A stretch of DNA of 61,206 bases. It comes from Candidatus Woesearchaeota archaeon (GTDB taxonomy: Archaea > Nanobdellota > Nanobdellia > Woesearchaeales > 21-14-0-10-32-9). The DNA lies in contig JAIPET010000006.1 in the NCBI GenBank assembly GCA_021736975.1, positions 1-61,206 on the forward strand, written 5' to 3'. The position numbers were made by a program, and so were the translations under genes. Positions 1-61,206 of the stretch are shown piece after piece. Within the stretch, counting starts at the first letter, position 1; every line of letters starts with the position of its first letter. The notes below the pieces were generated by a model that had not been told where the DNA came from, made no database searches, and was given only the letters and a program-made list of their open reading frames with translations.

Positions 1-1510
1 CTAGTTTTTTTAATTTTATTACTTTTGGTTTTAATTTGGTGTTACTTTTGTAATTCATTTCTGAAAGATTTTGTAATATGTTATTTATTTCTGATTCTAT
101 TTCTGATTCTTTTGAAAAATTTGATATTTCTAACATACCTGATTCATGGTCTTTTGTTATCTCTGTTTTTCGAGTTTGTATTTTTTCAAGAAGTTCATTT
201 CGATTTTTTATTTTTTCTATGTATTCTTGTTTTTTTTTATTATATTCGTTTATTAATTCATTTTTTTCTAATTCATTCACACTATTTTTTTTCTTTTTTT
301 CAATGTTTATTAGGTCTTTCTCTGTCAAGATTAAGGATTGAATTATTCTTTCTTTTCGTTCATTTAATTGTTCTATTTCTAATTTGTAAAGATTGTCTGA
401 GACTTTATTGAGAGCTGCTTCGTATATTTCTTGTGCTAATTCAGGTGTTGTGGTGTGGATTATTTCTTCTATTTGACTAGGTATTTTTTTCAATATTTCT
501 GTTTGATCTTTTACTTGTTCATCAATTTCTTTTAATATTTCATTTAATTTTTTTTGTCTTGGAGAATATGTTTTTATTCTTGTATTTGGATTGTATTCTA
601 ATTGTTTTATTATTTCTCCTTGGCTATTTGCACCTATTGCAACTACAGGGGTTCCATAAAATCCGCGGTATTTTATTTTATTTTTTATAAATCCTAATTC
701 TTCTAGAAAAGTTGGCCAGTTTAATTCAGTTATTAAATATTCTTTATTTGTTATGAAAAGAGTATTTTTTTTTTCGCTTATTTTCGGATTCATTAATTTT
801 AATGTTTGATTATTTGAAGTTAAATCTAATGATCCTGTTATATTTTTTTGTTTTAATTCTTCTTTTATTTTTTCTTCTAATTTTTGTTGTGAGTCTTTTT
901 TTATTTTATATATTCCGTTTTGGATTTCTAGTTCTTGTATGTTTAGTTTTTCTTTTGTTTGTTTTTCTGTATTTTCTTTTTTCATGTAATAGTATCCGTT
1001 ATGTATTTCAACATCTTCACTTTTCAAATCTTGTTTTGCTCTTTCTATTGCTACTTGTAAATATGTTGATTGTTGTATTAAATATGCTAAATTATATGCG
1101 CTTATTTGGTTGTTGTGTTTTGGTTCAAGAGTTAATTGTTTTTTTAGATTTTTTGGTGTTTTTTTTGGTATGAAGGGGATTTTTCCTCCTTTTGCATCAA
1201 TTGGTATTAATTTTATTTTTTCATTTTCTTTTTCTAATAATATGTAGTCTGGTGTTGATATAAATTTATTTTTAAGTTCTTCAATTGCTTCTTTTGAAAA
1301 TAATTGTTCTGATTTTATTTTTAGAATATCTAGGGGAAGAATTATTTTTTTTGATTCTTCTTTTTTTTCAGTTTCTCTCATAAATATATTTATTACGCCA
1401 TTATCTCCAAATACTGGTTGGTATATGTTTGCATCTATTGCTAGTTTTTGTGCTACTTCAAGTTCAAAAGAATTCATATTTGCAAATTGTCCAAATAAAA
1501 GTTCGCTCAT
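1..1510 (-). CDS. Hypothetical coiled-coil protein, partial (3' end outside window)
   Basis: The reverse strand reads open from an ATG at 1510 to the left edge, about 503 codons, with the stop codon outside the window. I do not recognise the family. The N-terminal half (starting MSELLFGQFANMNSFELEVA) looks globular and rich in beta-forming residues. From about residue 330 onward the sequence is rich in K, E, I and L with heptad-like spacing, so a coiled coil is likely. The start codon overlaps the stop of the upstream DHH phosphoesterase gene (ATGA at 1507-1510), so the two are translationally coupled in one operon and may act together in nucleic-acid metabolism. That link is inference from context only. 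Confidence 0.75.
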   Translation of the reverse strand, partial: MSELLFGQFANMNSFELEVAQKLAIDANIYQPVFGDNGVINIFMRETEKKEESKKIILPLDILKIKSEQLFSKEAIEELKNKFISTPDYILLEKENEKIKLIPIDAKGGKIPFIPKKTPKNLKKQLTLEPKHNNQISAYNLAYLIQQSTYLQVAIERAKQDLKSEDVEIHNGYYYMKKENTEKQTKEKLNIQELEIQNGIYKIKKDSQQKLEEKIKEELKQKNITGSLDLTSNNQTLKLMNPKISEKKNTLFITNKEYLITELNWPTFLEELGFIKNKIKYRGFYGTPVVAIGANSQGEIIKQLEYNPNTRIKTYSPRQKKLNEILKEIDEQVKDQTEILKKIPSQIEEIIHTTTPELAQEIYEAALNKVSDNLYKLEIEQLNERKERIIQSLILTEKDLINIEKKKKNSVNELEKNELINEYNKKKQEYIEKIKNRNELLEKIQTRKTEITKDHESGMLEISNFSKESEIESEINNILQNLSEMNYKSNTKLKPKVIKLKKL

Positions 1511-3516
1511 GTTGTTTTCTCCATTACGTATTGTTCTTTTATGTATTCTCCAAGTTGATCTAGGTTTTCTTTTTTAACATAGCAACTTGCCGCATCCGGG
1601 TGTCCGCCGCCACTTTCTGTTATTTCTAGTTTTGTCATTTGTTCATAAAAATCTCCTAATTGCACTTTTTGTCCTGGGAATTTATTTGTTCTGGCGCTTA
1701 TTTTGTATAGTCCTTCTTCTGTTTCAAGTGATGTGAATAATACTCCGTATTCTCCTGGTAATAATCTTGATTTGGCGGTTATTCCTCCAAAGACTCCTGT
1801 CATCACTCTTAAAAATTCTTTACTTTGTTCTAGTTCTTTTTCTAAGTCGTCTAATTGTAATAGGTATGCGCCTTTTCCAAATTCTATTAATTTACTTTTA
1901 TTTTCTGGTTGCGAGTATATGTTTGATAAGCTTGATTCGGTTAATGATTTTGGGTCGTTATTCATGATCCAGTCTTCTATTAGTTCCATACCGTCGTGTA
2001 TTGTTATGTTATATTTTGCTTTTATTGTTTTTAATTTTCTAAATATTTCTTGTTGTTCTTCGTCGTTTGGATCGTAGTTTCCTTCTAATTCTATTGAGAC
2101 TGCTTGCATGAATAAGTCGCCTTCTCCCATTTTTGAAAAGGCAGTCATGTCGTTTGCGAGTTCTGCTATTGATTTATATTTTAACAGTTTACTTGTATCG
2201 TTGTTTATGATGTATTGTTCTTCAAGAAACATTTCTAGATTTTCTTCTTTTTTTCTTGGATCAGAAAATGCTAGAATTTTTTTCTTTAGGTTTTTCATTA
2301 ATTTTTTTCTTTCTATTCCTCTTACATCGTTCATGTGTGTTTTTTCTATTTTTAGATCATATAGTAGTCTGTCTGTTAGAATTATTCTTTGTGTGTGTCT
2401 TTTTTCATCGTCTTTATAATCTTCAATTATTGGATCTATAAAGTCTCCTTTTGAGTTTGTTACGTATCTTTCTCCTGATTTTGTTGTAGAAATTAAATTT
2501 TTTCCATATTCTTTTTTGAATTCTTCATTTATTTTTTCTATTTTTTTTTCACTTAAGGTATCTAGAATTATTTTATTTATTCCTGTTTGTTTTTTTTGTA
2601 TGTTTGTTGCAAATAATAAATCTGTTTCTTGTCTTATTTTTCTTGTTACATTTATGTTATTTGTGTATCCTTGAGATGTTAGGAATGTTTCTCTTTGATC
2701 GTTGCTTGCTACATCGTATTTTAAGTTTAAAGGTATTTGTGATTCGGCTATTGCAAATGGTATTGTTTTTGTGAAGTATCCGAAGAATGGACTGTCTTCT
2801 TTTTGGAGTTTTTGATTGTGTGTGTAGTATTCATATATTGTTTTGTTTATTCCTTCGTCTTTTTGTTGGTCTGCTTTTGATCCTGCTATGGCTAGCATTG
2901 TTAAGTAGTCTATTTTTTGGTTTAGCTCTTTTTCTATTTTTTTATCTAATTTGACATCAGTTACAAGTTCGTCTTTTATGTAATGCAGTAATAGTCCTGA
3001 TAGTAGAGATCCTGATAGTTCTTTTGCTCCATCTATTCCGTAGTTGCAAGGGTTTATGTATTGGTGTTTTCCTTTAAAATCTAATGGTTTGTGGTGATCA
3101 AGTATTATTGCTTCTTCTAATTGTTCAAGTTTTTTAGGGGTCATAACAGATAAATCTGAGAATATGTATGTTCCATCACTCATTCTTTCTTTGATTTTTG
3201 TTATGCTGTTTTCATGTTCTTCATCATTAGATATTGTCATATGTCTTTCTGATTGTATGTTTATGTGGTATGGTTGTGGTTTTTCTCCTTTTTGTATTTG
3301 TGTTTTTCCTGCTAGCTGTGCTATTGGTTTTAATCCTTCATCTAATAATAATGATGCTAATCCATCTGCATCTGCTAAATGACTTACTATGTTTATATGT
3401 CTATATATATAAGCTGATATTCGTTCATAGATTGTGTGTGCTGTTTTTTTTAGTTGTGTTAGAAGTTCTCTATGTTTTGGATGTTCTCTTTCCAGTATTT
3501 CTATTAATGTGCTCAT
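1507..3516 (-). CDS. DHH/DHHA1 family phosphoesterase (RecJ-like)
   Basis: A 669-residue protein of the DHH superfamily, which includes RecJ exonucleases, archaeal RecJ-like/GAN proteins and nano-RNases. Visible motifs are an H-x-x-D-x-D-G stretch at residues 46-52 (metal binding), D121, the DHH triad at 140-142, and the DHHA1 substrate-binding GGGH at about 636-639. It probably hydrolyses phosphodiester bonds in single-stranded DNA or RNA in the cytoplasm. It is longer than minimal nano-RNases, with a large middle insertion rich in charged residues. It shares an ATGA overlap with the downstream coiled-coil gene. The exact substrate cannot be told from sequence. The family call is secure and the RecJ label is less so. 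Confidence 0.88.
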   Translation of the reverse strand: MSTLIEILEREHPKHRELLTQLKKTAHTIYERISAYIYRHINIVSHLADADGLASLLLDEGLKPIAQLAGKTQIQKGEKPQPYHINIQSERHMTISNDEEHENSITKIKERMSDGTYIFSDLSVMTPKKLEQLEEAIILDHHKPLDFKGKHQYINPCNYGIDGAKELSGSLLSGLLLHYIKDELVTDVKLDKKIEKELNQKIDYLTMLAIAGSKADQQKDEGINKTIYEYYTHNQKLQKEDSPFFGYFTKTIPFAIAESQIPLNLKYDVASNDQRETFLTSQGYTNNINVTRKIRQETDLLFATNIQKKQTGINKIILDTLSEKKIEKINEEFKKEYGKNLISTTKSGERYVTNSKGDFIDPIIEDYKDDEKRHTQRIILTDRLLYDLKIEKTHMNDVRGIERKKLMKNLKKKILAFSDPRKKEENLEMFLEEQYIINNDTSKLLKYKSIAELANDMTAFSKMGEGDLFMQAVSIELEGNYDPNDEEQQEIFRKLKTIKAKYNITIHDGMELIEDWIMNNDPKSLTESSLSNIYSQPENKSKLIEFGKGAYLLQLDDLEKELEQSKEFLRVMTGVFGGITAKSRLLPGEYGVLFTSLETEEGLYKISARTNKFPGQKVQLGDFYEQMTKLEITESGGGHPDAASCYVKKENLDQLGEYIKEQYVMEKTT

Positions 3517-3599
3517 CCTTCCCCTCGTTGGTTACTATTATAAAATAGCAAAAGTATTAAATATATAAGGTTGTCGTTATTATAGGATATAGGTGAAGA

Positions 3600-4721
3600 A
3601 TGAATAGGGTGGATGAATTAAAACAAGTTTTTTTAGTTTGGGCTTTTAGGATTTTGGTAGTTATGGCGATTTTGGCTGCTTTTTTTAAAAGTAATTGGGT
3701 TAATTTGTTGATTTCTATATTTATTTTAATTATTTCGTTTCCTGTTTTTGTTGGTAAAAAAAATAAGGTTACGGGACTTGAATTTTTGGTTTTATTTTTT
3801 ATTTTTGCACTTATTTATTTTAGTAATCTTGGTTTTTTGAATGCTTTATTTTGGTGGTGGAATCTTTTTATCAGATTTGTTCTTGGTATTTTAGCAGTTC
3901 TGGTTGGTTTTCTTCTTATTTTTATTATTAATAATTCTAAGAAAAAAAATCTTGAGTTTAATGTTTTTTTTATTACTTTGTTTTGTTTTAGTTTTGCGCT
4001 TATGAGTGGTTTATTGTGGGAGATTTTTAAGTTTTTAATCGGTATTTTTTTTGACATTAATTTATTTTCTGTAAGTTTAGAAAAGGAGTTTTGGGGAGTT
4101 GTTATTTTTAGTTTAGGTTCTTTTTTCGCTTCTTTGATGGGGTATTTGCATTTAATTTTTTTTAAGCATTCTTTTTTGAAAAAACATTTTTTAAATCTTT
4201 TAAGAAAGAATCCTGATATTTTTAAGGGTGTTGTAAGTCCTAAAAATTATTTAGTTTCTTTGATCAAAAGAGGGGAGTCTGAAGACTTGGAATTTAAGTC
4301 TGCTCTTCGTACTAATCTTTTTACTAAGGAACATGATAAGCGAATTGAGCATTCTATTTTGAAAACTATTTTGGCTTTTATGAATACTGGTGGGGGTAAA
4401 CTTCTTATAGGGGTTTCTGATGAAGGGAAATTAATTGGTTTGGATAATGATGGTTTTAAAAGTCTTGACAAATTCAGTTTACATCTTACTAATTTAATTG
4501 ATAAAAATATATCAAATGGTATGTCTAATGTGTCTATTGATTTTATTGAAATTGATGATGTGAGTGTTTGTATTGTTTATGTTAAAAGTTCTAGAAAACA
4601 TTTATTTCTAAATTACTTGGGTCAAGAAGAATTTTATATTAGATTCGGTCCTTCGAGTGTTAAATTAACAGGTAGTAGGCTTGTTGATTATATAAATGGA
4701 AAATATAAAAAAGTTTATTGA
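3600..4721 (+). CDS. Membrane protein with C-terminal Schlafen AlbA_2 (divergent ATPase) domain
   Basis: A 373-residue protein with about six hydrophobic segments (residues about 10-185) followed by a soluble domain. The membrane part resembles the YjdF/DUF2238 family around 'SGLLWEIFKF'. From about residue 225 the motif ESEDLEFKSALR, then 'FMNTGGGKLLIGVSDEG', is characteristic of the Schlafen AlbA_2 domain (AAA_4), a putative nucleotide- or nucleic-acid-binding module. An AGGTGA ribosome-binding site lies just before the ATG. It converges on the next gene with a 7-base tail overlap. The combination would tether an AlbA_2 domain to the membrane. Function is unknown; the AlbA_2 assignment is good and the YjdF-like assignment moderate. 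Confidence 0.82.
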   Translation: MNRVDELKQVFLVWAFRILVVMAILAAFFKSNWVNLLISIFILIISFPVFVGKKNKVTGLEFLVLFFIFALIYFSNLGFLNALFWWWNLFIRFVLGILAVLVGFLLIFIINNSKKKNLEFNVFFITLFCFSFALMSGLLWEIFKFLIGIFFDINLFSVSLEKEFWGVVIFSLGSFFASLMGYLHLIFFKHSFLKKHFLNLLRKNPDIFKGVVSPKNYLVSLIKRGESEDLEFKSALRTNLFTKEHDKRIEHSILKTILAFMNTGGGKLLIGVSDEGKLIGLDNDGFKSLDKFSLHLTNLIDKNISNGMSNVSIDFIEIDDVSVCIVYVKSSRKHLFLNYLGQEEFYIRFGPSSVKLTGSRLVDYINGKYKKVY

Positions 4722-5044
4722 CAGTCTTGTGGACAAGAATCTGGTGTTTCGGCGCATGGACACCCTTCACCCATACATACTATTTCTTCGCATTTTGTAT
4801 TTCCACAGGTGTTTACGCATAAACTTGCAGGTTTTTCTTTTGCACCAATATCTTTTATTTCTATGAATATTTGACCTTCTTTTGTCATGCATTGTCTCGG
4901 ATTGCTTTCCATGATGTCGTTTCCAGCATCCACGCATTCTTTGTATGAATTTATTTGAATTTCTTTTTTGTTCAAAAATAATATTGCAAGTATCGTGATT
5001 ATTAGAATGATTAGTATTATTGATATATTGGTTTTTTGTTTCAT
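4715..5044 (-). CDS. Membrane-anchored cysteine-rich small protein
   Basis: A 109-residue protein with one N-terminal hydrophobic segment (about residues 8-24), probably an uncleaved anchor, followed by an exported cysteine-rich region. It contains the recurring archaeal/bacterial pattern C-V-D-A-G-N-x-I-M-E-S-x-P-R-Q-C near residues 37-52 and a Cys-rich tail (CGNTKCEEIVC, then CPCAETPDSCPQDC) likely forming disulfides or binding metal. Its TATA box (5066-5075) lies in an AT-rich stretch shared with the divergent PC4-like gene and places transcription start at the ATG. Function is unknown; an extracytoplasmic location is inferred from the anchor and cysteines. Confidence 0.7.
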   Translation of the reverse strand: MKQKTNISIILIILIITILAILFLNKKEIQINSYKECVDAGNDIMESNPRQCMTKEGQIFIEIKDIGAKEKPASLCVNTCGNTKCEEIVCMGEGCPCAETPDSCPQDCQ

Positions 5045-5110
5045 ATAGTTTTATTTATCAAAAGATATTTAAAACATTCGAATGTCTTTTTTTCTACAGA
5101 GGTTGATAAA

Positions 5111-5347
5111 ATGGCATTTGATAAAAGTTTAGACAAAGAATTATTTGGTGAATCGGTTGAATTTGAAACAACTAAGTTAAGAGTTTCAGTATTTTCATAT
5201 AATGATGGTACTCCTAAGCTTCAGATTAGTAGGGAATTACTTAATACCGAGGATGGTTCGTGGAAATGGGCTAAGATGGGTAGACTTACAAAGGATGAAG
5301 TTGTTGCTATTTTGCCTTTCATTGAAAAAGCTAAAGAACATCTATAA
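5111..5347 (+). CDS. PC4-like (transcriptional coactivator p15) family protein
   Basis: A 78-residue protein starting MAFDKSLDKELFG. The stretch KLRVSVFSYNDGTPKLQISR, followed by WKWAKMGRLTKDEV and a helix, matches the beta-ridge plus helix of PC4/p15 single-stranded nucleic-acid-binding proteins. In archaea such proteins are small DNA-binding or transcription-associated factors. I chose the ATG at 5111 rather than an upstream in-frame start at 5036 because GAGGT lies at 5098-5102 and the TATA box (about 5066-5075) would leave the upstream codon untranscribed. Specific partners are unknown. Confidence 0.68.
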   Translation: MAFDKSLDKELFGESVEFETTKLRVSVFSYNDGTPKLQISRELLNTEDGSWKWAKMGRLTKDEVVAILPFIEKAKEHL

Positions 5348-5350
5348 TTT

Positions 5351-5755
5351 TTAGATGGTTTTTATTTTTTTTATAATTTTTTCTTGTAAAAATATTAATT
5401 CTTCTTTTGATGGTTTGTTTGACAATAATTTTATGTCGTAGAGTATTATTTGTATTTTTTGTTGTTCTTTAAATTCTTTATATGTTTCACATATGCATTC
5501 TATGTCGTTTAAGTGTTTTTCTTTGTATTGTTTTAGGTATTGGATGTATGGTTCGACGTTTATTTTTTCGTAGTGTTTTATTATGAATTTTAATATTCTT
5601 AGTGTTATTTTTATTATGTCTTTTGAGAAATTTGGTTTGATTTGTAGTTTTTTTCTTGTTTCTTTTTGTATTGCTATTGATTTGTTATATATTTTTTTTT
5701 CTATTATTTTTACTTTTCTTCTTATCAAGAATGGGAAGTTTATCTCCTTTATCAT
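5351..5755 (-). CDS. Hypothetical helical, lysine-rich protein
   Basis: A 134-residue protein not recognised as any family. It is strongly basic (many K and I), predicted mostly helical, with two Cys residues in 'IECICETYKEF'. It ends three bases after the convergent PC4-like gene. No signal peptide or membrane segment is evident. The reading frame has an ATG start and the A-rich codon use of its neighbours, so it is probably a real gene. Confidence 0.55.
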   Translation of the reverse strand: MIKEINFPFLIRRKVKIIEKKIYNKSIAIQKETRKKLQIKPNFSKDIIKITLRILKFIIKHYEKINVEPYIQYLKQYKEKHLNDIECICETYKEFKEQQKIQIILYDIKLLSNKPSKEELIFLQEKIIKKIKTI

Positions 5756-5827
5756 AGTGACACTTAGTTGTTACTATTTTTAAGTGTTGTTGTAAATAAT
5801 TGTTTTTTTAGTGGTATTAAGAATTAA

Positions 5828-6427
5828 TTAAAGATCTATGATTTTTCCTTTTGATCCTACGTTTATTACTCTTGTGCCTTCTAGTTCTTCTTCAAGGCCT
5901 TCTGCTTCATGTACGTGGCTGCATAAAAGGATGTCTGGTCGCAGTTCTCTGAGTGCTTGTAATACGCCTTGGCTTCCTTTTACAAAGTTTGATAGTTTTT
6001 CCATTTTGCTTTTTGATGGGTGTACATGTGTCATCATTATTTTTTTTGGTAAGTAGGATATTTTGTCAAATCCCTTTTTTAGTGTGTTAAAAATTTCTGT
6101 TTCTGACAGACCGTGGATTCCTATGTTTGCTGAACCGCATCCGAATATGCCTATTTCTTCGTATCTTACGGAGTAGCCGTGTAGGTGTTTTGCATGGTTT
6201 ATTTTTGATAAGAATTCTGCTGTTGATATGCTTTCATGATTTCCTGATATTATGAGCATTTTTTGATTTCTATCTTTGAATGGTTGTAGTATATTTTCTA
6301 TTGAGTCTTCGTTTTGTATGTCTCCGCATAGTAAAACTAGATCCACTTTTTCTTTTTCTGCTTTTTCTGCTAGTTCTTTTGCAACATCCATATCTCCATG
6401 TATGTCACCAGCTCCAAGTATTTTCAT
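5828..6427 (-). CDS. Calcineurin-like metallophosphoesterase
   Basis: A 199-residue single-domain metallophosphoesterase. The canonical metal-ligand blocks are GDIHGD (residues 7-12), GDIQN (about 35-39), GNHE (about 61-64), THVH and a later SHVH, in the usual order, so a dinuclear-metal phosphodiesterase or phosphatase is expected. It is far shorter than Mre11 and has no capping domain, so it should not be taken as the Rad50 partner. Its first codons and promoter are duplicated just upstream (6541-6585). Substrate unknown. Confidence 0.85.
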   Translation of the reverse strand: MKILGAGDIHGDMDVAKELAEKAEKEKVDLVLLCGDIQNEDSIENILQPFKDRNQKMLIISGNHESISTAEFLSKINHAKHLHGYSVRYEEIGIFGCGSANIGIHGLSETEIFNTLKKGFDKISYLPKKIMMTHVHPSKSKMEKLSNFVKGSQGVLQALRELRPDILLCSHVHEAEGLEEELEGTRVINVGSKGKIIDL

Positions 6428-6585
6428 TTGGACCTCTGTACAAATGAAGGCTTAAAAAATTGAAAGTTTTTGTTTGTTTTCATTTTTGTTTGTTTTCTTT
6501 TTGATGTTGGTGATTCAAAAATTCTGTAATTTTTTTTTTATCACTAGCTCCGAGTATTTTCATTTAGACCTATGTACAAATGAAG
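6405..6585 (-). repeat. 45-base direct repeat: duplicated promoter and 5' end of the metallophosphoesterase gene
   Basis: Bases 6405-6449 (promoter end, ATG and first codons of the metallophosphoesterase) recur at 6541-6585 with 41 of 45 positions identical. The upstream copy keeps an ATG at 6563 and the residues MKILGASD, then runs through a poly-lysine stretch to a stop after 27 codons. It is either a decayed partial duplication or a transcribed leader peptide; the first is more likely. Confidence 0.7.
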
Positions 6586-6628
6586 ACTCAGAAATTTGTT
6601 GAATTTTTGTTTTCATTTTTTTTTAGAA

Positions 6629-7234
6629 TCATTCACGTCTATCTTTTATTTGAATGTCTTCTTGTCTGTCTGCAAGATTTATTATTGTTGAAGGTTTTCC
6701 TTTTTTTTCTCCTTCGTATACTATGAATGCTATTTTGTTTTTTATTTTTATGTTTAAGTTGTCTTTATTTGTCATAAAATCTGATCCTGTTTTGTTTGCG
6801 GATGTTGTTATTATTGGTTTTTCAAATTCTTCTACTATTTTTGAAAACCAGTTATTTGGTATTCTAACTCCTATTGTGTCTTTTCCTGGTGAGACGTTTT
6901 TCGCTATTGCGTCTTTATTTTTTAATTTCAGTATGATTGTAAATCTATGTTCTTGTCCGTTTATTTCGATGTAGGTTCCTAATTTTTCCACAAATGGTTT
7001 TTCTTTTTCTCCTACGTAGCAGTTTTCGTAAACCCATTTTTTGTTTGGTGCGATTATTGAGTATGGTTGTATTCCTGATCCTTTTATTTCTCTTATTTTT
7101 GCTATAGCTTCTTCGTTTGTTGCATCGCATCCTAATCCATATATTGTATCTGTTGGGTAGATGAAGATTTCTGTTTCCATTTGTTTTAAGAATTTTCTTT
7201 TTGAATTTTGGAATTCTTCTTTATTAAGGATCAT
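6629..7234 (-). CDS. Threonylcarbamoyl-AMP synthase (Sua5/YciO/YrdC family)
   Basis: A 201-residue cytoplasmic protein carrying the YrdC signature: IYPTDTIYGLGCDATNEEAI near the N-terminus, followed by a lysine-rich nucleotide-binding region and SANKTGSD (about residue 145). Family members make threonylcarbamoyl-AMP from threonine, bicarbonate and ATP for t6A37 modification of tRNAs that read ANN codons. The length fits the single-domain YrdC type without the Sua5 C-terminal domain. It ends before a separate tiny operon and seems transcribed alone. Confidence 0.88.
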   Translation of the reverse strand: MILNKEEFQNSKRKFLKQMETEIFIYPTDTIYGLGCDATNEEAIAKIREIKGSGIQPYSIIAPNKKWVYENCYVGEKEKPFVEKLGTYIEINGQEHRFTIILKLKNKDAIAKNVSPGKDTIGVRIPNNWFSKIVEEFEKPIITTSANKTGSDFMTNKDNLNIKIKNKIAFIVYEGEKKGKPSTIINLADRQEDIQIKDRRE

Positions 7235-7290
7235 TGTTACAAAGAATGGACTTGTATTTATATATTTAATTAAATTATTTAAAAAAGAAA

Positions 7291-7428
7291 TTAAATTGTA
7301 TTTTTTAATGATTTTTTTCTTATATTTTGTTGCCAGTAGAAGTTTTCCATAAATTGCATTTTTTCATTATATTCTTGCCAGGCCATGTATTCTTTTTTAT
7401 CAAATAAATTCATTATTGTTTTAAGCAT
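7291..7428 (-). CDS. Small hypothetical protein (45 aa), third gene of a tiny operon
   Basis: Encodes 45 residues starting MLKTIMNLFDKKEYMAWQEY, rich in aromatic residues and charges. A strong GGGGGTGA ribosome-binding site lies inside the end of the preceding 41-codon gene, and the ATG overlaps that gene's last codons, indicating coupled translation. No known domain. Confidence 0.6.
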   Translation of the reverse strand: MLKTIMNLFDKKEYMAWQEYNEKMQFMENFYWQQNIRKKSLKNTI

Positions 7429-7546
7429 ATTCTTCACCCCCTGTTATGTTTAAGTATTCTAAATATGTTGTTTCGTCATCTTGCATTATTAGTCCTTGTG
7501 TTTTCATTATATCTGTTATTTTTTGCGCGTATGTTTTCAATTTCAT
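7421..7546 (-). CDS. Small hypothetical protein (41 aa), second gene of a tiny operon
   Basis: Encodes 41 residues starting MKLKTYAQKITDIMKTQGL and ending YLEYLNITGGEEYA. Its ATG overlaps the TGA of the upstream 27-codon gene and is preceded by GAGGTGAAA. A strong ribosome-binding site at each of three consecutive overlapping reading frames argues that all are translated. No family recognised. Confidence 0.6.
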   Translation of the reverse strand: MKLKTYAQKITDIMKTQGLIMQDDETTYLEYLNITGGEEYA

Positions 7547-7626
7547 ATTTTCACCTCGGTATTCATATTTTTTATTTGGTCAAAAAATAGTTGGTTGATG
7601 TATGTTGTGTATTCGTTTTGATTCAT
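7543..7626 (-). CDS. Small hypothetical protein (27 aa), first gene of a tiny operon
   Basis: Encodes 27 residues starting MNQNEYTTYINQLFF. TGAGGTGATT lies 6 bases before the ATG and a TATA box (GTATATAAAC) at 7661-7670 would start transcription near 7640. Its start resembles that of the 56-residue gene at 15759-15929 (MNQYEP), also preceded by GAGGTGG. Function unknown. Confidence 0.55.
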   Translation of the reverse strand: MNQNEYTTYINQLFFDQIKNMNTEVKI

Positions 7627-7660
7627 GTCAAATCACCTCAAAGTAAATTTGGTTTCTTTT

Positions 7661-7670
7661 GTTTATATAC
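7661..7670 (-). promoter_or_regulatory. TATA box of the three-gene tiny operon
   Basis: GTATATAAAC on the minus strand, about 40 bases before the first small ATG. Unlike most genes here the transcript would have a short leader with a ribosome-binding site. Confidence 0.6.
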
Positions 7671-7771
7671 TCCGTGTCAACACTTGTCCAGTGCTCGTGT
7701 TCGAAATTCAGAACTACTGCTAAGTTACAAAGATAACAATATTTATAAATATATTAAAAGTGACAAACAGA

Positions 7772-8227
7772 ATGATTGATGATTATGACTTTTTAGATGA
7801 TGATTATGAAATGAATAGTGGTTCGGGTAGTTTATTTGATGACGATTTTGATATTCCAGAAGTTGTTGTAATTAATCCTGGGAAAAATCTTGGAGGAGCG
7901 TATGATACTATAAATAAAGTTGTTTCTGATCTTAATAAAAAATTAGTTCCTAAGGGTGAAAAGAGTTTTAGTTATATTTTATTAAAACATGGAGATAAAA
8001 TAATGGAAGTTAATACTTTTGCAGATATTTATGGAGATGGAAAAAAATTATATGAAAATAATAGAATCGAATTCAAAAATACAATTCTTTCAGCAGCAAA
8101 AAAGCTTAATCTTACTATAAGGGAAGGAGCTGCTTTACCATCTGAAACTAATGAGGGAGAATATATATTTTTATCTGAAGATAGAATGTTTATGAATTAT
8201 GTTATGCACTTTTCTAAGAAGAAATGA
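7772..8227 (+). CDS. Hypothetical acidic protein
   Basis: A 151-residue protein starting MIDDYDFLDDDYEMNSG. The first 35 residues are very acidic and probably disordered; the rest looks like a compact alpha/beta domain (PGKNLGGAYDTINKVVSDL onward). I chose the ATG at 7772 over an in-frame GTG at 7760 because the TATA box at about 7740-7750 predicts transcription starting at the ATG, giving a leaderless message. Not recognised as any family. Confidence 0.65.
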   Translation: MIDDYDFLDDDYEMNSGSGSLFDDDFDIPEVVVINPGKNLGGAYDTINKVVSDLNKKLVPKGEKSFSYILLKHGDKIMEVNTFADIYGDGKKLYENNRIEFKNTILSAAKKLNLTIREGAALPSETNEGEYIFLSEDRMFMNYVMHFSKKK

Positions 8228-8290
8228 ATTCTCTTGATGAGTTTTATTATTAGTGTTTCTTTATGATGATTTTTTTTTTTTTTTTTATTT

Positions 8291-9346
8291 CTAGAAATCC
8301 GTTATTTTTTTTTCTACGATGGTTGTGTTTCCGCCTGCGCCTGTTTGTTTTTTGGTTTTTATGAATTTGCCATCTTCTAATTCTGAGATTTTTCTTTGGA
8401 ATGTTTTGTAGGATGCGTTTCCGCCTTCTTTTTGATATATTTTGAATAGGTCTCCTATTTTTTTGCCTGAGTTCTTTTTTACTATTTCAAATATTATTTT
8501 TGAGTCAGCTTTTAGTTCTTCTGTGTTTTTTATTGTGAAGTTTTCTAGTTTGTTTATTGCTTCTTGCACGTGTTCTTTTGTTATTTTGTTTTTTATTTTT
8601 TTTTCTGCTTCTCTTGCCGCTTCTTTCATTAAGAATAGTCCTGAGCGTATGTCTTTTATTTCGTATGTTTTTTGTGCAATCATATCAAATGCGTCTTGTT
8701 CCCATGTGTTTGAGTGAAATGCGTAATCTTTTCTTAGTTTTATTATTCCTAGTACTTCGTTTAATTTATATGCTCTAAATTCAAAGACTTCTGGGATCAT
8801 TCTTGATTTTAGTCTGTCTTCCATATCTACAAGAAAGCTTCTTCTGTTTCCTATCATGAATATTGTTTTGTTGTGGATGTCTTCTAGTACGTAGTATAAA
8901 AAATCTTGATCTTCTACTTGATCTATTTCGTCAAAGATGAATGCTGCTGCTTTTTTGTTTAGTATTCTTGATATTATGTCGTATAGGTCAAATGTTTTTT
9001 TGTTTTGTGTGAATTTGTATCCTAAGATGTTGCATATTTCAAGTAGTACTTTATATGTTGTGTTGTGTTTCCAGCAATTAACATAGATTGCTGCTATGTC
9101 GTCTGTTTCTTCTTCTAGTTCTCTTAGTATGAATTGGCATGCTGTTGTTTTTCCTATTCCTGGTCCTCCGTGTATAAACAAGTTTCTTCCGGATCTTTTT
9201 TGAAATAATGGTTTTATACAGTCTGCTAAATAGTGTTGTTCGTTTTGTCTATATGGCAGTTCTTTTGGTATATAGTCTTTTTCTAGTGCAGCCTCGTTTT
9301 TTATGAGGTTTTGATTTGGTTTTAGAACGTCTTCGAATAATCCCAT
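8291..9346 (-). CDS. cdc6: Orc1/Cdc6-type replication initiator (AAA+ ATPase)
   Basis: A 351-residue AAA+ protein: Walker A GGPGIGKTT at residues 60-68, Walker B FIFDEIDQ at about 136-143, sensor-like IGNRRSF, and a C-terminal winged-helix region. This is the Orc1/Cdc6 architecture; these proteins bind origin repeats and load the MCM helicase. It is somewhat short for the family. A TATA box near 9369-9376 predicts a leaderless start at the ATG. Archaeal origins often lie next to this gene, but I saw no convincing repeated origin-recognition boxes in the short flanks. Confidence 0.87.
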   Translation of the reverse strand: MGLFEDVLKPNQNLIKNEAALEKDYIPKELPYRQNEQHYLADCIKPLFQKRSGRNLFIHGGPGIGKTTACQFILRELEEETDDIAAIYVNCWKHNTTYKVLLEICNILGYKFTQNKKTFDLYDIISRILNKKAAAFIFDEIDQVEDQDFLYYVLEDIHNKTIFMIGNRRSFLVDMEDRLKSRMIPEVFEFRAYKLNEVLGIIKLRKDYAFHSNTWEQDAFDMIAQKTYEIKDIRSGLFLMKEAAREAEKKIKNKITKEHVQEAINKLENFTIKNTEELKADSKIIFEIVKKNSGKKIGDLFKIYQKEGGNASYKTFQRKISELEDGKFIKTKKQTGAGGNTTIVEKKITDF

Positions 9347-9391
9347 TTAATTATCGAATTTGTTTTTGTATAAAAAGTTTGTTGTATTTAT

Positions 9392-10060
9392 TTATTTGAT
9401 TTTTCGGTATGTTGTTGGTTTATACCATGTTTTTTCTATGTTTCTTGCTTTATTTGTTAGATTTTGATCTAGAATTAATCTTGAGTTTTCTGTATTTATT
9501 TCTTTATTATTATTTGATTCTGAAAAATAGATTAATCCATTTATGGGTAGTTTATTTAGGAGTTTTTGTATGTCTTTTGTATATGTTATTGCATTTGAAA
9601 AAAATATTTTGTTATAATTTTCATCGTAAAAATCTTGTATTTTTGTTGCGGTTTGTATTATTTTTAGATTATTTATATTTTTTTTAATTTTTTCAATTCT
9701 TTTTTCATTTTCAAAGTAATTAAGTCTTCTTCTTATGTTATCAAAGTTTGTTTTTTTTCCATTTATTGCGTATTCTTTTCCTTTTATTATGAATGGGTAG
9801 GGTATTTTTTTCCCAGAGAATTCATCTATTTTTCCATTTAAAAGACGGTCTATTCTATAATTTAGGTAATCTATTTGTGGTTGCCAGTGGTCTGTTGCTA
9901 TTATTTGTCCTTTTTCTATGAATTCGAGCATTGCAAATATTTGATCTCCTGAACCAATTATGGATAGTATTCTGTCGTCTGATTTTGGATCTAGTCCTTT
10001 TACTGGAGAATTAATTGTTTCATTTGTTGCTAGATAATTTATAATATTATAAGGAATCAT
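9392..10060 (-). CDS. SAM-dependent methyltransferase-like protein (DUF3419/BtaA-like)
   Basis: A 222-residue protein with a glycine-rich motif ILSIIGSGDQIFAMLEF at about residues 31-47 followed by an acidic strand end IIATDHWQPQIDYLNYRI. This arrangement resembles the DUF3419 family, which includes BtaA-type enzymes that transfer the 3-amino-3-carboxypropyl group of S-adenosylmethionine to lipids. The protein is about half the length of BtaA and the C-terminal half is not recognisable, so the reaction is uncertain. A TATA box just upstream (about 10071-10083) implies a leaderless transcript. Confidence 0.55.
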   Translation of the reverse strand: MIPYNIINYLATNETINSPVKGLDPKSDDRILSIIGSGDQIFAMLEFIEKGQIIATDHWQPQIDYLNYRIDRLLNGKIDEFSGKKIPYPFIIKGKEYAINGKKTNFDNIRRRLNYFENEKRIEKIKKNINNLKIIQTATKIQDFYDENYNKIFFSNAITYTKDIQKLLNKLPINGLIYFSESNNNKEINTENSRLILDQNLTNKARNIEKTWYKPTTYRKIK

Positions 10061-10201
10061 ATTTTTTAGTTATGTTTATATATTTAAAAAATTATTGATT
10101 ATTACGACTAAAGAGTAGTATATGCAGTTTTTGAAGAGGTATTGAGGATGAAAATAGTTATTTCACATTAAATATATAAATAAGCAAAATGAACTCATAT
10201 T

Positions 10202-11950
10202 ATGGAATATATCAAACTTGCAGAAGCATATTCAGAACTTGAAAATACTAGTAAAAGGCTTCATAAAACGTTTATTATTTCACAGCTTTTAAAAGAGACT
10301 TCTGAAGAAGATTTAGAACATATTATTATGCTTTTACAAGGCAGAGTTTTTACTGATGCGGATGATAGGGAAATTGGTGTTGCTGCAAAGCTTGTTTTAA
10401 AGGCTATTAGTGTTTCTACTGGTTTTTCTATTTCAAATATTGAAAAGATGTGGAAAGAAATTGGTGATTTGGGGGAAGTAGCAGAAAAATTATGTGGAAA
10501 AAAAACTCAGAATACTTTATTTTCTTCTGATTTGGATATTAAAGAGGTTTTTAGTAATTTGCAAAAACTTGCATCTCTTGAGGGCATGGGTAGTGTTGAC
10601 CAAAAAGTTAAATTGATTTCAAAATTATTAACGAGTGCTAAGCCTCTGGAGGCTAAGTATGTTGTTAGAACTGTTCTTCAAGATTTAAGGGTTGGTGTTG
10701 CAGAAGGAACATTAAGAGATGCTATTGCGTGGGCTTATTTACCTGGTATTTTACCTAATTATGATTTGGATACTAATCAAATTAATCCAGAAAATAGGGA
10801 GGAATATAATTTTCAAGTTGAAGCTGTTCAATCTGCTTTGAATAAGATTAATGATTTTTCTAAAGTTGCAATTACAGCAAAAAAAGGAATTGAAGAATTA
10901 AATAAAATAAAAATTGTTGTTGGTAAGCCTCTTAAAGTTATGCTTGCTCAAAAAGTTTTGAATGTGGTTGAGGCTTTTGAAACTGTTGGTAAGCCCGCGG
11001 TATTAGAATTTAAATATGATGGATTTAGGATGCAAATTCATAAATTTGAAGATAAGGTTACTATTTTTACAAGGAGGCTTGAGGAAGTCACTAATCAATT
11101 TCCGGAGGTTGAGGATTTTGTTTTAAATAATGTTTCTGCAGATTCTTGTATTTTGGATTGTGAGGCTGCAGGTTTTGATTCTAAAACTGGGAAGTATACT
11201 CCTTTTCAAAGTATTAGTCAACGAATTAAGAGAAAGTATGATATTGAAAAGATGGCTAAGGATTTTCCTGTTGAATTAAATATTTTTGATATTATTTATT
11301 TTAATGGTGAAGATTTATTGTCAACACCATTTAAAGAAAGACGAGCTATTATTGAAAGAATTGTTAAGGAAGAGGAGAAAAAAATTGTTCTTTCAAAAAA
11401 AATTATTTCTAGTTCGGAAGAGGAAGCTCAGGAGTTTTTTGATGAATCTATATCTTTAGGAAATGAGGGTTTAATGTTTAAGAATCTTGAAGGTGTTTAT
11501 AAGCCAGGTAGTAGAGTTGGTTATATGATTAAACTCAAAGATGTTCAGGATCCGCTTGATGTTGTAATTTTAGGTGGTGAATGGGGACAGGGTAAGCGTA
11601 GTGGCTGGGTGACTTCTTTAACTATTGGGATTTTAAGTAATGATGGTTTTTTAGAAATTGGCCATGTTGGTACTGGTTTAAAAGAAAAACCCGAAGAGGG
11701 TTTATCTTTTGGCGAAATTACTGAATTATTAAGGCCGAATATTTTGGAAGAAAAGGGCCGCGAATTAGTTGTTAAGCCAAGCGTTGTTATTAGTATTGAA
11801 TATGAGGAGATTCAAAAAAGTCCTGGTTATTCTTCTGGCTTTGCTTTAAGGTTTCCTCGTGTTAAGCTTTTAAGAAGTGATAGGCGTTCTGATGAGATTA
11901 CTACTTTGGAAGAAGTTGAAGATTTATTTTATAATCAGAAGAAGAGTTAA
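10202..11950 (+). CDS. lig: ATP-dependent DNA ligase
   Basis: A 582-residue replicative-type ligase. The adenylation motif EFKYDGFR lies near residue 270; downstream are further nucleotidyltransferase motifs (TRRLEEVT, DCEAAGFDS, EGLMFKN, and YMIKLK, motif V), then an OB-fold region. The N-terminal 220 residues match the helical DNA-binding domain of archaeal/eukaryotic ligase I. It seals nicks during replication and repair through a lysyl-AMP intermediate. The length is typical for archaeal Lig. The TATA box at about 10168 gives a leaderless start at 10202. Confidence 0.96.
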   Translation: MEYIKLAEAYSELENTSKRLHKTFIISQLLKETSEEDLEHIIMLLQGRVFTDADDREIGVAAKLVLKAISVSTGFSISNIEKMWKEIGDLGEVAEKLCGKKTQNTLFSSDLDIKEVFSNLQKLASLEGMGSVDQKVKLISKLLTSAKPLEAKYVVRTVLQDLRVGVAEGTLRDAIAWAYLPGILPNYDLDTNQINPENREEYNFQVEAVQSALNKINDFSKVAITAKKGIEELNKIKIVVGKPLKVMLAQKVLNVVEAFETVGKPAVLEFKYDGFRMQIHKFEDKVTIFTRRLEEVTNQFPEVEDFVLNNVSADSCILDCEAAGFDSKTGKYTPFQSISQRIKRKYDIEKMAKDFPVELNIFDIIYFNGEDLLSTPFKERRAIIERIVKEEEKKIVLSKKIISSSEEEAQEFFDESISLGNEGLMFKNLEGVYKPGSRVGYMIKLKDVQDPLDVVILGGEWGQGKRSGWVTSLTIGILSNDGFLEIGHVGTGLKEKPEEGLSFGEITELLRPNILEEKGRELVVKPSVVISIEYEEIQKSPGYSSGFALRFPRVKLLRSDRRSDEITTLEEVEDLFYNQKKS

Positions 11951-11963
11951 TTTTAAATATGTT

Positions 11964-13037
11964 TTATTCAGTTGTCATATTCATTTCTTTTTGTTTTTGG
12001 ATATTGCTATTTTCTTTGGCGTACATATATTTAGTTTTTTTAGAATCTATATCTAGTTCCATTTTTGCTATTGATCTGTATGGTGTTAGGGGCGTTAGTG
12101 TTTCCCATATGTCTTTGTTATAATATGGTGAGTAATTGTATCTCATGCTTGCCATTCTGTTTCCTGATTTGTAATGTTTCCATTTTTTTCCATTTAGGTG
12201 CGGTTTCCATCTTCCAAATCTTTTATGTTCAAGGTATCTTGCAACTGCAATTATTGCAAAATCCATATCGTATGGTTTTATTTCTTCTTCTGGTGAAAAT
12301 ATTGTTGTGTATGAGTATGGGAGGAATTGTTCGTAGCCTATTGCGACTTTGTATGAACTTTTTATTTCGTTTGCTTCTGCAGGTTTTAGTTTTAGTCTGT
12401 TTTTTATTAGTTCTATGTAGTGGGGTCCTTGTTGTTTTGCAAATCTTGCATTTTTTTCAATTTTCTCACTGTCCATATTTTTATCGCATACGTAGTTTGT
12501 TAATAATGCATTGAATGATGGATACCATACTTTTATGTTCTTATAATATTCTGGCAAATTTCCAAAAAAAGTTTCTACAGCTAAGTGTCCTGCTATTACT
12601 CTTGGGTCGACTTTTGTTTTTTTATATATGTCTAGAAGTTGTGTTTCTTTTTCTTCTAAGAAATTTACATATTTTATTTTTAATGACTCCATATTTATGA
12701 ATTTTAGGTGTGCTTGATATTTTTCTTTACTAGTTCTTTTATCTTTTTTTGTATTTTCTTTTTTATCTGGATTTAATAATTTAATTATGTTCTCGTCTAT
12801 TCTTGTTGTTGGTTGGTTAAATAAGTCTTCTATGTATAATGAATCTAGTGGTCTTTTTTCTATTAGGAATTTTTTGAATTCATCTATTCTTTGTACTGTC
12901 TCTTCATTATACATATTTTTATAGGAATAATTATTTATTACTTTTTGGGTTTGATTTTCTTTTTTTATTTGGTGTTGTACGAATGTTGCAGTATAAAGTG
13001 CTATTAGCGCTGTTATTGTTAAATTTTTTACACTCAT
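11964..13037 (-). CDS. Exported MltB-like lytic transglycosylase-fold protein
   Basis: A 357-residue protein with an N-terminal hydrophobic segment (about residues 5-20), so probably exported or membrane-anchored. The central part follows the MltB/SLT_2 pattern: DPRVIAGHLAVETFFG with a candidate catalytic Glu near 156, then SFNALLTNYV, and later YKVAIGYEQFLPYSYTTIF and AIIAVARYLE, matching the 'GxxQFxPSSY' and final helix of MltB. MltB enzymes cut the glycan of bacterial peptidoglycan, which archaea lack. The protein could act on bacterial walls or on another glycan. The family call is from motif order only. Its TATA box lies just upstream. Confidence 0.68.
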   Translation of the reverse strand: MSVKNLTITALIALYTATFVQHQIKKENQTQKVINNYSYKNMYNEETVQRIDEFKKFLIEKRPLDSLYIEDLFNQPTTRIDENIIKLLNPDKKENTKKDKRTSKEKYQAHLKFINMESLKIKYVNFLEEKETQLLDIYKKTKVDPRVIAGHLAVETFFGNLPEYYKNIKVWYPSFNALLTNYVCDKNMDSEKIEKNARFAKQQGPHYIELIKNRLKLKPAEANEIKSSYKVAIGYEQFLPYSYTTIFSPEEEIKPYDMDFAIIAVARYLEHKRFGRWKPHLNGKKWKHYKSGNRMASMRYNYSPYYNKDIWETLTPLTPYRSIAKMELDIDSKKTKYMYAKENSNIQKQKEMNMTTE

Positions 13038-13128
13038 TTTATTTAGGTTTTATTTTTTTTATATAAGTTTTATTATGTTTCGAAATATTTCCGGTTTTTT
13101 CGAATATTTTTCAATATGTTTTCGAAAA

Positions 13129-13306
13129 CTTTTTAAAGAATTTGTATTCCTTTAGTAGTAAAATGAACCCTACAAAAATATCATTGGTAAAAACAACTAG
13201 TGTTTACTAGATGTAGGTGTGCGATTTTCTAAATTTTTTTTGTGTGCCTCCTAGAAAAACCTAGGCAAGCTGGCTCAACGACAGACAAACATAATGGGGG
13301 ATTCCC
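13129..13306 (+). promoter_or_regulatory. Long structured leader of the ABC exporter gene, with a 15-codon upstream ORF
   Basis: A TATA-like TTTTTAAAG at about 13129-13138 suggests transcription from about 13160, giving a leader of about 145 bases in a genome where most genes have none. It holds a short frame at 13163-13210 (MNPTKISLVKTTSVY), a hairpin CTAGT/ACTAG (13197-13210), a second weak hairpin CCTAG/CTAGG (13250-13265), and a GC-rich segment before GGGGG and the exporter ATG. This could be a regulatory leader; nothing matches a riboswitch I know. Confidence 0.4.
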
Positions 13307-15115
13307 ATGAAAAACAAAAAGAAAATTAATGGAAAGAAAAAAGTGCAAAAGCCAATAGATTTCAAATATAATTTTGGTATGTATTGGACTCTTATCAAGA
13401 AATATAAGTGGATGGCTTTCGGATTGTTATTGATGATTTTATTTTTTCAATCATCATACTCTGCTCAAAGTTTCATCTTTAAAATATTAACTGATGAGAG
13501 TGGGAGATTTATTGCAAAAGAAATTGTAAGTAATGAATTCGTTAAAATATTAACTATGTTAGCATTAGCTTTTGCAGCATTAAAAGTTATGCAAACAGCG
13601 TTCAGATGGATTTGGATGAATACGATAAACATTTTTGAAACAAAAGTTATGTTTGATATAAAAAAAATGATGTTTAATCACGTTATTCATTTAGATCATG
13701 AGTTCCACACTAATAATAAAACAGGATCTCTTATTAGTAGATTAATAAGAGGTGGAAATGCTGTTGAAAGATTAACTGATGTAATAGTATTTAACTTTGT
13801 GCCTTTGTTATTTCAAACAGTTGTAGTTGCAGGAACAATTATGTTTTTTGATCTACAATCAGCATTGGTTGTTTTGATTACTATATTGGCATTTATCGGA
13901 TATAGTTTTGTTGTGAATAAAAAACAGCAACCTGCTAATATGGCTGCTAATGATGCTGAAGATTCAGAGAAAGCAGTAGTTAGTGATTTCCTTACAAACA
14001 TTGAAAGTATAAAATATTTTGGAAAAGAAGATAAAATTAAATCAAGATATTTTAAATATGGAGATGAAACAAGGAAAAAAATATTAGCTCATTGGAATTA
14101 TTTCAGATGGTTATCTGCAGGGCATACTTTGATACTTGGACTCGGAGCTTTTTTCCTGATATACTTTCCAGTGCAAAAAATGCTTGCAGGAACTTTAACC
14201 ATAGGAACGTTAGTGTTTATTTATGCTTCATTTGAAACTATGATTGGTCATTTGTTTGGTTTTGATCATGGTCTTCGTGGTTTTTATAGGAGTATGGCTG
14301 ACTTTGAGTCTTTGTTTAAATATTATAAAGCTCAAAAAACTATTGTTGACGAACCTGATGCTAGAGTTTTAAATGTAAAAAAAGGAACAATAAATTTCAA
14401 TAATGTTTGGTTCAAGTATAAGAACAGATATGTTTTGAAAGATTTTAACCTTGAAATACCTGCTAATAAAAAGATTGCATTGGTTGGACCTTCAGGATCT
14501 GGTAAAAGTACTTTGGTGAAACTTTTGTATAGATTGTATGATGTTGACAAAGGTAGTATTGTTGTTGATGGATATGATATTAAAAAAGTTAAACAAGAGT
14601 CGTTAAGGTCTGAGTTAAGCATTGTTCCTCAGGAAGCTGTTTTGTTTGATGAAACCATATTAAATAATGTTGGTTTTAGTAATGGGAAAGCAAACAAAAA
14701 AGAAATAATGAAAGCGATGAAGTTTGCTCAACTTGACCAAGTAGTTGCTGGTTTTCCAAAGAAAGAATTAACTATCGTTGGAGAAAGAGGAGTTAAACTT
14801 TCTGGCGGAGAAAAACAGCGTGTTAGTATAGCTAGGGCAATACTTGCTGATAAGAAAATACTTGTGATGGATGAAGCAACATCTGCTCTTGACTCAGAAA
14901 CTGAACATGAAATACAGCAAGACTTAGAGAATCTAATGAAAGGCAGAACAAGCATAGTTATTGCTCACAGACTTTCAACCATTATGAAAGCGGATGTTAT
15001 AGTTGTGCTTGACAAAGGAAGAGTAGTGCAGCAAGGAACACACAATGAACTAATACAGCAAGACGGTTTGTACAAAAAACTTTGGAACCTTCAAAAAGGC
15101 GGCTATATTAAGTGA
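13307..15115 (+). CDS. ABC transporter, exporter type (fused membrane and ATPase domains)
   Basis: A 602-residue half-transporter. Residues about 30-330 form the six-helix ABC membrane domain; the ATPase domain carries Walker A GPSGSGKST (about 394-402), signature LSGGEKQR (about 497-504), Walker B ILVMDEATSALD (about 520) and the H-loop AHRLST. The architecture matches Atm1/MsbA-like exporters that work as homodimers. Substrate unknown. The codon usage includes more A/C-ending codons than neighbouring genes, as often seen in highly expressed or transferred genes. Confidence 0.93.
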   Translation: MKNKKKINGKKKVQKPIDFKYNFGMYWTLIKKYKWMAFGLLLMILFFQSSYSAQSFIFKILTDESGRFIAKEIVSNEFVKILTMLALAFAALKVMQTAFRWIWMNTINIFETKVMFDIKKMMFNHVIHLDHEFHTNNKTGSLISRLIRGGNAVERLTDVIVFNFVPLLFQTVVVAGTIMFFDLQSALVVLITILAFIGYSFVVNKKQQPANMAANDAEDSEKAVVSDFLTNIESIKYFGKEDKIKSRYFKYGDETRKKILAHWNYFRWLSAGHTLILGLGAFFLIYFPVQKMLAGTLTIGTLVFIYASFETMIGHLFGFDHGLRGFYRSMADFESLFKYYKAQKTIVDEPDARVLNVKKGTINFNNVWFKYKNRYVLKDFNLEIPANKKIALVGPSGSGKSTLVKLLYRLYDVDKGSIVVDGYDIKKVKQESLRSELSIVPQEAVLFDETILNNVGFSNGKANKKEIMKAMKFAQLDQVVAGFPKKELTIVGERGVKLSGGEKQRVSIARAILADKKILVMDEATSALDSETEHEIQQDLENLMKGRTSIVIAHRLSTIMKADVIVVLDKGRVVQQGTHNELIQQDGLYKKLWNLQKGGYIK

Positions 15116-15158
15116 GCGGTCATCGGTTAGAACACGGAACGTGGCGGTCAAAGGTCAG
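15116..15158 (+). repeat. GC-rich tandem-like repeat after the ABC exporter gene
   Basis: GCGGTCATCGGTTAG (15116-15130) and GCGGTCAAAGGTCAG (15144-15158) are imperfect copies around a small hairpin core (CACGGAACGTG). It starts one base after the exporter stop codon. It may be a structured 3' untranslated region or part of an RNA. It stands out in base composition from its surroundings. Confidence 0.4.
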
Positions 15159-15233
15159 CAAATTTATTTTTTTATTTTTTTCCAATAAATTTTTAAGTGA
15201 ATGTTTTTTTGTTTGTTTTTTGGAGGAAATATT

Positions 15234-15563
15234 ATGAGTAAAGATAAAAGATCAAGCAGCCTTAAAGAAAAGGAAGATGGTAAGGTTATAGCGATAATTT
15301 CTTATGTTTATTGGTTAGGTTGGTTAATTGCTTTAATAATGAATCAAAATAAGAAAAATTCTTTTGCAAGTTTTCATTTAAGACAATCTTTATTGTTGAT
15401 GATTGCAATAACTATTATGATGTGGATTCCTTTTATAGGTGATGTTCTTTCAATAATTTTATTTGTTCTTTGGGTTTTTGGTTTGGTTTATGCAATTCAA
15501 GGCAAAGAAAAAGAAATACCTGTTATAGGACCTTTAGCTCAAGATTGGTTTAAAGGTTTATAA
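15234..15563 (+). CDS. DUF4870/Tic20-like small membrane protein
   Basis: A 109-residue membrane protein with about three hydrophobic segments. The pattern FHLRQSLLLM in the middle and IQGKEKEIPVIGP near the end is typical of the DUF4870/Tic20-like family. Function is unknown. I chose the ATG at 15234 because GGAGGAAA lies 5-12 bases upstream; an in-frame codon at 15201 lacks such a site. Confidence 0.78.
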   Translation: MSKDKRSSSLKEKEDGKVIAIISYVYWLGWLIALIMNQNKKNSFASFHLRQSLLLMIAITIMMWIPFIGDVLSIILFVLWVFGLVYAIQGKEKEIPVIGPLAQDWFKGL

Positions 15564-15603
15564 TTTTTTTATTTCGTGCTATAAAATGGGGTTTAATAAT
15601 GGA

Positions 15604-15707
15604 TCTGCTCAGAAATCTTCGATTTATTTTTTGTCTTTGCATTTGTGGCGAAGATACACAAAGAGTTTTTAGTTTTTTGTGTGTCAGAAACTTTGTTTCT
15701 GAGCAGA
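15604..15707. ncRNA. Candidate structured RNA (three-way junction)
   Basis: TCTGCTCAGAAA (15604-15615) pairs perfectly with TTTCTGAGCAGA (15696-15707), enclosing two further perfect 7-base stems: ATCTTCG/CGAAGAT (15615-15621 with 15649-15655) and ACACAAA/TTTGTGT (15656-15662 with 15676-15682). A competing hairpin CAGAAAC/GTTTCTG (15685-15701) would break the outer stem, so two alternative folds exist. No protein frame fits here. The strand is not determined. Confidence 0.45.
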
Positions 15708-15758
15708 CTCAGAGAGGGGATTTTCATAATTTAAAATAAAAAAATATTTTTTTTGTTT

Positions 15759-15929
15759 TTATGAGTCTTCAAAATATGGTTGAACTTTGTTGTTATTTTC
15801 TAATAAGTAGCTTTTTGTATTTCCTTTTCTGTATTTTTGATTCATTTTTAGAACTATTGCTTCCTCTGGTCTTAATTCTAATTCGTCTGCCGTGTAATTT
15901 TCTTCATATATTGGTTCGTATTGATTCAT
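15759..15929 (-). CDS. Small hypothetical protein (56 aa)
   Basis: Encodes 56 residues starting MNQYEPIYEENYTADELEL, acidic at the front and basic near the end. GAGGTGG lies 5 bases before the ATG, and a TATA-like CTTTTTAAAC lies upstream at about 15964-15973. The opposite-strand frame in this place has no such signals. No family recognised. Confidence 0.6.
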   Translation of the reverse strand: MNQYEPIYEENYTADELELRPEEAIVLKMNQKYRKGNTKSYLLENNNKVQPYFEDS

Positions 15930-16039
15930 ATTTACCACCTCATTGTTTTATTGGTATTTATGTTTAAAAAGCTCTTTGAAAGATAAGTTAATGTTTTTTT
16001 TGCATAAATTTTATAAATGTCTCTTTTGTCAGGTAATTT

Positions 16040-16741
16040 ATGCAAGGGGTACAATTATTTTGCGGGCCTGAATGGTTTAATGGTTTTGACGCTATTATTG
16101 ATTTGTTTAGTTTAATAGTTCTTATTTTAATTGCGGTTTATGCTTTTAAGGTTTATAGGTTGCATGAAAAAAAATCTTTAAAATATATGGCTGGTGCGAT
16201 GTCTTTAATTGCTGTTGCTTTTATTTTTAAAATTATTACTTATGGTGTTTTTTATCTTAGAGATAATTTCGCTTTAAGTTATTCTAATCTTGCAAATGTT
16301 GCTCATGGTTTTACATGTTCTAATATGAGTTTTATTTTATTGTTTATGATTTATGCTTTAATAACTTTAGTTGGTTTATTTATGCTATTATATGTTTATC
16401 AGAAAGAAAAATCTATGGTTATGTTGTTTTTAGTTTTTTATTTAATAGTCATATCTTTATTTTTAACATCATCTGCTTATTATGTGTTGCATTTATCTGC
16501 TTTAATAATATCTGTTTTGATAACTATTCAGTTTTTTATGAATTATAAGAAAAATAAATTGAAGTCAACAAAATATTTGTATTTGAGCTTTATAGTTTAT
16601 AGTTTAAGTCATGTATTTTTCTTGTTGAGTTATTTTAGTACTTTTTTCTATTTTCTTGCAGAACTAATTCAATTAGTGGCTTTTATAGGGCTACTCTATA
16701 CTTTTATATCGGTGCTTAATCATGGGAAAAAAAAGAGGTAG
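16040..16741 (+). CDS. Seven-helix membrane protein
   Basis: A 233-residue polytopic membrane protein with about seven hydrophobic segments and few soluble loops. No family motif is recognised. The TATA box at about 16008-16016 places transcription start at the ATG. The final 20 bases overlap the start of a winged-helix regulator gene, so the two are co-translated; such membrane-protein plus winged-helix pairs may form a sensing unit in archaea (inference). Confidence 0.75.
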   Translation: MQGVQLFCGPEWFNGFDAIIDLFSLIVLILIAVYAFKVYRLHEKKSLKYMAGAMSLIAVAFIFKIITYGVFYLRDNFALSYSNLANVAHGFTCSNMSFILLFMIYALITLVGLFMLLYVYQKEKSMVMLFLVFYLIVISLFLTSSAYYVLHLSALIISVLITIQFFMNYKKNKLKSTKYLYLSFIVYSLSHVFFLLSYFSTFFYFLAELIQLVAFIGLLYTFISVLNHGKKKR

Positions 16742-17000
16742 ATTAGATATTGTTGAGGATATGCTTTTAGCTATTCAAAAAAAAGGTGGAGAAATTAAAC
16801 CGACGCACTTAATGTATAAGTCTAATCTTTCTTATAAACAAATGAATATTTATCTTGAGGAATTAATGGAAAAAGATTTTGTTGAAAAAAAGAAGTTGGA
16901 TGAACGCGAATTAATTGTTATTAAAGATAGGGGTTATCATTTTCTTTCTAAAATTAAAGAAATGCGTCAATTTGAAGAAACATTCGGTTTAGATGATTGA
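16722..17000 (+). CDS. Winged helix-turn-helix DNA-binding protein
   Basis: A 92-residue protein with the archaeal winged-helix layout: helix-turn-helix from 'DIVEDMLLAIQKKGGEIKP' through 'LMYKSNLSYKQMNIYLEELM', then the beta wing 'VEKKKLDERELIVIKDRGY'. Likely a dimeric transcription regulator. It overlaps the preceding membrane-protein gene by 20 bases and may regulate that operon. Confidence 0.78.
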   Translation: MGKKRGRLDIVEDMLLAIQKKGGEIKPTHLMYKSNLSYKQMNIYLEELMEKDFVEKKKLDERELIVIKDRGYHFLSKIKEMRQFEETFGLDD

Positions 17001-17055
17001 TTTCATGACTTTTTTATTAATATTTTTAAATAATATTTATTTCCGTATTTAGAAT

Positions 17056-17419
17056 ATGGAATCTATTGTGAATAAAATTAATGATAATTTGTTTTTAATA
17101 TTTGCTAAGCAAGGTACAGATAATTTTGGTTTATACAGGATTGAATTTGAAGATAATGAATTAAGCAGTTTTGTGTTTGCTTTCGGTTCTCTTTGGTCTA
17201 ATAAATCAAATTATGGAATTCCTAGGGTTTTAATAAAGAAAGCTGTTTTTGAAATGGAAAAATATTCAAGTCATATTAAAAAAATATTGTTCATATTGCT
17301 TCTTTACAATCTGAAGAGTCTATAAAAAACTTTCTAATATTTATTTAGATAATGACTATGAGTTTATGGGTTTTTATGGAGATTTTTTTAATTATAAAAG
17401 AGTGTTTTGTAATAAATAA
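17056..17419 (+). pseudogene. Frameshifted hypothetical gene
   Basis: The frame opens at ATG 17056 (MESIVNKINDNLFLIFAKQG) behind a TATA box and reads to about 17280. At a run of seven A residues the sense switches frame (continuing NIVHIASLQSEESIKN) and switches again near 17345 (DNDYEFMGFYGDFFNYK) before a stop at 17419. Translated in one frame it stops at 17325 with an unlikely hydrophobic tail. It is probably a decaying gene, although a sequencing error in the homopolymer could explain the first shift. Confidence 0.6.
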
Positions 17420-17424
17420 TTGTT

Positions 17425-18369
17425 TTATGCTAGTCCAAAACTATGTGCTAAGAAGAATATATAGAATGCTACTAGTAGTAATCCTTCCCATTTAGTTATT
17501 TTTTTATCAAGTGTTATGAAAAAATACATTAGTGTTGCTATTACCATTGTTGGTAATCCTATTGTTAACATTGTTGTTGGGACTATTAAATTTCCAAATA
17601 ATGCGGCTATACCCATTACTGCAAAAGAATTAAATATGTTTGATCCTAAAACGTTTCCTATTGCCATTTCTGTTTTTCCCTTTCTTGCTGCACTTATGCT
17701 TACAGCTAGTTCTGGAAGTGATGTTCCAAGGGCTACTACTGTTATTGCTATTATTTCTGTTGCTATGTTGAAAATTTGGGATAGTGAGATTACTGATTCT
17801 ACTGTGAATTTTGCGCCTAGATAAATAAACACAGAACTTAATATTAGTGTTAGAATTGTGTTAAAATGTATTTTTTCTTTTTTGGATTTTTTTTCTTTTT
17901 TGGATTTTTTTGGTTCTTCTGATTGTATTCCATATATTATGTATGTCGCAGTTAATATTATGAACATTATTGCTTCAAATAAAGAAAAATGTCCGTCCCA
18001 TAAAGTTATTAGGAGTAATCCTGCGCTTCCCATCAAAAATGGAAGGTCTATTCCTATTAGATCGTATTTCACTGTTATTTTTTTGGCGATTATAGCTACT
18101 GATCCTAAGACTAAAAATATGTTTGTTATGTTGCTTCCTACAACGTTTCCTATTACTATTTCAGAGTGTCCTGACATTACTGCTATTATGGAGCTTACAA
18201 GTTCTGGCAGGCTTGTTCCTATTGCAACTATTGTAACTCCTATTATGAATTTAGGCATTTTTAGTGCTAAGCCTATTGTTTCCGCTGCATCTGTGAAGAA
18301 ATCTGAAGATTTTACTAGAACTATTATGCTTGTGATGAATATTGTTATCCAAAGGATTGCTTCTAACAT
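17425..18369 (-). CDS. Ca2+/Na+ antiporter, CaCA family (YrbG-like)
   Basis: A 314-residue membrane protein with about ten hydrophobic segments and the two inverted alpha repeats of the cation/Ca2+ exchanger family. Each repeat has the ion-binding signature GTSLPE (IVAIGTSLPEL and VVALGTSLPEL) followed by GNVVGSN or GNVLGSN. A short charged loop (PKKSKKEKKSKKEK) separates the halves. It probably exports Ca2+ in exchange for Na+. The length is typical. Confidence 0.92.
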   Translation of the reverse strand: MLEAILWITIFITSIIVLVKSSDFFTDAAETIGLALKMPKFIIGVTIVAIGTSLPELVSSIIAVMSGHSEIVIGNVVGSNITNIFLVLGSVAIIAKKITVKYDLIGIDLPFLMGSAGLLLITLWDGHFSLFEAIMFIILTATYIIYGIQSEEPKKSKKEKKSKKEKIHFNTILTLILSSVFIYLGAKFTVESVISLSQIFNIATEIIAITVVALGTSLPELAVSISAARKGKTEMAIGNVLGSNIFNSFAVMGIAALFGNLIVPTTMLTIGLPTMVIATLMYFFITLDKKITKWEGLLLVAFYIFFLAHSFGLA

Positions 18370-18548
18370 GTATTATTTCATTTTTTTCTATTTATAACTT
18401 TTTTTATATTTAGTTCGTGGTGTGTTGATTTTTTATCTTATTTATAAAATATGTTTGAGTTATAGCTGCTGGGTGATTTATAAATTATTTTTTTGGAGAA
18501 CTAATTGTAGGTAAATATTATAAATGAATAAATTTTTTTAATATAAAA

Positions 18549-19628
18549 TTGACTGAAATAGATGTTTTCAAAGATGTTGATAAGGAAATTTTTGAGATAG
18601 GTAAGAGGCTAAGACCTTTATTTTATTCTAATCCTGTTAATGAAGAAACTCAAAAAGATTTATTTTTAGAAGGTAAGATTAAAGAACCTGAATTTGAATA
18701 TTTGACTTTTGATAGGGATGAATCTCCTGAATTAATTAAGAAAATGATTTCAAAAGTTAAAATTCCAAGTGGTTTTTTAAAAGATTGTTATAAGAAAAAG
18801 TTGAAATCTTTGTCTATTTTGAATGATATGCTTAAATATAGGGGGAATAAGAAAAAGAGATTTTCTTTTAGTTCTGAACTTTATGGTGTTCCTTCTGATA
18901 ATCTTGTTAAATTGGCAAAACAAATTGTATCTGAGCCTGTAAATTTGGATGGCGAGGATTTTATTGAAATTGATTATTTTGTTAAGGAATTAAGATCTGC
19001 TCTTGTTAGGTTAAGTCTTAGTGAGTGGTCTGTTGAATTGATTGATAAGAAACAGATGATGGTTCATCAGGAGCTCAAAAAAATTTTTGTTGGTAAAAAA
19101 GCTAATTATACTTTAAAAGATGTTCAAAGGCTTGTTATTCATGAAATTGGCTGGCACGTTATTCGTGCTGCTAATGGTTTTAATCAGCCTTTAAAATTAT
19201 TTGTTAGTGGTTTTCCTGATTATATTTTGACTGAAGAAGGCGGCGCTCTTTTTTTAGAGAAAAAATTTGGTTTGCTTGAGGATAGTATGTTAAGAATGTA
19301 TGCTGGGAGAGTTTTAGCAGTTCATTTTTATTATAAAAAATATGGTTTTAGAAAAGTTTTTGAGTTGCTTAAAGGTTATGGTTTTGGTGATGAGTCTTCT
19401 TGGGAATTAACGCTTCGGGTTTTTAGAGGTGGCGGTTTAGGTAAGGATTATTTGTATCTTAAGGGTTTGCTTGAGTTTGAAAGGGTTGCTGATTTAGTTG
19501 ATGATTTTTCAATTTTTTATACGGGTAAAATTGGGATTGGTGATTTGGAGTTGGTTAAGGTTTTGCTTGATAAAAAAATCATTAGACAACCTTTTATTTT
19601 GCCTGAATTTATTAAAGATTTAAAATGA
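18549..19628 (+). CDS. DUF1704 (MATCAP-like) putative metalloprotease
   Basis: A 359-residue protein with the zinc-protease core HEIGWHVIRAANG (HEXXH-like, H at about 197 and 202) and the downstream conserved TEEGGALFLE (about 225-235), the signature of the DUF1704 family, related to tyrosine carboxypeptidase MATCAP proteins. The native substrate in archaea is unknown. The start is a TTG at 18549; the TATA box near 18517 predicts transcription there and no ATG is available. It shares an ATGA overlap with the next, nonsense-interrupted gene. Confidence 0.75.
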   Translation: MTEIDVFKDVDKEIFEIGKRLRPLFYSNPVNEETQKDLFLEGKIKEPEFEYLTFDRDESPELIKKMISKVKIPSGFLKDCYKKKLKSLSILNDMLKYRGNKKKRFSFSSELYGVPSDNLVKLAKQIVSEPVNLDGEDFIEIDYFVKELRSALVRLSLSEWSVELIDKKQMMVHQELKKIFVGKKANYTLKDVQRLVIHEIGWHVIRAANGFNQPLKLFVSGFPDYILTEEGGALFLEKKFGLLEDSMLRMYAGRVLAVHFYYKKYGFRKVFELLKGYGFGDESSWELTLRVFRGGGLGKDYLYLKGLLEFERVADLVDDFSIFYTGKIGIGDLELVKVLLDKKIIRQPFILPEFIKDLK

Positions 19629-20368
19629 TAAAAAAAGATTTCCCTTGGTATTCTTGGAATGCTGTTTCTATGTAAGAAAAAATATGTATATCTATTATTG
19701 AAGAAATTATTGATCTTGTTAAGATTTCATTTAAAGATTGTCTTGTTTCTTTTTATTTAAAGGGTAGTTTTACTAGAAGAGAGATGAATGAATATAGTGA
19801 TTTAGATTTTGTTATGGTTGTTAAAGAAAATAAAGATATTAAAAAAGTAGTTGAATTTAATAAAATTTATAGTGATAAGTATAGGGTTAAAATTAATATT
19901 TCTTCTTTTTCTTTATGGGAATTAGAAAATAATTTAAGGTTTAAGCAAGGTACTTTGAAAGCAAAACCTGATATTTTTTTATATCATGTAGAAAAATGTG
20001 TTTTATTATTAGGTGAACCATTAAATTCTAATAAATATCCAAAACGAACTTTTAACAGATTGCTTTATGCTAGAATAAAGACGTTTCCTGATGTTTTCTT
20101 TCCTAATTATAAAGAGAACAAACTTGGTTTTTCAGATATTGCAAAACAAGTTTTTTGGCTTGCTGAGCTTGATTTATTAAATCAAGGAAAAGAAATGCCT
20201 AGTTCTTGGAAAGAAATTATTACTTATTTTTCAAAAGATCATGTTGTTAATTTAGCTTATAGTTCTAGAATAAGAAAATTTTCTGAAAATGATAAAAAAA
20301 TATTCTTTGACAAATTAGATCAGTATTTAGATGATTTAAAAAAATATATTTTACTTCATGATTTTTGA
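19625..20368 (+). pseudogene. Nucleotidyltransferase gene interrupted by one in-frame TAA
   Basis: ATG at 19625 overlaps the stop of the preceding gene (ATGA). The frame reads MIKKDFPWYSWNAVSM, then TAA at 19673-19675, then continues intact in the same frame to 20368. The catalytic nucleotidyltransferase motif KGSFTRRE...YSDLDF begins upstream of the next possible ATG (19784), so re-initiation there would lose the GS motif. Alignment with the intact relative at 47438-48190 (RFWNDWELKSSKED) puts the TAA opposite a lysine, consistent with a single AAA or AAG to TAA change. The remainder has no further damage, so the event is recent, or the stop is read through. Confidence 0.78.
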
Positions 20369-20375
20369 AAGTAGT

Positions 20376-22511
20376 TTAGACAATCTCCGAGTGATGTTCG
20401 TGTTTTCTTATGTGGATTATGTTTTCAACAAAGCTTTGCATTTTTGGTTCGTGACTTACTATGATTGTTTGTTTGCAGTTTAGTGCTTCTAGTACGTCTC
20501 TTACTTTGTCTAGTTGTTCTGTTGAGAATCCGTCTGTTGGTTCGTCTAAAATTATTATGTCTTTTGTTTTTATTTGTCCTACATAATCATTTATTGTTTT
20601 GTTTAGTGCTAATCTGTATGCTAGTGCTACGGCTGTTTTTTCTCCTCCTGATAAGTTATCTATTGTTGTGTCGTATCCGTTTTGTATTATGCTTGGGGCA
20701 AATGTTTCGTCTAGTCCTGCTTGCAATGTTTCGTCTTCTATTAAGATGTTGAACCATTCTTTAAATCTTTGATCAAATTCATTATGGATTGTGGAAAAGA
20801 CAGTTTTTTCTATTATGTCTACTGTGTTGATGAATTGTTTACTCATCCAGTTTTCTGTGATTTTTTTATTTTGTATTTCTTTTTGTTTTTCTTCTTTCTT
20901 TTTTAGTTCTTCTTCTATGTTTTGTATTTCTTTATCTGTGTCTTTTAGTTTTTGTTTTGTTTCTGCATTTTTAATTTCGTATTGTCTTGTTATTTTTGTA
21001 TTTTTTTCATATTGTTTTTTTATTATGTTTAATTCCTCTTCATTTGTTGTTTTTTCTTTAAGTTGTTTGTTTAGTTCTTGTTTTATTTCTTCTTTTGATT
21101 GTTGTTTTTGTTTGTAATTTTTTGTTTTTTCTTTATATTCTGTTATTTGGTTTTCTAGTAATTTTATTCTTTGAATGTTTTTTTCATAGTTTTTTATTTT
21201 TAATTCTGTTATTTGAATATTATTTTTTTCTTCTTGTAATTTTTTTGTTTTTTTCTTCAGTATTTCTATGTTTGTTGTCGCTTTTTCTATTAAATTTTCA
21301 TATTTTATTATTTTTTCTTGTTCTTCATTTATTTTATTTTTTTCATCTTGTTCTACATGTTTTTTATGTTCTTCTGTTACTGGTTGTTTACATGTAGGGC
21401 AGTTTTCTAGTGAATCTATTTTCGATATTAATTCTTGTGCACTTTGTATTTTTGATTGAGAAATCGCTTTTTTGTTTCTTGCTAAGTTTAGTTTTTCTTC
21501 TGTTTCTTTTTGTTTGTTTTCGTATAGTTGTATTTCTTTTTCTATAGTTTCTGCATTTTTATTTTTTTGTATTTCTATATTTTTATCTGAATTTGTTTCG
21601 ATTAATTGTTTACTTTCGCTGGATTCGTTTTCTTTTTTTATTTCAAGAATTTCATCTTCATATCTTTTTATTGTGTTGTTTATTTGTTCGATGTTTTCTA
21701 TTATATTTTTTATTTCTGTTTCTATTAATTTTATTTTATTTTTTATTTCTGCTAATTCTTTTTCTTTATCTAGGATTTTTTCGATTTGTTCTTTTTGTTT
21801 ATTTTCTTTTTCTTTAGCTTCTTTGATTTGTGTTTCTAAAATTTTTATTTCTTTTTCAAATATTTCTTTTTCTTTTATGATTTGTTTTTTTGATTCTTTT
21901 AAGCCATCTATTCCTTCTATTAACCAAGCAGAATTTTTTATTTCACTTCTAAGATTTTTTGTGTAATTACTTGCATTTTCTTTTATTCTTTTGTATTTGT
22001 CTATTTCAAAGAGTTTTCTTATTTTTTCTAATCTTTCATCAGGTGATTCAAATAGGATTTGTTTCATTTCTTCTTGAGGGGTGTATACTGTGTATCTATA
22101 TATTAATGATTTTGATTTTGTTAATAGTTCTTCAGGATATCCTAGTAATTCTAATATTTTGGATTTTAGTTCTATTGCAGTCATTTCTTTTTTTTCTTCT
22201 CCTATTTGAATGTGGCCTGATTCTTGAGCTATTGTGTTGCTTGTTCTTTTTAGATTTCTTTTTATTATTACTTCTTTATTGTCTATTTGCATTTGCATTG
22301 TTACAGAGCCTTCTTTTTCTCCATGTCTAAGTAATGTTGATCCTGTAATGTGACCTCTTATTAATCCGAATAGTGCAAACTCTATTGATAATAGAATTGT
22401 TGTTTTTCCTGCGCCTATATCTCCTGATAAAAGAGTTGATCCTTCTTTGAAGTTTATTTCTAATTCTTTGTAAGATCTTATGTTTTTCAGAATAACTTTT
22501 TTTAAGAGCAT
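20376..22511 (-). CDS. rad50: Rad50-like SMC-family ATPase
   Basis: A 711-residue protein with Walker A GDIGAGKTT (30-38), a Q-loop region, two long coiled-coil arms around a zinc hook CPTC (about 370), signature LSGGEKTA (about 620) and Walker B IIILDEPTDG followed by the D-loop and SHE motif. This is the Rad50 architecture; the coiled coils are short. Rad50 works with the Mre11 nuclease in DNA double-strand-break processing, but no Mre11 gene lies in this window. The next gene upstream on the same strand is unrelated. Confidence 0.88.
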   Translation of the reverse strand: MLLKKVILKNIRSYKELEINFKEGSTLLSGDIGAGKTTILLSIEFALFGLIRGHITGSTLLRHGEKEGSVTMQMQIDNKEVIIKRNLKRTSNTIAQESGHIQIGEEKKEMTAIELKSKILELLGYPEELLTKSKSLIYRYTVYTPQEEMKQILFESPDERLEKIRKLFEIDKYKRIKENASNYTKNLRSEIKNSAWLIEGIDGLKESKKQIIKEKEIFEKEIKILETQIKEAKEKENKQKEQIEKILDKEKELAEIKNKIKLIETEIKNIIENIEQINNTIKRYEDEILEIKKENESSESKQLIETNSDKNIEIQKNKNAETIEKEIQLYENKQKETEEKLNLARNKKAISQSKIQSAQELISKIDSLENCPTCKQPVTEEHKKHVEQDEKNKINEEQEKIIKYENLIEKATTNIEILKKKTKKLQEEKNNIQITELKIKNYEKNIQRIKLLENQITEYKEKTKNYKQKQQSKEEIKQELNKQLKEKTTNEEELNIIKKQYEKNTKITRQYEIKNAETKQKLKDTDKEIQNIEEELKKKEEKQKEIQNKKITENWMSKQFINTVDIIEKTVFSTIHNEFDQRFKEWFNILIEDETLQAGLDETFAPSIIQNGYDTTIDNLSGGEKTAVALAYRLALNKTINDYVGQIKTKDIIILDEPTDGFSTEQLDKVRDVLEALNCKQTIIVSHEPKMQSFVENIIHIRKHEHHSEIV

Positions 22512-22540
22512 ATTTATATGGAAGAAAGAATTTGTTTATA

Positions 22541-23713
22541 TTATTTGCCTTGAAAATTAAGAGGTGTAATTACATATGCTGGTCCAAATGAATATATTCT
22601 TTGTTGGCTGTACATATTGGAATTATTTATGTTTTTAATTATGTTGTTAAAATTTAGGTTATTTGCTAAATTTTCAATTCCTTTGTTTGTATATTGGGTT
22701 GTTTTGTCTTTGAGTTTAGTTATTTTATTTGTGATTGGTTCAAGTTTTTGGTCTATTTGTGTTAAAATTATTTGTAAATCTGTATTTAAACTAAGTTGTC
22801 TTGCAAACTCTATTGCTCCTGTGGTTGCAACAACGGGAATTGTGCTTAAAGTTACTGCTTTAGAAGGCGATATTGTGTAGTTTCCTGATTTTCTGTATAT
22901 TATGTGTCGGCTGGCAGTTTCTAATAATTTTATTGATAATGCGTCTTGAAATGATTGCCAATAAGGTCTTCCTGTTGCTATTTGAATTGAAGGGCCTAAT
23001 TGCAGTCCTGCAGTTAAAAAACTCATAGGATAAGATAAATATATGTCTGCTTTTATCAATTCGTCCCTTGGTGTTCTTGTTATTTTTGATATTGTTTCTA
23101 ATTGTTTTTGAAAAATTTCTCCACCTACTGATAATGCGAAAGCATATGCTGCTAGTTTGTGATGTACATTTCTTGCATCTCTTAATTCAGGCGGTAATTT
23201 TTCTTTAGGTATTCTCGCCATATTAGATAATTTTGTTCTTAACCATTCATTTTTTATTCCGTATTCTGGTTTACTTAATTCTTTAAAAGCATCTTTTTTT
23301 GCTTCTTCTTTAATAGGGTCGTATTTTTTTGTTAAATTTACTTCTAGTAAATATTTTTTTGCGATTTCTAGTTCTTCTATGGTTCTTTCTAACTTTGTTT
23401 TCCACAGGTTTACAGGATTTAATTTATTTATTACTTTTAAAGATGTTTGAACTCCAGAGTATATTTTTTCTGCAGTTTTAACTTGCAATTTATTTTGATA
23501 ATCTTTATCATCATATAAATATAAAAATTCTGAAACAGTATATGCTTTTGAAAGAAGATTTGTTTTTACTTTTTCTTTAATTGATATTTTTTTTTCATCA
23601 CTATTTTTATTTTCTAAAGTTATATTAGGATTTTCTAAAGTTTCAACTATTTTTGTTAAATTATCTGGCGAATTATTCATCATAATTGATTTTGCTATTG
23701 ACATATCATACAT
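22541..23713 (-). CDS. Hypothetical protein
   Basis: A 390-residue protein not recognised. The first half is charged and helical; the middle (residues about 190-290) contains small-residue-rich helices (AAYAFALSVGGEIF, SYPMSFLTAGLQLGPS) that could be amphipathic or membrane-associated; the end is Asn-rich. It is 29 bases upstream of the Rad50 gene on the same strand and may share its transcript. Codon use matches its neighbours. Confidence 0.6.
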   Translation of the reverse strand: MYDMSIAKSIMMNNSPDNLTKIVETLENPNITLENKNSDEKKISIKEKVKTNLLSKAYTVSEFLYLYDDKDYQNKLQVKTAEKIYSGVQTSLKVINKLNPVNLWKTKLERTIEELEIAKKYLLEVNLTKKYDPIKEEAKKDAFKELSKPEYGIKNEWLRTKLSNMARIPKEKLPPELRDARNVHHKLAAYAFALSVGGEIFQKQLETISKITRTPRDELIKADIYLSYPMSFLTAGLQLGPSIQIATGRPYWQSFQDALSIKLLETASRHIIYRKSGNYTISPSKAVTLSTIPVVATTGAIEFARQLSLNTDLQIILTQIDQKLEPITNKITKLKDKTTQYTNKGIENLANNLNFNNIIKNINNSNMYSQQRIYSFGPAYVITPLNFQGK

Positions 23714-23817
23714 ATCTTTGAAAGTATTACTTTACTTTTAAATTTTTTGTAATGACCTAGAAAAAAGTTGTTTTTTTTTACATATAATTTATAAATATAC
23801 ACATATATTTTGGAGTA

Positions 23818-24258
23818 ATGGTTGTTGATAAATCACTAATAGTTTCATGTATAAATAAAGAATGTTCTAAATATAAAAAACATCTAAGAGGTAATGTGAT
23901 AAAATTTGGTAAGCAAAAAAATGGTGTGCCTAGATTCAAGTGTGTAATGTGTGGAAAAACGTTCACAAAAACTAATAAAATAAGAAAGAATATGAAGATA
24001 AGTAAAGAAGAATTTGTCAACATATGCAGATTAATGGCTCGAAAAATGAGTTTTAGAAAAATTTCGCAAAAAACAGGTAAACATCTTGATACAATAAGAG
24101 GTGTTGCTGATAGGATAGCTAATAATTATAGAAAAATGAAAAATTACTTCAAAGAAGATCTAAAAATGGAAGATCATGAAGTAGAAAGTATGTGGGATCA
24201 TATTAAAAAGAAGAAAAAAATAAAAGAGGATGGTGTTGAAAACAGTGAAAAGCTTTAA
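23818..24258 (+). CDS. Zinc-ribbon/HTH protein resembling the N-terminal part of IS1-type transposases
   Basis: A 146-residue protein: zinc ribbon with C-x4-C and C-x2-C (CINKEC, then CVMCGKTF), a helix-turn-helix region (RKMSFRKISQKTGKHLDTI), and a C-terminal KMEDHEVESMWDHIKKKKK that resembles the beginning of the IS1 DDE domain ('DEmW...kkK'). The catalytic domain is missing, so it is either a truncated transposase or a domesticated DNA-binding protein. GGAG lies before the ATG and a TATA box at about 23782. It sits just upstream of tRNA-Gln. No terminal inverted repeats were found. Confidence 0.62.
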   Translation: MVVDKSLIVSCINKECSKYKKHLRGNVIKFGKQKNGVPRFKCVMCGKTFTKTNKIRKNMKISKEEFVNICRLMARKMSFRKISQKTGKHLDTIRGVADRIANNYRKMKNYFKEDLKMEDHEVESMWDHIKKKKKIKEDGVENSEKL

Positions 24259-24302
24259 AAAGCAAATAAGTCTCCAATATTAAATTAAATGAATTGACAT
24301 TC

Positions 24303-24419
24303 AGCCCCGTAGTGTAGCGGCCAATCATCCTGGCCTTTGGCAACGCAAGAGAATCTTGTTGGTTCTCAACGAGACGTTGAAGAAAGCCAGGGACCTCGGT
24401 TCAAATCCGGGCGGGGCTA
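24303..24419 (+). tRNA. tRNA-Gln (anticodon TTG) with a 44-base intron
   Basis: Acceptor AGCCCCG pairs with CGGGGCT and the discriminator is A (24419). The anticodon stem is CTGGC/GCCAG with loop C-T-TTG-G-A; the anticodon is 24337-24339. The intron (24341-24384) follows position 37, the usual archaeal site, and its ends form a CAACG/CGTTG helix compatible with a bulge-helix-bulge splice motif. The T arm is CTCGG TTCAAAT CCGGG. A TATA-like CTTTAAAAAG lies at about 24252-24261. The last 12 bases are repeated four times downstream as integration scars. Confidence 0.93.
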
Positions 24420-24501
24420 GTTTTTTAAAAATTTTCACAGTTATTTTATCCTTCATAATTTAATTTCTTTTTTTAAAGTATGAACAATATATTTCGTTCA
24501 A

Positions 24502-25005
24502 CTAATCGTTTTTAATTAGTTCTTCTGTTTTATTAATGAAATCAAGTACTTTATCTTCGTAGAATTCTATTTTTTTATTGCTAAATTTTAGATTTGTTGA
24601 ATAACTTGCATCATGTCTCTCTTCTTTTAAGTTAGTATATAATTCTGCGTCTTCTTTACTTATTGATAGATCATTAAGGAGATTTGCTTCTTCTTTTGTG
24701 ATTTTGTATTCTTTAATAAGAATTAGTATAGTTGCATAGTGGTTTTTTGATGAATATTTTTTGTTTGTTATTAATGCAAGTGCGCAATGATATAGTGAAT
24801 AATATAATGTAACAATTAACCAATCATTGAATTTTGATTTAGATTTGTTCAATTGATAAAATTCTAGATTGTGTTTTGCTTTTTTTATATGTGAATCTAC
24901 TAATTCTTCATTTTTGGCAATTTTCTTTATTTGTTTTTTTGTTAAGAAAAAATTTAATTCTTTTTCTAAGTATTTTTGATCTGCAAATAATTTTTCAATA
25001 TTCAT
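24502..25005 (-). CDS. HEPN-domain protein (toxin of a MNT-HEPN pair)
   Basis: A 167-residue all-helical protein matching the HEPN pattern: DSHIKKAKHNLEFYQLNK, 'VTLYYSLYHCALAL', and a later KEERHDASYST containing the conserved Arg. HEPN proteins of such pairs are usually RNases that are silenced by adenylylation by the partner nucleotidyltransferase. The ATG overlaps the upstream partner gene by 11 bases and is preceded by GAGGT. The pair is the only content of integrated unit 1. Confidence 0.78.
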   Translation of the reverse strand: MNIEKLFADQKYLEKELNFFLTKKQIKKIAKNEELVDSHIKKAKHNLEFYQLNKSKSKFNDWLIVTLYYSLYHCALALITNKKYSSKNHYATILILIKEYKITKEEANLLNDLSISKEDAELYTNLKEERHDASYSTNLKFSNKKIEFYEDKVLDFINKTEELIKND

Positions 25006-25567
25006 TTAGTTCTACCTCATAAAAATTTTGTTCTTTATAGATTGGAAAACCTGTTTTTCTTGCTTGTATAATTATGTGATCTTTATTTTCAACAAATTGT
25101 TTGATTGTGCATTGAAATATTGAAATCGGATATTTCGATGTTAGTTTTGCTTCTTTTTTGTGATTTTCAAGATTTATTTTTTCATTTGAGACGATTAATA
25201 AATCAATATCGCTTCCCTTTTGTTCTTCTTTTATAGAAGCTGAGCCAAAAAGAGCTATAGTGAATATTTCTTGAGGAATTTCTTTTAGGAAATTTAATAA
25301 GGGATTTTTCACTCCTATGTTTAGATTATTAAATTTTTGTATTGCAATTTCGGAAAAACGCAAAGCAAATATTTTTTTGTTTTTAATGCCGTAGAATGTA
25401 TTTGATTTAGTTTTTTCCTCTGATAATGTTTTATCTCTAAGCAATTTTTTTAATGCATTTTGTAAAGAACTGTGTGATAATTCAGAATGTTCTTTGATTT
25501 GATTGTAATATGGTTTTTTTTCTTTTAATTCAAAAAATACGGTAAATACTTTATCTTCAGCTCTCAT
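24995..25567 (-). CDS. MNT-type nucleotidyltransferase with N-terminal HTH (antitoxin of a MNT-HEPN pair)
   Basis: A 190-residue protein: an N-terminal winged HTH (YNQIKEHSELSHSSLQNALK, about residues 19-40) and a minimal nucleotidyltransferase core IALFGSASIKEEQKGSDIDL with the G-S-x(n)-D-x-D triad. It likely adenylylates the HEPN partner and represses its own promoter through the HTH. The minus-strand TATA at 25589-25599 predicts a leaderless start at the ATG; palindromic operators lie just upstream of it. Confidence 0.85.
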   Translation of the reverse strand: MRAEDKVFTVFFELKEKKPYYNQIKEHSELSHSSLQNALKKLLRDKTLSEEKTKSNTFYGIKNKKIFALRFSEIAIQKFNNLNIGVKNPLLNFLKEIPQEIFTIALFGSASIKEEQKGSDIDLLIVSNEKINLENHKKEAKLTSKYPISIFQCTIKQFVENKDHIIIQARKTGFPIYKEQNFYEVELNEY

Positions 25568-25600
25568 TTGTTTCTTGTACTTTGTTGTTATTTATATAGT

Positions 25601-25637
25601 TTACCATTTTATGGTTAGATATTACCATTATTTGGTA
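25601..25637. promoter_or_regulatory. Paired palindromic operators upstream of the unit 1 MNT-HEPN operon
   Basis: TTACCATTTTATGGTTA (25601-25617) and TACCATTATTTGGTA (25623-25637) are two adjacent palindromes with the half-site TTACCA, immediately upstream of the TATA box (25589-25599). The position suits autoregulation by the HTH of the MNT protein (inference). Confidence 0.65.
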
Positions 25638-25714
25638 TTCTTCTGATTAGTATGTTTTAATAAAGATATCAAAATAGTACTGAAAATTTAGTAATTTTGT
25701 ATTCAACATACTAT

Positions 25715-25759
25715 TTCCTTCCTTTTGACATCATTGTCTGTGTTCCCGGGAGGGGCTAT
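25715..25759. repeat. Attachment-site copy 2 (right end of unit 1)
   Basis: The tRNA-Gln 3' terminus recurs as CCGGGAGGGGCTA at 25746-25758. The 45 bases 25715-25759 match 26822-26866 at 36 of 45 positions, including the block CTTTTGACAT before the core. This is therefore more than a chance GC-rich word and marks related right ends. Confidence 0.75.
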
Positions 25760-25794
25760 TTAATTCTTGATGTTCAAGATAATTGTTGTTATGT

Positions 25795-26190
25795 TTACTC
25801 TGTGAATTCTTCAATTAGTTCTTTTAGGTTAGTAATTATTTGTTGTGCTTCTTCTGTGTTTACTTCTTGGCCATAATAGTTTATTCCATTTCTTATTTTT
25901 CTTAACTTGTCAAATTCATCTCCTTGTCGTGATTTTTTCAGTATCTCTTTTAGGAATGCTGTGTAGCATTCATGTTTGTATATTTTGTATCCTCTTTCTA
26001 ATGCGTTTGCTTCAAGTAGTTCTCTTAGTGCATCATAAAGAAGAGTTATTTTTGCTATGCTGTGTTCTTTTGGAAGATAGTCTGCTGAAATCATTTTTTG
26101 TTTTGCTATATTTTTTATTGATTGTATTTTGTTTTTATCAATTGACACTTCTTTTACGATATTTTGTTTTTTACATTCTTTGAAATCCAT
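25795..26190 (-). CDS. HEPN-like protein of the second MNT-HEPN pair
   Basis: A 131-residue helical protein with a C-terminal 'DKLRKIRNGINYYGQEV' motif typical of HEPN proteins whose active loop is RNGxxY. It would be the RNase/toxin partner of the adjoining nucleotidyltransferase. The start ATG at 26190 forms TAATG with the upstream stop; GGAGG at 26200-26204 supports it. An in-frame TTG at 26196 is less likely. Confidence 0.72.
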   Translation of the reverse strand: MDFKECKKQNIVKEVSIDKNKIQSIKNIAKQKMISADYLPKEHSIAKITLLYDALRELLEANALERGYKIYKHECYTAFLKEILKKSRQGDEFDKLRKIRNGINYYGQEVNTEEAQQIITNLKELIEEFTE

Positions 26191-26693
26191 TACCAAGAGC
26201 CTCCTATGATTTTTCCGTTTAATATGTTGTTTTTTAGTTCCTTTGGAACCTCTTCTAAATTTTTGAATATGAATAATTGGATATTTCTTTTTAGTGTTTT
26301 TTCAAAAGGTAATAAGTTCAAGTCTTTTTTCGATTGTGCAAATATTGCTATGTCTATGTCTGAATTTTCTTGTAGTTCTGATTTTGCAATTGATCCAAAA
26401 AGAATTATATTTGGTTGTATTATTTGGTTTTCAATATAATCTATTAATGGTTGCAATTTCATTTTCCAATAGATATTTTGCAAATCTTTGAATGTACTTG
26501 ACTCCTTGTTTGCAAAATAATAATTATATTGTTTATCTACTTCTTTTTTTAATATTCTTTCTGATAAATAAGCCTCTAGTAATTTTGATGCTGTGGGTGG
26601 TGTAATCGCTATAATTTTAGCGTATTCTCTAACGTGAATTCTTTTATAGTTGTCCTCAAAGAACGGCTTCAAGTCGTTAAATATTTTTAACAT
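26190..26693 (-). CDS. HTH-nucleotidyltransferase (antitoxin of the second MNT-HEPN pair)
   Basis: A 167-residue protein: N-terminal winged HTH (IHVREYAKIIAITPPTASKL, about residues 19-38) and a nucleotidyltransferase core IILFGSIAKSELQENSDIDI carrying GS and the two catalytic Asp. The expected role is AMPylation of the HEPN partner and repression of the operon. A minus-strand TATA box at 26715-26727 predicts a leaderless start at 26693, with TGTTAA palindromes on both sides. Confidence 0.85.
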   Translation of the reverse strand: MLKIFNDLKPFFEDNYKRIHVREYAKIIAITPPTASKLLEAYLSERILKKEVDKQYNYYFANKESSTFKDLQNIYWKMKLQPLIDYIENQIIQPNIILFGSIAKSELQENSDIDIAIFAQSKKDLNLLPFEKTLKRNIQLFIFKNLEEVPKELKNNILNGKIIGGSW

Positions 26694-26771
26694 CTGTTAA
26701 AGAATATTAACACTTCTTTATATATTTTTCTGTTGTTAAAATAAATAAACACTTGTTAAATAAATTTAACA
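26687..26771. promoter_or_regulatory. TGTTAA-type operator cluster around the unit 2 promoter
   Basis: A perfect palindrome TTAACATCTGTTAA (26687-26700) covers the start codon and a second, TGTTAAATAAATTTAACA (26754-26771), lies upstream of the TATA box. Extra half-sites (TTAACA at 26708-26713, TGTTAA at 26734-26739) lie between. This is a classic autoregulatory arrangement for a dimeric HTH protein. Confidence 0.7.
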
Positions 26772-26821
26772 GTATTATTTTTGTCCAGATGATATTTTTG
26801 GAAGTTTTATGTGCCGAATTT

Positions 26822-26866
26822 TTCCTCTCTTTTGACATTATTGTCCATGAGCTCGGGCGGGGCTAT
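26822..26866. repeat. Attachment-site copy 3 (right end of unit 2, left boundary of unit 3)
   Basis: CGGGCGGGGCTA at 26854-26865 is identical to the tRNA-Gln 3' end. The 45-base block matches copy 2 at 36 positions. The stop codon of the small gene of unit 3 (26866-26868) begins exactly one base after the core. Confidence 0.8.
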
Positions 26867-27027
26867 CAATGTAAAAGCGATTTGGAAGGATTCGTTTTTT
26901 CCAAATCTTTTTTTACCTTTATTCTTGCTTCTAAAACTTCGATTACTTCTTTGATGGTTTGGCAGTTGTATGTCATGAGAAGTCGTTCTTTTTGTTGGGT
27001 TAGAAATTCGTCATCTAGATATTTCAA
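26866..27027 (-). CDS. Small recombinase-linked protein (53 aa), candidate directionality factor
   Basis: Encodes 53 residues, TTG start (27025-27027), beginning LKYLDDEFLTQQKERLL. The site GGTGAT lies 5 bases before the start. It is 59 bases downstream of the recombinase gene and its stop codon abuts the attachment core. It is clearly similar to the 50-residue protein at 47196-47348 (shared pattern K-[YW]-x-D-[DE]-E-[FY]-L, LL, T-x-x-EVIE). A role in recombination direction is inference from position. Confidence 0.65.
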   Translation of the reverse strand: MKYLDDEFLTQQKERLLMTYNCQTIKEVIEVLEARIKVKKDLEKTNPSKSLLH

Positions 27028-27086
27028 TTTTTATCACCAGAGGTTTTTAGGCTCTGATGATATTTGGTAGAATCTCGGAATGTGTA

Positions 27087-28334
27087 TTACGTTCTTTTTT
27101 CTATGATTACTGTGTATGGTTCCATTTCTTTGTATCTGCTTTCTAATTGTAGTGCTTTCATTACGTCCATCATTTGCTCCATTTTCCGGTCTTGGGCTTG
27201 TATCTGTTCTTGAAGTAATGTTATCTCGTTTCCTTTGTTGGCTATGTCTCTTTCTAGTTGGGTTTTGCTTACGTCTACATAGAGGTCTTCTTCTTCAATT
27301 GTGTCTCTCATTCCTAGAAGTTCTGTGTAGTAGTGTATCATTTCTGATTTTTTCCAGCCAAATCTGTATTTTAGAGCGGATTCTGATTTGTATCTTGGAA
27401 GCCAGTAGCACGCAGAACTGTGCCTGAAATCATACATAGTCAGACCATTTTTCGAGCAATTGTATAGCTTGCCATCTTTTCCTCTTTTTTGATAGAATTC
27501 CCCAAGTCCAAGTATTTTATTTCCTAATCTCTTTAAGTATTCATTTACTTGGTGATGATGCGTTGTGAATATGAATTGATCTGCTTTGAGTTTTTGAATT
27601 TTAATGAATTCTTTTAACATTGCTGAGCACAGGAGTAGTTTGATTCTTCTTCCAAATGTCTTGCTAGTTTCCGGTCTGATTGTTAGTGTGTAGTGTTTTT
27701 TTTCTTCGCTCCATTCTAAATCAGATACTTTGACGTTCATCATTTCTGTCGGAGCTCTTATTCCTGTGTCAAATAAGAACATCATGAGAACTCTGTATTC
27801 ATATTTTGCTTTGTTGCACATCTGATTAAGTTGTTCTATTGTGAAATAGTTGAAGTGTGGTTTCTCATCTCTTCCATCAATATCTTGAGTTATGTCTCTA
27901 ACTGTTATTCCTTCTTTTCTTTGTACTCTTTGGTACCAGTGCCACATTGATTTGAATGCTTTTATGAGCGTACCTACTCCTGTAAAGACTTCTCCTGTTT
28001 GTTTTCTTGTTTGTATCTGTCCATCTCTTAATTTTTTTATGAGCTGTAAGAATTCTCTTTCTTTTTGCTCTACTTCAGGAATGTAATCTATTCCAAGTTC
28101 GTCTTGAATTATTATTGCCCAAGAATGGATTTTTGATTTTAAGTTTCTTAATCGAATGTAAGATCTCGATCCTCTCTTTACGACAGGAGATACATTTGCC
28201 CCTATTTCCATATCATCAAGATACTGGAGCAATAACTCTCTATTCTTTGAAGAAACACCGTCAAACGGAGCTCCTTTCTCATATCTCCATTTCTTGTATG
28301 TTTCCTCATTTCGGTGAGGATCGAATTTAGCCAT
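27087..28334 (-). CDS. Tyrosine recombinase (integrase) of unit 3
   Basis: A 415-residue integrase. The catalytic domain has the first Arg in LFDTGIRAPTEMMNV (about residue 193), the H-x-x-R-like box YDFRHSSACYW (about 300), and the nucleophile Tyr in MIHYYTEL (about 333); the N-terminal part is a SAM-like/core-binding region. A coiled-coil tail follows. It would recombine the element with the tRNA-Gln 3' end. An in-frame ATG at 28391 exists, but the TATA box (28389-28399) overlaps that codon, so transcription would begin after it; the ATG at 28334 is preferred. Confidence 0.88.
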   Translation of the reverse strand: MAKFDPHRNEETYKKWRYEKGAPFDGVSSKNRELLLQYLDDMEIGANVSPVVKRGSRSYIRLRNLKSKIHSWAIIIQDELGIDYIPEVEQKEREFLQLIKKLRDGQIQTRKQTGEVFTGVGTLIKAFKSMWHWYQRVQRKEGITVRDITQDIDGRDEKPHFNYFTIEQLNQMCNKAKYEYRVLMMFLFDTGIRAPTEMMNVKVSDLEWSEEKKHYTLTIRPETSKTFGRRIKLLLCSAMLKEFIKIQKLKADQFIFTTHHHQVNEYLKRLGNKILGLGEFYQKRGKDGKLYNCSKNGLTMYDFRHSSACYWLPRYKSESALKYRFGWKKSEMIHYYTELLGMRDTIEEEDLYVDVSKTQLERDIANKGNEITLLQEQIQAQDRKMEQMMDVMKALQLESRYKEMEPYTVIIEKRT

Positions 28335-28388
28335 TTTTCGTTTAAAACCTCTCAAACACTCGAATTCTAACACTTCAGACGCTCCCTT

Positions 28389-28433
28389 CATTTATAAAGA
28401 GAGTCGTAGACGATTGGATATTTTCGAGTGGAC
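28389..28433 (-). promoter_or_regulatory. Recombinase promoter with conserved upstream element
   Basis: The minus-strand TATA box CTTTATAAATG (28389-28399) is preceded, 13 bases upstream, by a 21-base element at 28413-28433 containing ACTCGAAAATATCCAAT. The same element, with one mismatch and the same 13-base spacing to a TATA box, occurs at 47405-47425 in unit 4. It is longer than a normal BRE, so a specific regulator is likely. Confidence 0.75.
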
Positions 28434-28463
28434 AAGTCACCGACACCGTGTGATTAGTGACTT
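28434..28463. repeat. Inverted repeat upstream of the recombinase promoter
   Basis: AAGTCAC (28434-28440) and GTGACTT (28457-28463) form a perfect 7-base inverted repeat directly next to the conserved promoter element. It may be an operator or a terminator for the gene to the right; the strand is not determined. Confidence 0.45.
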
Positions 28464-28519
28464 ACAGAGAACTAAAGTTTGTGATAGAAGAATACATGAT
28501 GTCGGATTTTGTATTACCT

Positions 28520-29209
28520 TTAGTTTTCAGGTGTTTGAATTTCTGATTGTTCTACAATTTTAAGTAGATAATCTATATAGCCGATAATTTGCATTGCGGT
28601 TTGTCTAGTTAATGTTCCTTCATTATGTGCTTTTTGATTTCTATGGAATTTCATCATGCCCATCATGATGTGTTTGAATCCTTCTTTTTCTTCTTCATGA
28701 TCAGCAGCTCTTATTGTTAGTATTGGTCTGGCTGTGCTAAAGACTGTTGACATGAGATTGAACCCTGTAATGTTCAATCCAGATTTTTCTTTAACACGAA
28801 TCTCTAGATGTCTTTGTGCATTTGAAACAGCATTCCAATAATCCTCATTATCAAATGCAAGTTTGCAACTATTTATTAGACGAGTATCAGTTACCGCATC
28901 ATTCAATTCTCCTTTTGGTGTAGAAAAATCTAAGTCTTTTTGCTTTAATTCTTCTAAGTATTTTTTTCCTGCTGTTGTGAAGACATTAAACATGTCTGAA
29001 TGTTTTTGATTTGGGTCTTGCATGATGTAGCCATCACGCTTGAGTTCCGAATAACCTTCCCATGCCAAAAGTTGTTCTTCTTCGGTGAGATTTCCTTGAT
29101 TTAATCCCATAATTATTCCGTCAGCTCCGTGATTCCTATGAGATTTTGGTTGCAAACATCGGTCCAATTCTATAAAGAACATATTTTTTAATTTGGTTTT
29201 TGATAGCAT
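28520..29209 (-). CDS. TIGR02391 (Ymh)-like HEPN-family protein
   Basis: A 229-residue protein. The C-terminal half matches the TIGR02391/Ymh family: 'YWNAVSNAQRHLEIRVKEKSG' and the active motif FHRNQKAHNEG, an R-x4-H HEPN signature. The N-terminal half looks like a winged helix ending 'VFTTAGKKYLEEL'. Such proteins occur in mobile elements and phage defence as likely abortive-infection RNases. A minus-strand TATA box at about 29228-29241 gives a leaderless start. Confidence 0.72.
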   Translation of the reverse strand: MLSKTKLKNMFFIELDRCLQPKSHRNHGADGIIMGLNQGNLTEEEQLLAWEGYSELKRDGYIMQDPNQKHSDMFNVFTTAGKKYLEELKQKDLDFSTPKGELNDAVTDTRLINSCKLAFDNEDYWNAVSNAQRHLEIRVKEKSGLNITGFNLMSTVFSTARPILTIRAADHEEEKEGFKHIMMGMMKFHRNQKAHNEGTLTRQTAMQIIGYIDYLLKIVEQSEIQTPEN

Positions 29210-29332
29210 ATTATTTAGAATATTGTTTTATATATAAAAAATAGTTGATTTTGTGTTACCATTTTTGTACCCTTTTTTATCCACTGTTTTGTAGCCTAAG
29301 TGTATTTCTCTTTTCTCAACCTTATGCTTTGT

Positions 29333-29467
29333 ATGGTTAAGACAAAGATGTTGATTCTCAGGATTACTGAGGAGCAGGACAAGAAATTAGATCGTCTTGC
29401 TAGTGAGATTTTTGTCAATAAATCAGAATATGTGCGGTTGAAATTGTTTAAGAAGAGTGGTGCGTAA
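29333..29467 (+). CDS. Ribbon-helix-helix DNA-binding protein (44 aa)
   Basis: Encodes MVKTKMLILRITEEQDKKLD and onward, 44 residues: an N-terminal beta ribbon (KMLILRITEEQ) followed by two helices (DKKLDRLASEI, NKSEYVRLKLFKK), the CopG/Arc-type ribbon-helix-helix. It likely acts as a dimeric repressor. ATG at 29324 is also in frame. Its stop overlaps the next gene's start (TAATG). Confidence 0.75.
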   Translation: MVKTKMLILRITEEQDKKLDRLASEIFVNKSEYVRLKLFKKSGA

Positions 29468-29655
29468 TGGATGAAGATTTTTCGATGCTTAGAGGAGAGA
29501 GAAGGAGTTTCTTTTGTCATAATAGGTTGTGGAAGGAACTTAAGAATCAGACGGGAGATTGTGTGTCTGTCTCGACGTATATTAAGCAGGCTATTTTGGA
29601 GAAGATGATTCGTGATGAGCCTGAGAAGAGGGAGTATTTTGAGGATTTGCGGTGA
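29467..29655 (+). CDS. Second ribbon-helix-helix-like small protein (62 aa)
   Basis: A 62-residue protein coupled by TAATG to the preceding RHH gene. 'RSFFCHNRLWKELKNQTGD' followed by VSVSTYIKQAILEKMIRDEP has the strand-helix-turn-helix layout of RHH proteins. The two tandem RHH proteins probably control element genes. Codon use is richer in G than in chromosomal neighbours. Confidence 0.6.
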   Translation: MDEDFSMLRGERRSFFCHNRLWKELKNQTGDCVSVSTYIKQAILEKMIRDEPEKREYFEDLR

Positions 29656-29732
29656 TTCCGTAATATTTCCGGTCATTTATATGTATATATTTATAAATGA
29701 TGGCGACTTTACTACTGTTAAGGTAACACAAA

Positions 29733-29846
29733 ATGACTAACGCCCAAATTTGGATAAGAACCAGAAATTTCTTTGATCTAGTTAGTCACATGACTCCCGA
29801 TAAACGAGGGAAACTCGTTAACAGATACTGCTTTGTCGACCAGTGA
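29733..29846 (+). CDS. Small hypothetical protein (37 aa)
   Basis: Encodes 37 residues starting MTNAQIWIRTRNFFDLV, basic. AAGGT lies 8 bases before the ATG and a TATA box (TATATTTATAAATG) at about 29684-29697 precedes it. Codon use is GC-richer than the chromosome. No family recognised; supported only by signals and composition. Confidence 0.45.
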   Translation: MTNAQIWIRTRNFFDLVSHMTPDKRGKLVNRYCFVDQ

Positions 29847-29947
29847 TTATGCACCAATTGGGGCGGACTGACTGACAAGGTTGGCTTGATTTTTTTGTTT
29901 TTGACAACGATACAACGCTAAAAAAACTGTACGGGGGTGGTTACCAC

Positions 29948-30208
29948 GTGATACAAACGAAACCTATTCGGACATCGGATAAAATAATCCGGGTCGAAGG
30001 GAAGGTCTTCTACAACGACCGTAGAAGACGAATAGATGTAAAGAAGCCTATTAGAGATCTCTTCGATGCGGGTGCCGATGTCAGATACGTTATGGAGCTA
30101 TGCTTATCTGAACTTAAGTTAGCTCAGCGTATAAAAGAATTAGGCGAAAAGAACGTAGTGCCAGTGCTGATGTACTTTGTGGAGGAGAGTGAAAATGCAA
30201 CCGAGTAA
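29948..30208 (+). CDS. Hypothetical basic protein upstream of TFB
   Basis: An 86-residue protein with GTG start, preceded by GGGGGTGG. It begins IQTKPIRTSDKIIRVEGKVF after the initiator; the first half is basic with a probable beta hairpin, the second half helical. The last 14 bases overlap the TFB gene, so they are co-translated and may act together in transcription. The GTGATACAAA start is the same as that of the small zinc protein at 37353-37514, suggesting element-specific initiation signals. No family recognised. Confidence 0.65.
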   Translation: MIQTKPIRTSDKIIRVEGKVFYNDRRRRIDVKKPIRDLFDAGADVRYVMELCLSELKLAQRIKELGEKNVVPVLMYFVEESENATE

Positions 30209-30983
30209 CTGTCCTGAATGCGGAAGCATAAATTTGCACATCAATCTGCAAGCTAGTGAGATAATTTGTAATGATTGCGGACTAGTTATTGAAGAAAATG
30301 GTATTGAGCAGAATCCATACGTTAGCGAGAGCACAAAGAAAAATGCAAGACTGCCACAATTAGCAACAGCAGGAAGCAAAGAAATAGATGGAAAAATATG
30401 GAAGAAATCATGGCTTCTTTCAACCAAAGAGAAGAACATGCGTTATGGTATGAGTCGCATCACAGCATTAGCTGGAAAACTGCACTTGCCAGAATTTGTA
30501 ACGCAAGAAGCCAAAGTCATATTCAAACAAGCAATGGATAAAGACTTAGCAATAGGCAGAGATATAATCAGCTTCAGCTATTCAAGTGTATATTCAGCAT
30601 GTATTATTCATAATCTTCCTAAGACTTTACTAGAAGTCATAGTGCACAGTTCAGTTAGAAAGACAAGATTGATGAGAGCATACAAAGTCCTAAGAAAAGA
30701 ACTATCTTTGATGATTCCAGTAGTTGATCCTATAGACTTGATTCCACGATTCGCATCAAAATTAGAATTAAGCCAATCAACCGTTACAAAAGCAAATGAG
30801 TTAGCAATGAAAATAAGCGAAGAAGGGTTACTTTCTGGAAAACGACCGGAGACAATTGTAGCTACAGCATTATACTTAGCTTCAAGAATGAATGAAGAAC
30901 CAAGAACGCAAAGAGATGTAGCAAACGCAGTAGGCGTGATAGAAGTTACTATAAGAAATTCTGCGAAGAAAGTTGTATTTTGA
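30195..30983 (+). CDS. tfb: Transcription initiation factor B (TFB), element-encoded
   Basis: A 262-residue TFIIB homologue: N-terminal zinc ribbon with Cys at residues 6, 9, 25 and 28 (CPEC...CNDC), a linker with IDGKIWKKSW, then two cyclin-like repeats ending in an HTH (QRDVANAVGVIEVTIRNSAK). TFB bridges TBP-bound promoters to RNA polymerase. It is shorter than chromosomal TFBs (about 300). The start at 30195 is supported by GGAGGAG 8 bases upstream. As an element-borne factor it may direct transcription from the element's own promoters. Confidence 0.9.
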   Translation: MQPSNCPECGSINLHINLQASEIICNDCGLVIEENGIEQNPYVSESTKKNARLPQLATAGSKEIDGKIWKKSWLLSTKEKNMRYGMSRITALAGKLHLPEFVTQEAKVIFKQAMDKDLAIGRDIISFSYSSVYSACIIHNLPKTLLEVIVHSSVRKTRLMRAYKVLRKELSLMIPVVDPIDLIPRFASKLELSQSTVTKANELAMKISEEGLLSGKRPETIVATALYLASRMNEEPRTQRDVANAVGVIEVTIRNSAKKVVF

Positions 30984-30987
30984 AAAG

Positions 30988-31029
30988 ACTTACCCTAAAT
31001 TAATTAATTCAGTTTAGGGTAAGTTTTTA
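30988..31029 (+). terminator. Hairpin terminator after TFB
   Basis: ACTTACCCTAAA (30988-30999) and TTTAGGGTAAGT (31013-31024) form a perfect 12-base stem followed by a run of T. A further direct copy of CTTACCCTAAAT lies at 31103-31114, so the arm sequence may also be a regulator's site. Confidence 0.6.
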
Positions 31030-31034
31030 ATTTC

Positions 31035-31116
31035 ATATATAAATCAGAGCTTACCGTTAATATTGGCTGTGATGCAAGAATCATGCAGTATTAGCCGAAA
31101 CGCTTACCCTAAATCT
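31035..31116 (+). ncRNA. Candidate small RNA between TFB and VirB4 genes
   Basis: A TATA box (ATATATAAAT, 31035-31044) with no frame downstream; transcription would start near 31065 at a hairpin made by GGCT/AGCC (31065-31068 with 31093-31096) and TGCA/TGCA (31073-31076 with 31084-31087). The predicted RNA carries CTTACCCTAAAT, complementary to the right arm of the TFB terminator. Weak evidence. Confidence 0.3.
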
Positions 31117-31128
31117 GCCCGTAGTTAA

Positions 31129-34092
31129 TCACTTGAATTGTTGTTGTATAAAGTCTTGTATTTGTGTTCTTACTATGATTGGGATCTGCTGTGCTATTCT
31201 TTCATATTTTCTTCTATCTTGACTGTCTATTAAAAATATTATTGTGTTGTCTCCGTATTCTTTTTTGACTCTTTCAAATTTTTCTATAAGTCTTGTTCTA
31301 TGCTTTGAGAAGTCGATGCCTGTCTCGACTTCGATTGCTGTCTCATTTCCTTTCTTGTTTTTGAAAATGATGTCTGCTTTTGTTGTAATTTTTACTTCTA
31401 CTTTTTTTGTGTATTTCTTTATTTCTTCAGCGATGTTGTGTACGAAGAATGTGTGTTCTATTCCTTCAACATCATTCTTTTTTACCCAGATTGTTTCTTG
31501 TCTTGTTTTTCCGATTGGCATGAGGTTTTGTACTTCGTATCCGTTGTTTAGTAATTCGTTATGTTGATATTCATCTAGGGTGCTTGCATAATAGTATGGC
31601 TTTTCGAAATTTAGTTTTGATTCTTTTTCTTCCTTTTCTTTTTTGTTGTTGGTTTGTTTTAGAATTTCATCAGCGTTGGTTGTGATGATGCTGTGCTCCT
31701 TTGGGCTTGCTACTACTTCTAGTTCTTGGTGTTCGTTGTCTAGTATTAGTATTCCTTTTCCTTGTGTGGCTGTCAGTAAGTATTCTTTTTCCATCTGGCT
31801 AAGGTTGAATGTTTTTACTACGCTGTCAATTACTGCAGGCTTTTGTCTAAGTAATAGAGAGTATGAGCTGTTAGCAAGTACTGCGTGTCCTGCTCTGCTG
31901 TTTACTAAGTCTGCCACGTCTTGTGTGATTAATAATAGTCCTAGGTTGAATTTTCTGCATGTTTTTACAATTTCAAAGATGTAGCTTGCTTCTTCTGCAT
32001 GTCCCAGTAGGCTCCAAGCTTCATCTATGATGAGGAGTTTTCTTTGTTTGGTCTGCTTCATCTTCATGTAGATATAGTCAAGTATGAGGAACATGACGAG
32101 TGGTTTGACTTGTTTTGGCATGTCGCCTATGTTGAAGCATACGAAGTTGTTATCGAAGTTTATGTTGGTTGGTTTGTTGAGGAAACCAAAGACTCCTTTG
32201 GTGTACATGTAAAGCCTGTTGAGTATTGCTCTGTATGTTATTTTCTCCATGCTACTCGCTTTTTTGTCCATAGCTTCGAGTTCTTTGTAGAGGTCTCCGA
32301 GGATTGGTGCCTGTTTATCCTTGTAATTATTGGCTGTTATTTTCTTTTTCTTGTATGTTTTTGTTATGGCTTTGTCAAGGATGCTTTTTTGTATTTCTGA
32401 TAAGTCTCCAAACATTATCTTGAACATGTCCATTAATGCGAGCCTTTTTTCTATATAGTCGTGTCCCATGAGATCCAGTGGATTGATAATTGTTTCAGAT
32501 TCCCTGCTTATTGTTACAAGTTCTCCTTTTACTTGATCAGTTAGCCCTAAATATTCTGCTTGTGGGTCTATAACCATTACTTGTGTGTTGTTTAATAGTT
32601 GCCTTGAGATGAGAAGTTTTGTGAAGTAGCTTTTTCCTGATCCGCTTGTTGCAAGGACTACGCCGTTAGCGTTGCTTAGGGCGTATATGTCTTTGATGTA
32701 CGGGACTTTATTCTTATTCAAGCCCAACATTACCCCTTCAGGCTCGACCGTCAGGAAAGGGCTTGTAAACGGGAAAAATGCAGATAATGCTTGTGTCGTA
32801 ATGTTTCTCTTTATTTGTAATTCATCCTTTGCTACTGGGACTAGTGATTTGTAGCCTTGTACTTGTCTAAACATTGGCACACTTGGTATTATCATCAGGC
32901 TGTTTAGTTCTGCCTCTACTTTCTTTGTAAGGAGATTGAGTTCTTCTTTTGATTTGGCTTTGCAATTTATATATAATGAAACGTTGAATAATTTTTCATT
33001 TCCTTTTTGTAGATTTTCAAGAACTTTTAATGTATCTTTGTATTTTATTTCTAGGCTTGGATTTATTGATTGTTTCTTTTGTTCTGCGTATAAGTCTCCT
33101 CTTTGTTTCTGGAGTTCCTTGTTTAACGAGATCATCATAAGCTCAATTGGGAAAGGTTCCATATGTATGCTGATATCAAAGTCGTCATTACTGCTGATTA
33201 TTTTATCAAGAAATCCAGACTCTACCATTCTTGGATATCCAACAGCACTTACTATTCTGCAATGTTTGTCGTTGATAATTACTGAGTCAACAGCATCTTT
33301 TATTGTATTTGGTGCAATGATGTATTGCATCCCGCTACATTTTATTTTTCCTTTAGTTTCCTTCTTTTTTCCATCGTTGAAAAAAAGATTGAGTGTTTTA
33401 ATTATGTTCTTGTCGTTTAATCTTGTTACTTTTAGACCTATCCCTTCTAATCTTTCTTTACATACATCGCATTGTATTTGCAAATCTGTCTTTTTTGGGA
33501 TGACGAGATAGAAGTTTCTATTTCTCATTTCATTTTGTTCTATGTTGTTTTTCATGAATTTAGAAAAGTCTTTGAATTGCTCGTTGTTGTCTGTTCTTTT
33601 CTTTAAGCTTTTCAAATATTCATCAATGTTCAAACTATTTGTTGTAACAACAAATTGTACAGGGAAATCTAATCCATTCAGAAATTTTTGGAAGCCATAT
33701 ATTATTGCTTCTTTCTCGTCCTTTGTCTTTATGCTAAAATTAAGGGGAGTTACTTGTAGTATTGCAACGTCTGTGTGGCTATGAATTATGTTGTCTTTTA
33801 CTTGTTTTATGTTTACAAGAGAGTTCATTGCTCTATCATTAAGCCGTGTACTTCTGAATCGAAAGAAATATGCTATGTGTTTTAGCCAACTTCCAAAATC
33901 AAAAAATATGAATAATATTCCAATCATTCCAGGAATGCTTGCAAGGATGAATTTTGCTACTATTGATATGTTTAGCTTGAAAATAAAAATAAGGATAAAT
34001 ATGAAAAGACAAGCCCAACCTATCTGTGAGAATGTTAATCCGAAGATAATCTTTTCTTTGTGTTGGAGCTGTTGGGGAATTTCATAAGCCAT
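31129..34092 (-). CDS. virB4: VirB4-family conjugation ATPase with PrgI-like membrane N-terminus and nuclease-like C-terminus
   Basis: A 987-residue protein. Residues about 15-85 carry two membrane helices like PrgI (MAYEIPQQLQHKEKIIFGLT). The ATPase core has Walker A SGSGKSYFTK (about 482) and Walker B KLLIIDEAWSLLG (about 685) with the VirB4/TraC order. The last 150 residues contain ADIIFKNKKGNETAIEVETG, a D...E-x-E pattern resembling PD-(D/E)XK or replication-relaxation folds. VirB4 powers type IV secretion and pilus assembly at the membrane. The PrgI fusion is known in archaea; the added nuclease-like tail is unusual and could supply the missing DNA-processing activity. Confidence 0.88.
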   Translation of the reverse strand: MAYEIPQQLQHKEKIIFGLTFSQIGWACLFIFILIFIFKLNISIVAKFILASIPGMIGILFIFFDFGSWLKHIAYFFRFRSTRLNDRAMNSLVNIKQVKDNIIHSHTDVAILQVTPLNFSIKTKDEKEAIIYGFQKFLNGLDFPVQFVVTTNSLNIDEYLKSLKKRTDNNEQFKDFSKFMKNNIEQNEMRNRNFYLVIPKKTDLQIQCDVCKERLEGIGLKVTRLNDKNIIKTLNLFFNDGKKKETKGKIKCSGMQYIIAPNTIKDAVDSVIINDKHCRIVSAVGYPRMVESGFLDKIISSNDDFDISIHMEPFPIELMMISLNKELQKQRGDLYAEQKKQSINPSLEIKYKDTLKVLENLQKGNEKLFNVSLYINCKAKSKEELNLLTKKVEAELNSLMIIPSVPMFRQVQGYKSLVPVAKDELQIKRNITTQALSAFFPFTSPFLTVEPEGVMLGLNKNKVPYIKDIYALSNANGVVLATSGSGKSYFTKLLISRQLLNNTQVMVIDPQAEYLGLTDQVKGELVTISRESETIINPLDLMGHDYIEKRLALMDMFKIMFGDLSEIQKSILDKAITKTYKKKKITANNYKDKQAPILGDLYKELEAMDKKASSMEKITYRAILNRLYMYTKGVFGFLNKPTNINFDNNFVCFNIGDMPKQVKPLVMFLILDYIYMKMKQTKQRKLLIIDEAWSLLGHAEEASYIFEIVKTCRKFNLGLLLITQDVADLVNSRAGHAVLANSSYSLLLRQKPAVIDSVVKTFNLSQMEKEYLLTATQGKGILILDNEHQELEVVASPKEHSIITTNADEILKQTNNKKEKEEKESKLNFEKPYYYASTLDEYQHNELLNNGYEVQNLMPIGKTRQETIWVKKNDVEGIEHTFFVHNIAEEIKKYTKKVEVKITTKADIIFKNKKGNETAIEVETGIDFSKHRTRLIEKFERVKKEYGDNTIIFLIDSQDRRKYERIAQQIPIIVRTQIQDFIQQQFK

Positions 34093-34188
34093 GTGGTGAT
34101 ATTCAGGCTCTCATCGTTTAAATACGGATGTCGGACAAACAAATCTAAAAAAGAATATTATTTAAAGACTTAAAAGTAATGTGTTAAT

Positions 34189-35064
34189 ATGGATTTATTT
34201 GATAAGACATTCAAGGATCACGATATTTTTACCCTGTATTATAATCCTCTGGATCAAGATGGTGTTGCACAGTCTCAAATTCTAGAAATTATTAAACCTT
34301 ATCCTAACTTAATAAAAACGTTTGGAGAAGAGTTTACAAATAAATTGACGAGTATAGGTAATAATGTTTTACATTTACAACGATTGGGCTCAATTGAGTC
34401 TTCTTTAGATTTATTCAAAGATGCAGAAGGATTTAATAAAATAATTGATAATGTTCGTAAATTAGTACCTTATATTGTGAAAACCAATCTTGATAGTACT
34501 CAGTTCGATATTTATTTTAAACAACTTTTAAGATACTTTTCTGAGCTTTCTTTTCCCCAGTATGTTCATTCTGTATCTGGTTGCGGAATCTCATTCCAAC
34601 CTCGAGATATTGGGAACGGACTTCGTTCATGTGATAATTTATTTAATTATCTTGGTTCACAAATTGGAGTGGAAATAACAACTATATCTACAGATAATAA
34701 GAATAGTCTACCTTTAAAAATTCAGAATATATTTGAAAACAAAGCACAAGAACAAATATCCAATCATGATGGAATATTGTTAATAGATATTTCTTTATCT
34801 TGTAAACAAATTTTTGAAATAGAAACTAGAAAGTTTAAAGTCGAGTTTACTAATATTGATTATATTGCAGAACTTTGTAGAAAAGAATTAGACAAAGAAG
34901 AGAATAGCCATTTGCTTGGTGTTGTAGTTCTTGCTAATGTCTTAGTTACAAAAGATTCAAAAGCAGGAATTTCTTGGTCTATGCGAGTTTTAGAAAATGT
35001 TAATAACTCTAAAAGTGATATGTTGCCTAAATTATTATCTAAGCAAGCATCCCGATGTACTTAA
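34189..35064 (+). CDS. Hypothetical protein
   Basis: A 291-residue soluble protein not recognised. It lies divergent from virB4 and overlaps the tail of the VirB6-like gene by 26 bases, so it interrupts the secretion cluster. Its base composition is more AT-rich than the flanking secretion genes, suggesting later insertion as cargo. Possible catalytic residues are not clear; 'NHDGILLIDISLSCKQ' resembles a buried beta strand with acidic ends. A TATA box at 34157-34168 gives a leaderless start. Confidence 0.65.
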   Translation: MDLFDKTFKDHDIFTLYYNPLDQDGVAQSQILEIIKPYPNLIKTFGEEFTNKLTSIGNNVLHLQRLGSIESSLDLFKDAEGFNKIIDNVRKLVPYIVKTNLDSTQFDIYFKQLLRYFSELSFPQYVHSVSGCGISFQPRDIGNGLRSCDNLFNYLGSQIGVEITTISTDNKNSLPLKIQNIFENKAQEQISNHDGILLIDISLSCKQIFEIETRKFKVEFTNIDYIAELCRKELDKEENSHLLGVVVLANVLVTKDSKAGISWSMRVLENVNNSKSDMLPKLLSKQASRCT

Positions 35065-37036
35065 TTACTTGTGCTAGTTCTGCTCCTCCGTTTCCTCCTC
35101 CGAATACTGATTTGAATATTTGTTTTATTATGATTATTATGAATATGATGTTTATTATTGAGAAGCAAGCTATCATGACCATAATTTTTACGTTTTCAAA
35201 TATTGGTAGTTCTACTAGCATTGAGCATCCGAGTATTATTATGCTGTAGATGAATGTTATGAATATGAATGAGCCTAGCATGTGCAGTATTAGTTTTCCA
35301 TAGCTTTTTAGTGGTGGTACGAAGTAGCAGAATATTCCTACTGGCATGAAGATTACTCCGAAGGATACTATGAGATATCTGATTAGTAGAAAGAGTAATG
35401 TGATAAGGAGTGTTATTGCGTAGAGTGTTACAAATAGGAATTCTAGTCCTAGGTTTGCGAGGTTGTCTGCTGTTAGTAGGAAGAATTGTTCGTTTACCAT
35501 TGAGAGGACTGCTGAGGTCATTACTGCTCCTATTTCTAATATGAGTTTGTAGAGATAGAATGATGCTTGTATGAGTACTATCATAATGACTGTGTTTCTT
35601 AGCCATTCTTTTGCTATTTCTCTTTTGATGATGTTGTGTCCTGATATGAGGAATTGTAGTCCTGAGTAGAGGAATAGTAGTCCGTAGAAGAGGCTTATGC
35701 AGTAGACCATTATTGCCCATATTCCTTGGAATATTTCTATTGATGGTGCATTTTCCATTAGTGATCTGATGCTCGAGAGTAGTGGTTGTAAGGGAGCGTT
35801 GAGCATATCTATGAAGAAGCCGTATATTTTTTCGGGGATGCATGTTGCTAGGTTTGTTAGTCCGCATTCTTCTGCACTTACACTGGGAATAAAGAGTAAT
35901 AAGAGCAGTACGGGGATTATTGCTTTTCCCCATGTCTTTTTAATTCCAATGTAAAATAACCACAGCACGAATACAAATATAGCAATCACAAAGAGAAAGT
36001 TCCAGCTACTTGAGAATGATTGTGTCTGGAATTCTGTGGCATTTATTTCTTGTAGATTGTATGTGCATTCTTTTTCTTCTGTTTCAAAGAAGTTATTGTA
36101 TTTTACTGTGCATGTGTTTTCATTCTTTACTGTGATTGTGTTTTGGTTGAGGAATAAATTTCTTGATTCTTTTGCTGTGCTATTTATCGCTCTAAGTGTT
36201 AGAAAGTAATATGGTTTCTTTGTGAATACTGCGTCGTATGTGTAGAATAGTTCTTTGTAGAATGAATTGTCAAAAAGTATTTCTATGTTGTTTTGTGTGT
36301 TGTTTTTTTCTCCGATGATGTTTTGGTTGTAGATGTGTTTGACTTCAAAGTCTGGTTCTATTGGTTCCTGGTAGTTTATGACGTTGAATGTGTCTTCTAC
36401 TGTGAGTGTGTTTGTGTTGTATTCTGTGTGGTCGTAGTCGCAGTCCCATCCGTGATCGTAGCCCCATTCATAATATCTTTCTCGTACAGTTATGCTTGCT
36501 GTGTAGACTCCTCTAAAAGTAACTGGTTTGCTTATGACGAATGTTGCTGTTTTTTGATTTGATAGATATTGCTCGTTTGCATAAATCTTCAGATTGTCTG
36601 AACTTGAATGGTAATAGTATTTTATCTGGCAAGTTCTTCCTCTCTTCTTTTTGCTATTGTAATATGTGTCTGGAATTGTGTATTCAAAATGATATTCTGA
36701 CCTTAGCGTAAACGTTGAGGGGACGAGCAACTGTTCTTCGTAAAGTATTGACGGTGATGCTGTGAGAAATGTGAACCACATATTTTTGAGATTTCCAGAA
36801 GATTTGGGAATTGTTCCTTCAGGAGCATTGTTAACTTGAATGTTATTATTATATTGATTTATGAATTGATGATTGGGACTTGATGTGTTTGTATAGATAA
36901 GATTTGCAATGAGGCTTTCATTATACTCATTTAATGCAAGACATTCTGTTTGGTCTTGAAAGTAAGAACAATCAAAAGCTAAAGCTACGCTAGGTAACAA
37001 TAATAAAAATAAAAAAAATATTTTTAGTTGTTTCAT
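35039..37036 (-). CDS. VirB6/TrbL-like polytopic membrane protein with exported N-terminal domain
   Basis: A 665-residue protein: signal peptide (MKQLKIFFLFLLLLPSVALA), a large exported region of about 310 residues rich in beta and aromatic residues, then a C-terminal part with about eight hydrophobic segments, including a second signal-like stretch ending VSAEEC and a block with 'LFLYSGLQFLISGH' typical of VirB6/TrbL-type channel proteins. It is translationally coupled (ATGA) to the pilin gene. The ATG at 37036 is preferred because it begins the signal peptide. It would form the membrane channel of the secretion system. Confidence 0.78.
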   Translation of the reverse strand: MKQLKIFFLFLLLLPSVALAFDCSYFQDQTECLALNEYNESLIANLIYTNTSSPNHQFINQYNNNIQVNNAPEGTIPKSSGNLKNMWFTFLTASPSILYEEQLLVPSTFTLRSEYHFEYTIPDTYYNSKKKRGRTCQIKYYYHSSSDNLKIYANEQYLSNQKTATFVISKPVTFRGVYTASITVRERYYEWGYDHGWDCDYDHTEYNTNTLTVEDTFNVINYQEPIEPDFEVKHIYNQNIIGEKNNTQNNIEILFDNSFYKELFYTYDAVFTKKPYYFLTLRAINSTAKESRNLFLNQNTITVKNENTCTVKYNNFFETEEKECTYNLQEINATEFQTQSFSSSWNFLFVIAIFVFVLWLFYIGIKKTWGKAIIPVLLLLLFIPSVSAEECGLTNLATCIPEKIYGFFIDMLNAPLQPLLSSIRSLMENAPSIEIFQGIWAIMVYCISLFYGLLFLYSGLQFLISGHNIIKREIAKEWLRNTVIMIVLIQASFYLYKLILEIGAVMTSAVLSMVNEQFFLLTADNLANLGLEFLFVTLYAITLLITLLFLLIRYLIVSFGVIFMPVGIFCYFVPPLKSYGKLILHMLGSFIFITFIYSIIILGCSMLVELPIFENVKIMVMIACFSIINIIFIIIIIKQIFKSVFGGGNGGAELAQVIKYIGMLA

Positions 37037-37356
37037 CCTGTCAGGAACCCCACAACTAATGGTGCAACCCAAATTATGACAAGTCCAATAACGATGTACA
37101 TCGCCATTGATTTGGCTTGCTCCCTCTTTGCCTGATCATTAGCACTCGTAATGAAAAGCACACCGGCAAATATCAAGAACAGCACAGCAAGAACTGTAGC
37201 CGCATATTTGACGAAGTTATAAATCTTCATTACTGGCTCCAAGATCTGATCAAAGGTCTCTTGGTCTTCTTCGCTAATCTCTCCTCCAAAATCTGCCGCC
37301 GCAACAATCATAGGGGTCAGCAACAGGAGCAATGCTAGCACTGCAAACAATTTCAT
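37033..37356 (-). CDS. TrbC/VirB2-like pilin protein
   Basis: A 107-residue protein: signal peptide (about 1-20, ending VAAA), a short acidic stretch (ISEEDQETFDQILEP) and two membrane helices separated by a short basic loop (DQAKREQAKSM), the layout of TrbC/VirB2-type pilins. It is coupled by ATGA to both the upstream zinc protein and the downstream VirB6-like gene. Probably the main component of the conjugation pilus. Confidence 0.82.
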   Translation of the reverse strand: MKLFAVLALLLLLTPMIVAAADFGGEISEEDQETFDQILEPVMKIYNFVKYAATVLAVLFLIFAGVLFITSANDQAKREQAKSMAMYIVIGLVIIWVAPLVVGFLTG

Positions 37357-37514
37357 TTTGGTACCACCTCCGGTCTTTTTGAGTGGGTTTTAGCGTACGC
37401 CTCGAGGCTTCCGTACTTCCACTCGATAAAAGCAATACAAGAAGAGCACAGCGTTCCTTCGCCCATTTCAAGGGGTTTTCCGCATAAATCACAAGTAGCT
37501 TCGATTTGTATCAC
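37353..37514 (-). CDS. Small zinc-ribbon-like protein heading the pilin operon (53 aa)
   Basis: Encodes 53 residues with GTG start (37512-37514): CDLCGKPLEMGEGTLCSSC forms a C-x2-C...C-x2-C zinc site, followed by a helix. The stop overlaps the pilin ATG (ATGA). A longer frame on the same strand (37274-37492) covers this place but has no Cys pattern or overlap logic and is judged a shadow. Function unknown; it may be a regulator of the operon. Confidence 0.7.
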   Translation of the reverse strand: MIQIEATCDLCGKPLEMGEGTLCSSCIAFIEWKYGSLEAYAKTHSKRPEVVPK

Positions 37515-37545
37515 CTTAACAGACCAAAGGCTGGCATAGAAAATA

Positions 37546-37595
37546 GCACTATCTCGGATAGTGTAATACAGATTTCAGATATTTTTATATATCTG
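37546..37595. promoter_or_regulatory. Shared palindromic divergent promoter (secretion operon and restriction gene)
   Basis: One AT-rich palindrome (AGATATTTTTATATATCT, 37578-37595) contains TATA boxes for both strands: leftward to the zinc protein-pilin-VirB6 operon and rightward to the Sau3AI-type gene. A perfect hairpin/operator CACTATCTCGGATAGTG lies at 37546-37562 in the leftward leader. The two programmes may be co-regulated. Confidence 0.6.
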
Positions 37596-37613
37596 GTTGT
37601 ATCTAAGGATTTT

Positions 37614-38984
37614 ATGAGTTCAAAATCACAAGAATATGATGATACTTCTGTAGATTCTATTTTTAAGTATGCAAAGAAAGTTATTAATCATCGTTTACGG
37701 GATTTTGTGCCCGAGAAATTTCTTGGAACTAAAAAAGGAAACAAGGGCAATTTTGGTGATTATCTTGAAACTTATTATTTTGGCTTAAAGAAAAATAATG
37801 AAAGTAGACCGGATTTTCCTAATGCGGGAGAAAAAGGTCTCGAGTTAAAAAGTACTCCCATAAAAATGTTGAAAAGAGGAGGGTTCTCTGCTAAAGAAAG
37901 ACTAGTTCTCAATATGATTGATTATGATTCCATTCAAGACGAAACTTGGGACGAATCTCACTTCTTGTCAAAAAATGAACTAATCTTGTTAATAACTTAC
38001 TTGTATGAACAAGGAATTCCATTTCTTGATTTCTTAATTAAGTATGTATCTTTAATGAAACTTGAAGGTACAGATAGAGAAATTGTTCGTCAAGATTGGG
38101 AACATATTGTTGATAAAATTAGACAAGGTAAAGCCCATGAGCTTTCGGAGGGAGAAACGAATTATCTTGGTGCTTGTAGAAAAGGTTGGAAAGAAAAACC
38201 AGTAACCTACAAAAATGCAATTGAACCTGCAAAAAAGAGAGCTTTTAGTTTTAAGCAAAAATATATGAATTCGATTCTTCGAAGGTTAGAGGATTCAGAA
38301 CCTATTGTGAAAACTATCTCTCAGTTAAGAGATAATACTTTTGATAATATTGTACTTAAGAGATTTAATCCTTTCAAAAATTTAGAAGTATCTCAAATAG
38401 AAAAGAGATTAGGAATTGGCTTGAATAAGAAAGCAAAAAACTATTATGAGATGCTAGCAAGAAGGATGATGGGTGTTTCTGCTAAGAAGATTGATGAGTT
38501 CGAAAAAGCAGATATCACTATGAAGATAATAAGGTTGAAACCGTCTGGAATGCCTAAGGAGAGCATGTCTTTCAAGGCTTTTGATTTTAAAGAAGTTGCT
38601 GAGCAGAGTTGGGATGAGAGTGAATTTTCAGATCAGATAGAGAAGAAGTTTTTCTTTGTTGTGTTTCAGATAAATGAGGATGAATCTGTGACATTCAAAA
38701 AATCGTTCTTCTGGACTATGCCTTTGCCAGACAGAAAAGAGGCAGAGAAAGTGTGGAAGAAGACGCAAAAGATAATACATGAAGGCGTCAAGATAACAAG
38801 AAAAGACGGAAAAAATTTCAATAATCTTCCGGGTTCAAAAGATAGTCCTGTAGCACATGTCAGACCTCATGGTCAAGATAGTAGAGATGTACTTAAGCTT
38901 CCTGATGGAAGAAAGATGACAAAGCAATGTTTCTGGTTCAATCAAGGTTATATAAAAGAAGTTGTGGCTAACCATAAAGATTGA
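37614..38984 (+). CDS. Sau3AI-family type II restriction endonuclease
   Basis: A 456-residue protein like Sau3AI/MutH: N-terminal nuclease NFGDYLETYYFGL, then RPDFPNAGEKGLELKSTP with D67, E77 and K79 as the D...E-x-K centre, and a C-terminal DNA-binding domain ending in the family pattern HVRPHGQDSRD...CFWFNQGYI. Sau3AI enzymes cut before GATC; the specificity here is presumed. The start ATG at 37614 is leaderless relative to the TATA at about 37582-37590. It is tail-to-tail with the C5 methyltransferase gene, leaving one base between them. Confidence 0.88.
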   Translation: MSSKSQEYDDTSVDSIFKYAKKVINHRLRDFVPEKFLGTKKGNKGNFGDYLETYYFGLKKNNESRPDFPNAGEKGLELKSTPIKMLKRGGFSAKERLVLNMIDYDSIQDETWDESHFLSKNELILLITYLYEQGIPFLDFLIKYVSLMKLEGTDREIVRQDWEHIVDKIRQGKAHELSEGETNYLGACRKGWKEKPVTYKNAIEPAKKRAFSFKQKYMNSILRRLEDSEPIVKTISQLRDNTFDNIVLKRFNPFKNLEVSQIEKRLGIGLNKKAKNYYEMLARRMMGVSAKKIDEFEKADITMKIIRLKPSGMPKESMSFKAFDFKEVAEQSWDESEFSDQIEKKFFFVVFQINEDESVTFKKSFFWTMPLPDRKEAEKVWKKTQKIIHEGVKITRKDGKNFNNLPGSKDSPVAHVRPHGQDSRDVLKLPDGRKMTKQCFWFNQGYIKEVVANHKD

Positions 38985-38985
38985 T

Positions 38986-40230
38986 TCATTCTGTTGAATC
39001 AAGTTTCTTGATTAATGCCTTTCCTATTTTTTCTATTACTCCTATGACTAAGGCATTGCCCATGAAGAATGCTCTCTTAATGTTGCTGGCACCTTCAGTA
39101 TGGTTATCCGGGAACATGTTCAGTCTTTCTAGCTCAAGAGGAGTCAGTCTTCTCAGTCGTCCACTTTTGCATTTTACAACATGCTTGAATCTCGATGCAC
39201 TGCTTCCGCCTTCTCCTGTTACTATCGTTCTAGAGGGCTTGTCCAATGTATCAGGAAACACCATAGAACCTTCCGCATATTTATACGTAAAGTTTTCTTT
39301 CTTATTGGTTCTCTCTTCGCTTTTTGCTCCTTTCAAATATTCCCATTTTTTATAATCTCCATTTATGAAGAATTCTTCTGGGACATCTTTTTCAGGGATT
39401 AATATATCTCCAAGAGTAGTTCTCTTTCCATGATAATTGGCTGTAATCTTTGCTGAATATACTTTCCTGTCAATCATGACTCCTAAATTGCTGAATGGAC
39501 TGTTTTTCTTTCCTTTGTTGAACTTGTCTGTAATCTCTACTAGATTTCCTTGTATCTCAAACTTATTCTCTTCAAGAATTTTGTGTTTGTCAATATTGAA
39601 CTCTTGGGCGAAAACTCCTTTGTCAATTACCCATTCTTTAGAATCTGTCTTTTTTAGTTCTTTGTAGATTGTTGTCCTTTTGTTATACGCTAAGATGAAG
39701 ACTCTTCTTCTTCTTTGGGGGAATCCATAATCTGCTGCATTTATCGCTCTCCATTCTACAGCATATCCTAAATCACTAAGAGATGCAAGGATTATTGCGA
39801 AGTCTCTACCTCTTTGGCTTGCTGGACTTTTCAATAGTCTATCGACGTTTTCTAAGAAAACAAAATCAGGATATTTTTTTTTACTACTTATGAGCCTATG
39901 AATCTCCCACCAAAGAACACCTTTTTTTCCAACAATTCCTTGTGATTGACTAAGTGTCTTTGCTACAGAGTAATCTTGACATGGGAAACCACCTACTATC
40001 ATATCAAAATCAGGAATTTCGCTTATATCGACCTTTGCTATATCAACATTAGAGTGGTTTTTTTCGCCGAATCTTTTCACATAGATATTGGATGCATCTT
40101 GAGTCTTGGTTCCGGGTTCCCATTGATTGCTCCATACAGTCTCAAATCGTTTGGATGCCCTATCTAAGCCAATCCTAAAGCCTCCTACTCCTGCAAAAAG
40201 GTCAATTACCCTTATCTTTTTTAAGCCCAT
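38986..40230 (-). CDS. DNA (cytosine-5-)-methyltransferase
   Basis: A 414-residue C5 methyltransferase: motif I DLFAGVGGFR (10-19), motif IV GFPCQ with the catalytic Cys (81-85), motif VI ENVDR (about 129), motif VIII QRRRRVF, a target-recognition region, and motifs IX-X near the C-terminus (GNALVIGVI). It pairs convergently with the Sau3AI-type endonuclease, so it probably protects the same sequence (M.Sau3AI modifies the C of GATC). Confidence 0.93.
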   Translation of the reverse strand: MGLKKIRVIDLFAGVGGFRIGLDRASKRFETVWSNQWEPGTKTQDASNIYVKRFGEKNHSNVDIAKVDISEIPDFDMIVGGFPCQDYSVAKTLSQSQGIVGKKGVLWWEIHRLISSKKKYPDFVFLENVDRLLKSPASQRGRDFAIILASLSDLGYAVEWRAINAADYGFPQRRRRVFILAYNKRTTIYKELKKTDSKEWVIDKGVFAQEFNIDKHKILEENKFEIQGNLVEITDKFNKGKKNSPFSNLGVMIDRKVYSAKITANYHGKRTTLGDILIPEKDVPEEFFINGDYKKWEYLKGAKSEERTNKKENFTYKYAEGSMVFPDTLDKPSRTIVTGEGGSSASRFKHVVKCKSGRLRRLTPLELERLNMFPDNHTEGASNIKRAFFMGNALVIGVIEKIGKALIKKLDSTE

Positions 40231-40368
40231 ACTCTGTCTAAGAACGCTACTTATTTATAAATGTTGTGATCGAATGACCAGTAGTAATTCCGGATAAAGG
40301 TTCATATTATTTGGTTCTGCTAGGATTATAGCCTAATATTTATAAACTAAATCTCATATGAAAAAAAT

Positions 40369-41814
40369 ATGCTTACAAAATCAAAATATATGGCTGGCTT
40401 GAAATGTAACCGTTATCTTTGGTTTATGGATAGAAAACAGCTTCCTGAGATTTCTCTTTCTGATAAGCATAAGTTTGCTCAAGGTCATGAGTTTGAGAAA
40501 TATGTTTATAAATTGTATTCTGATGCTGTGAATCTTGCGGATATGGATTTTCAGAAGAATTTAGATAGGACTAAATCTGCTATTGAACAAAGAAAAGTTA
40601 TCTTTGAAGCTGGCTTTAAGGTTGATGATTATTTTGTTCGTGTTGATGTTCTTGAACCTAATGGTGATGGTTGGGATATTTATGAAATTAAATCTAGCAC
40701 TGAAGTGAAGAAGGAGCATATTCCTGATTTGGCTTTTCAGAAGTGGATTTGTGAAAAAGCTGGATTGAAGATAAAGCGATGTTTTGTCTATTTCTTGAAC
40801 AAAGAATTCGTTAAAGATGGAGAAATTAATCCTGATGAATTAATCAACAAAGAAGAAGTTACTGAAAAAGTTGAATTAGAGACAGATGTTGAGAAAAATG
40901 CATTAGCATCCTTAAGAATAATTGGAGCTGATGCTACCCCGCCAATAACTATTTCGCAGAGTTGTAATAATCCTCATGAATGTCCCTTGAAAAAAGCTTG
41001 CTGGGGAACATTGCCTGAAAATAACGTATTACACTTGACCAATTGGAGAACATACTGGAAGTTATTTGCTGAAGGCATAGAAGACATAAAAGACATCCCT
41101 CGTGGAACTAAACTTTCAGATAAAGATGAAGTTATCAAAGAATCAGTTGAAAAGAACAAAGTTTTCGTTTCTAAAGAACATATTAAACACTTCTTGAATT
41201 CACTGCATTATCCCTTATATCATTTTGATTTTGAAACGATAGATACCGCAGTGCCTATATTTGATAAATCAAGACCTTATCAGAAAATAGCGTTTCAGTA
41301 TTCATTACATATTGAGCAAGAAGATGGAAAAACTGAGCATAGAGAATTTTTGCACAATAGATCTGATGATCCAAGACCTAAACTTCTTGAACAAATGAAA
41401 GAAAATCTAAAGGGGACAGGAGATATTATTGTATTTAACAAGTCCTTTGAAATAAGTGTTATGAGAAAACTAGCAGAAGATTTTCCAGAACACGCTGATT
41501 GGCTACAATTAGCAATTGATAGAATTGTCGACCTAGCAGACCCATTCAGAGCATTCTACTACTACAATCCTTCACAAAAAGGCTCATATTCAATCAAGAA
41601 AGTGCTTCCAGCAATTACAGGAAAAAGCTATGCAGAACTAGAGATAAATAAAGGTGGAGATGCAAGCATGCTTTATTTTTACAGCCACATTTATCCCGAA
41701 ATCAAAGAAAAGGATAAAATCAGAGCAAACCTATTTAAATATTGTAACTTAGATACAGAAGGAATGGTTTGGATTTTGCAGAAGTTAAAAGATGTTATTG
41801 AGGTTAGTAAATAA
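40369..41814 (+). CDS. DUF2779 protein with Cas4-like nuclease N-terminus
   Basis: A 481-residue protein. The N-terminal half resembles Cas4/PD-(D/E)XK nucleases (FAQGHEFEKYVYKLYSD, VRVDVLEPNGDGWDIYEIKS with a D...E-x-K pattern and Cys in SCNNPHECPLKKAC, possible Fe-S or zinc ligands). The C-terminal half is DUF2779, with RNase H-like acidic residues (YHFDFETIDTAVP, CNLDTEGMVW). It probably degrades or processes nucleic acid. It overlaps the next gene by one base (TAATG) and so belongs to the same operon as the ABC-3C-like genes. A TATA box (TATTTATAAACT) lies at about 40337-40348. Confidence 0.8.
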   Translation: MLTKSKYMAGLKCNRYLWFMDRKQLPEISLSDKHKFAQGHEFEKYVYKLYSDAVNLADMDFQKNLDRTKSAIEQRKVIFEAGFKVDDYFVRVDVLEPNGDGWDIYEIKSSTEVKKEHIPDLAFQKWICEKAGLKIKRCFVYFLNKEFVKDGEINPDELINKEEVTEKVELETDVEKNALASLRIIGADATPPITISQSCNNPHECPLKKACWGTLPENNVLHLTNWRTYWKLFAEGIEDIKDIPRGTKLSDKDEVIKESVEKNKVFVSKEHIKHFLNSLHYPLYHFDFETIDTAVPIFDKSRPYQKIAFQYSLHIEQEDGKTEHREFLHNRSDDPRPKLLEQMKENLKGTGDIIVFNKSFEISVMRKLAEDFPEHADWLQLAIDRIVDLADPFRAFYYYNPSQKGSYSIKKVLPAITGKSYAELEINKGGDASMLYFYSHIYPEIKEKDKIRANLFKYCNLDTEGMVWILQKLKDVIEVSK

Positions 41815-42956
41815 TGAATTTAGAAGCAACCGAGCCGAGAGAACAGTCAGGTTCTAAAACACAAGTAAGATATGATTATCAAAGAGATTTCTGTTGTAAC
41901 AAATGTATAGAACTTCTAGACAATGAAGAATTGAAAAAAGTATATTGTGAATTTCATAGTGATTGCGTTACAGAAGATAATAGAGGGAATCAGACATTTT
42001 ATCAAGTTAAAGGTCTTAAGAATAAACTTGTTGCAATAACTGATTTTATCGATGCTCTTAAAGATTTATACGATTGTTTTGTTAAATCAGAAGGCAAGTC
42101 ACAGTGTGTAATGGTTACAAATGCTCAAAGAAATAGAGATATTAAGAGATTTTTTGATGCTAGAACACACATTAGAGAAGGTGTGGCAACTGAAAAAGAA
42201 AAATTAACTTACTCCGAGTTTGCTCAAACTATCAAAAAAAAACTAGGAAGCCCGGAAAACTACTTTGATGGGTTTATGGAAAGAATTGAACTGATGGACG
42301 AATCACCTACTTTTTCAGAAGAAGGAAAAAAGAAAAATAATACTTTGAAAGAACTCAATTTATTACAGTTAAAAACAGTTCTAGATAAAAGATTAAACCA
42401 GAATTTTGATGTAAAGGATGTTGAACTAATTTATGAAATCATTTATCAACTGGTAAAAGATAAATCTACTGTAAGTGAACGTATCAACAGATTTGTTATT
42501 GCGAAGCACATATTAGAAAAAATTCAACTTCCTGCTTTTCAAAGAGTGTATTTTGAAACAAATCACAATCAAGAAGAGGTCGATAAACTAAAAGACCAAA
42601 GTATATTAGAAGGAAAATTAGAGAAAGGAGGCTTTAGCTCTATTTTCATAAAAAATGCTAAAATTGTAAGATATGTAACAAAATTTTTCCGAGAAAAAGC
42701 ATCAAAATTTAAAAGTCAGAAAACCATAATTGATGATTTTGAATTTAGATTAGTAAATGCTTGCTCTGATGTCTTTGAAGAAAATATGCGAAAAAAGGAT
42801 TTTAATTCTTATGAAATGTTAAAAGAACTAGAACAAAAATTGACCGATATAGCCAGAGACGGGAAATATGCTTCTTTGAATATTGAACCTGAGTTTGTTA
42901 GGGGCTTAATCTGGGAAGCAACAAGCCAGTGTAAATTTAGGTGGGACTGTGAATAA
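41814..42956 (+). CDS. DUF4297/Cap4-type dsDNA endonuclease, effector of an ABC-3C-like system
   Basis: A 380-residue protein. The N-terminal domain follows the DUF4297 pattern: RYDYQRDFCCNKCIELLD, VYCEFHSDC (E46, D50) and FYQVKG (Q64, K66), a PD-(D/E)XK-like centre used by Cap4 endonucleases. The C-terminal half is helical. In ABC-three-component systems such a nuclease is the effector, held by a middle component and an SMC-like ATPase; the next two genes fit these roles and all overlap or abut. Nuclease activity and defence role are inferred. Confidence 0.78.
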   Translation: MNLEATEPREQSGSKTQVRYDYQRDFCCNKCIELLDNEELKKVYCEFHSDCVTEDNRGNQTFYQVKGLKNKLVAITDFIDALKDLYDCFVKSEGKSQCVMVTNAQRNRDIKRFFDARTHIREGVATEKEKLTYSEFAQTIKKKLGSPENYFDGFMERIELMDESPTFSEEGKKKNNTLKELNLLQLKTVLDKRLNQNFDVKDVELIYEIIYQLVKDKSTVSERINRFVIAKHILEKIQLPAFQRVYFETNHNQEEVDKLKDQSILEGKLEKGGFSSIFIKNAKIVRYVTKFFREKASKFKSQKTIIDDFEFRLVNACSDVFEENMRKKDFNSYEMLKELEQKLTDIARDGKYASLNIEPEFVRGLIWEATSQCKFRWDCE

Positions 42957-43524
42957 TAAAATTGAACAAGGAATTCAAGAATTTATTAAAGATCTGATAA
43001 AAGAAAATAAAGTTCCGACCATAGATAGTACTGAAGATAGAAGTTTCTCTCCAGATACAGAAGTTGAATTTAATTCGTTAAGAATATTGGCTCTACTTGA
43101 ATATAGTGGGGTAAATGGCAAGATTGATTCAAAATTAAAATTTGCCTTCTTTGATTTTTTAATTAGATTCCCTATTTGTTTAAAATATATATTAGATAAA
43201 AATCAAGAATCAACCAATTTTGAACAATCTGAATTGACTTCAATTGATAAAAAAATGGTTAGGCATATTAGCAGTGCGTGGGATCCTGATTATTATAATT
43301 ACATTGCATTTTTGGATTCTAGAAATTTAGTAAACACTGATTTTGAAAACAAGTTTTCTGTAGAGATAACTTCAGAAGGTAAAGAAATAATTAAAAACTT
43401 TGAATCAGAAATATTGATTAAATGGAAAGAACGATGCAAACTTTTAAAGAAAATCTACGGGAGCAAAAGCGACCAAATACTTCAAAAAGCGATAAATGAA
43501 CATTTTGCGTTTACGGTGATATGA
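42949..43524 (+). CDS. Middle component-like protein of an ABC-3C-like system
   Basis: A 191-residue helical protein with a winged-helix-like layout (FNSLRILALLEYSGVNGKI near residues 40-58 and SVEITSEGKEIIKNF later). By position between nuclease and ATPase it fits the 'middle component' of ABC-3C systems, which bridges effector and ATPase. GTG start at 42949 overlaps the upstream stop by 8 bases. The assignment is mainly contextual. Confidence 0.6.
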   Translation: MNNKIEQGIQEFIKDLIKENKVPTIDSTEDRSFSPDTEVEFNSLRILALLEYSGVNGKIDSKLKFAFFDFLIRFPICLKYILDKNQESTNFEQSELTSIDKKMVRHISSAWDPDYYNYIAFLDSRNLVNTDFENKFSVEITSEGKEIIKNFESEILIKWKERCKLLKKIYGSKSDQILQKAINEHFAFTVI

Positions 43525-45408
43525 TTGGAAAACTACATACTTATCAACAGAATTAGAGTAGTGGGAAAGAAAACATGCGACTACAAGCTGGTTTCTGGAT
43601 TAAATATATTTATGGGCTCTAATTCTACAGGTAAGACAACATTAATGTGGTTAGTGGACTTCATATTTGGATGTAAAAATAAAGAGTTTATTCCCGCTGT
43701 TGAAAAGAACTGTTCAGAAGTTGTTGTCGATTTAACAATAAATGAAACAAAATATACTATTATTAGAAATATCGCCAATAAAAATCTTATTGATGTCTAC
43801 GAGAATCATTATGCTTCAATTGAAGAATTAAAGTCTCAGGAATCTGTTAAATATGGCTTTAAAGCAAGTAACGAAAGACCTGCAATTAGTGATTTTTATC
43901 TTGAAAAATTAGATGTCATTCAAAGAGAAGTTCCAGTAACTAACACAAAAACTGCTAATTTTTCTTGGAGAAATCTCGTGAGTTTAATTTATGTTCCTCA
44001 AGATAAATGGAATGGAATTCAAGCAGAGAATGAATTTCAACCTCTTATGAAAAAATCAGTTTTTGAAATTCTATTAGATATTAATAATGATAAAATAGAA
44101 GAGCTTGAGTTTGATATTCGAAAACTGAATGAGTTTAAAGAGGAACAAAGAACCTTATTGAAAACAATTGAAATAATTCTTAAGAAAAAGGACACTCTTC
44201 TCGGTTCTGATATAAGTTTAGCATCCTTAAAAGGCAAAATAAAAGAATTGCAGCAGGAGAAAAAAGAATTACATAATAATTTAGAAGTAAAAAAAGAGTC
44301 GGAAGAATTGGTAAAAGAAAAGAATATTCTTCAGAAAGAAATATTTGAATTGAATCGAAACCTTCACGAATTAAATGAGCGATTAGACGAATTAAATATG
44401 CTTAAAAGCGAGAATGATCTAAACCTCGCAAAAAACAGATTATTGTTAAAAGCGAGGAAAGTTTTCTCAGAAATTCCCATTACAAAATGTCCAAAATGTT
44501 TTAATGAAGTAACAGATAATAATTCTTCAGATAATTGTTCAATATGTGGAAATGAATATCAATCAGTTGCTGTAGATCAAGAATATGCAAGAAATTTATT
44601 TTTGTTGATGGATGAACAAAAAGAAATTTCTAAGTTATTGAGTTCGCTCCAGAATGAAATTGAAGAACTGGATGTTAAAATTAAGAATATGTCAAAAACA
44701 AAAATAGATTTAGAAAATGAGATTACACGGATAAATAAAGAAATAATATTCCCTGTTTTACAAAAAATCGAGAATATTAACTCTGCTTTAAACACACACA
44801 ACAAATCATTAGGTGAAGCTGAACAAATAAATTCACTTATTAAAGATTTACAATATGCTAAAGATGCTGAAAAACAAGCACAAGAAGATATAAGAACAAA
44901 ACAAAAAGAACTGAATGAAGTGAAGAAAGAAGAAAATTTTGCAGTTAAAGTGAAAGATGAGTTTACTACAATTTTCAAATCAGTACTTGAGACTGTTCTA
45001 TTTTTACCTGATAAAGTAAAAGGATTAAATGAATTATATCTGCCTGAGTTTGAAGATAATAACCCTTTGAATAGAATTGGAAAAGAAGATATTGACAAAA
45101 GCAAAGCAGCTAAAGTGGTGTTGGCTTATTACACAACTATTTTGGAGTTTGCATTAAAATATGGTGGAAAACACCCAAAATTGTTGATGCTCGATACACC
45201 AAGACAGGACGAGTTAGATATGAGCGTCTTTGCTAATATTTTAAACTATTGGGATGGTCTAAAAAAATATAAAAAAGAATATCAAATAATTATAACTGGT
45301 TCCGAATTTCCTGAAGCATCTCCTATTAAAGAATTAATAATTGAAAAATTTCACAGTCAAGAATCTTCAGGAGACATGTCTAAACCAGATAGATTCAGCA
45401 TAATGTGA
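43525..45408 (+). CDS. SMC/Rad50-like ATPase of an ABC-3C-like system
   Basis: A 627-residue ABC ATPase: Walker A GSNSTGKTT (31-39), coiled-coil arms, a zinc-hook-like CPKC...CSIC (about 322-340) and a C-terminal Walker B LLMLDTPRQDE (about 552) with the divergent 'TPRQ' that distinguishes ABC-3C ATPases from Rad50. It probably senses invader DNA or RNA and releases the nuclease effector. TTG start at 43525 directly follows the previous stop, with GGTGAT upstream. Confidence 0.83.
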   Translation: MENYILINRIRVVGKKTCDYKLVSGLNIFMGSNSTGKTTLMWLVDFIFGCKNKEFIPAVEKNCSEVVVDLTINETKYTIIRNIANKNLIDVYENHYASIEELKSQESVKYGFKASNERPAISDFYLEKLDVIQREVPVTNTKTANFSWRNLVSLIYVPQDKWNGIQAENEFQPLMKKSVFEILLDINNDKIEELEFDIRKLNEFKEEQRTLLKTIEIILKKKDTLLGSDISLASLKGKIKELQQEKKELHNNLEVKKESEELVKEKNILQKEIFELNRNLHELNERLDELNMLKSENDLNLAKNRLLLKARKVFSEIPITKCPKCFNEVTDNNSSDNCSICGNEYQSVAVDQEYARNLFLLMDEQKEISKLLSSLQNEIEELDVKIKNMSKTKIDLENEITRINKEIIFPVLQKIENINSALNTHNKSLGEAEQINSLIKDLQYAKDAEKQAQEDIRTKQKELNEVKKEENFAVKVKDEFTTIFKSVLETVLFLPDKVKGLNELYLPEFEDNNPLNRIGKEDIDKSKAAKVVLAYYTTILEFALKYGGKHPKLLMLDTPRQDELDMSVFANILNYWDGLKKYKKEYQIIITGSEFPEASPIKELIIEKFHSQESSGDMSKPDRFSIM

Positions 45409-45410
45409 TT

Positions 45411-46118
45411 TTATATTCTTTTTAATGAAATAGCATGGTATATTTTATCTAAGTCACACCCTAAGAAATTCCTTCCTGTTTCTTTGCATGCTACTGCTGT
45501 GCTACCAACACCCATGAACGGATCAAGCACAATATCTCCCCTATTACTTGCTATTTCTATGAGCTTCCTTAGTATGCTTAATGGCTTTTGGGTAGGGTGG
45601 ACTGCTTTGTGGTTTTCATCCCTGAGTCTTTCTTTTCCTTGCAATGCAGAAGTAATCAGGGTGTTGTGCATTTCTTTATGTCCTTGGAAATTGAATGTGA
45701 CTTGACCGGGCTTGGTTTCAGGGTCATTTATTGCGTAGAGGATGTATTCATTGGCAAAGACAAAGTTAGTTTTGCTGAGCCTTGGAGCAGGGTTGGTCTT
45801 GCACCATACTAAGAGGTTCCTAAAAAACCAGTTTTGCTTGAATATCGCCATATACTGCGGTATCTGCTCGGTACTGCAGAAGACGAATATTTGTCCCTTT
45901 GGCTTGAGAACTCGCTTGAGCTCCGCCATAACGGGCTCAGGATCAAAGCCAAAGTCCCATTCCCCGAAGTTTTTCACAATATTGAGATTACCGTACTTAA
46001 TGTTGGCTTTCTGAGAGACATTATAAGGAGGATCTGTCACCACAAGGTCGACACTGTTATCAGGCAGGGTTTTCAGGTATTCAAGACAATCCATACATTT
46101 TATCGTATTTAGTTCCAT
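45411..46118 (-). CDS. DNA adenine-N6/cytosine-N4 methyltransferase (beta class)
   Basis: A 235-residue methyltransferase with motif IV TDPPYN (28-33) near the N-terminus and the SAM motif LDPFMGVGSTAVA near the C-terminus, the beta-class order, plus HPTQKPL. It resembles DpnA/MboIB-type enzymes, a class that often modifies GATC and can accompany Sau3AI/DpnII-type systems. It is a candidate second protective methyltransferase of the Sau3AI-type system or an orphan. It ends three bases after the ATPase gene on the other strand. Confidence 0.9.
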   Translation of the reverse strand: MELNTIKCMDCLEYLKTLPDNSVDLVVTDPPYNVSQKANIKYGNLNIVKNFGEWDFGFDPEPVMAELKRVLKPKGQIFVFCSTEQIPQYMAIFKQNWFFRNLLVWCKTNPAPRLSKTNFVFANEYILYAINDPETKPGQVTFNFQGHKEMHNTLITSALQGKERLRDENHKAVHPTQKPLSILRKLIEIASNRGDIVLDPFMGVGSTAVACKETGRNFLGCDLDKIYHAISLKRI

Positions 46119-46217
46119 GTAAGGGCAAAGTTTGCCTTCATGAATCTACGAAACTCGGCTTATGTAATACGAACTCGGCGTAAATTTTTTATAGTTGCTC
46201 AGCTTGTAAGTACAAAT

Positions 46218-46487
46218 ATGCTTAATGATAGAGTTGAACGAGTTCAAGTAGGAAGATACAAAGATGTACCACTAGAAACAAATGGGAATCTTTGGTTAAT
46301 TTGGTATTACCACAATGGTTCTTGGGATTCTGATACTATTTCTGGTTGGAGAGAAATTGTTAAAGAGATTGAGACTGGAAATGTAAAAGAACTATTTTGT
46401 GTGTGGCATGGAAGTTACCGAACAAACTTGTTTTTAATGGACAAAAAAGACTTTATTAAGAGGGTTAAAAAAGCTTTCAGTAAATAG
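46218..46487 (+). CDS. Hypothetical small protein at the right end of unit 3
   Basis: An 89-residue protein starting MLNDRVERVQVGRYKDVPLE. Several Trp/Tyr-rich strands (NLWLIWYYHNGSW, LFCVWHGSYRTNLF) then a basic helix. I chose the ATG at 46218 because the TATA box (TTTTTTATAG, about 46173-46182) would begin transcription at about 46207; an in-frame ATG at 46140 lies upstream of the TATA box. Not recognised; it is the last gene before the attachment site. Confidence 0.6.
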   Translation: MLNDRVERVQVGRYKDVPLETNGNLWLIWYYHNGSWDSDTISGWREIVKEIETGNVKELFCVWHGSYRTNLFLMDKKDFIKRVKKAFSK

Positions 46488-46500
46488 ATGCTGCAATGTT

Positions 46501-46552
46501 GGAGTCCACTAGAATCGCACGAATGGGTGCCCGTCGGGCGGGGCTATTATTT
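46501..46552. repeat. Attachment-site copy 4 (right end of unit 3)
   Basis: CGGGCGGGGCTA at 46535-46546 is identical to the tRNA-Gln 3' end. The preceding GGAGTCCACTAG and the following TTATTT also occur around copy 5 (55136-55186), with one single-base gap. So units 3 and 4 share a right-end type, different from that of units 1 and 2. Confidence 0.82.
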
Positions 46553-46796
46553 TCTCTAAATTCTTCTATCTAGAGCTTTTCTTTCGGCCAAATTCGGCAC
46601 TTTTCCTAATGCATAGCTCTGCCAGGGCTATAACATTTTAACCGCAGAAACTACATTTTAACGAACCTCCAAAACATTGATTTTCTTTGATTTATGTCCA
46701 TACAAGTACTATAGTTTCCATACTAGAAATACAGATGTCAGAGAATGTAATGCATTTTAGACAAATTTTATAAATTTCTAAGATATTATTATTTTA
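46553..46796. other. Left-end non-coding stretch of unit 4
   Basis: No gene found between 46488 and 46796 (309 bases). Apart from attachment copy 4 it holds a small inverted repeat GGCCAAATTCGGC (about 46584-46596), a GC-rich word GCTCTGCCAGGGC, and a TATA box (ATTTTATAAATTT, about 46768-46780) for the gene at 46797. Confidence 0.5.
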
Positions 46797-47188
46797 ATGA
46801 AGTGCATTAATTGCGGAAAAAATCATAGAACTATATCTAGATTCTTTTGGTTGAAAAAAGTATTAACAACTATTGATTTTTGTTCTGAAAAATGTCTCCT
46901 GAATTGGCATAAAACTAAAGAATTTGTTTTAGAAGAACCAAATCCTTCTGAAAAAGGTTATGAAATTTATTCTACAGAAAATAGTGAAAAAGTCGGAACC
47001 ATTAAACGATTTAATTTTCATATAACGCAGCATCTGAGATAGAGGCTCTTAATTATGATCAAAACTTTTTAACTAAGCTTCTTCTTAAACCAAAAAATAA
47101 TAAGAATTATTCTGTAGTTGATGGGGTTGCACTTCGAATATTAGATTATAATTTATTAACTCATCAGGACAGAAAGAAAAAACAATAG
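46797..47188 (+). pseudogene. Zinc-finger-like small gene broken by a frameshift
   Basis: Starts MKCINCGKNHRTISRFFWLK; C-x2-C and later C-x3-C (FCSEKC) suggest a treble-clef or TRASH-like zinc site, as in the small protein at 60510. The frame stops at 47042, but near 47025 the sense continues in another frame (EIEALNYDQNFLTKLLLKP) to a TAG at 47186-47188. Probably a frameshifted gene of about 130 codons. It occupies a place close to where unit 3 has its recombinase. Confidence 0.6.
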
Positions 47189-47195
47189 TTTGTTT

Positions 47196-47348
47196 TTATT
47201 CTACTGTTATTTCTGAATTGATAATTTCATTTGTCGCTTTGATTATTCTTTTTTGTTTCTCGATAACTTCGCTTAGTGTTTTGCTCTTGTATTTTTTCAA
47301 TAAATCTTGTTTTATGTTCTCTAAATATTCTTCATCTTCCCATTTCAT
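47196..47348 (-). CDS. Small protein homologous to the recombinase-linked protein of unit 3 (50 aa)
   Basis: Encodes 50 residues starting MKWEDEEYLENIKQDLLKKY, with TLSEVIEKQKRIIK. Similar to the 53-residue protein at 26866-27027 in length, pattern and ribosome-binding context (GGTGATAAA before the start). It is driven by the conserved promoter element found in front of the unit 3 recombinase, as if the recombinase gene had been deleted between promoter and small gene. Function unknown. Confidence 0.65.
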   Translation of the reverse strand: MKWEDEEYLENIKQDLLKKYKSKTLSEVIEKQKRIIKATNEIINSEITVE

Positions 47349-47381
47349 GATTTATCACCACGCACGTCACAGAGCTCTTTG

Positions 47382-47425
47382 ATTTAAAAATAGAGTGGTG
47401 AAGCATTGGATATTTTCGAGTAGAC
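47382..47425 (-). promoter_or_regulatory. Conserved promoter of unit 4 small gene
   Basis: The minus-strand TATA-like ATTTTTAAAT (47382-47391) is preceded 13 bases upstream by the element at 47405-47425 (contains ACTCGAAAATATCCAAT). It matches 20 of 21 positions of 28413-28433, with equal spacing, and ACTCT directly precedes both TATA boxes. Confidence 0.72.
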
Positions 47426-47437
47426 AATTTGTTTAAA

Positions 47438-48190
47438 CTAATTTAGTCTATTATCAATATTTAGTTTAGTTTCCAACTCTTCAATATATTTTTGTAATTT
47501 TTTCAATAAATTTTCTCTTTCAACAGAATCTTTTGTAGGATTTAATCTCAATCTAAGTGCATCATGAACAATATGCTCTTTATCTTTTATGGAATTGGAC
47601 AGGTCGTTCCAAGAACTAGGAGGTTCTTTTCCTTCTAATCTTATTTCTCTTTGAACGAGAAAAAATATTTGTTTTATTAGCTCTCTGAATCCAAATTCTT
47701 TATTTTCATACATAGGAATAAATGTATTTCTAAATGCAAATAAATGTCCTTGAAGAAACTCTTTGTCAGATCTTATTTTGTATTTTTTAGGATCCAATTC
47801 TTGTCCATAAATTAATTTGTAATTATGTAAATTTCTTAAAAATGTGTCTATTCCTCCTTGTAGTTTAGTTGTTTTAGAATATCTTTTATTATTTTCAAAT
47901 TCCTCTAAGGATCTCGGTAGAAGTTCAGAAGGTGCATAATTTGTTGCACGAGATTTGTTTAATTCTTTGACTTTTTTAAGAGATTCATTATCAAGCATTA
48001 TTGGCACAATATCAACATCGCTGTTTTCATCCATTTCTCGTCTAACAAAACTACCCTTTATGTAAATAGAAATGATTTTTTCTTTCGGCATAAACTCAAA
48101 TAGTGTTTTAATCGCTTTCTCAATAGAATCAATAGCAATATCCTCTTTCGAAGATTTTAATTCCCAATCATTCCAAAATCTATTAAGCAT
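47438..48190 (-). CDS. Nucleotidyltransferase-family protein
   Basis: A 250-residue protein. The nucleotidyltransferase motif IKGSFVRREMDENSDVDIV (about residues 64-82) has GS and both Asp. The C-terminal half is helical with PPSSWNDL, shared with the nonsense-interrupted paralogue at 19625-20368 (MPSSWKEI). It probably transfers a nucleotide to an unknown acceptor. It lies divergent from the kinase-like gene with 86 bases between them; not part of a typical MNT-HEPN pair. Confidence 0.78.
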   Translation of the reverse strand: MLNRFWNDWELKSSKEDIAIDSIEKAIKTLFEFMPKEKIISIYIKGSFVRREMDENSDVDIVPIMLDNESLKKVKELNKSRATNYAPSELLPRSLEEFENNKRYSKTTKLQGGIDTFLRNLHNYKLIYGQELDPKKYKIRSDKEFLQGHLFAFRNTFIPMYENKEFGFRELIKQIFFLVQREIRLEGKEPPSSWNDLSNSIKDKEHIVHDALRLRLNPTKDSVERENLLKKLQKYIEELETKLNIDNRLN

Positions 48191-48276
48191 TTTATATACT
48201 TAATATCTAGGCTATTTAAATATTGCCACATTATCAACTTACAAGCTTTTTTATAGTTAAATTAATTCCCAAATAT

Positions 48277-49119
48277 ATGACTTTGATTAAAATATATGCT
48301 GATGATCTAAATGGAAACAGAACTCATAAATATACTAAAGACGGCAAAAACTACTACTATAAATCAAGAACTGATGATTGGAAAATTAAAGGAGAAATAA
48401 TAGCATCAAAGTTACTAAAAAATAAAATTAAAGTGCCAGAACCTTTTGATTATGGCTTTGGGGAAACTTCTTATCTTAGTTATGAGGAACTTCCAGGACA
48501 ATCTCTTGATATTTCTGGTGGTTTAATTAAACAAGCAGGAGACTACTTAGCAAAAATACATTCTGTAAAATTTCCTTCGGCAGGAAGGATAGATTTAGAA
48601 ACTTTAACCACTAATGGGAAAAAATGGAACTCTTTTTTTAGATCAATTTGGAATTATGATGTTGCTCTACTTAAAAATACTGAGTTTGAACCCGAAGCCA
48701 TTAGAATGGCAAATTGGCTTGATGAACACATGGTTAGAGAAGACTATTCATTAATTCATGTGGACTATTCTAAGAAGAATATTTTAGCTGAAGAGGATAT
48801 TTCAGGAATAATTGATTTTGAATTATGTTGCTCAGGAGATTCTATATATGATGTTTCATGGTCGTTACTAAACTTTAGCGAAGGATTGCCAGGTTCGAAT
48901 TTAGATAAAAGTTCTAGAAATCGTTTGAAATTTTTAGAGGGATATTTTAATGAAAAAATTCCTGAAACTTTTGAAGATCTAGTTAGAGTTTATTCTGTGG
49001 CGCACCTGGCAAGAATTATGAGAGTTGATGTTTATTTGTTTAAGGAAAGATTAAACTCAAAAGAATTTTATGATTATAAAGAAACTCTTAAAAGTAATGT
49101 ATTTAAGTTAATCTCTTGA
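48277..49119 (+). CDS. APH/choline kinase-like phosphotransferase
   Basis: A 280-residue kinase-like protein: LIHVDYSKKNILAEEDISG (catalytic Asp and Asn, H-x-D-x4-N-like) and IIDFELCCSGDSIYDVSW (the metal-binding Asp), as in aminoglycoside and choline kinases. Small-molecule O-phosphorylation is expected. The ATG at 48277 is chosen because the TATA box (TTTTTATAG, about 48247-48256) predicts leaderless transcription there. Confidence 0.8.
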   Translation: MTLIKIYADDLNGNRTHKYTKDGKNYYYKSRTDDWKIKGEIIASKLLKNKIKVPEPFDYGFGETSYLSYEELPGQSLDISGGLIKQAGDYLAKIHSVKFPSAGRIDLETLTTNGKKWNSFFRSIWNYDVALLKNTEFEPEAIRMANWLDEHMVREDYSLIHVDYSKKNILAEEDISGIIDFELCCSGDSIYDVSWSLLNFSEGLPGSNLDKSSRNRLKFLEGYFNEKIPETFEDLVRVYSVAHLARIMRVDVYLFKERLNSKEFYDYKETLKSNVFKLIS

Positions 49120-49185
49120 TAATTTGTAAAATTTTCATTAAATTAACACCAACCTTTATAAATAAAAATGAATTACTCCTTAGTA

Positions 49186-50223
49186 ATGAAAACAACCATT
49201 ATTAGGGAAGATTTTAGAAGGGATGGACTCGCCGCAAATTTTTTAGGGGATAAATATCTGATAGAATTTGCAATAAATTCATTTCCAAATTCAATTTTTA
49301 ATATAGGTTATCCTGGAATATGTGAAGAAGAAAAAAAGATGTGTTCAGATATTTTAGAACATAATAAAGATTCAAATGCTGAACTTGCAGTTGTTGGACA
49401 TGCAAGACCTGAACATTTAGAATTAATGAGCAAAATAATTTCTCCATATCAAAACGTTAGCGCAAATATCTGGGTTCCAATTAGTGATGATTTCATAAAT
49501 CAAACTATGAAAACAACTCCAGATAATATTAAAGAATATATAAAAAAACTTATTGGTACTTGGAAAACAATTTCATCGGCTCCTTTAGATATAGCTTTTG
49601 CAGATATGTTTACTGGAAATAATAAAGATAGAGCAAAAAATTGGGCAGAAGAATTTTTAAGTGAAGGTATTAGAAGAATCATAATTTGTGACACTAAAGG
49701 ATTAGCCACACCATATGAAACTAAAGAAGTTTTTGATTTTCTTTCGAAATATAAAAATAATCTAGAGTTCCATGCACATAATGACAATGGTTTAGGAATC
49801 GATAAAATAATGGCGGCAATTAATAAAGATATAAAGTATGTTGGCACATCAATTTATGGTGCTGGCGAAAGAGGCTCTATGATAGATCCTAGGAGCTTAA
49901 AAGATTTCGTGATGGTAAATGAAGTGGAATTTGAAAAATTTGAGCAATTATACAGACAACAAATTGGAAATCCTGAAGAGATTATTCCCAAAGTTTTTGG
50001 AGAAAATATAATTGTTACAGGATCTCAATGGAAATTAAGAAACAAAAATTCTTCTCTTAAACCATATTTTGGTGTCACAAGCAATATTGAATTAGTCGAA
50101 TATATGATGAATGAACAAATCAATCAGCAAACGCTTTCTGAATTAAAAAATAATTTACTATATTCTAAAAGAAACATAATTTTATCTAAAGAACAACTAA
50201 ATGATTTAAGGGTATTGAAATGA
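49186..50223 (+). CDS. HMGL-like (DRE-TIM metallolyase family) aldolase/lyase
   Basis: A 345-residue TIM-barrel protein with features of HMG-CoA lyase, isopropylmalate synthase and hydroxy-oxovalerate aldolase: the N-terminal D-F-R-R-D-G, IICDTKGLATPYE, the metal motif FHAHNDNGLG (H-x-H) and GTSIYGAGERGSM. It makes or breaks a C-C bond next to a carboxylate, with a divalent metal. The ATG at 49186 follows a TATA box (TTTATAAA, 49155-49162). It is coupled by ATGA to the next gene and likely supplies a precursor for the cluster's product. Confidence 0.82.
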   Translation: MKTTIIREDFRRDGLAANFLGDKYLIEFAINSFPNSIFNIGYPGICEEEKKMCSDILEHNKDSNAELAVVGHARPEHLELMSKIISPYQNVSANIWVPISDDFINQTMKTTPDNIKEYIKKLIGTWKTISSAPLDIAFADMFTGNNKDRAKNWAEEFLSEGIRRIIICDTKGLATPYETKEVFDFLSKYKNNLEFHAHNDNGLGIDKIMAAINKDIKYVGTSIYGAGERGSMIDPRSLKDFVMVNEVEFEKFEQLYRQQIGNPEEIIPKVFGENIIVTGSQWKLRNKNSSLKPYFGVTSNIELVEYMMNEQINQQTLSELKNNLLYSKRNIILSKEQLNDLRVLK

Positions 50224-51176
50224 AAAAATTGGTTACAGTTGGACCAAACAATATAACAGGATTTAGAAAACACATAGAAGAAACAGTTTATTGCTATGAT
50301 GGTCCTTCAAAATTCATTGCAGTTGATTCGAAGGGTCCTGAAGCATTAAAAGAGATAATTTCAGAAGATCCCGACCTATCAATAATAGGTGGGCGAAATT
50401 GGATAAGACGAAACACCCGCATACTTGATTCAATACCTGGAAAAAAAGGTCTTTTAGTTGCCGGACCATTAGGACAAAATGAAATATCTGTAATTGAAAT
50501 GGATAACTTCGTATATTTTATGAACTTATTAAATAAGAAAAAAATAGATTATTTATTTTTAGGATCTGAAGATTTTGCTAAACGAATAAATAGGGATGAT
50601 GTAATATATCTTCCAGCACCTTTCAAAATGGATCTTGGAACATATAAAAAAAAAGAATTTCTTTCTTCAAATATTGTTTCAATTCTAAACGATAAGGCGG
50701 TTCATAAAAATATTTTAAATGGTCTAGGTGGACTCGCACTTTCAAAGAAATTAGATAAACTTATAATAAATGGAACTTCAGAAATTCACGATTCAATTTT
50801 AGATTTATTTGGCTTAATTGATAAAGTGGAAAACGTAGGGATACTTTCAAAAAAGGAACTTGAAAACAAAATAAAAAGTAGTAAGTTACTCATACATCTT
50901 TCATATTCTGAAGGTTTATGTTATTCGGCTTTGGAAGCTATGTACTTAGGAACGCCTGTTCTTACAACAAATGCAATGCCTTGGTTTTATCATCATTTAA
51001 CTCAAGTAGATAATCCTGCAGATCACGAAGAAATATCTTCCAAAATAGACAACATTCTTTCACTAAACGAATATGAATATTCTGCGCTCGCCTATGACTG
51101 CAGAGTAATAGCAGAAAAAAAAATTGAGGAAAATAACGAAGTTGTCTCTAAAACACTTTATAAATTGTTAAAATGA
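50220..51176 (+). CDS. Glycosyltransferase, GT4-like
   Basis: A 318-residue protein whose C-terminal half has the GT-B/GT4 pattern IHLSYSEGLCYSALEAMYLG...PVLTTNAMPW (E-x7-E-type donor-binding site). The N-terminal acceptor domain is short. ATGA overlaps tie it to both the aldolase upstream and the kinase downstream, so all three are made together. It probably transfers a sugar from a nucleotide donor. Confidence 0.78.
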   Translation: MKKLVTVGPNNITGFRKHIEETVYCYDGPSKFIAVDSKGPEALKEIISEDPDLSIIGGRNWIRRNTRILDSIPGKKGLLVAGPLGQNEISVIEMDNFVYFMNLLNKKKIDYLFLGSEDFAKRINRDDVIYLPAPFKMDLGTYKKKEFLSSNIVSILNDKAVHKNILNGLGGLALSKKLDKLIINGTSEIHDSILDLFGLIDKVENVGILSKKELENKIKSSKLLIHLSYSEGLCYSALEAMYLGTPVLTTNAMPWFYHHLTQVDNPADHEEISSKIDNILSLNEYEYSALAYDCRVIAEKKIEENNEVVSKTLYKLLK

Positions 51177-51919
51177 ATGAAAAAGAATTGATTTTGAATG
51201 GGACAGATTTTATCAAGTTGAGAAGTAGATATTCTAATAATCTTGATGAAAATGCTTCTGCTGTGATTAAGTATAAATTCCATAATGCGGGAGAAACTTT
51301 TTTACTTAAACAATATAATGATGCAAATTTTCATCAGTTCGGAGTAGATATTTTAAAATCAGCAAACAAAACAAAAGGGAATCAACATTTAATTTCAGAA
51401 GATTATTTTGATCATCAAAAAAAACCTTCTTTAATTTTTTCATATATTGAAGGAACGGATTTAAATTCTTTAAATAGAGATATTTGTTATAGAATAGGAC
51501 AAAAATTAGCTGATTTTCATGAAAAAACAAATTTAACACATGGAGATTTTCACAAAGGCAATATAATAAAAAATATTTCCAAGGATCTTTCAATAATTGA
51601 TATAGATTTAATGGGGCCTAGAAATTTCGAACATGATATTGCAATGCTTTTATTCTATGAGTTGATATATCAAGAATCAAATAGAAATAGTATATTAAGG
51701 TCTGAAGTAGAATCTTTATTTAATGGCTATGGGAATTCACTTTCAAATGATTTGATAAAGGAAGAGATAGAAAATACAATCAAAGTTTCAGAATATATAA
51801 CAAATAAAAATTTAGAAGCAGATATTTTCTCAGAATCAAGAGTAAATTACAGAAAAAATATTTATGAATCTGTTAGAAAAAAACTCGAAGTTGATTTATT
51901 TGATGCATTCAACCCATAA
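51173..51919 (+). CDS. Kinase-like protein (LPS/Kdo-kinase or APH type)
   Basis: A 248-residue protein with THGDFHKGNIIKN (catalytic H-G-D-x-H-x-x-N) and LSIIDIDLMGPRNFEHDIA (D for metal). It resembles small kinases that phosphorylate sugars of lipopolysaccharide or Bud32-like kinases. It is the last gene of the coupled aldolase-glycosyltransferase-kinase operon, overlapping the convergent methyltransferase gene by 24 bases. Confidence 0.75.
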   Translation: MNEKELILNGTDFIKLRSRYSNNLDENASAVIKYKFHNAGETFLLKQYNDANFHQFGVDILKSANKTKGNQHLISEDYFDHQKKPSLIFSYIEGTDLNSLNRDICYRIGQKLADFHEKTNLTHGDFHKGNIIKNISKDLSIIDIDLMGPRNFEHDIAMLLFYELIYQESNRNSILRSEVESLFNGYGNSLSNDLIKEEIENTIKVSEYITNKNLEADIFSESRVNYRKNIYESVRKKLEVDLFDAFNP

Positions 51920-52429
51920 AGTTCCTGCATCATCTCTAGTGTCGACATTAAGTTCTTCTACTTTACTTTGTTTATAAGATGATTTATTTATATTTCTAAA
52001 ATTATTTTGCAATAATATTTTATGAACTGTTTCATAGTCATATGCAAATTTATGTTGTCCTAATTGTCTAAAATGAAAATTTACACTTTCCATAGGTGTT
52101 GTGCACCAATCAGGATGCCATAATTCTCTACACATTTTAAAATATTGTTCATTGCCCTCTAAATAAGCTCTAATTGTGTATTCTGTATCTGGAACTCCAA
52201 TCCTCATATATCCACCTGGTTTTAGAACTCTGTATGACTCCTGAATAAATTTATTTGCATCGACAGGATACTCTAAATGTTCTAAAAAATGCTCATGAAA
52301 AATTAAGTCTATGCTAGAGTCTTTAAGAGGTATTCCTTCGGTAATATTAGCACGAAGATCTCCTCTTTTCAAATCCATGTTAATCCATCCAGGAATAATT
52401 TTTCTGCCTGATCCAACTTGAAGTTTCAT
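51896..52429 (-). CDS. SAM-dependent methyltransferase (class I)
   Basis: A 177-residue class I methyltransferase: LQVGSGRKIIPGWINMD (motif I then acidic loop), DLIFHEHFLEHL and YRVLKPGGYMRIGVPD, a typical Methyltransf_11 pattern found in glycan clusters. The ATG at 52429 forms ATGA with the upstream glycosyltransferase stop; an in-frame TTG at 52438 is less likely. Confidence 0.82.
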   Translation of the reverse strand: MKLQVGSGRKIIPGWINMDLKRGDLRANITEGIPLKDSSIDLIFHEHFLEHLEYPVDANKFIQESYRVLKPGGYMRIGVPDTEYTIRAYLEGNEQYFKMCRELWHPDWCTTPMESVNFHFRQLGQHKFAYDYETVHKILLQNNFRNINKSSYKQSKVEELNVDTRDDAGTLWVECIK

Positions 52430-53376
52430 TTTAACCAATTTAATATTTCTTCATCTATAGGGTTGTTTTTGTAAATGTGTTGTATAAACTCTGTTTTTTC
52501 AAATACTTTTTCTATTAAAGATATTAGTTTATCAGAACCTTCTTCTGGAAACATGGATTCTCCAAACCCTCTTCTAGAAAAATTTACAGCTCTCAATTCC
52601 TGATTATCTATTCTTCTACTACCTGGAATAAGTATTGCTTTAGTTCCTAAAGCCGCAAGTTCTGCAGTAGTATGGTATCCAGCTTCAGATATGACGAGTT
52701 TATGAGCTGCAATTAATTCAGGCAAGTTATCGCTCCAACTAATCAGATTCAGACTTTCATCAATATTTTCATATTTGTTAAGCCTATCTATGATTGTAAT
52801 TTTTTGATCAGGAAATATTTTTTTTATCTTGGGTATTGTTTGTGAAATTAATTTGTAAAATTTATTTGCAGACTCTAAACCACCACCTCCGCAAGTTATT
52901 AATATATTATTTTTTTTAGTTTCAGAATTAAATTTAATTAGAGGACTAACTGTTTTTCCAGGAATTGTTGTTTTATAAAAATCTTCGTAAATAAATATTT
53001 CATCAAAATTTGATAAACTGTTTCTATTAATTAAAGCTTGAGCGTGTGAGTCTCTTAATGGATATGTTATTAATCCTGTTTTGATGTTTGATTTTTTTAA
53101 TTCTTCAATTAATCTTGTATCAAAAAATGTTGAGAATATTGCTACTTCAATTTTATTTTTTAATAAAGTAGCTAATAGACTTTTCCATTCTTCATAAATA
53201 AAACAACCACCTATAGAATGTGTTGTTTTTTGAAATGGTGCTTTAATATCTGAAAACTCATCTTGTGTTACTAAAAATAATTCATGTTCTTTAGACATTG
53301 AAGTCTTGAGTTTTTTTAATGGAACATAATGCCCCATAGTTCCTCCGGAATTTAAAGTAATTAGTGCAATTTTCAT
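52426..53376 (-). CDS. Glycosyltransferase, GT28/MurG-like
   Basis: A 316-residue GT-B protein. The N-terminus MKIALITLNSGGTMGHYVPL has the glycine-rich loop; the C-terminal half has ILITCGGGGLESANKFY, VISEAGYHTTAELAALGTKA and ILIPGSRRIDNQELRA, the nucleotide-sugar-binding signature of GT28 (MurG and related). It lies in an operon of three minus-strand genes (GT2, GT28 and methyltransferase). Confidence 0.82.
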   Translation of the reverse strand: MKIALITLNSGGTMGHYVPLKKLKTSMSKEHELFLVTQDEFSDIKAPFQKTTHSIGGCFIYEEWKSLLATLLKNKIEVAIFSTFFDTRLIEELKKSNIKTGLITYPLRDSHAQALINRNSLSNFDEIFIYEDFYKTTIPGKTVSPLIKFNSETKKNNILITCGGGGLESANKFYKLISQTIPKIKKIFPDQKITIIDRLNKYENIDESLNLISWSDNLPELIAAHKLVISEAGYHTTAELAALGTKAILIPGSRRIDNQELRAVNFSRRGFGESMFPEEGSDKLISLIEKVFEKTEFIQHIYKNNPIDEEILNWLK

Positions 53377-53378
53377 TT

Positions 53379-54308
53379 TTACCAGGTTTTTTTGTCATGC
53401 GCTAAACAGTATTCTACGCCTTTTTCTCGTCTCTCTTTAAATCTGACTTCGTTTTTTTTCCAAGCTTCACTATTAAAATACCCTTTTGGATGATCGAGGT
53501 GTAAAACATCTAAATCTTCACCTCTTGGTATTCTTTGCAGATCAAAGAAATGCATTATTTTCCATTGTAGATCTGAATCTTCGCAACCCCAATTAATATA
53601 ATCTTCGCAATATCCATTTACGTGATCTATTTGGCTTCTTCTAAAAAAGTTTCCACCTACATGTAAATTCTCTAAAAAAATAAGAGGTTCTTTTCCTAAT
53701 AAGTGGTCTCCAGATCTATATTCTTGAAATTTTTCGATGAAGGCAGTATATACTTTTTCATAAGTTCTGCCAGGCCTGGTAACTATTTTAATAGGATAAT
53801 CTCTTCCGCTAATTGTTGTTATATATTCTTCTGTCTTAATCAAAGAATGTATTGTATGTTTTATACCTTCTTTTTCGAACATAGTATGTAGCATTTCGAA
53901 TTCTTGAATAGGAAATCTTCTCATCTCTGGTTTAAACAATGCTAGATCTGGTTTTTCATTCATTAGATTTACAAGTGATGATAAATACTTTGGATTTGTA
54001 AACAATATGTCGCTGTCATTTGTATAAATAAATTCCCCCTCTGAGTTCTTTATGCCAATATTTCTTATTAAGCCAGGATTGTAATTGCTAAGGTCTTCGC
54101 TAGGGATGTGCTGATTAAAAATATGTTTTATTTTTTTTGAAGATGGTTTAAATCTAGATTTTGGTCCTTGTTCTGAAACTACAACTTCAACATTTACATC
54201 TTCTTGCGCTAGAACTGCGTCAATGACGACATAAGCTCTTGATATGTCAAATGTGCCATATAAAGGGAATATTACGCTAACTTTTGAGTTTTTCATACTA
54301 ATCATCAC
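53379..54308 (-). CDS. Glycosyltransferase family 2-like protein
   Basis: A 309-residue GT-A protein: VSVIFPLYGTFD at the start, RNIGIKNSEGEFIYTNDSDI with the D-x-D metal site, and a C-terminal GCEDSDLQWKI acidic motif. Similar to GT2/GT27-like enzymes that add sugars in surface glycan synthesis. Two ATG starts are possible (54308 and 54296); the TATA box at about 54326-54336 supports 54308 as nearly leaderless. Confidence 0.82.
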   Translation of the reverse strand: MMISMKNSKVSVIFPLYGTFDISRAYVVIDAVLAQEDVNVEVVVSEQGPKSRFKPSSKKIKHIFNQHIPSEDLSNYNPGLIRNIGIKNSEGEFIYTNDSDILFTNPKYLSSLVNLMNEKPDLALFKPEMRRFPIQEFEMLHTMFEKEGIKHTIHSLIKTEEYITTISGRDYPIKIVTRPGRTYEKVYTAFIEKFQEYRSGDHLLGKEPLIFLENLHVGGNFFRRSQIDHVNGYCEDYINWGCEDSDLQWKIMHFFDLQRIPRGEDLDVLHLDHPKGYFNSEAWKKNEVRFKERREKGVEYCLAHDKKTW

Positions 54309-54341
54309 ACAGAAGTGGTAATTAATTTATATATTTTTATA

Positions 54342-54854
54342 TTAGCACACATTATAAAAACAATCTCCACGAATATTTTTCGGAATATATGAATAATTGT
54401 TTATAAAAATAATCTTGCCACAATTTTTTCTCCATACTAGCAAAGAGGTAGAACAAGGATAAATATCTACATACATCATTTGTTTCAATGAAACATCAAA
54501 TTCTTTAGATAAAAACCATCTAATAACATTGCCATGACAAATCAAAGCAATATTTTTTGCTTTACAATTTTTTAATTTTTTTCTAATCTTTTCAAGTTTA
54601 TTGATTTCTTCATCTGTTAAATTACCTTTTGAATCAGGAATAACTTCACATAAATCTTCAGAATGAACAACTTTCAAATCCCTATCTGAAGAGAACTCTA
54701 AAGCAGTAATTTTAGATCTTGATAAAGTACTAGAATATATTTGATCAAAATCAAAGCATCTATAGAAACCTCTTAAAGCCTTAATCTGGTCAAGTGCGTT
54801 AGAAGTTAAAGATTTATTCTTAACTTCTGCATGTCTTATTAAAAATAACTTCAT
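54342..54854 (-). CDS. Histidine phosphatase superfamily protein
   Basis: A 170-residue protein of the phosphoglycerate-mutase-like family: IRHAEVKN (RHG-like motif with A in place of G) at residues 6-13, a SSTLSRSKITA arginine block and ICHGNVIRW with the second catalytic His. It probably removes phosphate from a sugar or phospho-intermediate made by the cluster kinases. It is the last gene of unit 4. Confidence 0.82.
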   Translation of the reverse strand: MKLFLIRHAEVKNKSLTSNALDQIKALRGFYRCFDFDQIYSSTLSRSKITALEFSSDRDLKVVHSEDLCEVIPDSKGNLTDEEINKLEKIRKKLKNCKAKNIALICHGNVIRWFLSKEFDVSLKQMMYVDIYPCSTSLLVWRKNCGKIIFINNYSYIPKNIRGDCFYNVC

Positions 54855-55244
54855 TTTATTTTTCTCAAATGTTTGACGATTCTAAATAAATTTAAATTAT
54901 ATAATTTTTAAGTAACTTATATTTATAAATTTATTCTAACTAATTAGAAGAAATATTATCTAATAAGAAGAATTAAACTGTTTTTTTCGATATTTTGTCC
55001 TAAGAGTTTTTAAACGTATATAACCAGCAAAATGAAATTAAGTATCTGCAAATTAATAAAGTTAAAATTAAAGGACTCTTGTTGAAGTTTGTATTGTGTT
55101 CTCGGAGGCTGTATTTACCGAATTCATGGTTTTTAGGAGTCCTCTTAGTCATCAGATGGCGTCACCGACGGGCGGGGCTATTATTTAAGATTAAATGGTT
55201 GTAAAAACGATTAGTTTTATAATGGTATTAAAGTTTCTAAATAA
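54855..55244. other. Right-end non-coding stretch of unit 4
   Basis: No convincing gene in 390 bases. It holds a near-repeat CTAATTAGAAGAA / CTAATAAGAAGAA (54939-54972), a TATA-like GTATATAACC (about 55016-55025) followed by only a 16-codon frame, and an inverted repeat AGGACTC (55074-55080) / GAGTCCT (55138-55144) just before attachment copy 5. Confidence 0.5.
55136..55186. repeat. Attachment-site copy 5 (right end of unit 4, chromosomal boundary)
   Basis: CGGGCGGGGCTA at 55169-55180 is identical to the tRNA-Gln 3' end, followed by TTATTT as in copy 4, and preceded by GGAGTCC as in copy 4. This is the most distal copy; core-type genes resume after it. Confidence 0.82.
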
Positions 55245-55664
55245 ATGGATTTTAAAACTATTTTAAGTGTTGAAGATGATTATGATCAGATTAGTATATT
55301 TAGAAATACTTTTGATAGGTATAATAAAAAAGATGAAAGTAAATATCATTTAAATTTTATGTCTGCAATTACTATTGGTGATGCACAAAATATTTTAAAA
55401 ACTAGTTCTATCGATCTTGTTTTAGCTGATCTTATGCTTCTTGGAGAACCAAAGAAGAGTCATAATGATAATCCTTTGGGTTATATTAAGGAGATAAAAG
55501 ATTTATATCCTACGTTGCCTATTTTTGTTATTACTGGTCAAAGCGCGAATGGTCTTAAACAAAAATCAAAAGATGCGGGAGTAGAGAAATATTTTGTTAA
55601 GCCTTTTAAGAATTCTGAACTCATTAAGTCTATTGAAGATGTATTTTCTTCTTATGATAATTAA
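55245..55664 (+). CDS. Response regulator receiver (CheY-like) protein
   Basis: A 139-residue stand-alone receiver domain: acidic pair E10-D11-D12, phospho-acceptor Asp 62 in LVLADLML, Thr in FVITGQS and Lys in YFVKPFK. It would be phosphorylated by a histidine kinase, none of which lies in the window. No output domain, so it may act through protein binding. Confidence 0.88.
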   Translation: MDFKTILSVEDDYDQISIFRNTFDRYNKKDESKYHLNFMSAITIGDAQNILKTSSIDLVLADLMLLGEPKKSHNDNPLGYIKEIKDLYPTLPIFVITGQSANGLKQKSKDAGVEKYFVKPFKNSELIKSIEDVFSSYDN

Positions 55665-55752
55665 TTTTATTTTTTTTAAGTATTTTATTTTTTATTGTCT
55701 TTTTTTCAGTTCTTAAGTACTTTTATAAATGATTTATTTTATTTTTTTATTT

Positions 55753-56352
55753 ATGAAAAATTTATTTTATTTTGGGGAGAAAGTTAAGGGCTTTGATGTT
55801 AGGGTTTTAAATGAAAGGGAAGTTCGTGCGGGTGCAGGAATTATGTTTTTGTTTGCTTTTTTTGCTTTTATGAATGCGTTTTTAGTTGGTAATTATAGTT
55901 TTTTAAATGTTTTAGTTGTTGTTTTTTTCGTTGATTTTTTTATTCGCGTTTTTATTAATCCTAAGTTCAGTCCTAGTCTTATTATTGGCAGGTTTTTTGT
56001 TCAGAATCAGACTGTTGAGTATTCTGGCGCGCCTCAGAAGCGTTTTGCGTGGAGTTTAGGTCTTGGTTTAGCTACAGTAATGGTATTTTTGGTTGTTGTT
56101 TTTGGTATTACTGGTATTGTTAATATGAGTATTTGTTTGCTTTGTTTAGTTTTTTTGTTTTTTGAAAGTGTTTTTGGAATTTGTGTTGGATGCAAACTTT
56201 ATGGCTTATTTAAGAAGGATGAATTAAAGCATTGCCCAGGTGGAGTTTGCGAAATTAAGAGAAAAGAAGATATTCAAAAGTTTAGCGTTGTTCAAATCAT
56301 AATAGTTTTTATATTTATAGCTGTTTTAGCTTATTTAATTCTATTTTTATGA
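55753..56352 (+). CDS. DUF4395 membrane protein
   Basis: A 199-residue protein. After an N-terminal FGEKVKGFDVRVLNEREVRAG come two membrane helices, the conserved RVFINPKFSPSLIIGRFF, two further helices and CICVGCKLYG-like Cys residues (GICVGCKLYGLF), matching DUF4395. A hydrophobic C-terminal helix follows. Redox or thiol function is sometimes suggested for the family; unknown here. I chose ATG 55753 since the TATA box at about 55716-55725 predicts transcription next to it. Confidence 0.8.
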   Translation: MKNLFYFGEKVKGFDVRVLNEREVRAGAGIMFLFAFFAFMNAFLVGNYSFLNVLVVVFFVDFFIRVFINPKFSPSLIIGRFFVQNQTVEYSGAPQKRFAWSLGLGLATVMVFLVVVFGITGIVNMSICLLCLVFLFFESVFGICVGCKLYGLFKKDELKHCPGGVCEIKRKEDIQKFSVVQIIIVFIFIAVLAYLILFL

Positions 56353-56414
56353 TTTTTATTTTTTAAATGTTCTATTTAATAAGTTTTTAATATGAGGTTT
56401 ATTTCTTATTGTTT

Positions 56415-56954
56415 ATGGTTAGGAAAATTATTTTGAATGTGGCTATGAGTCTTGATGGTTTCATAGCGGATGAACGCGGTGGCTTTGATTGGATTAAAGG
56501 TGATGGTGATAAATCTAATGATACAAAAAATGTATTTGATTTTTCTAAATTTTTAAGTTCTGTGGACACTATTGTTATGGGGAAGGTTGCTTTTTTGGAT
56601 TGTCCTAAAGAAACATTAGATTCTTTTAAAGATCATAAAATTTTTGTTGCTTCAAATAATAAATTTGAAACAGATTATTCTAATGTTCAGTTTTTTAGTG
56701 GTGATTTAGTTAATAAAATTGTTGATTTACAAAAAATGGAGGGTAAGAATATTTGGCTTTTTGGTGGAGCAAATTTAGTTGATCAGTTTATTAAAGCAAA
56801 TGTTATTGATGAATATGTTATAGGTATAGTTCCTATCATTTTAGGTAAAGGTAAATCTTTGTTTTTAGAGAATAATTTTATGATTAATTTGCATTTAAAA
56901 GAAACTATTGTTCAAGAAGGTATTGTTATTATTAATTATTCAAAGACTTATTAG
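56415..56954 (+). CDS. RibD C-terminal/dihydrofolate reductase-fold protein
   Basis: A 179-residue protein starting VRKIILNVAMSLDGFIADER after Met, with DTIVMGKVAF, and NIWLFGGANLVDQFI, the RibD_C/DHFR-like pattern of YyaP/YwjB-type proteins. Likely an NADPH-dependent reductase; the substrate is not evident. The upstream TTG at 56409 is in frame but the ATG at 56415 is preferred. Confidence 0.85.
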   Translation: MVRKIILNVAMSLDGFIADERGGFDWIKGDGDKSNDTKNVFDFSKFLSSVDTIVMGKVAFLDCPKETLDSFKDHKIFVASNNKFETDYSNVQFFSGDLVNKIVDLQKMEGKNIWLFGGANLVDQFIKANVIDEYVIGIVPIILGKGKSLFLENNFMINLHLKETIVQEGIVIINYSKTY

Positions 56955-57011
56955 TTTTGTATTATTTTTTTTCAGTAAATTTTATATTGGTTATTTTTTT
57001 ATTTTGTTTTT

Positions 57012-57464
57012 ATGAATAAATTTTGGTTTGATGAAGATTTAAGGGATTTAAAAAAAGCCACAAGTTTTAAGGAAATAGGTGTTGTTGCTTTAAGAGTGCA
57101 AAGTAGAATGCCTTATGATTTGATGCAAGTTTGCGGACCTATAAGTTCAGGTGGTCATGGATCTATTGAAAAGAATTTGGATTATTTTCATCGTGTTATT
57201 AAAATGCTTTCTGAAAATAACGATTGTGTTTATGATCAATTGCCTTTAGAAGATGCAATAAGATGTGTTGTTGATTTATTAGATGATAAGTTCACTCCAA
57301 AAGATTTACTTATGGATATTTATCTTCCTTTGTTTGAATCTGGTAAAATTAAAAAATTGTATTTTATTCATGGTTGGGAAAGTTCTAAAGGTGCTAAATG
57401 GGAACATAATAAAGGAAAAGAATTAGGTATTGAAATTATTTATTTGCCCAAGGATTTTATTTAA
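57012..57464 (+). CDS. Conserved protein, nucleoside 2-deoxyribosyltransferase-like fold (tentative)
   Basis: A 150-residue protein with MQVCGPISSGGHGSIEKNL near residues 37-55, YDQLPLEDA, and FIHGWESSKGAKWEHNKGKE toward the end. The GPISxGG start and the W-E-x-S-K-G-A-x-W-E-H motif resemble small proteins of the DUF4406/nucleoside 2-deoxyribosyltransferase-like fold. I am fairly sure it is a conserved family and unsure of the activity. A TATA box at about 56978 suggests a leaderless start. Confidence 0.6.
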   Translation: MNKFWFDEDLRDLKKATSFKEIGVVALRVQSRMPYDLMQVCGPISSGGHGSIEKNLDYFHRVIKMLSENNDCVYDQLPLEDAIRCVVDLLDDKFTPKDLLMDIYLPLFESGKIKKLYFIHGWESSKGAKWEHNKGKELGIEIIYLPKDFI

Positions 57465-57847
57465 ACGTTATATTTTGTTTTTTCTAGGTATTGTTTTATT
57501 GGGTTTATTTCTTGTACTATTATTATTGCAAATATGCTTGTTGTTTCTCCTTCGTTTAGTATGTAGTATGTTCCTGGATGGTCGAATTTTGCTTCGATTA
57601 TTTTGGTTTGTCCTGGTTCTATTAATACTTCTGGTAGTTGTTGTGTTTTGTCTATTGTTGTTAATATTCCTCCAGTCATTGTTAGGTGTAGTGTTTCTGA
57701 TTTTGGACTGTTTGAAAATACGAATCTAGATTTTTCATATTGTTTTGTTGTTATTTTGTGTGTTGTTTGTTCATCTATTTTTATTGCATTTGCACTTGCT
57801 ATTGGAATCATTAAAAGAATAACTAATATTACTAATAAATATTTCAT
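57461..57847 (-). CDS. Secreted small beta-rich protein
   Basis: A 128-residue protein with a signal peptide (MKYLLVILVILLMIPIASAN) followed by a beta-rich domain with no cysteines. LIEPGQTKIIEAKFDHPGTYYI resembles cupredoxin or immunoglobulin-like folds but no copper ligands are evident. AGGGGTTGA lies before the ATG. Overlaps the convergent gene by 4 bases. Confidence 0.65.
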   Translation of the reverse strand: MKYLLVILVILLMIPIASANAIKIDEQTTHKITTKQYEKSRFVFSNSPKSETLHLTMTGGILTTIDKTQQLPEVLIEPGQTKIIEAKFDHPGTYYILNEGETTSIFAIIIVQEINPIKQYLEKTKYNV

Positions 57848-58086
57848 GTTTCAACCCCTGTATTATGTTTATTTTTCTTTGTTTATAAGTTTTATTGATT
57901 TTATTCTATGTGTTTTTTCTTTGTTTTTTTTGAATTAAGCTTGTGGATAATATATTCTTAAAGATTAATTATTTACATATCAATGATTTTTATTTATTGA
58001 TGCTATATGTTTCATAAAATAAGAATAAATTTCTCATAGTTTTTTATTTGATAAAATTTATATAATGATATGGTGTTGATGGTTTT

Positions 58087-58341
58087 ATGTCAAAAAATAA
58101 ATTGTGGTTTAGAAGAAAAACTTATGGTTGGGGTTGGACTCCTTGTACTTGGCAAGGTTGGATCGTTGTTATTATTTTCATAATTTTACTTTTTGGTGTT
58201 ATTGAAATTTTTAAATATAAATTAATAGATGGTGATTCTATTGGTTTTTTTCTTTCTATTGCGTTTTTATGTGTTGCTTTAGTTTTTATTAGTCATTGGA
58301 AGGGCGAAAAGCCTAGGTGGAAATGGGGAGATAATAAATAA
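58087..58341 (+). CDS. Small two-helix membrane protein
   Basis: An 84-residue protein: a basic, aromatic N-terminus (KLWFRRKTYGWGWTPCTWQG), two membrane helices and a Trp-rich basic tail (HWKGEKPRWKWGD). The aromatic N-terminal motif is common in uncharacterised archaeal and bacterial membrane proteins. The TATA box at about 58057-58066 gives a leaderless start. Confidence 0.68.
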   Translation: MSKNKLWFRRKTYGWGWTPCTWQGWIVVIIFIILLFGVIEIFKYKLIDGDSIGFFLSIAFLCVALVFISHWKGEKPRWKWGDNK

Positions 58342-58390
58342 TTCAATACTTTTTTAAGTATCAATTTTTTCCAAATTTTTAGGTGATATT

Positions 58391-58642
58391 ATGATGGATG
58401 AAAATAATGATAAAATTAATGACCAAGAAAAATATGAAGAATTAGCTTTAGAAGATGTTGCGTATGGAACGCAGCACGCATTAAATATATTGCTTGATTT
58501 ACTTATTGAAAAAGGAGTTATTAATGAGCAAGAATTTAAGGATAAATTGGATGAGATGATTGCTGAAAGTGAATCTTTGGATCAAGTTGATCTTTCTGAT
58601 CAAATTAATGTTCAAGGTCCTGTGGAAAAAGATTCGGAATAA
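58391..58642 (+). CDS. Small acidic hypothetical protein
   Basis: An 83-residue acidic protein (MMDENNDKINDQEKYEEL) with one amphipathic helix (HALNILLDLLIEKGVINEQE). AGGTGAT lies 4 bases before the first ATG; a second ATG directly follows. No family recognised. Confidence 0.55.
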   Translation: MMDENNDKINDQEKYEELALEDVAYGTQHALNILLDLLIEKGVINEQEFKDKLDEMIAESESLDQVDLSDQINVQGPVEKDSE

Positions 58643-58738
58643 TTCACAAGTCAATTCGTAATTAATCCTTGACGAGTAAATTATTCACTAGACAACTATT
58701 AAGGAAAACTATTTCTATTTTTTTAATATTTTTATTTT

Positions 58739-58939
58739 ATGTTTATAGAAATTAATGAAAGAATATTTGATCAGGAAGTAATTCAAAGACAAGCAATTCT
58801 TTTAAAGAATATTATTATGTATGAGTGTTCTGAAGTTTTAAAAAAATACGGTTTTAATGAAAAAAATGAATTGTTTGAAAATGAAGAGTTAGCTTTATCG
58901 GCAAATATTGTTTTTAAAGAATTATTTTTAAATAAGTAA
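58739..58939 (+). CDS. Small hypothetical protein (66 aa)
   Basis: A 66-residue helical protein starting MFIEINERIFDQEVIQRQ. An AT-rich promoter-like stretch precedes it but no clear ribosome-binding site. No family recognised; moderate chance of being real. Confidence 0.45.
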   Translation: MFIEINERIFDQEVIQRQAILLKNIIMYECSEVLKKYGFNEKNELFENEELALSANIVFKELFLNK

Positions 58940-59017
58940 AAATCTATAAAAACCAGCTTTTAGGGTTTTAATATGCTCTAATTTCGCATAACCTTTATAA
59001 ATGGTTATTTATTCCAA

Positions 59018-59100
59018 ATCATTATGGATAAGTCGGTGAAAGCTAACTTATACCGGGAAAGATTATATTTCTTTTCCGACAATAACAAGGAGGAATTAAT
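59018..59100 (+). promoter_or_regulatory. Structured leader of the S15 gene, probable autoregulatory element
   Basis: The TATA box at about 58991-59001 implies an 80-base leader. CGGGAAAGA (59054-59062) pairs with TCTTTTCCG (59070-59078) over 9 bases; alternatively GTCGG (59032-59036) pairs with CCGAC (59076-59080). The two folds exclude each other. AAGGAGG at 59087-59093 is the ribosome-binding site. S15 autoregulates through leader RNA in bacteria; a similar role here is inference. Confidence 0.5.
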
Positions 59101-59556
59101 ATGGCAAGAATGCATAGTAGAGCAAAAGGTAAATCAGGAAGTAATAAACCTGTAAAAAAAGCAACACCTTCATGGGTTCAATATAAACCTAAAGAAATTG
59201 AAATGGTTGTTTTAAAATTAGCAAAAGAAGGACAAACTGCTTCAGAAATCGGAATTCATTTAAGAGATTCTTATGGTGTTCCTGATGTAAAAATAATCAC
59301 AGGTAAAAGTATAACAAAAATACTTCAAGAAAAAAATATAACTAAAGAATTTCCTGAAGATTTGTTGGCATTAATTAAAAAAGCAGTGTTTTTAAGAAAA
59401 CATTTGGAAGATAATCATAAAGATTTTTCAGCTAAAAGAGGATTGCAATTAACTGAGTCTAAAGTTAGAAGACTTGCAAAGCATTATATTGCAACTAAGA
59501 AGCTTCCAGCTAAATGGAAATATGATCCTCAGAAAATGAAGATGTATGCACAATAA
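59101..59556 (+). CDS. rps15: 30S ribosomal protein S15 (archaeal uS15)
   Basis: A 151-residue protein of the archaeal/eukaryotic uS15 type. The N-terminus MARMHSRAKGKSGSNKPVKK is the archaeal extension, followed by PSWVQYKPKEIEMVVLKLAK and the C-terminal S15 core with LQLTESKVRRLAKHYIATKK. It binds the central domain of 16S rRNA and helps assemble the platform of the small subunit. AAGGAGG at 59087-59093 supports the ATG. Confidence 0.96.
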   Translation: MARMHSRAKGKSGSNKPVKKATPSWVQYKPKEIEMVVLKLAKEGQTASEIGIHLRDSYGVPDVKIITGKSITKILQEKNITKEFPEDLLALIKKAVFLRKHLEDNHKDFSAKRGLQLTESKVRRLAKHYIATKKLPAKWKYDPQKMKMYAQ

Positions 59557-59627
59557 ATGCATAATTTTTATTCTTTTTTTTCTTTTTTTGAATTTGTATT
59601 AATTAAAAATAAAAAATAAATTTGTTT

Positions 59628-60107
59628 CTAAGAAAATATTTTTTTTACTTCTTTTCGTCCAAAATACCAAATAATTGTTCCTTGATATGCAGTTCCTATT
59701 AAATAGACAATTATTGTGGTTCCAATTAAAATTCCGCTCATAGGCATATTGGAAAGATTTATGCTTGCATATATTGTGTTTATAAAGCCATAAACTATTA
59801 TGAACATAGCTACGATTCTTATCATTTTTCTTCCCCATTCTTTTAAAGATAAAATGGATATTGCGGAAGTTAATGCAGTTGCGCCAATTACAAGAGATAT
59901 TATTGATGAGATAATTAAATATGTTAATGGGTATCCTGTGATTTGAGCAGTTCTTTCAAATTCGCCTATGAATAAACTTATTAGTAGGGATATGATGCTA
60001 AGGCTGTATAATATTATGTGGATTACTCCAAATGCGATTATGCCTCCTGGTTTTTTTTCTTTTGTTGTTTTTGATTCTTGTTTTTGATTTGATTTTTTGG
60101 GTTTCAT
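59628..60107 (-). CDS. Four-helix membrane protein
   Basis: A 159-residue protein: a basic, disordered N-terminus (residues 1-20, Lys-rich) then four hydrophobic segments. No family motif. Conserved-looking 'GIIAFGVIHIILYSLSII' and ILSLKEWGRKM suggest a DUF-type small membrane family. Function unknown. Confidence 0.65.
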   Translation of the reverse strand: MKPKKSNQKQESKTTKEKKPGGIIAFGVIHIILYSLSIISLLISLFIGEFERTAQITGYPLTYLIISSIISLVIGATALTSAISILSLKEWGRKMIRIVAMFIIVYGFINTIYASINLSNMPMSGILIGTTIIVYLIGTAYQGTIIWYFGRKEVKKIFS

Positions 60108-60259
60108 GTGATTTTTTTGTTTCTTTTATTTTTAATTATTTTGTTTTATGAGTTATTTTAAGAAATGTCAGACAATTATTCAAAAGTGTTGTGTTTTTAT
60201 GCTCCAGCGTGGTAGACACAATTTAAAACAAATTTCCGAGTCGTACCTTGCATAAAAAA

Positions 60260-60356
60260 TGCCCCGTCCGGGATTCGAACCCGAGTCACTGCCTTTCTCT
60301 AATTTTTTTTTCTTTTTGAGAGGGCAGTATGATTGGCCAGACTACACTAACGGGGC
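60260..60356 (-). tRNA. tRNA-Glu (anticodon CTC) with a 22-base intron
   Basis: Read on the minus strand: acceptor GCCCCGT/ACGGGGC (60350-60356 with 60261-60267), D arm with GTGTAGTCTGGCCAATCA, anticodon stem CTGCC/GGCAG, anticodon CTC at 60318-60320, T arm CGGG TTCGAAT CCCG, and discriminator A. The A-rich intron (60295-60316) follows position 37, the archaeal site. Identity follows from the anticodon and the archaeal Glu-type body. Confidence 0.92.
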
Positions 60357-60436
60357 TTTTGTGCTGTTGAGCTTTGTGATACGCATTCTTTGATTAAACT
60401 TTTGTAAAGTTTAGACTGCACTAACGGGGCTTTTGT
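60339..60436. repeat. Partial duplication of the tRNA-Glu 5' end
   Basis: The 24 bases 60339-60362, which contain the 5' part of tRNA-Glu and its upstream flank, recur at 60413-60436 with one mismatch (core CACTAACGGGGCTTTTGT). The copy lies upstream of the tRNA. It could be an old integration or recombination scar. Confidence 0.65.
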
Positions 60437-60509
60437 TTAAGGACACTTAATATTTTTATAAATGTTTCAGTACAATAATATTTATATAAAATTAAATCTC
60501 AAGTAAACT

Positions 60510-60638
60510 ATGCAATTTCCAGTAGTAAGGTGCGGGGCATGTGGAAAGTCAATTCCAGTTAATGAAGCTACTTTTTTAGGTGGTTTGGCTTTTTGTAGTG
60601 ATAAGTGTAAGGAAGATAGTTTAAAAAAAGAAGTATGA
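60510..60638 (+). CDS. Small zinc-finger protein (42 aa)
   Basis: Encodes 42 residues starting MQFPVVRCGACGKSIPVNEA, with C-x2-C and C-x3-C (CGAC...CSDKC), a TRASH/treble-clef-like zinc site. A TATA box at 60479-60490 predicts a leaderless start at the ATG. It may bind metal or nucleic acid. The zinc pattern resembles the broken gene at 46797. Confidence 0.68.
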   Translation: MQFPVVRCGACGKSIPVNEATFLGGLAFCSDKCKEDSLKKEV

Positions 60639-60644
60639 TTTTTA

Positions 60645-61052
60645 TTATTTTAATCCGTGTTTGTTAAAACACTCTGAATATAGTTTGTCTGATCCTTGTA
60701 TGTGGTTTAATAGCCAATTTTTTAGAAACTCAAGTGTCTCGTTTATTACTAGTTTGTTTCCAAGAGCATATTCTTTTTTGTAGGTTTTTAATGTGTTTTC
60801 AAAAAATTTATGTTGAGCTCTGTGGATTTTATTTTGTTCATATTCGTATTCTTTAAATTTTTGTTCTTCGAATCTAAAATGGTATATTGTGTAATCTTCC
60901 ATTTCAAATAATATTTGTGCTAATATGTCTTCTGCGGTTCCGTTGTTTATTGATTCATTAAGTTTGTTTATTATTTTTATGAGTTTTTTATGTTGTTCGT
61001 CTATTTCTTTTACATTTACGCTATATTCTTTTTTCCATTCAATTAAATCCAT
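60645..61052 (-). CDS. Bacteriohemerythrin-like protein
   Basis: A 135-residue four-helix protein with the hemerythrin signature: IDEQHKKL (His 21), YTIYHFRFEEQKF (His 57, Glu), IHRAQHKFF (His pair) and WLLNHIQGSDKLY near the C-terminus. These residues bind a di-iron centre that carries or senses O2. The length is typical of single-domain bacteriohemerythrins. It may be an oxygen scavenger or sensor. Confidence 0.9.
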   Translation of the reverse strand: MDLIEWKKEYSVNVKEIDEQHKKLIKIINKLNESINNGTAEDILAQILFEMEDYTIYHFRFEEQKFKEYEYEQNKIHRAQHKFFENTLKTYKKEYALGNKLVINETLEFLKNWLLNHIQGSDKLYSECFNKHGLK

Positions 61053-61093
61053 TTTTTATCTTCTCTTTTTTTTATTTAAATAGAAGTGCGGAA

Positions 61094-61192
61094 ATCTCAA
61101 CCTTTTAAGGTTTGAGATGGATAGCGTTAAATAATGGTTGTTCTAATTGTGTTTTTGATAGTATAATGATGTGCCTCACTGGAGGTGAGGCA
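61094..61192. other. Two strong hairpins at the right edge
   Basis: ATCTCAACCTT/AAGGTTTGAGAT (61094-61118, one bulge) and TGCCTCAC/GTGAGGCA with a 5-base loop (61172-61192) lie in otherwise non-coding sequence. They could be terminators or parts of an RNA cut by the window edge. Confidence 0.45.
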
Positions 61193-61206
61193 ACATGCAT
61201 TACGAC

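Follow-up and report, generated by a model that had tools for sequence, protein, structure and literature searches.

A 40-60-residue protein family linked to one tyrosine recombinase clade in tRNA-Gln-integrated elements of Woesearchaeales: a candidate recombination accessory protein

The bacterial recombination directionality factors (lambda Xis, P2/HP1 Cox, RdfS) are mostly basic, winged-helix proteins that bend DNA. According to a 2021 review (PMC8371274), no characterised archaeal integrase needs such a factor for either integration or excision in vitro, which leaves open how archaeal elements choose between the two reactions. The only known archaeal integrase helpers are Orf2 and Orf3 of SNJ2, a haloarchaeal pleolipovirus (PMC8371274). 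In the review's account of this work (Wang et al. 2018, via PMC8371274), Orf2 has 111 residues and a coiled coil, Orf3 has 140 residues and a MarR-like DNA-binding domain, and the two enhance integration and inversion.

The locus described here resembles SNJ2, as far as that account goes, in that an archaeal tyrosine recombinase is co-transcribed with small accessory genes right behind it and the accessories are dispensable in relatives. It differs from Orf2 and Orf3 in size, the protein having only 40-60 residues; the model has two helices, no Pfam domain was found, and no similarity to any known family was detected. Like the genes for Xis, Cox, and RdfS, some of which also regulate the integrase promoter, the small gene lies in an integrase module beside attP; unlike those factors, its product has no wing and a net charge of about zero. 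A third likeness is to integrase-less or mobilizable satellites and tandem accretion at tRNA genes, since integrase-less units with compatible att cores lie behind an integrase-bearing element; unlike satellites, the integrase-less units here keep the integrase's partner gene, at some loci under the integrase's own promoter.

The window, meaning the whole stretch of DNA that was analysed, spans one entire contig (61 kb); the genome to which it belongs measures 1.31 Mb, is 98% complete, and has Woesearchaeota/Nanoarchaeota MAGs as its closest named relatives. The core sequence GGGCGGGGCTA ends a tRNA-Gln gene and recurs behind it at 25748 (with one mismatch), 26855, 46536, and 55170, such that four units are stacked there (Table 1). 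The attachment sites have inverted arms at near-constant spacing: GAGTCCWC precedes the core by about 34 nt and GGACTC follows it by about 23 nt. This arrangement (GAGTCC...core...GGACTC) is common to recombinase-bearing and recombinase-less units. At the tRNA the outer arm is missing, as attB would lead one to expect, and unit 4 has a degenerate left arm. Units 1 and 2 (24420-26865; 1.3 and 1.1 kb) each contain an MNT-type nucleotidyltransferase and HEPN-like pair and each close with a core; their common right arm, CTTTTGACATYATTGTC, differs from that of the other units, and they look like cassette-like toxin-antitoxin units at tRNA-Gln. A variant second core, AGCTCTGCCRGGGCTAT, was observed 80-90 nt inside unit 4 (46612-46640) and inside the unit at locus L047 (about 4040), so that the two cores enclose a mini-unit. 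At L046 (4710-10309) and L054 (10-7385), four to five cores fall within 6-7 kb, and small units are thus densely arrayed behind the same kind of attachment site. At L048 (5936-6053), ARAGORN called an intron-bearing tRNA-Leu; its flanks match the tRNA-Gln(UUG) of L057 and of the window, and it is probably a tRNA-Gln with an unusual intron, serving as attachment site.

Table 1. Coordinates of features in the window
Feature	Position	Strand	Basis
Intron-bearing tRNA-Gln(UUG), 3' end = original attachment site	24307..24419	+	anticodon read by eye
Attachment core, tRNA-proximal end of unit 3	26855..26865	+	
Unit 3: element integrated at tRNA-Gln; carries VirB4/VirB6/VirB2-type, restriction-modification, and Lamassu genes	26866..46546	.	
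Unit 3 small partner gene (TTG start, 53 aa)	26866..27027	-	leave-out profile E 3e-18
GGTGATAAA with Shine-Dalgarno GGTGAT, in 3' arm of leader hairpin	27030..27038	-	
Leader hairpin TATCATCAGAG...CTCTGGTGATA sequestering the Shine-Dalgarno (predicted)	27032..27062	-	-13.1 kcal/mol, z -5.1
Motif M, TAATACACATTCCGA, overlapping recombinase stop codon	27075..27089	-	
Tyrosine recombinase, 415 aa from M20; annotated ORF to 28391	27087..28334	-	PF00589; homologue alignment
Recombinase promoter/operator, CTCGAAAATATCCA + TATA box CTTTATAAA	28387..28435	-	
Second copy of motif M, upstream of promoter	28502..28516	-	exact match
Attachment core at the unit 3/unit 4 junction; preceded at about 34 nt by right arm GGAGTCC	46536..46546	+	
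Unit 4 homologue of the small gene (ATG start, 50 aa), no recombinase	47196..47348	-	leave-out profile E 5.5e-14
Same promoter/operator, directly before unit 4 small gene	47379..47427	-	
Attachment core, far end of unit 4; right arm GGAGTCCTC	55170..55180	+	

The order within unit 3 given in the earlier note, made from the DNA letters (promoter, recombinase, 53-residue gene, core), was borne out by the coordinates: the small gene follows the recombinase after 59 nt, and its stop codon (26868-26866) abuts the core. The recombinase matched Phage_integrase (PF00589; E 8.3e-8, residues 185-358 of the 434-aa ORF) and a PHROG integrase (E 3.4e-16). Translation probably starts at M20 (28334), since homologues align from residue 20 and the annotated start would leave a mere 15 nt or so between it and the TATA box. 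In unit 4, the small gene is about 650 nt from the left core, unlike in unit 3. When compared directly, the two small proteins showed only a weak likeness (38%, E 0.004); a profile of 16 homologues from other genomes, built with both window copies left out, ranked the unit 3 and unit 4 proteins first and second of 1103 window frames, with the third-best frame at E 0.63. The unit 3 and unit 4 promoters match over 49 bp (82%). The claim that unit 4 has the same promoter and a 50-residue homologue with no recombinase between them therefore stands on both profile and promoter.

Searching the first five proteins against 353 genomes of the order returned 19 matches below E 2e-6 and then a clear gap to 0.004; one match (G335:C226) was not confirmed as a gene when read, leaving a family of 18 members, all in the one archaeal order Woesearchaeales. 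Sampling 371 genomes from the phylum and 359 from the class yielded no member outside the order. The proteins share the consensus (E)KxRLLxxYxCxTIxEVIxxLE and had no match in Pfam, PHROGs, or the PDB, the Pfam and PDB profile hits all being at chance level.

Among 19 recombinases found in the order, the small gene adjoins 6/6 at 58-100% identity and 0/13 at 48% or less; all six have it immediately downstream, no more than about 40 nt from the core. Five of the six bearers are full and one is cut (78% identity over 112 residues). With the cut one left out of the tree, the bearers form one clade (100/99 support), and hence represent one evolutionary gain rather than six independent ones; one sister recombinase, in genome G239, has a copy of the small gene about 900 nt away. 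Homologues beside recombinases in other genomes, the absence of which the earlier note had taken as grounds for abandoning its reading, were thus looked for and are present. The other 12 of the 18 copies have no adjoining recombinase (unit 4, L046b, L047, L048, L049, L050, L052, L054, L055, L057, L058, and the unlinked L059), and 9 of these 12 lie within 650 nt of the same core. Genome G335 repeats the layout of the window: a tRNA-Gln, a core, the small gene and recombinase, a 22-kb element, a core, and a recombinase-less small gene. No relatives of the recombinase were found in viral contigs or phage records; the small proteins are too short or diverse for a scan of viral contigs. At L060 (G125:C83, 350-3560), two recombinase/small-gene modules converge on one common core, which shows that a unit can carry the module at one end or the other. 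At L055 (2846-4501), a gene that by eye resembles a reverse transcriptase takes the recombinase's place directly before motif M and the small gene, as does a HAD-like hydrolase at L049, where a C-terminal scrap of recombinase remains near the small gene.

Our preferred reading, at a probability of about 0.5, is that the protein is a dedicated accessory protein of this one Woesearchaeales recombinase clade, most likely a directionality or excision factor or a helper at the attachment site. In favour are the conserved gene pair beside the core, purifying selection, the common operator and promoter, and the recombinase-less copies at compatible cores. Several points weigh against this reading: characterised archaeal integrases need no directionality factor in vitro, the protein has neither the wing nor the basic charge usual in known factors, the left att arm of unit 4 is degenerate, and the recombinases at 48% identity or less manage without the small protein. 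Action in trans on the arrayed elements is plausible from the sequences, because the recombinase operon is conserved, copies are retained without a recombinase, and operator and promoter are common. It fits poorly with the recombinase-less copies in several genomes that showed no recombinase of the family (e.g. G004, G190, G191), unless the helper was lost or left unassembled. Since units 1 and 2 show that toxin-antitoxin cargo is common here, the protein might instead be an unrelated small regulator or antitoxin-type protein riding these elements by chance. The 6/6 linkage to a single recombinase clade, the lack of a consistent second partner gene at the recombinase-less loci, and the absence of any Pfam, PHROG, or PDB match make this highly improbable.

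Patterns of substitution bear on whether the gene does anything at all. In every pair compared, dN was lower than dS. The ratio was 0.16 for L049/L057, both without a recombinase, and at its highest 0.62 (unit 4/L047); in the remaining pairs dS was mostly saturated, with dN 0.09-0.56. The gene is therefore very probably translated and under selection even where no recombinase adjoins it. A simple passenger would be a gene caught between recombinase and core and kept because deletions end short of the att arm, its copies outside operons being relics. In most loci the gene does lie within about 40 nt of the core, chance alone can preserve a short ORF, and the left end of unit 4 looks decayed; yet third codon positions are free while LL, Y-C, T, and V are fixed, recombinase-less copies included, the start codon is intact and the Shine-Dalgarno often so, and the promoter-driven copies no longer adjoin the core but have kept the protein. 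We consider a passenger quite improbable. The small-protein tree, too short to resolve, suggests that recombinase-less copies arose more than once.

The winged-helix or ribbon-helix-helix (RHH) excisionase fold proposed in the earlier note did not hold up. AlphaFold2, given the 18-row alignment, predicted helices at 3-19 and 25-45 (pLDDT 85.7) with no strand and no wing, that is, a bare two-helix hairpin. Almost every member carries a net charge close to zero. A winged helix was rejected for want of a wing and of a Foldseek match (no fold match to the model was found in the PDB or BFVD), and RHH for want of an N-terminal strand and of a Pfam match; profile comparison with one RHH-like family of the element itself gave a probability of 0.3%. 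Given the near-zero charge and only two helices, the protein is more likely to act as an oligomer or to bind the recombinase than to bind DNA alone in the manner of a classical winged-helix, DNA-bending Xis.

A different role is suggested by the promoter. Each of the five full recombinase operons has the order CTCGAAAATATCCA-(N)-ACGACTCTG-TTTATAAA with small differences, and in unit 4 and L047 the operator CTCGAAAATATCCA immediately precedes the small gene; inspection by eye indicates the same for L046b and L058. The protein could therefore be a transcriptional autoregulator that represses or activates the common operator, controlling the recombinase in unit 3 and itself in unit 4, such that a resident copy would silence incoming or neighbouring recombinases, which would be the immunity reading. 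The operator half GTCCACTC also resembles the att arm GAGTCCWCT. We regard this as possible though unlikely: the protein has no recognisable DNA-binding fold and near-neutral charge, the recombinase could equally be the operator-binding protein, and L048, L049, L054, L055, and L057 have lost the operator while the small gene is still conserved there. The 23-bp heart of the promoter occurs exactly twice in the genome, at these two sites (control hits, 0); because both copies adjoin the small-gene family, we rejected the element as a host chromosomal dif site.

A second repeated sequence, motif M (TAATACAAACTCCGA, sometimes a palindrome), is found on both flanks of the recombinase in the window, in both L060 modules, and in L056, and one copy is left before the recombinase-less genes of L048, L049, L054, and L055. 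It also occurs near right att arms. Besides the two copies in Table 1, it was seen in the window at 55082-55116 and 46155-46179, and it was noted in L060, L056, L049, L054, L055, and L057. An integron-like cassette boundary was considered for motif M and rejected, since it flanks the recombinase yet also sits in the right arms of units; it is a putative binding site or a recombination relic.

GGTGATAAA is indeed present before both starts in the window, as first noted (27038-27030 and 47359-47351), with a third, unrelated copy elsewhere. Its GGTGAT complements the 3' end of archaeal 16S rRNA and is thus a Shine-Dalgarno, so its sharing is not by itself evidence of homology; few other window genes (5/29) carry one. 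In unit 3, L046a, L060a, L048, and L057 the Shine-Dalgarno falls in a predicted hairpin, whose z scores relative to mononucleotide shuffles range from -3.1 to -5.1. No such hairpin was found at the promoter-driven copies. Pairing persists through sequence change, with 88% of cells paired compared to 32-56% when slid by one to three columns. Four pairs had two-sided changes among only six sequences, which is modest support from covariation.

Within the accessory-protein reading, these hairpins allow a more specific proposal. In unit 3, the recombinase would be made from the common promoter and the partner, on the same mRNA, would be poorly translated because its Shine-Dalgarno is held in the hairpin, so that integration would be favoured. 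In copies like that of unit 4, with the promoter directly before the partner and no hairpin, nothing would restrain supply of the partner, which might then work in trans with the recombinase of the element next door, probably as an oligomer or by binding that recombinase. A bolder version is a directionality switch set at translation, in which the partner is the directionality factor, the hairpin keeps the system in integration mode, and the hairpin-free copies make the resident recombinase excise its recombinase-less neighbours in trans. We consider this bolder version doubtful.

Among the genes of unit 3, which carries the recombinase pair, are those for a VirB4/TraG ATPase, a VirB2/TrbC-type pilin, TFB, RHH proteins, an N6/N4 methylase, and a VirB6-like membrane protein (assigned by position, with no Pfam hit). 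This backbone (VirB4, VirB6, VirB2, TFB, RHH, and ORFs) recurs in G335 and partly in L060 and L056. No relaxase was identified in unit 3, and the label is accordingly limited to conjugative-type. A complete Lamassu set, LmuA (Cap4 nuclease)-LmuC-LmuB (SMC), lies inside the element (41814-45408), adjoined by a MutH-type restriction enzyme and C5 methylase pair (37506-40230); together they represent a defence load on a DPANN integrative element.

With no directionality factor described for an archaeal integrase and SNJ2 Orf2/Orf3 as the sole helpers (PMC8371274), the small protein is worth a direct assay. The partner is a sequence family new to Pfam and PHROGs, on a tRNA-Gln-integrating, conjugative-type element with Lamassu. 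It offers a compact candidate in a DPANN lineage whose element biology is almost unknown, along with natural partner-without-recombinase controls, and could turn out to be the first factor from archaea to govern when elements of this kind exit the chromosome.

Follow-up and report, generated by a model that had tools for sequence, protein, structure and literature searches.

Comparison with Described Systems

Recognisable relaxases are missing from archaeal conjugative plasmids and ICEs (PMC9905601; PMC6563490), and the same sources acknowledge as unsolved how such elements produce the DNA that is transferred. The Ced/Ted DNA importers have a minimal pilin-VirB6-VirB4 set and no relaxase, and a NurA-HerA nuclease-motor pair has been proposed to make their substrate (PMC9905601). 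Thaumarchaeal ICEs (PMC6563490) are integrated VirB4 elements with TFIIB genes, without a relaxase found and usually with VirD4. Among bacteria, the MPF-FATA VirB4 proteins of Firmicutes and Mycoplasma ICEs (CD1110/Mbov_0397) have a PrgI-type N-terminus and are encoded with a Mbov_0395-family pilin, with pilin and VirB6-like genes upstream. The T4SS of Patescibacteria comprise MPF-FATA-like VirB4 and VirB2 pilins, mostly lack a relaxase, rarely have a T4CP nearby and are viewed as co-opted for other functions (PMC12102498).

The window analysed here, meaning the whole stretch of DNA, is 61,206 nt long (Candidatus Woesearchaeota archaeon, GCA_021736975.1, contig JAIPET010000006.1, positions 1 to 61,206). 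It carries a minimal archaeal T4SS element, which is a known kind; what appears to be new in it is a VirB4 with a nuclease-type tail. The VirB4 ORF resembles the MPF-FATA proteins in its core and PrgI-type N-terminus, its pilin falls in the Mbov_0395 family, and its pilin and VirB6-like genes likewise lie upstream. It is 987 aa long, compared with 622 aa for the annotated Pontibacillus relative. The gene set and the missing relaxase recall Ced/Ted; unlike in those systems, the nuclease domain is PD-(D/E)XK-like and covalently joined to VirB4 (a HerA-superfamily motor), and the locus is mobile. The element shares TFIIB and the lack of a recognisable relaxase with thaumarchaeal ICEs but not their VirD4, and differs from the Patescibacteria systems in the att-bounded elements and the nuclease domain. 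No VirB4-nuclease fusion was met in the passages of PMC6563490 consulted, and a limited search of the open-access literature, with subscription papers and preprints outside its scope, returned no published account of one.

We propose, with a probability of roughly 55%, that the nuclease-tailed VirB4 is the motor of a minimal T4SS whose C-terminal domain would process element DNA for transfer, substituting for relaxase and VirD4.

Boundaries and Gene Content of the Element

The features that define the element, apart from VirB4 itself, are as follows.

24303..24419, + strand: tRNA gene, Gln-like, with a 44-nt intron, the integration target (Rfam tRNA, E = 5.9e-7; ARAGORN intron option)
26854..26865, + strand: att copy at the left end, CGGGCGGGGCTA, equal to the last 12 nt of the tRNA (whole-genome motif search)
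27087..28391, - strand: tyrosine integrase of the element (PF00589, 8.3e-8)
30177..30983, + strand: TFIIB paralogue (PF00382, 8.9e-36)
35039..37072, - strand: VirB6-like polytopic membrane protein (putative, from position and hydrophobicity)
37033..37356, - strand: VirB2-type pilin (PF18895 T4SS_pilin, 1.4e-13; NF045849 Mbov_0395 pilin, 8e-8)
37506-38984, + strand: cargo, Sau3AI-family restriction enzyme (NF040973, 4e-140)
38986-40230, - strand: cargo, C5 methylase (PF00145, 4e-67)
40369..46118: cargo, DUF2779/Cas4-like protein, Cap4-like nuclease, ABC-3C-like middle component, SMC-like ATPase and N6/N4 methylase
46535..46546, + strand: att copy at the right end of the T4SS element (whole-genome motif search)

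The 12-mer CGGGCGGGGCTA occurs exactly four times in the genome, always on the + strand of this contig (24408, 26854, 46535 and 55169), and the copy at 24408 is the 3' end of the intron-containing tRNA gene. The reversed pattern had 0 copies in the genome, and the shuffled expectation in the window was 0. The four copies are tandem att sites, and the T4SS element extends from 26854 to 46546 (19.7 kb). ARAGORN labels the tRNA anticodon 'Stop(tta)' owing to an uncertain splice site; we infer that the gene encodes tRNA-Gln. In a related element (genome G034) the integrase adjoins a tRNA-Gln of near-identical sequence, and in four other VirB4 loci the integrase gene directly follows tRNA-Asp.

The same 12-nt repeat bounds two flanking segments, one of 2.4 kb (24408-26865) with MNT-like nucleotidyltransferase genes and no integrase, the other of 8.6 kb (46535-55180). 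Together with the T4SS element they represent tandem accretion at one tRNA. A 49-nt repeat with 82% identity lies beside the integrase start (28387-28435) and in the next tandem segment (47379-47427), where no integrase was detected. It was rejected as the att site, as the integrase would then fall outside the element; the 12-nt tRNA-end repeat was preferred because it encloses the integrase and has only four genome copies. Comparison with an empty site within the same genus or family yielded no usable match.

Homologues of the integrase (cluster CL3) were found in 6 other VirB4 loci. A Hypoth_ymh protein is encoded between the integrase and the TFIIB paralogue, the latter having counterparts in 3 elements closely related to this one. 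The VirB6-like protein had no Pfam match; its gene lies directly upstream of VirB4, an arrangement conserved in relatives, and its putative identity follows from its position between pilin and VirB4 and its hydrophobicity. Across related elements, the recurring core consists of pilin, VirB6 and VirB4 with the C-terminal domain, and the cargo is often restriction-modification. A 291-aa orphan ORF (34189-35064) lies on the opposite strand within the T4SS operon; it had no family match and was not found in related elements.

Architecture of the VirB4 Fusion

The VirB4 gene is divided as follows.

31129..34092, - strand: PrgI/VirB3-VirB4-nuclease fusion (profiles, split-gene relatives, structure matches)
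31615..31770, - strand: linker between the ATPase and the nuclease domain, about residues 775-826 (low pLDDT, variable length)
31132..31614, - strand: C-terminal PD-(D/E)XK-type domain, residues 827-987, 161 aa (AF2, PDB matches, conservation)

The reading frame is intact, without interruption. Its VirB4 region (about residues 106-800) matched PF19044 (7e-27) and two models of MPF-FATA type, NF045975 (3e-103, below the cut-off of 590 bits) and NF045971 (6e-100, above the cut-off of 325 bits), both of which stop at or before residue 803. The Walker A motif GSGKS (residues 484-488) and the DE pair (690-691) are intact. R388 TrwK/VirB4 (E = 1e-23) and Thermoanaerobacter VirB4 were the top PDB matches of the full-length AF2 model.

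The N-terminal part, up to about residue 105, is PrgI/VirB3-like and includes TM-like segments at 14-68. The match to PF12666 was weak (E = 0.0024, below cut-off); the assignment is supported because residues 1-105 form a separate upstream ORF in three relatives (L014, L015 and L023). Profiles, PDB matches and split genes thus bear out the first-pass annotation, made from the sequence alone, in its description of a VirB4 ATPase with a PrgI-like N-terminus. Between the ATPase and the C-terminal domain, pLDDT falls below 50 at residues 775-823 in the AF2 model and the length varies between homologues, so this linker is probably flexible.

Fold and Conserved Residues of the C-Terminal Domain

The same annotation had described a C-terminal extension of about 150 residues with a D...E-x-E pattern. 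The extension measures 161 aa and includes D907 and A-I-E921-V-E923-T-G925. All 71 distinct domain sequences share H880, D907, E921, E923 and G925 without exception, which makes a chance pattern untenable. K938 was conserved in 96% and Y963 in 99% of these sequences, and E876 in 93% of the fused copies.

Structure prediction and fold search of the C-terminus, which the annotation had called for, gave a confident model (AF2, alignment with 20 homologues, mean pLDDT 95). The predicted order of elements, a-b-b-b-a-b, is that of the PD-(D/E)XK core; D907 falls where the second core strand begins, and E921-x-E923 where the third one ends. Foldseek and VIA searches of the PDB were led mostly by PD-(D/E)XK proteins (EndoMS/NucS, VC1899, Can2/Card1, N.BspD6I, Ecl18kI, EcoRII, Mus81/XPF and Hjc), each match being weak by itself, with no Foldseek E under 0.001 and a best VIA Z of 8.1. 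Matches in a viral structure library were to restriction enzymes, endonuclease I and VRR-NUC. Because single scores are modest, the assignment draws on numerous concordant matches, on the order of helices and strands and on residue conservation; together they predict a PD-(D/E)XK nuclease-type fold. When the domain profile was run against PDB sequences, the only matches were chance ones, to ubiquitin and the like.

The annotation had offered a replication-relaxation domain as an alternative fold, and this part found no support. PF13814 gave no match to the domain in a scan of 21 domain members and none in this genome, nor any match over the cut-off in 279 genomes. The nearest recognisable family, by weak sequence similarity, appears to be CoiA_nuc (PF06054), matched by 10 of the 21 members (best 4.6e-5), of which one exceeded the gathering score (L044, 23.9 against 20.3 bits) and the others fell below it. 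In that Pfam scan the domain from the window had no CoiA_nuc match and no clear Pfam name. Other weak profile matches among the members were to BamHI, Hjc, AHJR-like and pPIWI_RE_REase. The likeness to CoiA_nuc, EndoMS/NucS, Can2/Card1, Hjc and BamHI lies in the predicted fold and the position of the D...E-x site. What sets the domain apart is the E-x-E-T-G motif together with an upstream His that never varies and a Lys conserved on the next helix, as well as its attachment to either VirB4 or a membrane anchor.

The place of the usual (D/E)-x-K lysine is taken by the invariant E923. Migration of the lysine onto the next helix is known in the PD-(D/E)XK superfamily, and K938, which lies on the next helix, is a possible migrated catalytic lysine. 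With glutamate at the catalytic lysine position and VirD4 absent, the domain could be a dead nuclease fold that binds DNA only and brings it to VirB4, so replacing the coupling protein and not the relaxase. We regard this as improbable: D, E, E and H in all 71 sequences, with K938 at 96%, exceed the needs of DNA binding, and BamHI has E-x-E in place of (D/E)-x-K and is yet active. Judged from these residues, the domain is likely catalytically competent.

Distribution of the Fusion

A survey of such fusions, likewise suggested beforehand, showed that the domain is a regular part of this VirB4 group. An NF045971 profile search of 371 genomes of the same phylum recovered 34 VirB4 genes at E below 1e-75. 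The domain was present in frame in 31 of them, which is every complete close VirB4 gene; the remaining three (G076, G173 and G335) sit at contig ends, with G076 checked. Only distant or broken VirB4 genes were without it (G043, G121, G279 and G233). Related records carry the labels Woesearchaeota, Pacearchaeota and Nanoarchaeota. Two more, labelled Cloacimonadota and Babeliales, share the Tobar sample with a Woesearchaeota record; they are probably misbinned. A tblastn search of a plasmid collection with the domain gave no match, and among viral contigs 17 motif matches were obtained, 0 of which were confirmed as the domain.

Relaxase and Coupling Protein

The first-pass annotation had noted an element without relaxase or VirD4, and neither was recognised within the att bounds in Pfam scans that covered almost every ORF there (a 115-aa ORF at 46140-46487 being left out). 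Two outcomes named beforehand as contrary to its proposal, a fold unrelated to nucleases and a relaxase gene in the element, did not appear. A highly diverged protein could escape these scans and the search across genomes, which used one Pfam family each. Across genomes, the relaxase family PF03432 was absent in 20 of 20 VirB4-bearing genomes, and the VirD4 family PF02534 was absent in 17 of 20, this genome among them. The PF02534 matches in the 20 genomes numbered three, all marginal, and two fell within ORFs of more than 4200 aa.

Two giant ORFs, of 4617 aa (G240:C31, L109) and 4204 aa (G142:C9, L111), have a VirD4-like ATPase match and resemble the giant VirB4-type proteins of nanohaloarchaea that PMC10266531 discusses.

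Gene content suggests that the element transfers, and the minimal gene set would also fit Ced/Ted DNA importers. Like this element, Ced/Ted systems combine pilin, VirB6 and VirB4 and have neither relaxase nor VirD4 (PMC9905601), and the similarity to CoiA_nuc is weak but repeated. The machine might then be an importer in which the nuclease, placed like CoiA-type competence proteins, trims incoming DNA to single strands. However, Ced/Ted are domesticated cellular systems, whereas this VirB4 belongs to a mobile element that has att boundaries and cargo, and small T4SS-less elements have the domain beside an integrase. These points make import processing quite unlikely. The proposed role in processing element DNA for transfer, for its part, has against it that no oriT was identified.

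Stand-Alone Copies of the Domain

Stand-alone copies of the domain were closely associated with integrases. A tyrosine integrase gene was present within the 7-kb neighbourhood in 18 of 20 loci (identity confirmed as PF00589 in eight of the 18) and missing in two; it was usually the adjacent gene, several times overlapping. One or more TM-like segments precede the domain in 20 of 22 stand-alone proteins, so that these proteins would be membrane-held, like the VirB4 form.

Several of these loci lie in tRNA-targeted elements that have no T4SS. The gene order is tRNA, integrase, anchored domain in L128 and L130, with L128 continuing into a type I restriction-modification system, and in L129 the integrase and the anchored domain follow 23 bp copied from a tRNA end. 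In L131, a complete element of 6.1 kb is bounded by tRNA-Thr and by 17 bp that repeat the tRNA-Thr 3' end; it has no T4SS, and apart from the integrase and the domain protein no enzymes are evident in it. VirB4 was found in 8 of 20 genomes with stand-alone copies versus 27 of 351 genomes (Fisher's test, p = 1.6e-4).

A tree of the 71 domain sequences requires at least eight well-supported changes between fused and stand-alone forms, and it contains sister pairs such as L013/L075, which lie inside a single genome. By this tree, the two forms interconvert repeatedly. Derivation of the stand-alone copies as debris of broken VirB4 genes was rejected for most of them, as an anchor-plus-domain protein next to an integrase gene was met repeatedly in different families; for L028 and L030, debris is the probable origin. 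L049 and L083 extend past the ends of their contigs.

A membrane-held nuclease could also serve exclusion or defence, degrading DNA that enters the envelope so that the resident element blocks competing elements or viruses. The anchoring of the stand-alone copies, the invariant active site and the presence of the domain in many integrated elements with restriction-modification and other defence cargo are in keeping with this. Left unexplained are the joining of the domain to VirB4 in every complete close gene surveyed and its tight coupling to integrase genes, several of which overlap it; moreover, T4SS exclusion factors are not known to be nucleases. We consider exclusion or defence unlikely.

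Proposed Role in DNA Transfer

In bacteria, self-transmissible ICEs carry a relaxase plus a T4SS, and mobilizable IMEs carry a relaxase alone. The distribution of the domain, fused to the motor in T4SS elements and on its own in T4SS-less ones, resembles that of relaxases in these elements, and for this reason we favour a DNA-processing role in transfer. Since the elements are without a recognised relaxase or coupling protein, the domain is the best candidate for a relaxase substitute. The suggestion in the first-pass annotation that it could take over nicking or recognition is consistent with the comparative genomic evidence, namely the fusion to the motor, the integrase association and the stand-alone copies in T4SS-less tRNA-targeted elements.

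Under the proposed mechanism, the ORF would be the motor of a minimal T4SS (pilin, VirB6 and VirB3-VirB4) on a tRNA-integrating element of a DPANN archaeon. The VirB3/VirB4 membrane assembly would hold the nuclease domain at the cytoplasmic mouth of the channel via the flexible linker. After excision of the element by the integrase, the domain would cut or nick element DNA at the channel base, using D907, E921, E923, probably K938, and metal, and the VirB4 motor would then drive the cut DNA through the channel. One polypeptide would thus do the work of relaxase plus VirD4 in bacteria. In T4SS-less elements, the domain on its own membrane anchor beside the integrase would fit mobilization in trans. 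A wider proposal, that an archaeal element family replaced relaxase and coupling protein with a PD-(D/E)XK domain and that T4SS-less elements hijack the machine, is conceivable and put forward tentatively, at somewhat under even odds.

A conserved nuclease-type domain joined to a translocation motor, and found also beside the integrase in T4SS-less elements, offers a concrete candidate for how archaeal elements prepare their substrate. If correct, the proposal would describe a relaxase-independent mechanism of conjugation and mobilization. Horizontal gene transfer in DPANN archaea has received little study, and the survey delineates an ICE/IME-like mobilome for these organisms.

A Recurring DPANN Cassette

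One arrangement recurred in DPANN genomes (L089, 44-3576; L100, 190-3734; L103, L090, L095, L104, L106 and L107). A minimal integrase gene (about 170-200 aa) overlaps or abuts a gene for the membrane-anchored nuclease domain, and the pair faces a second tyrosine recombinase (about 250 aa). A reverse transcriptase (RVT_1) is often near, accompanied in L089 by HTH_40, and the cassette is possibly linked to diversity-generating retroelements.
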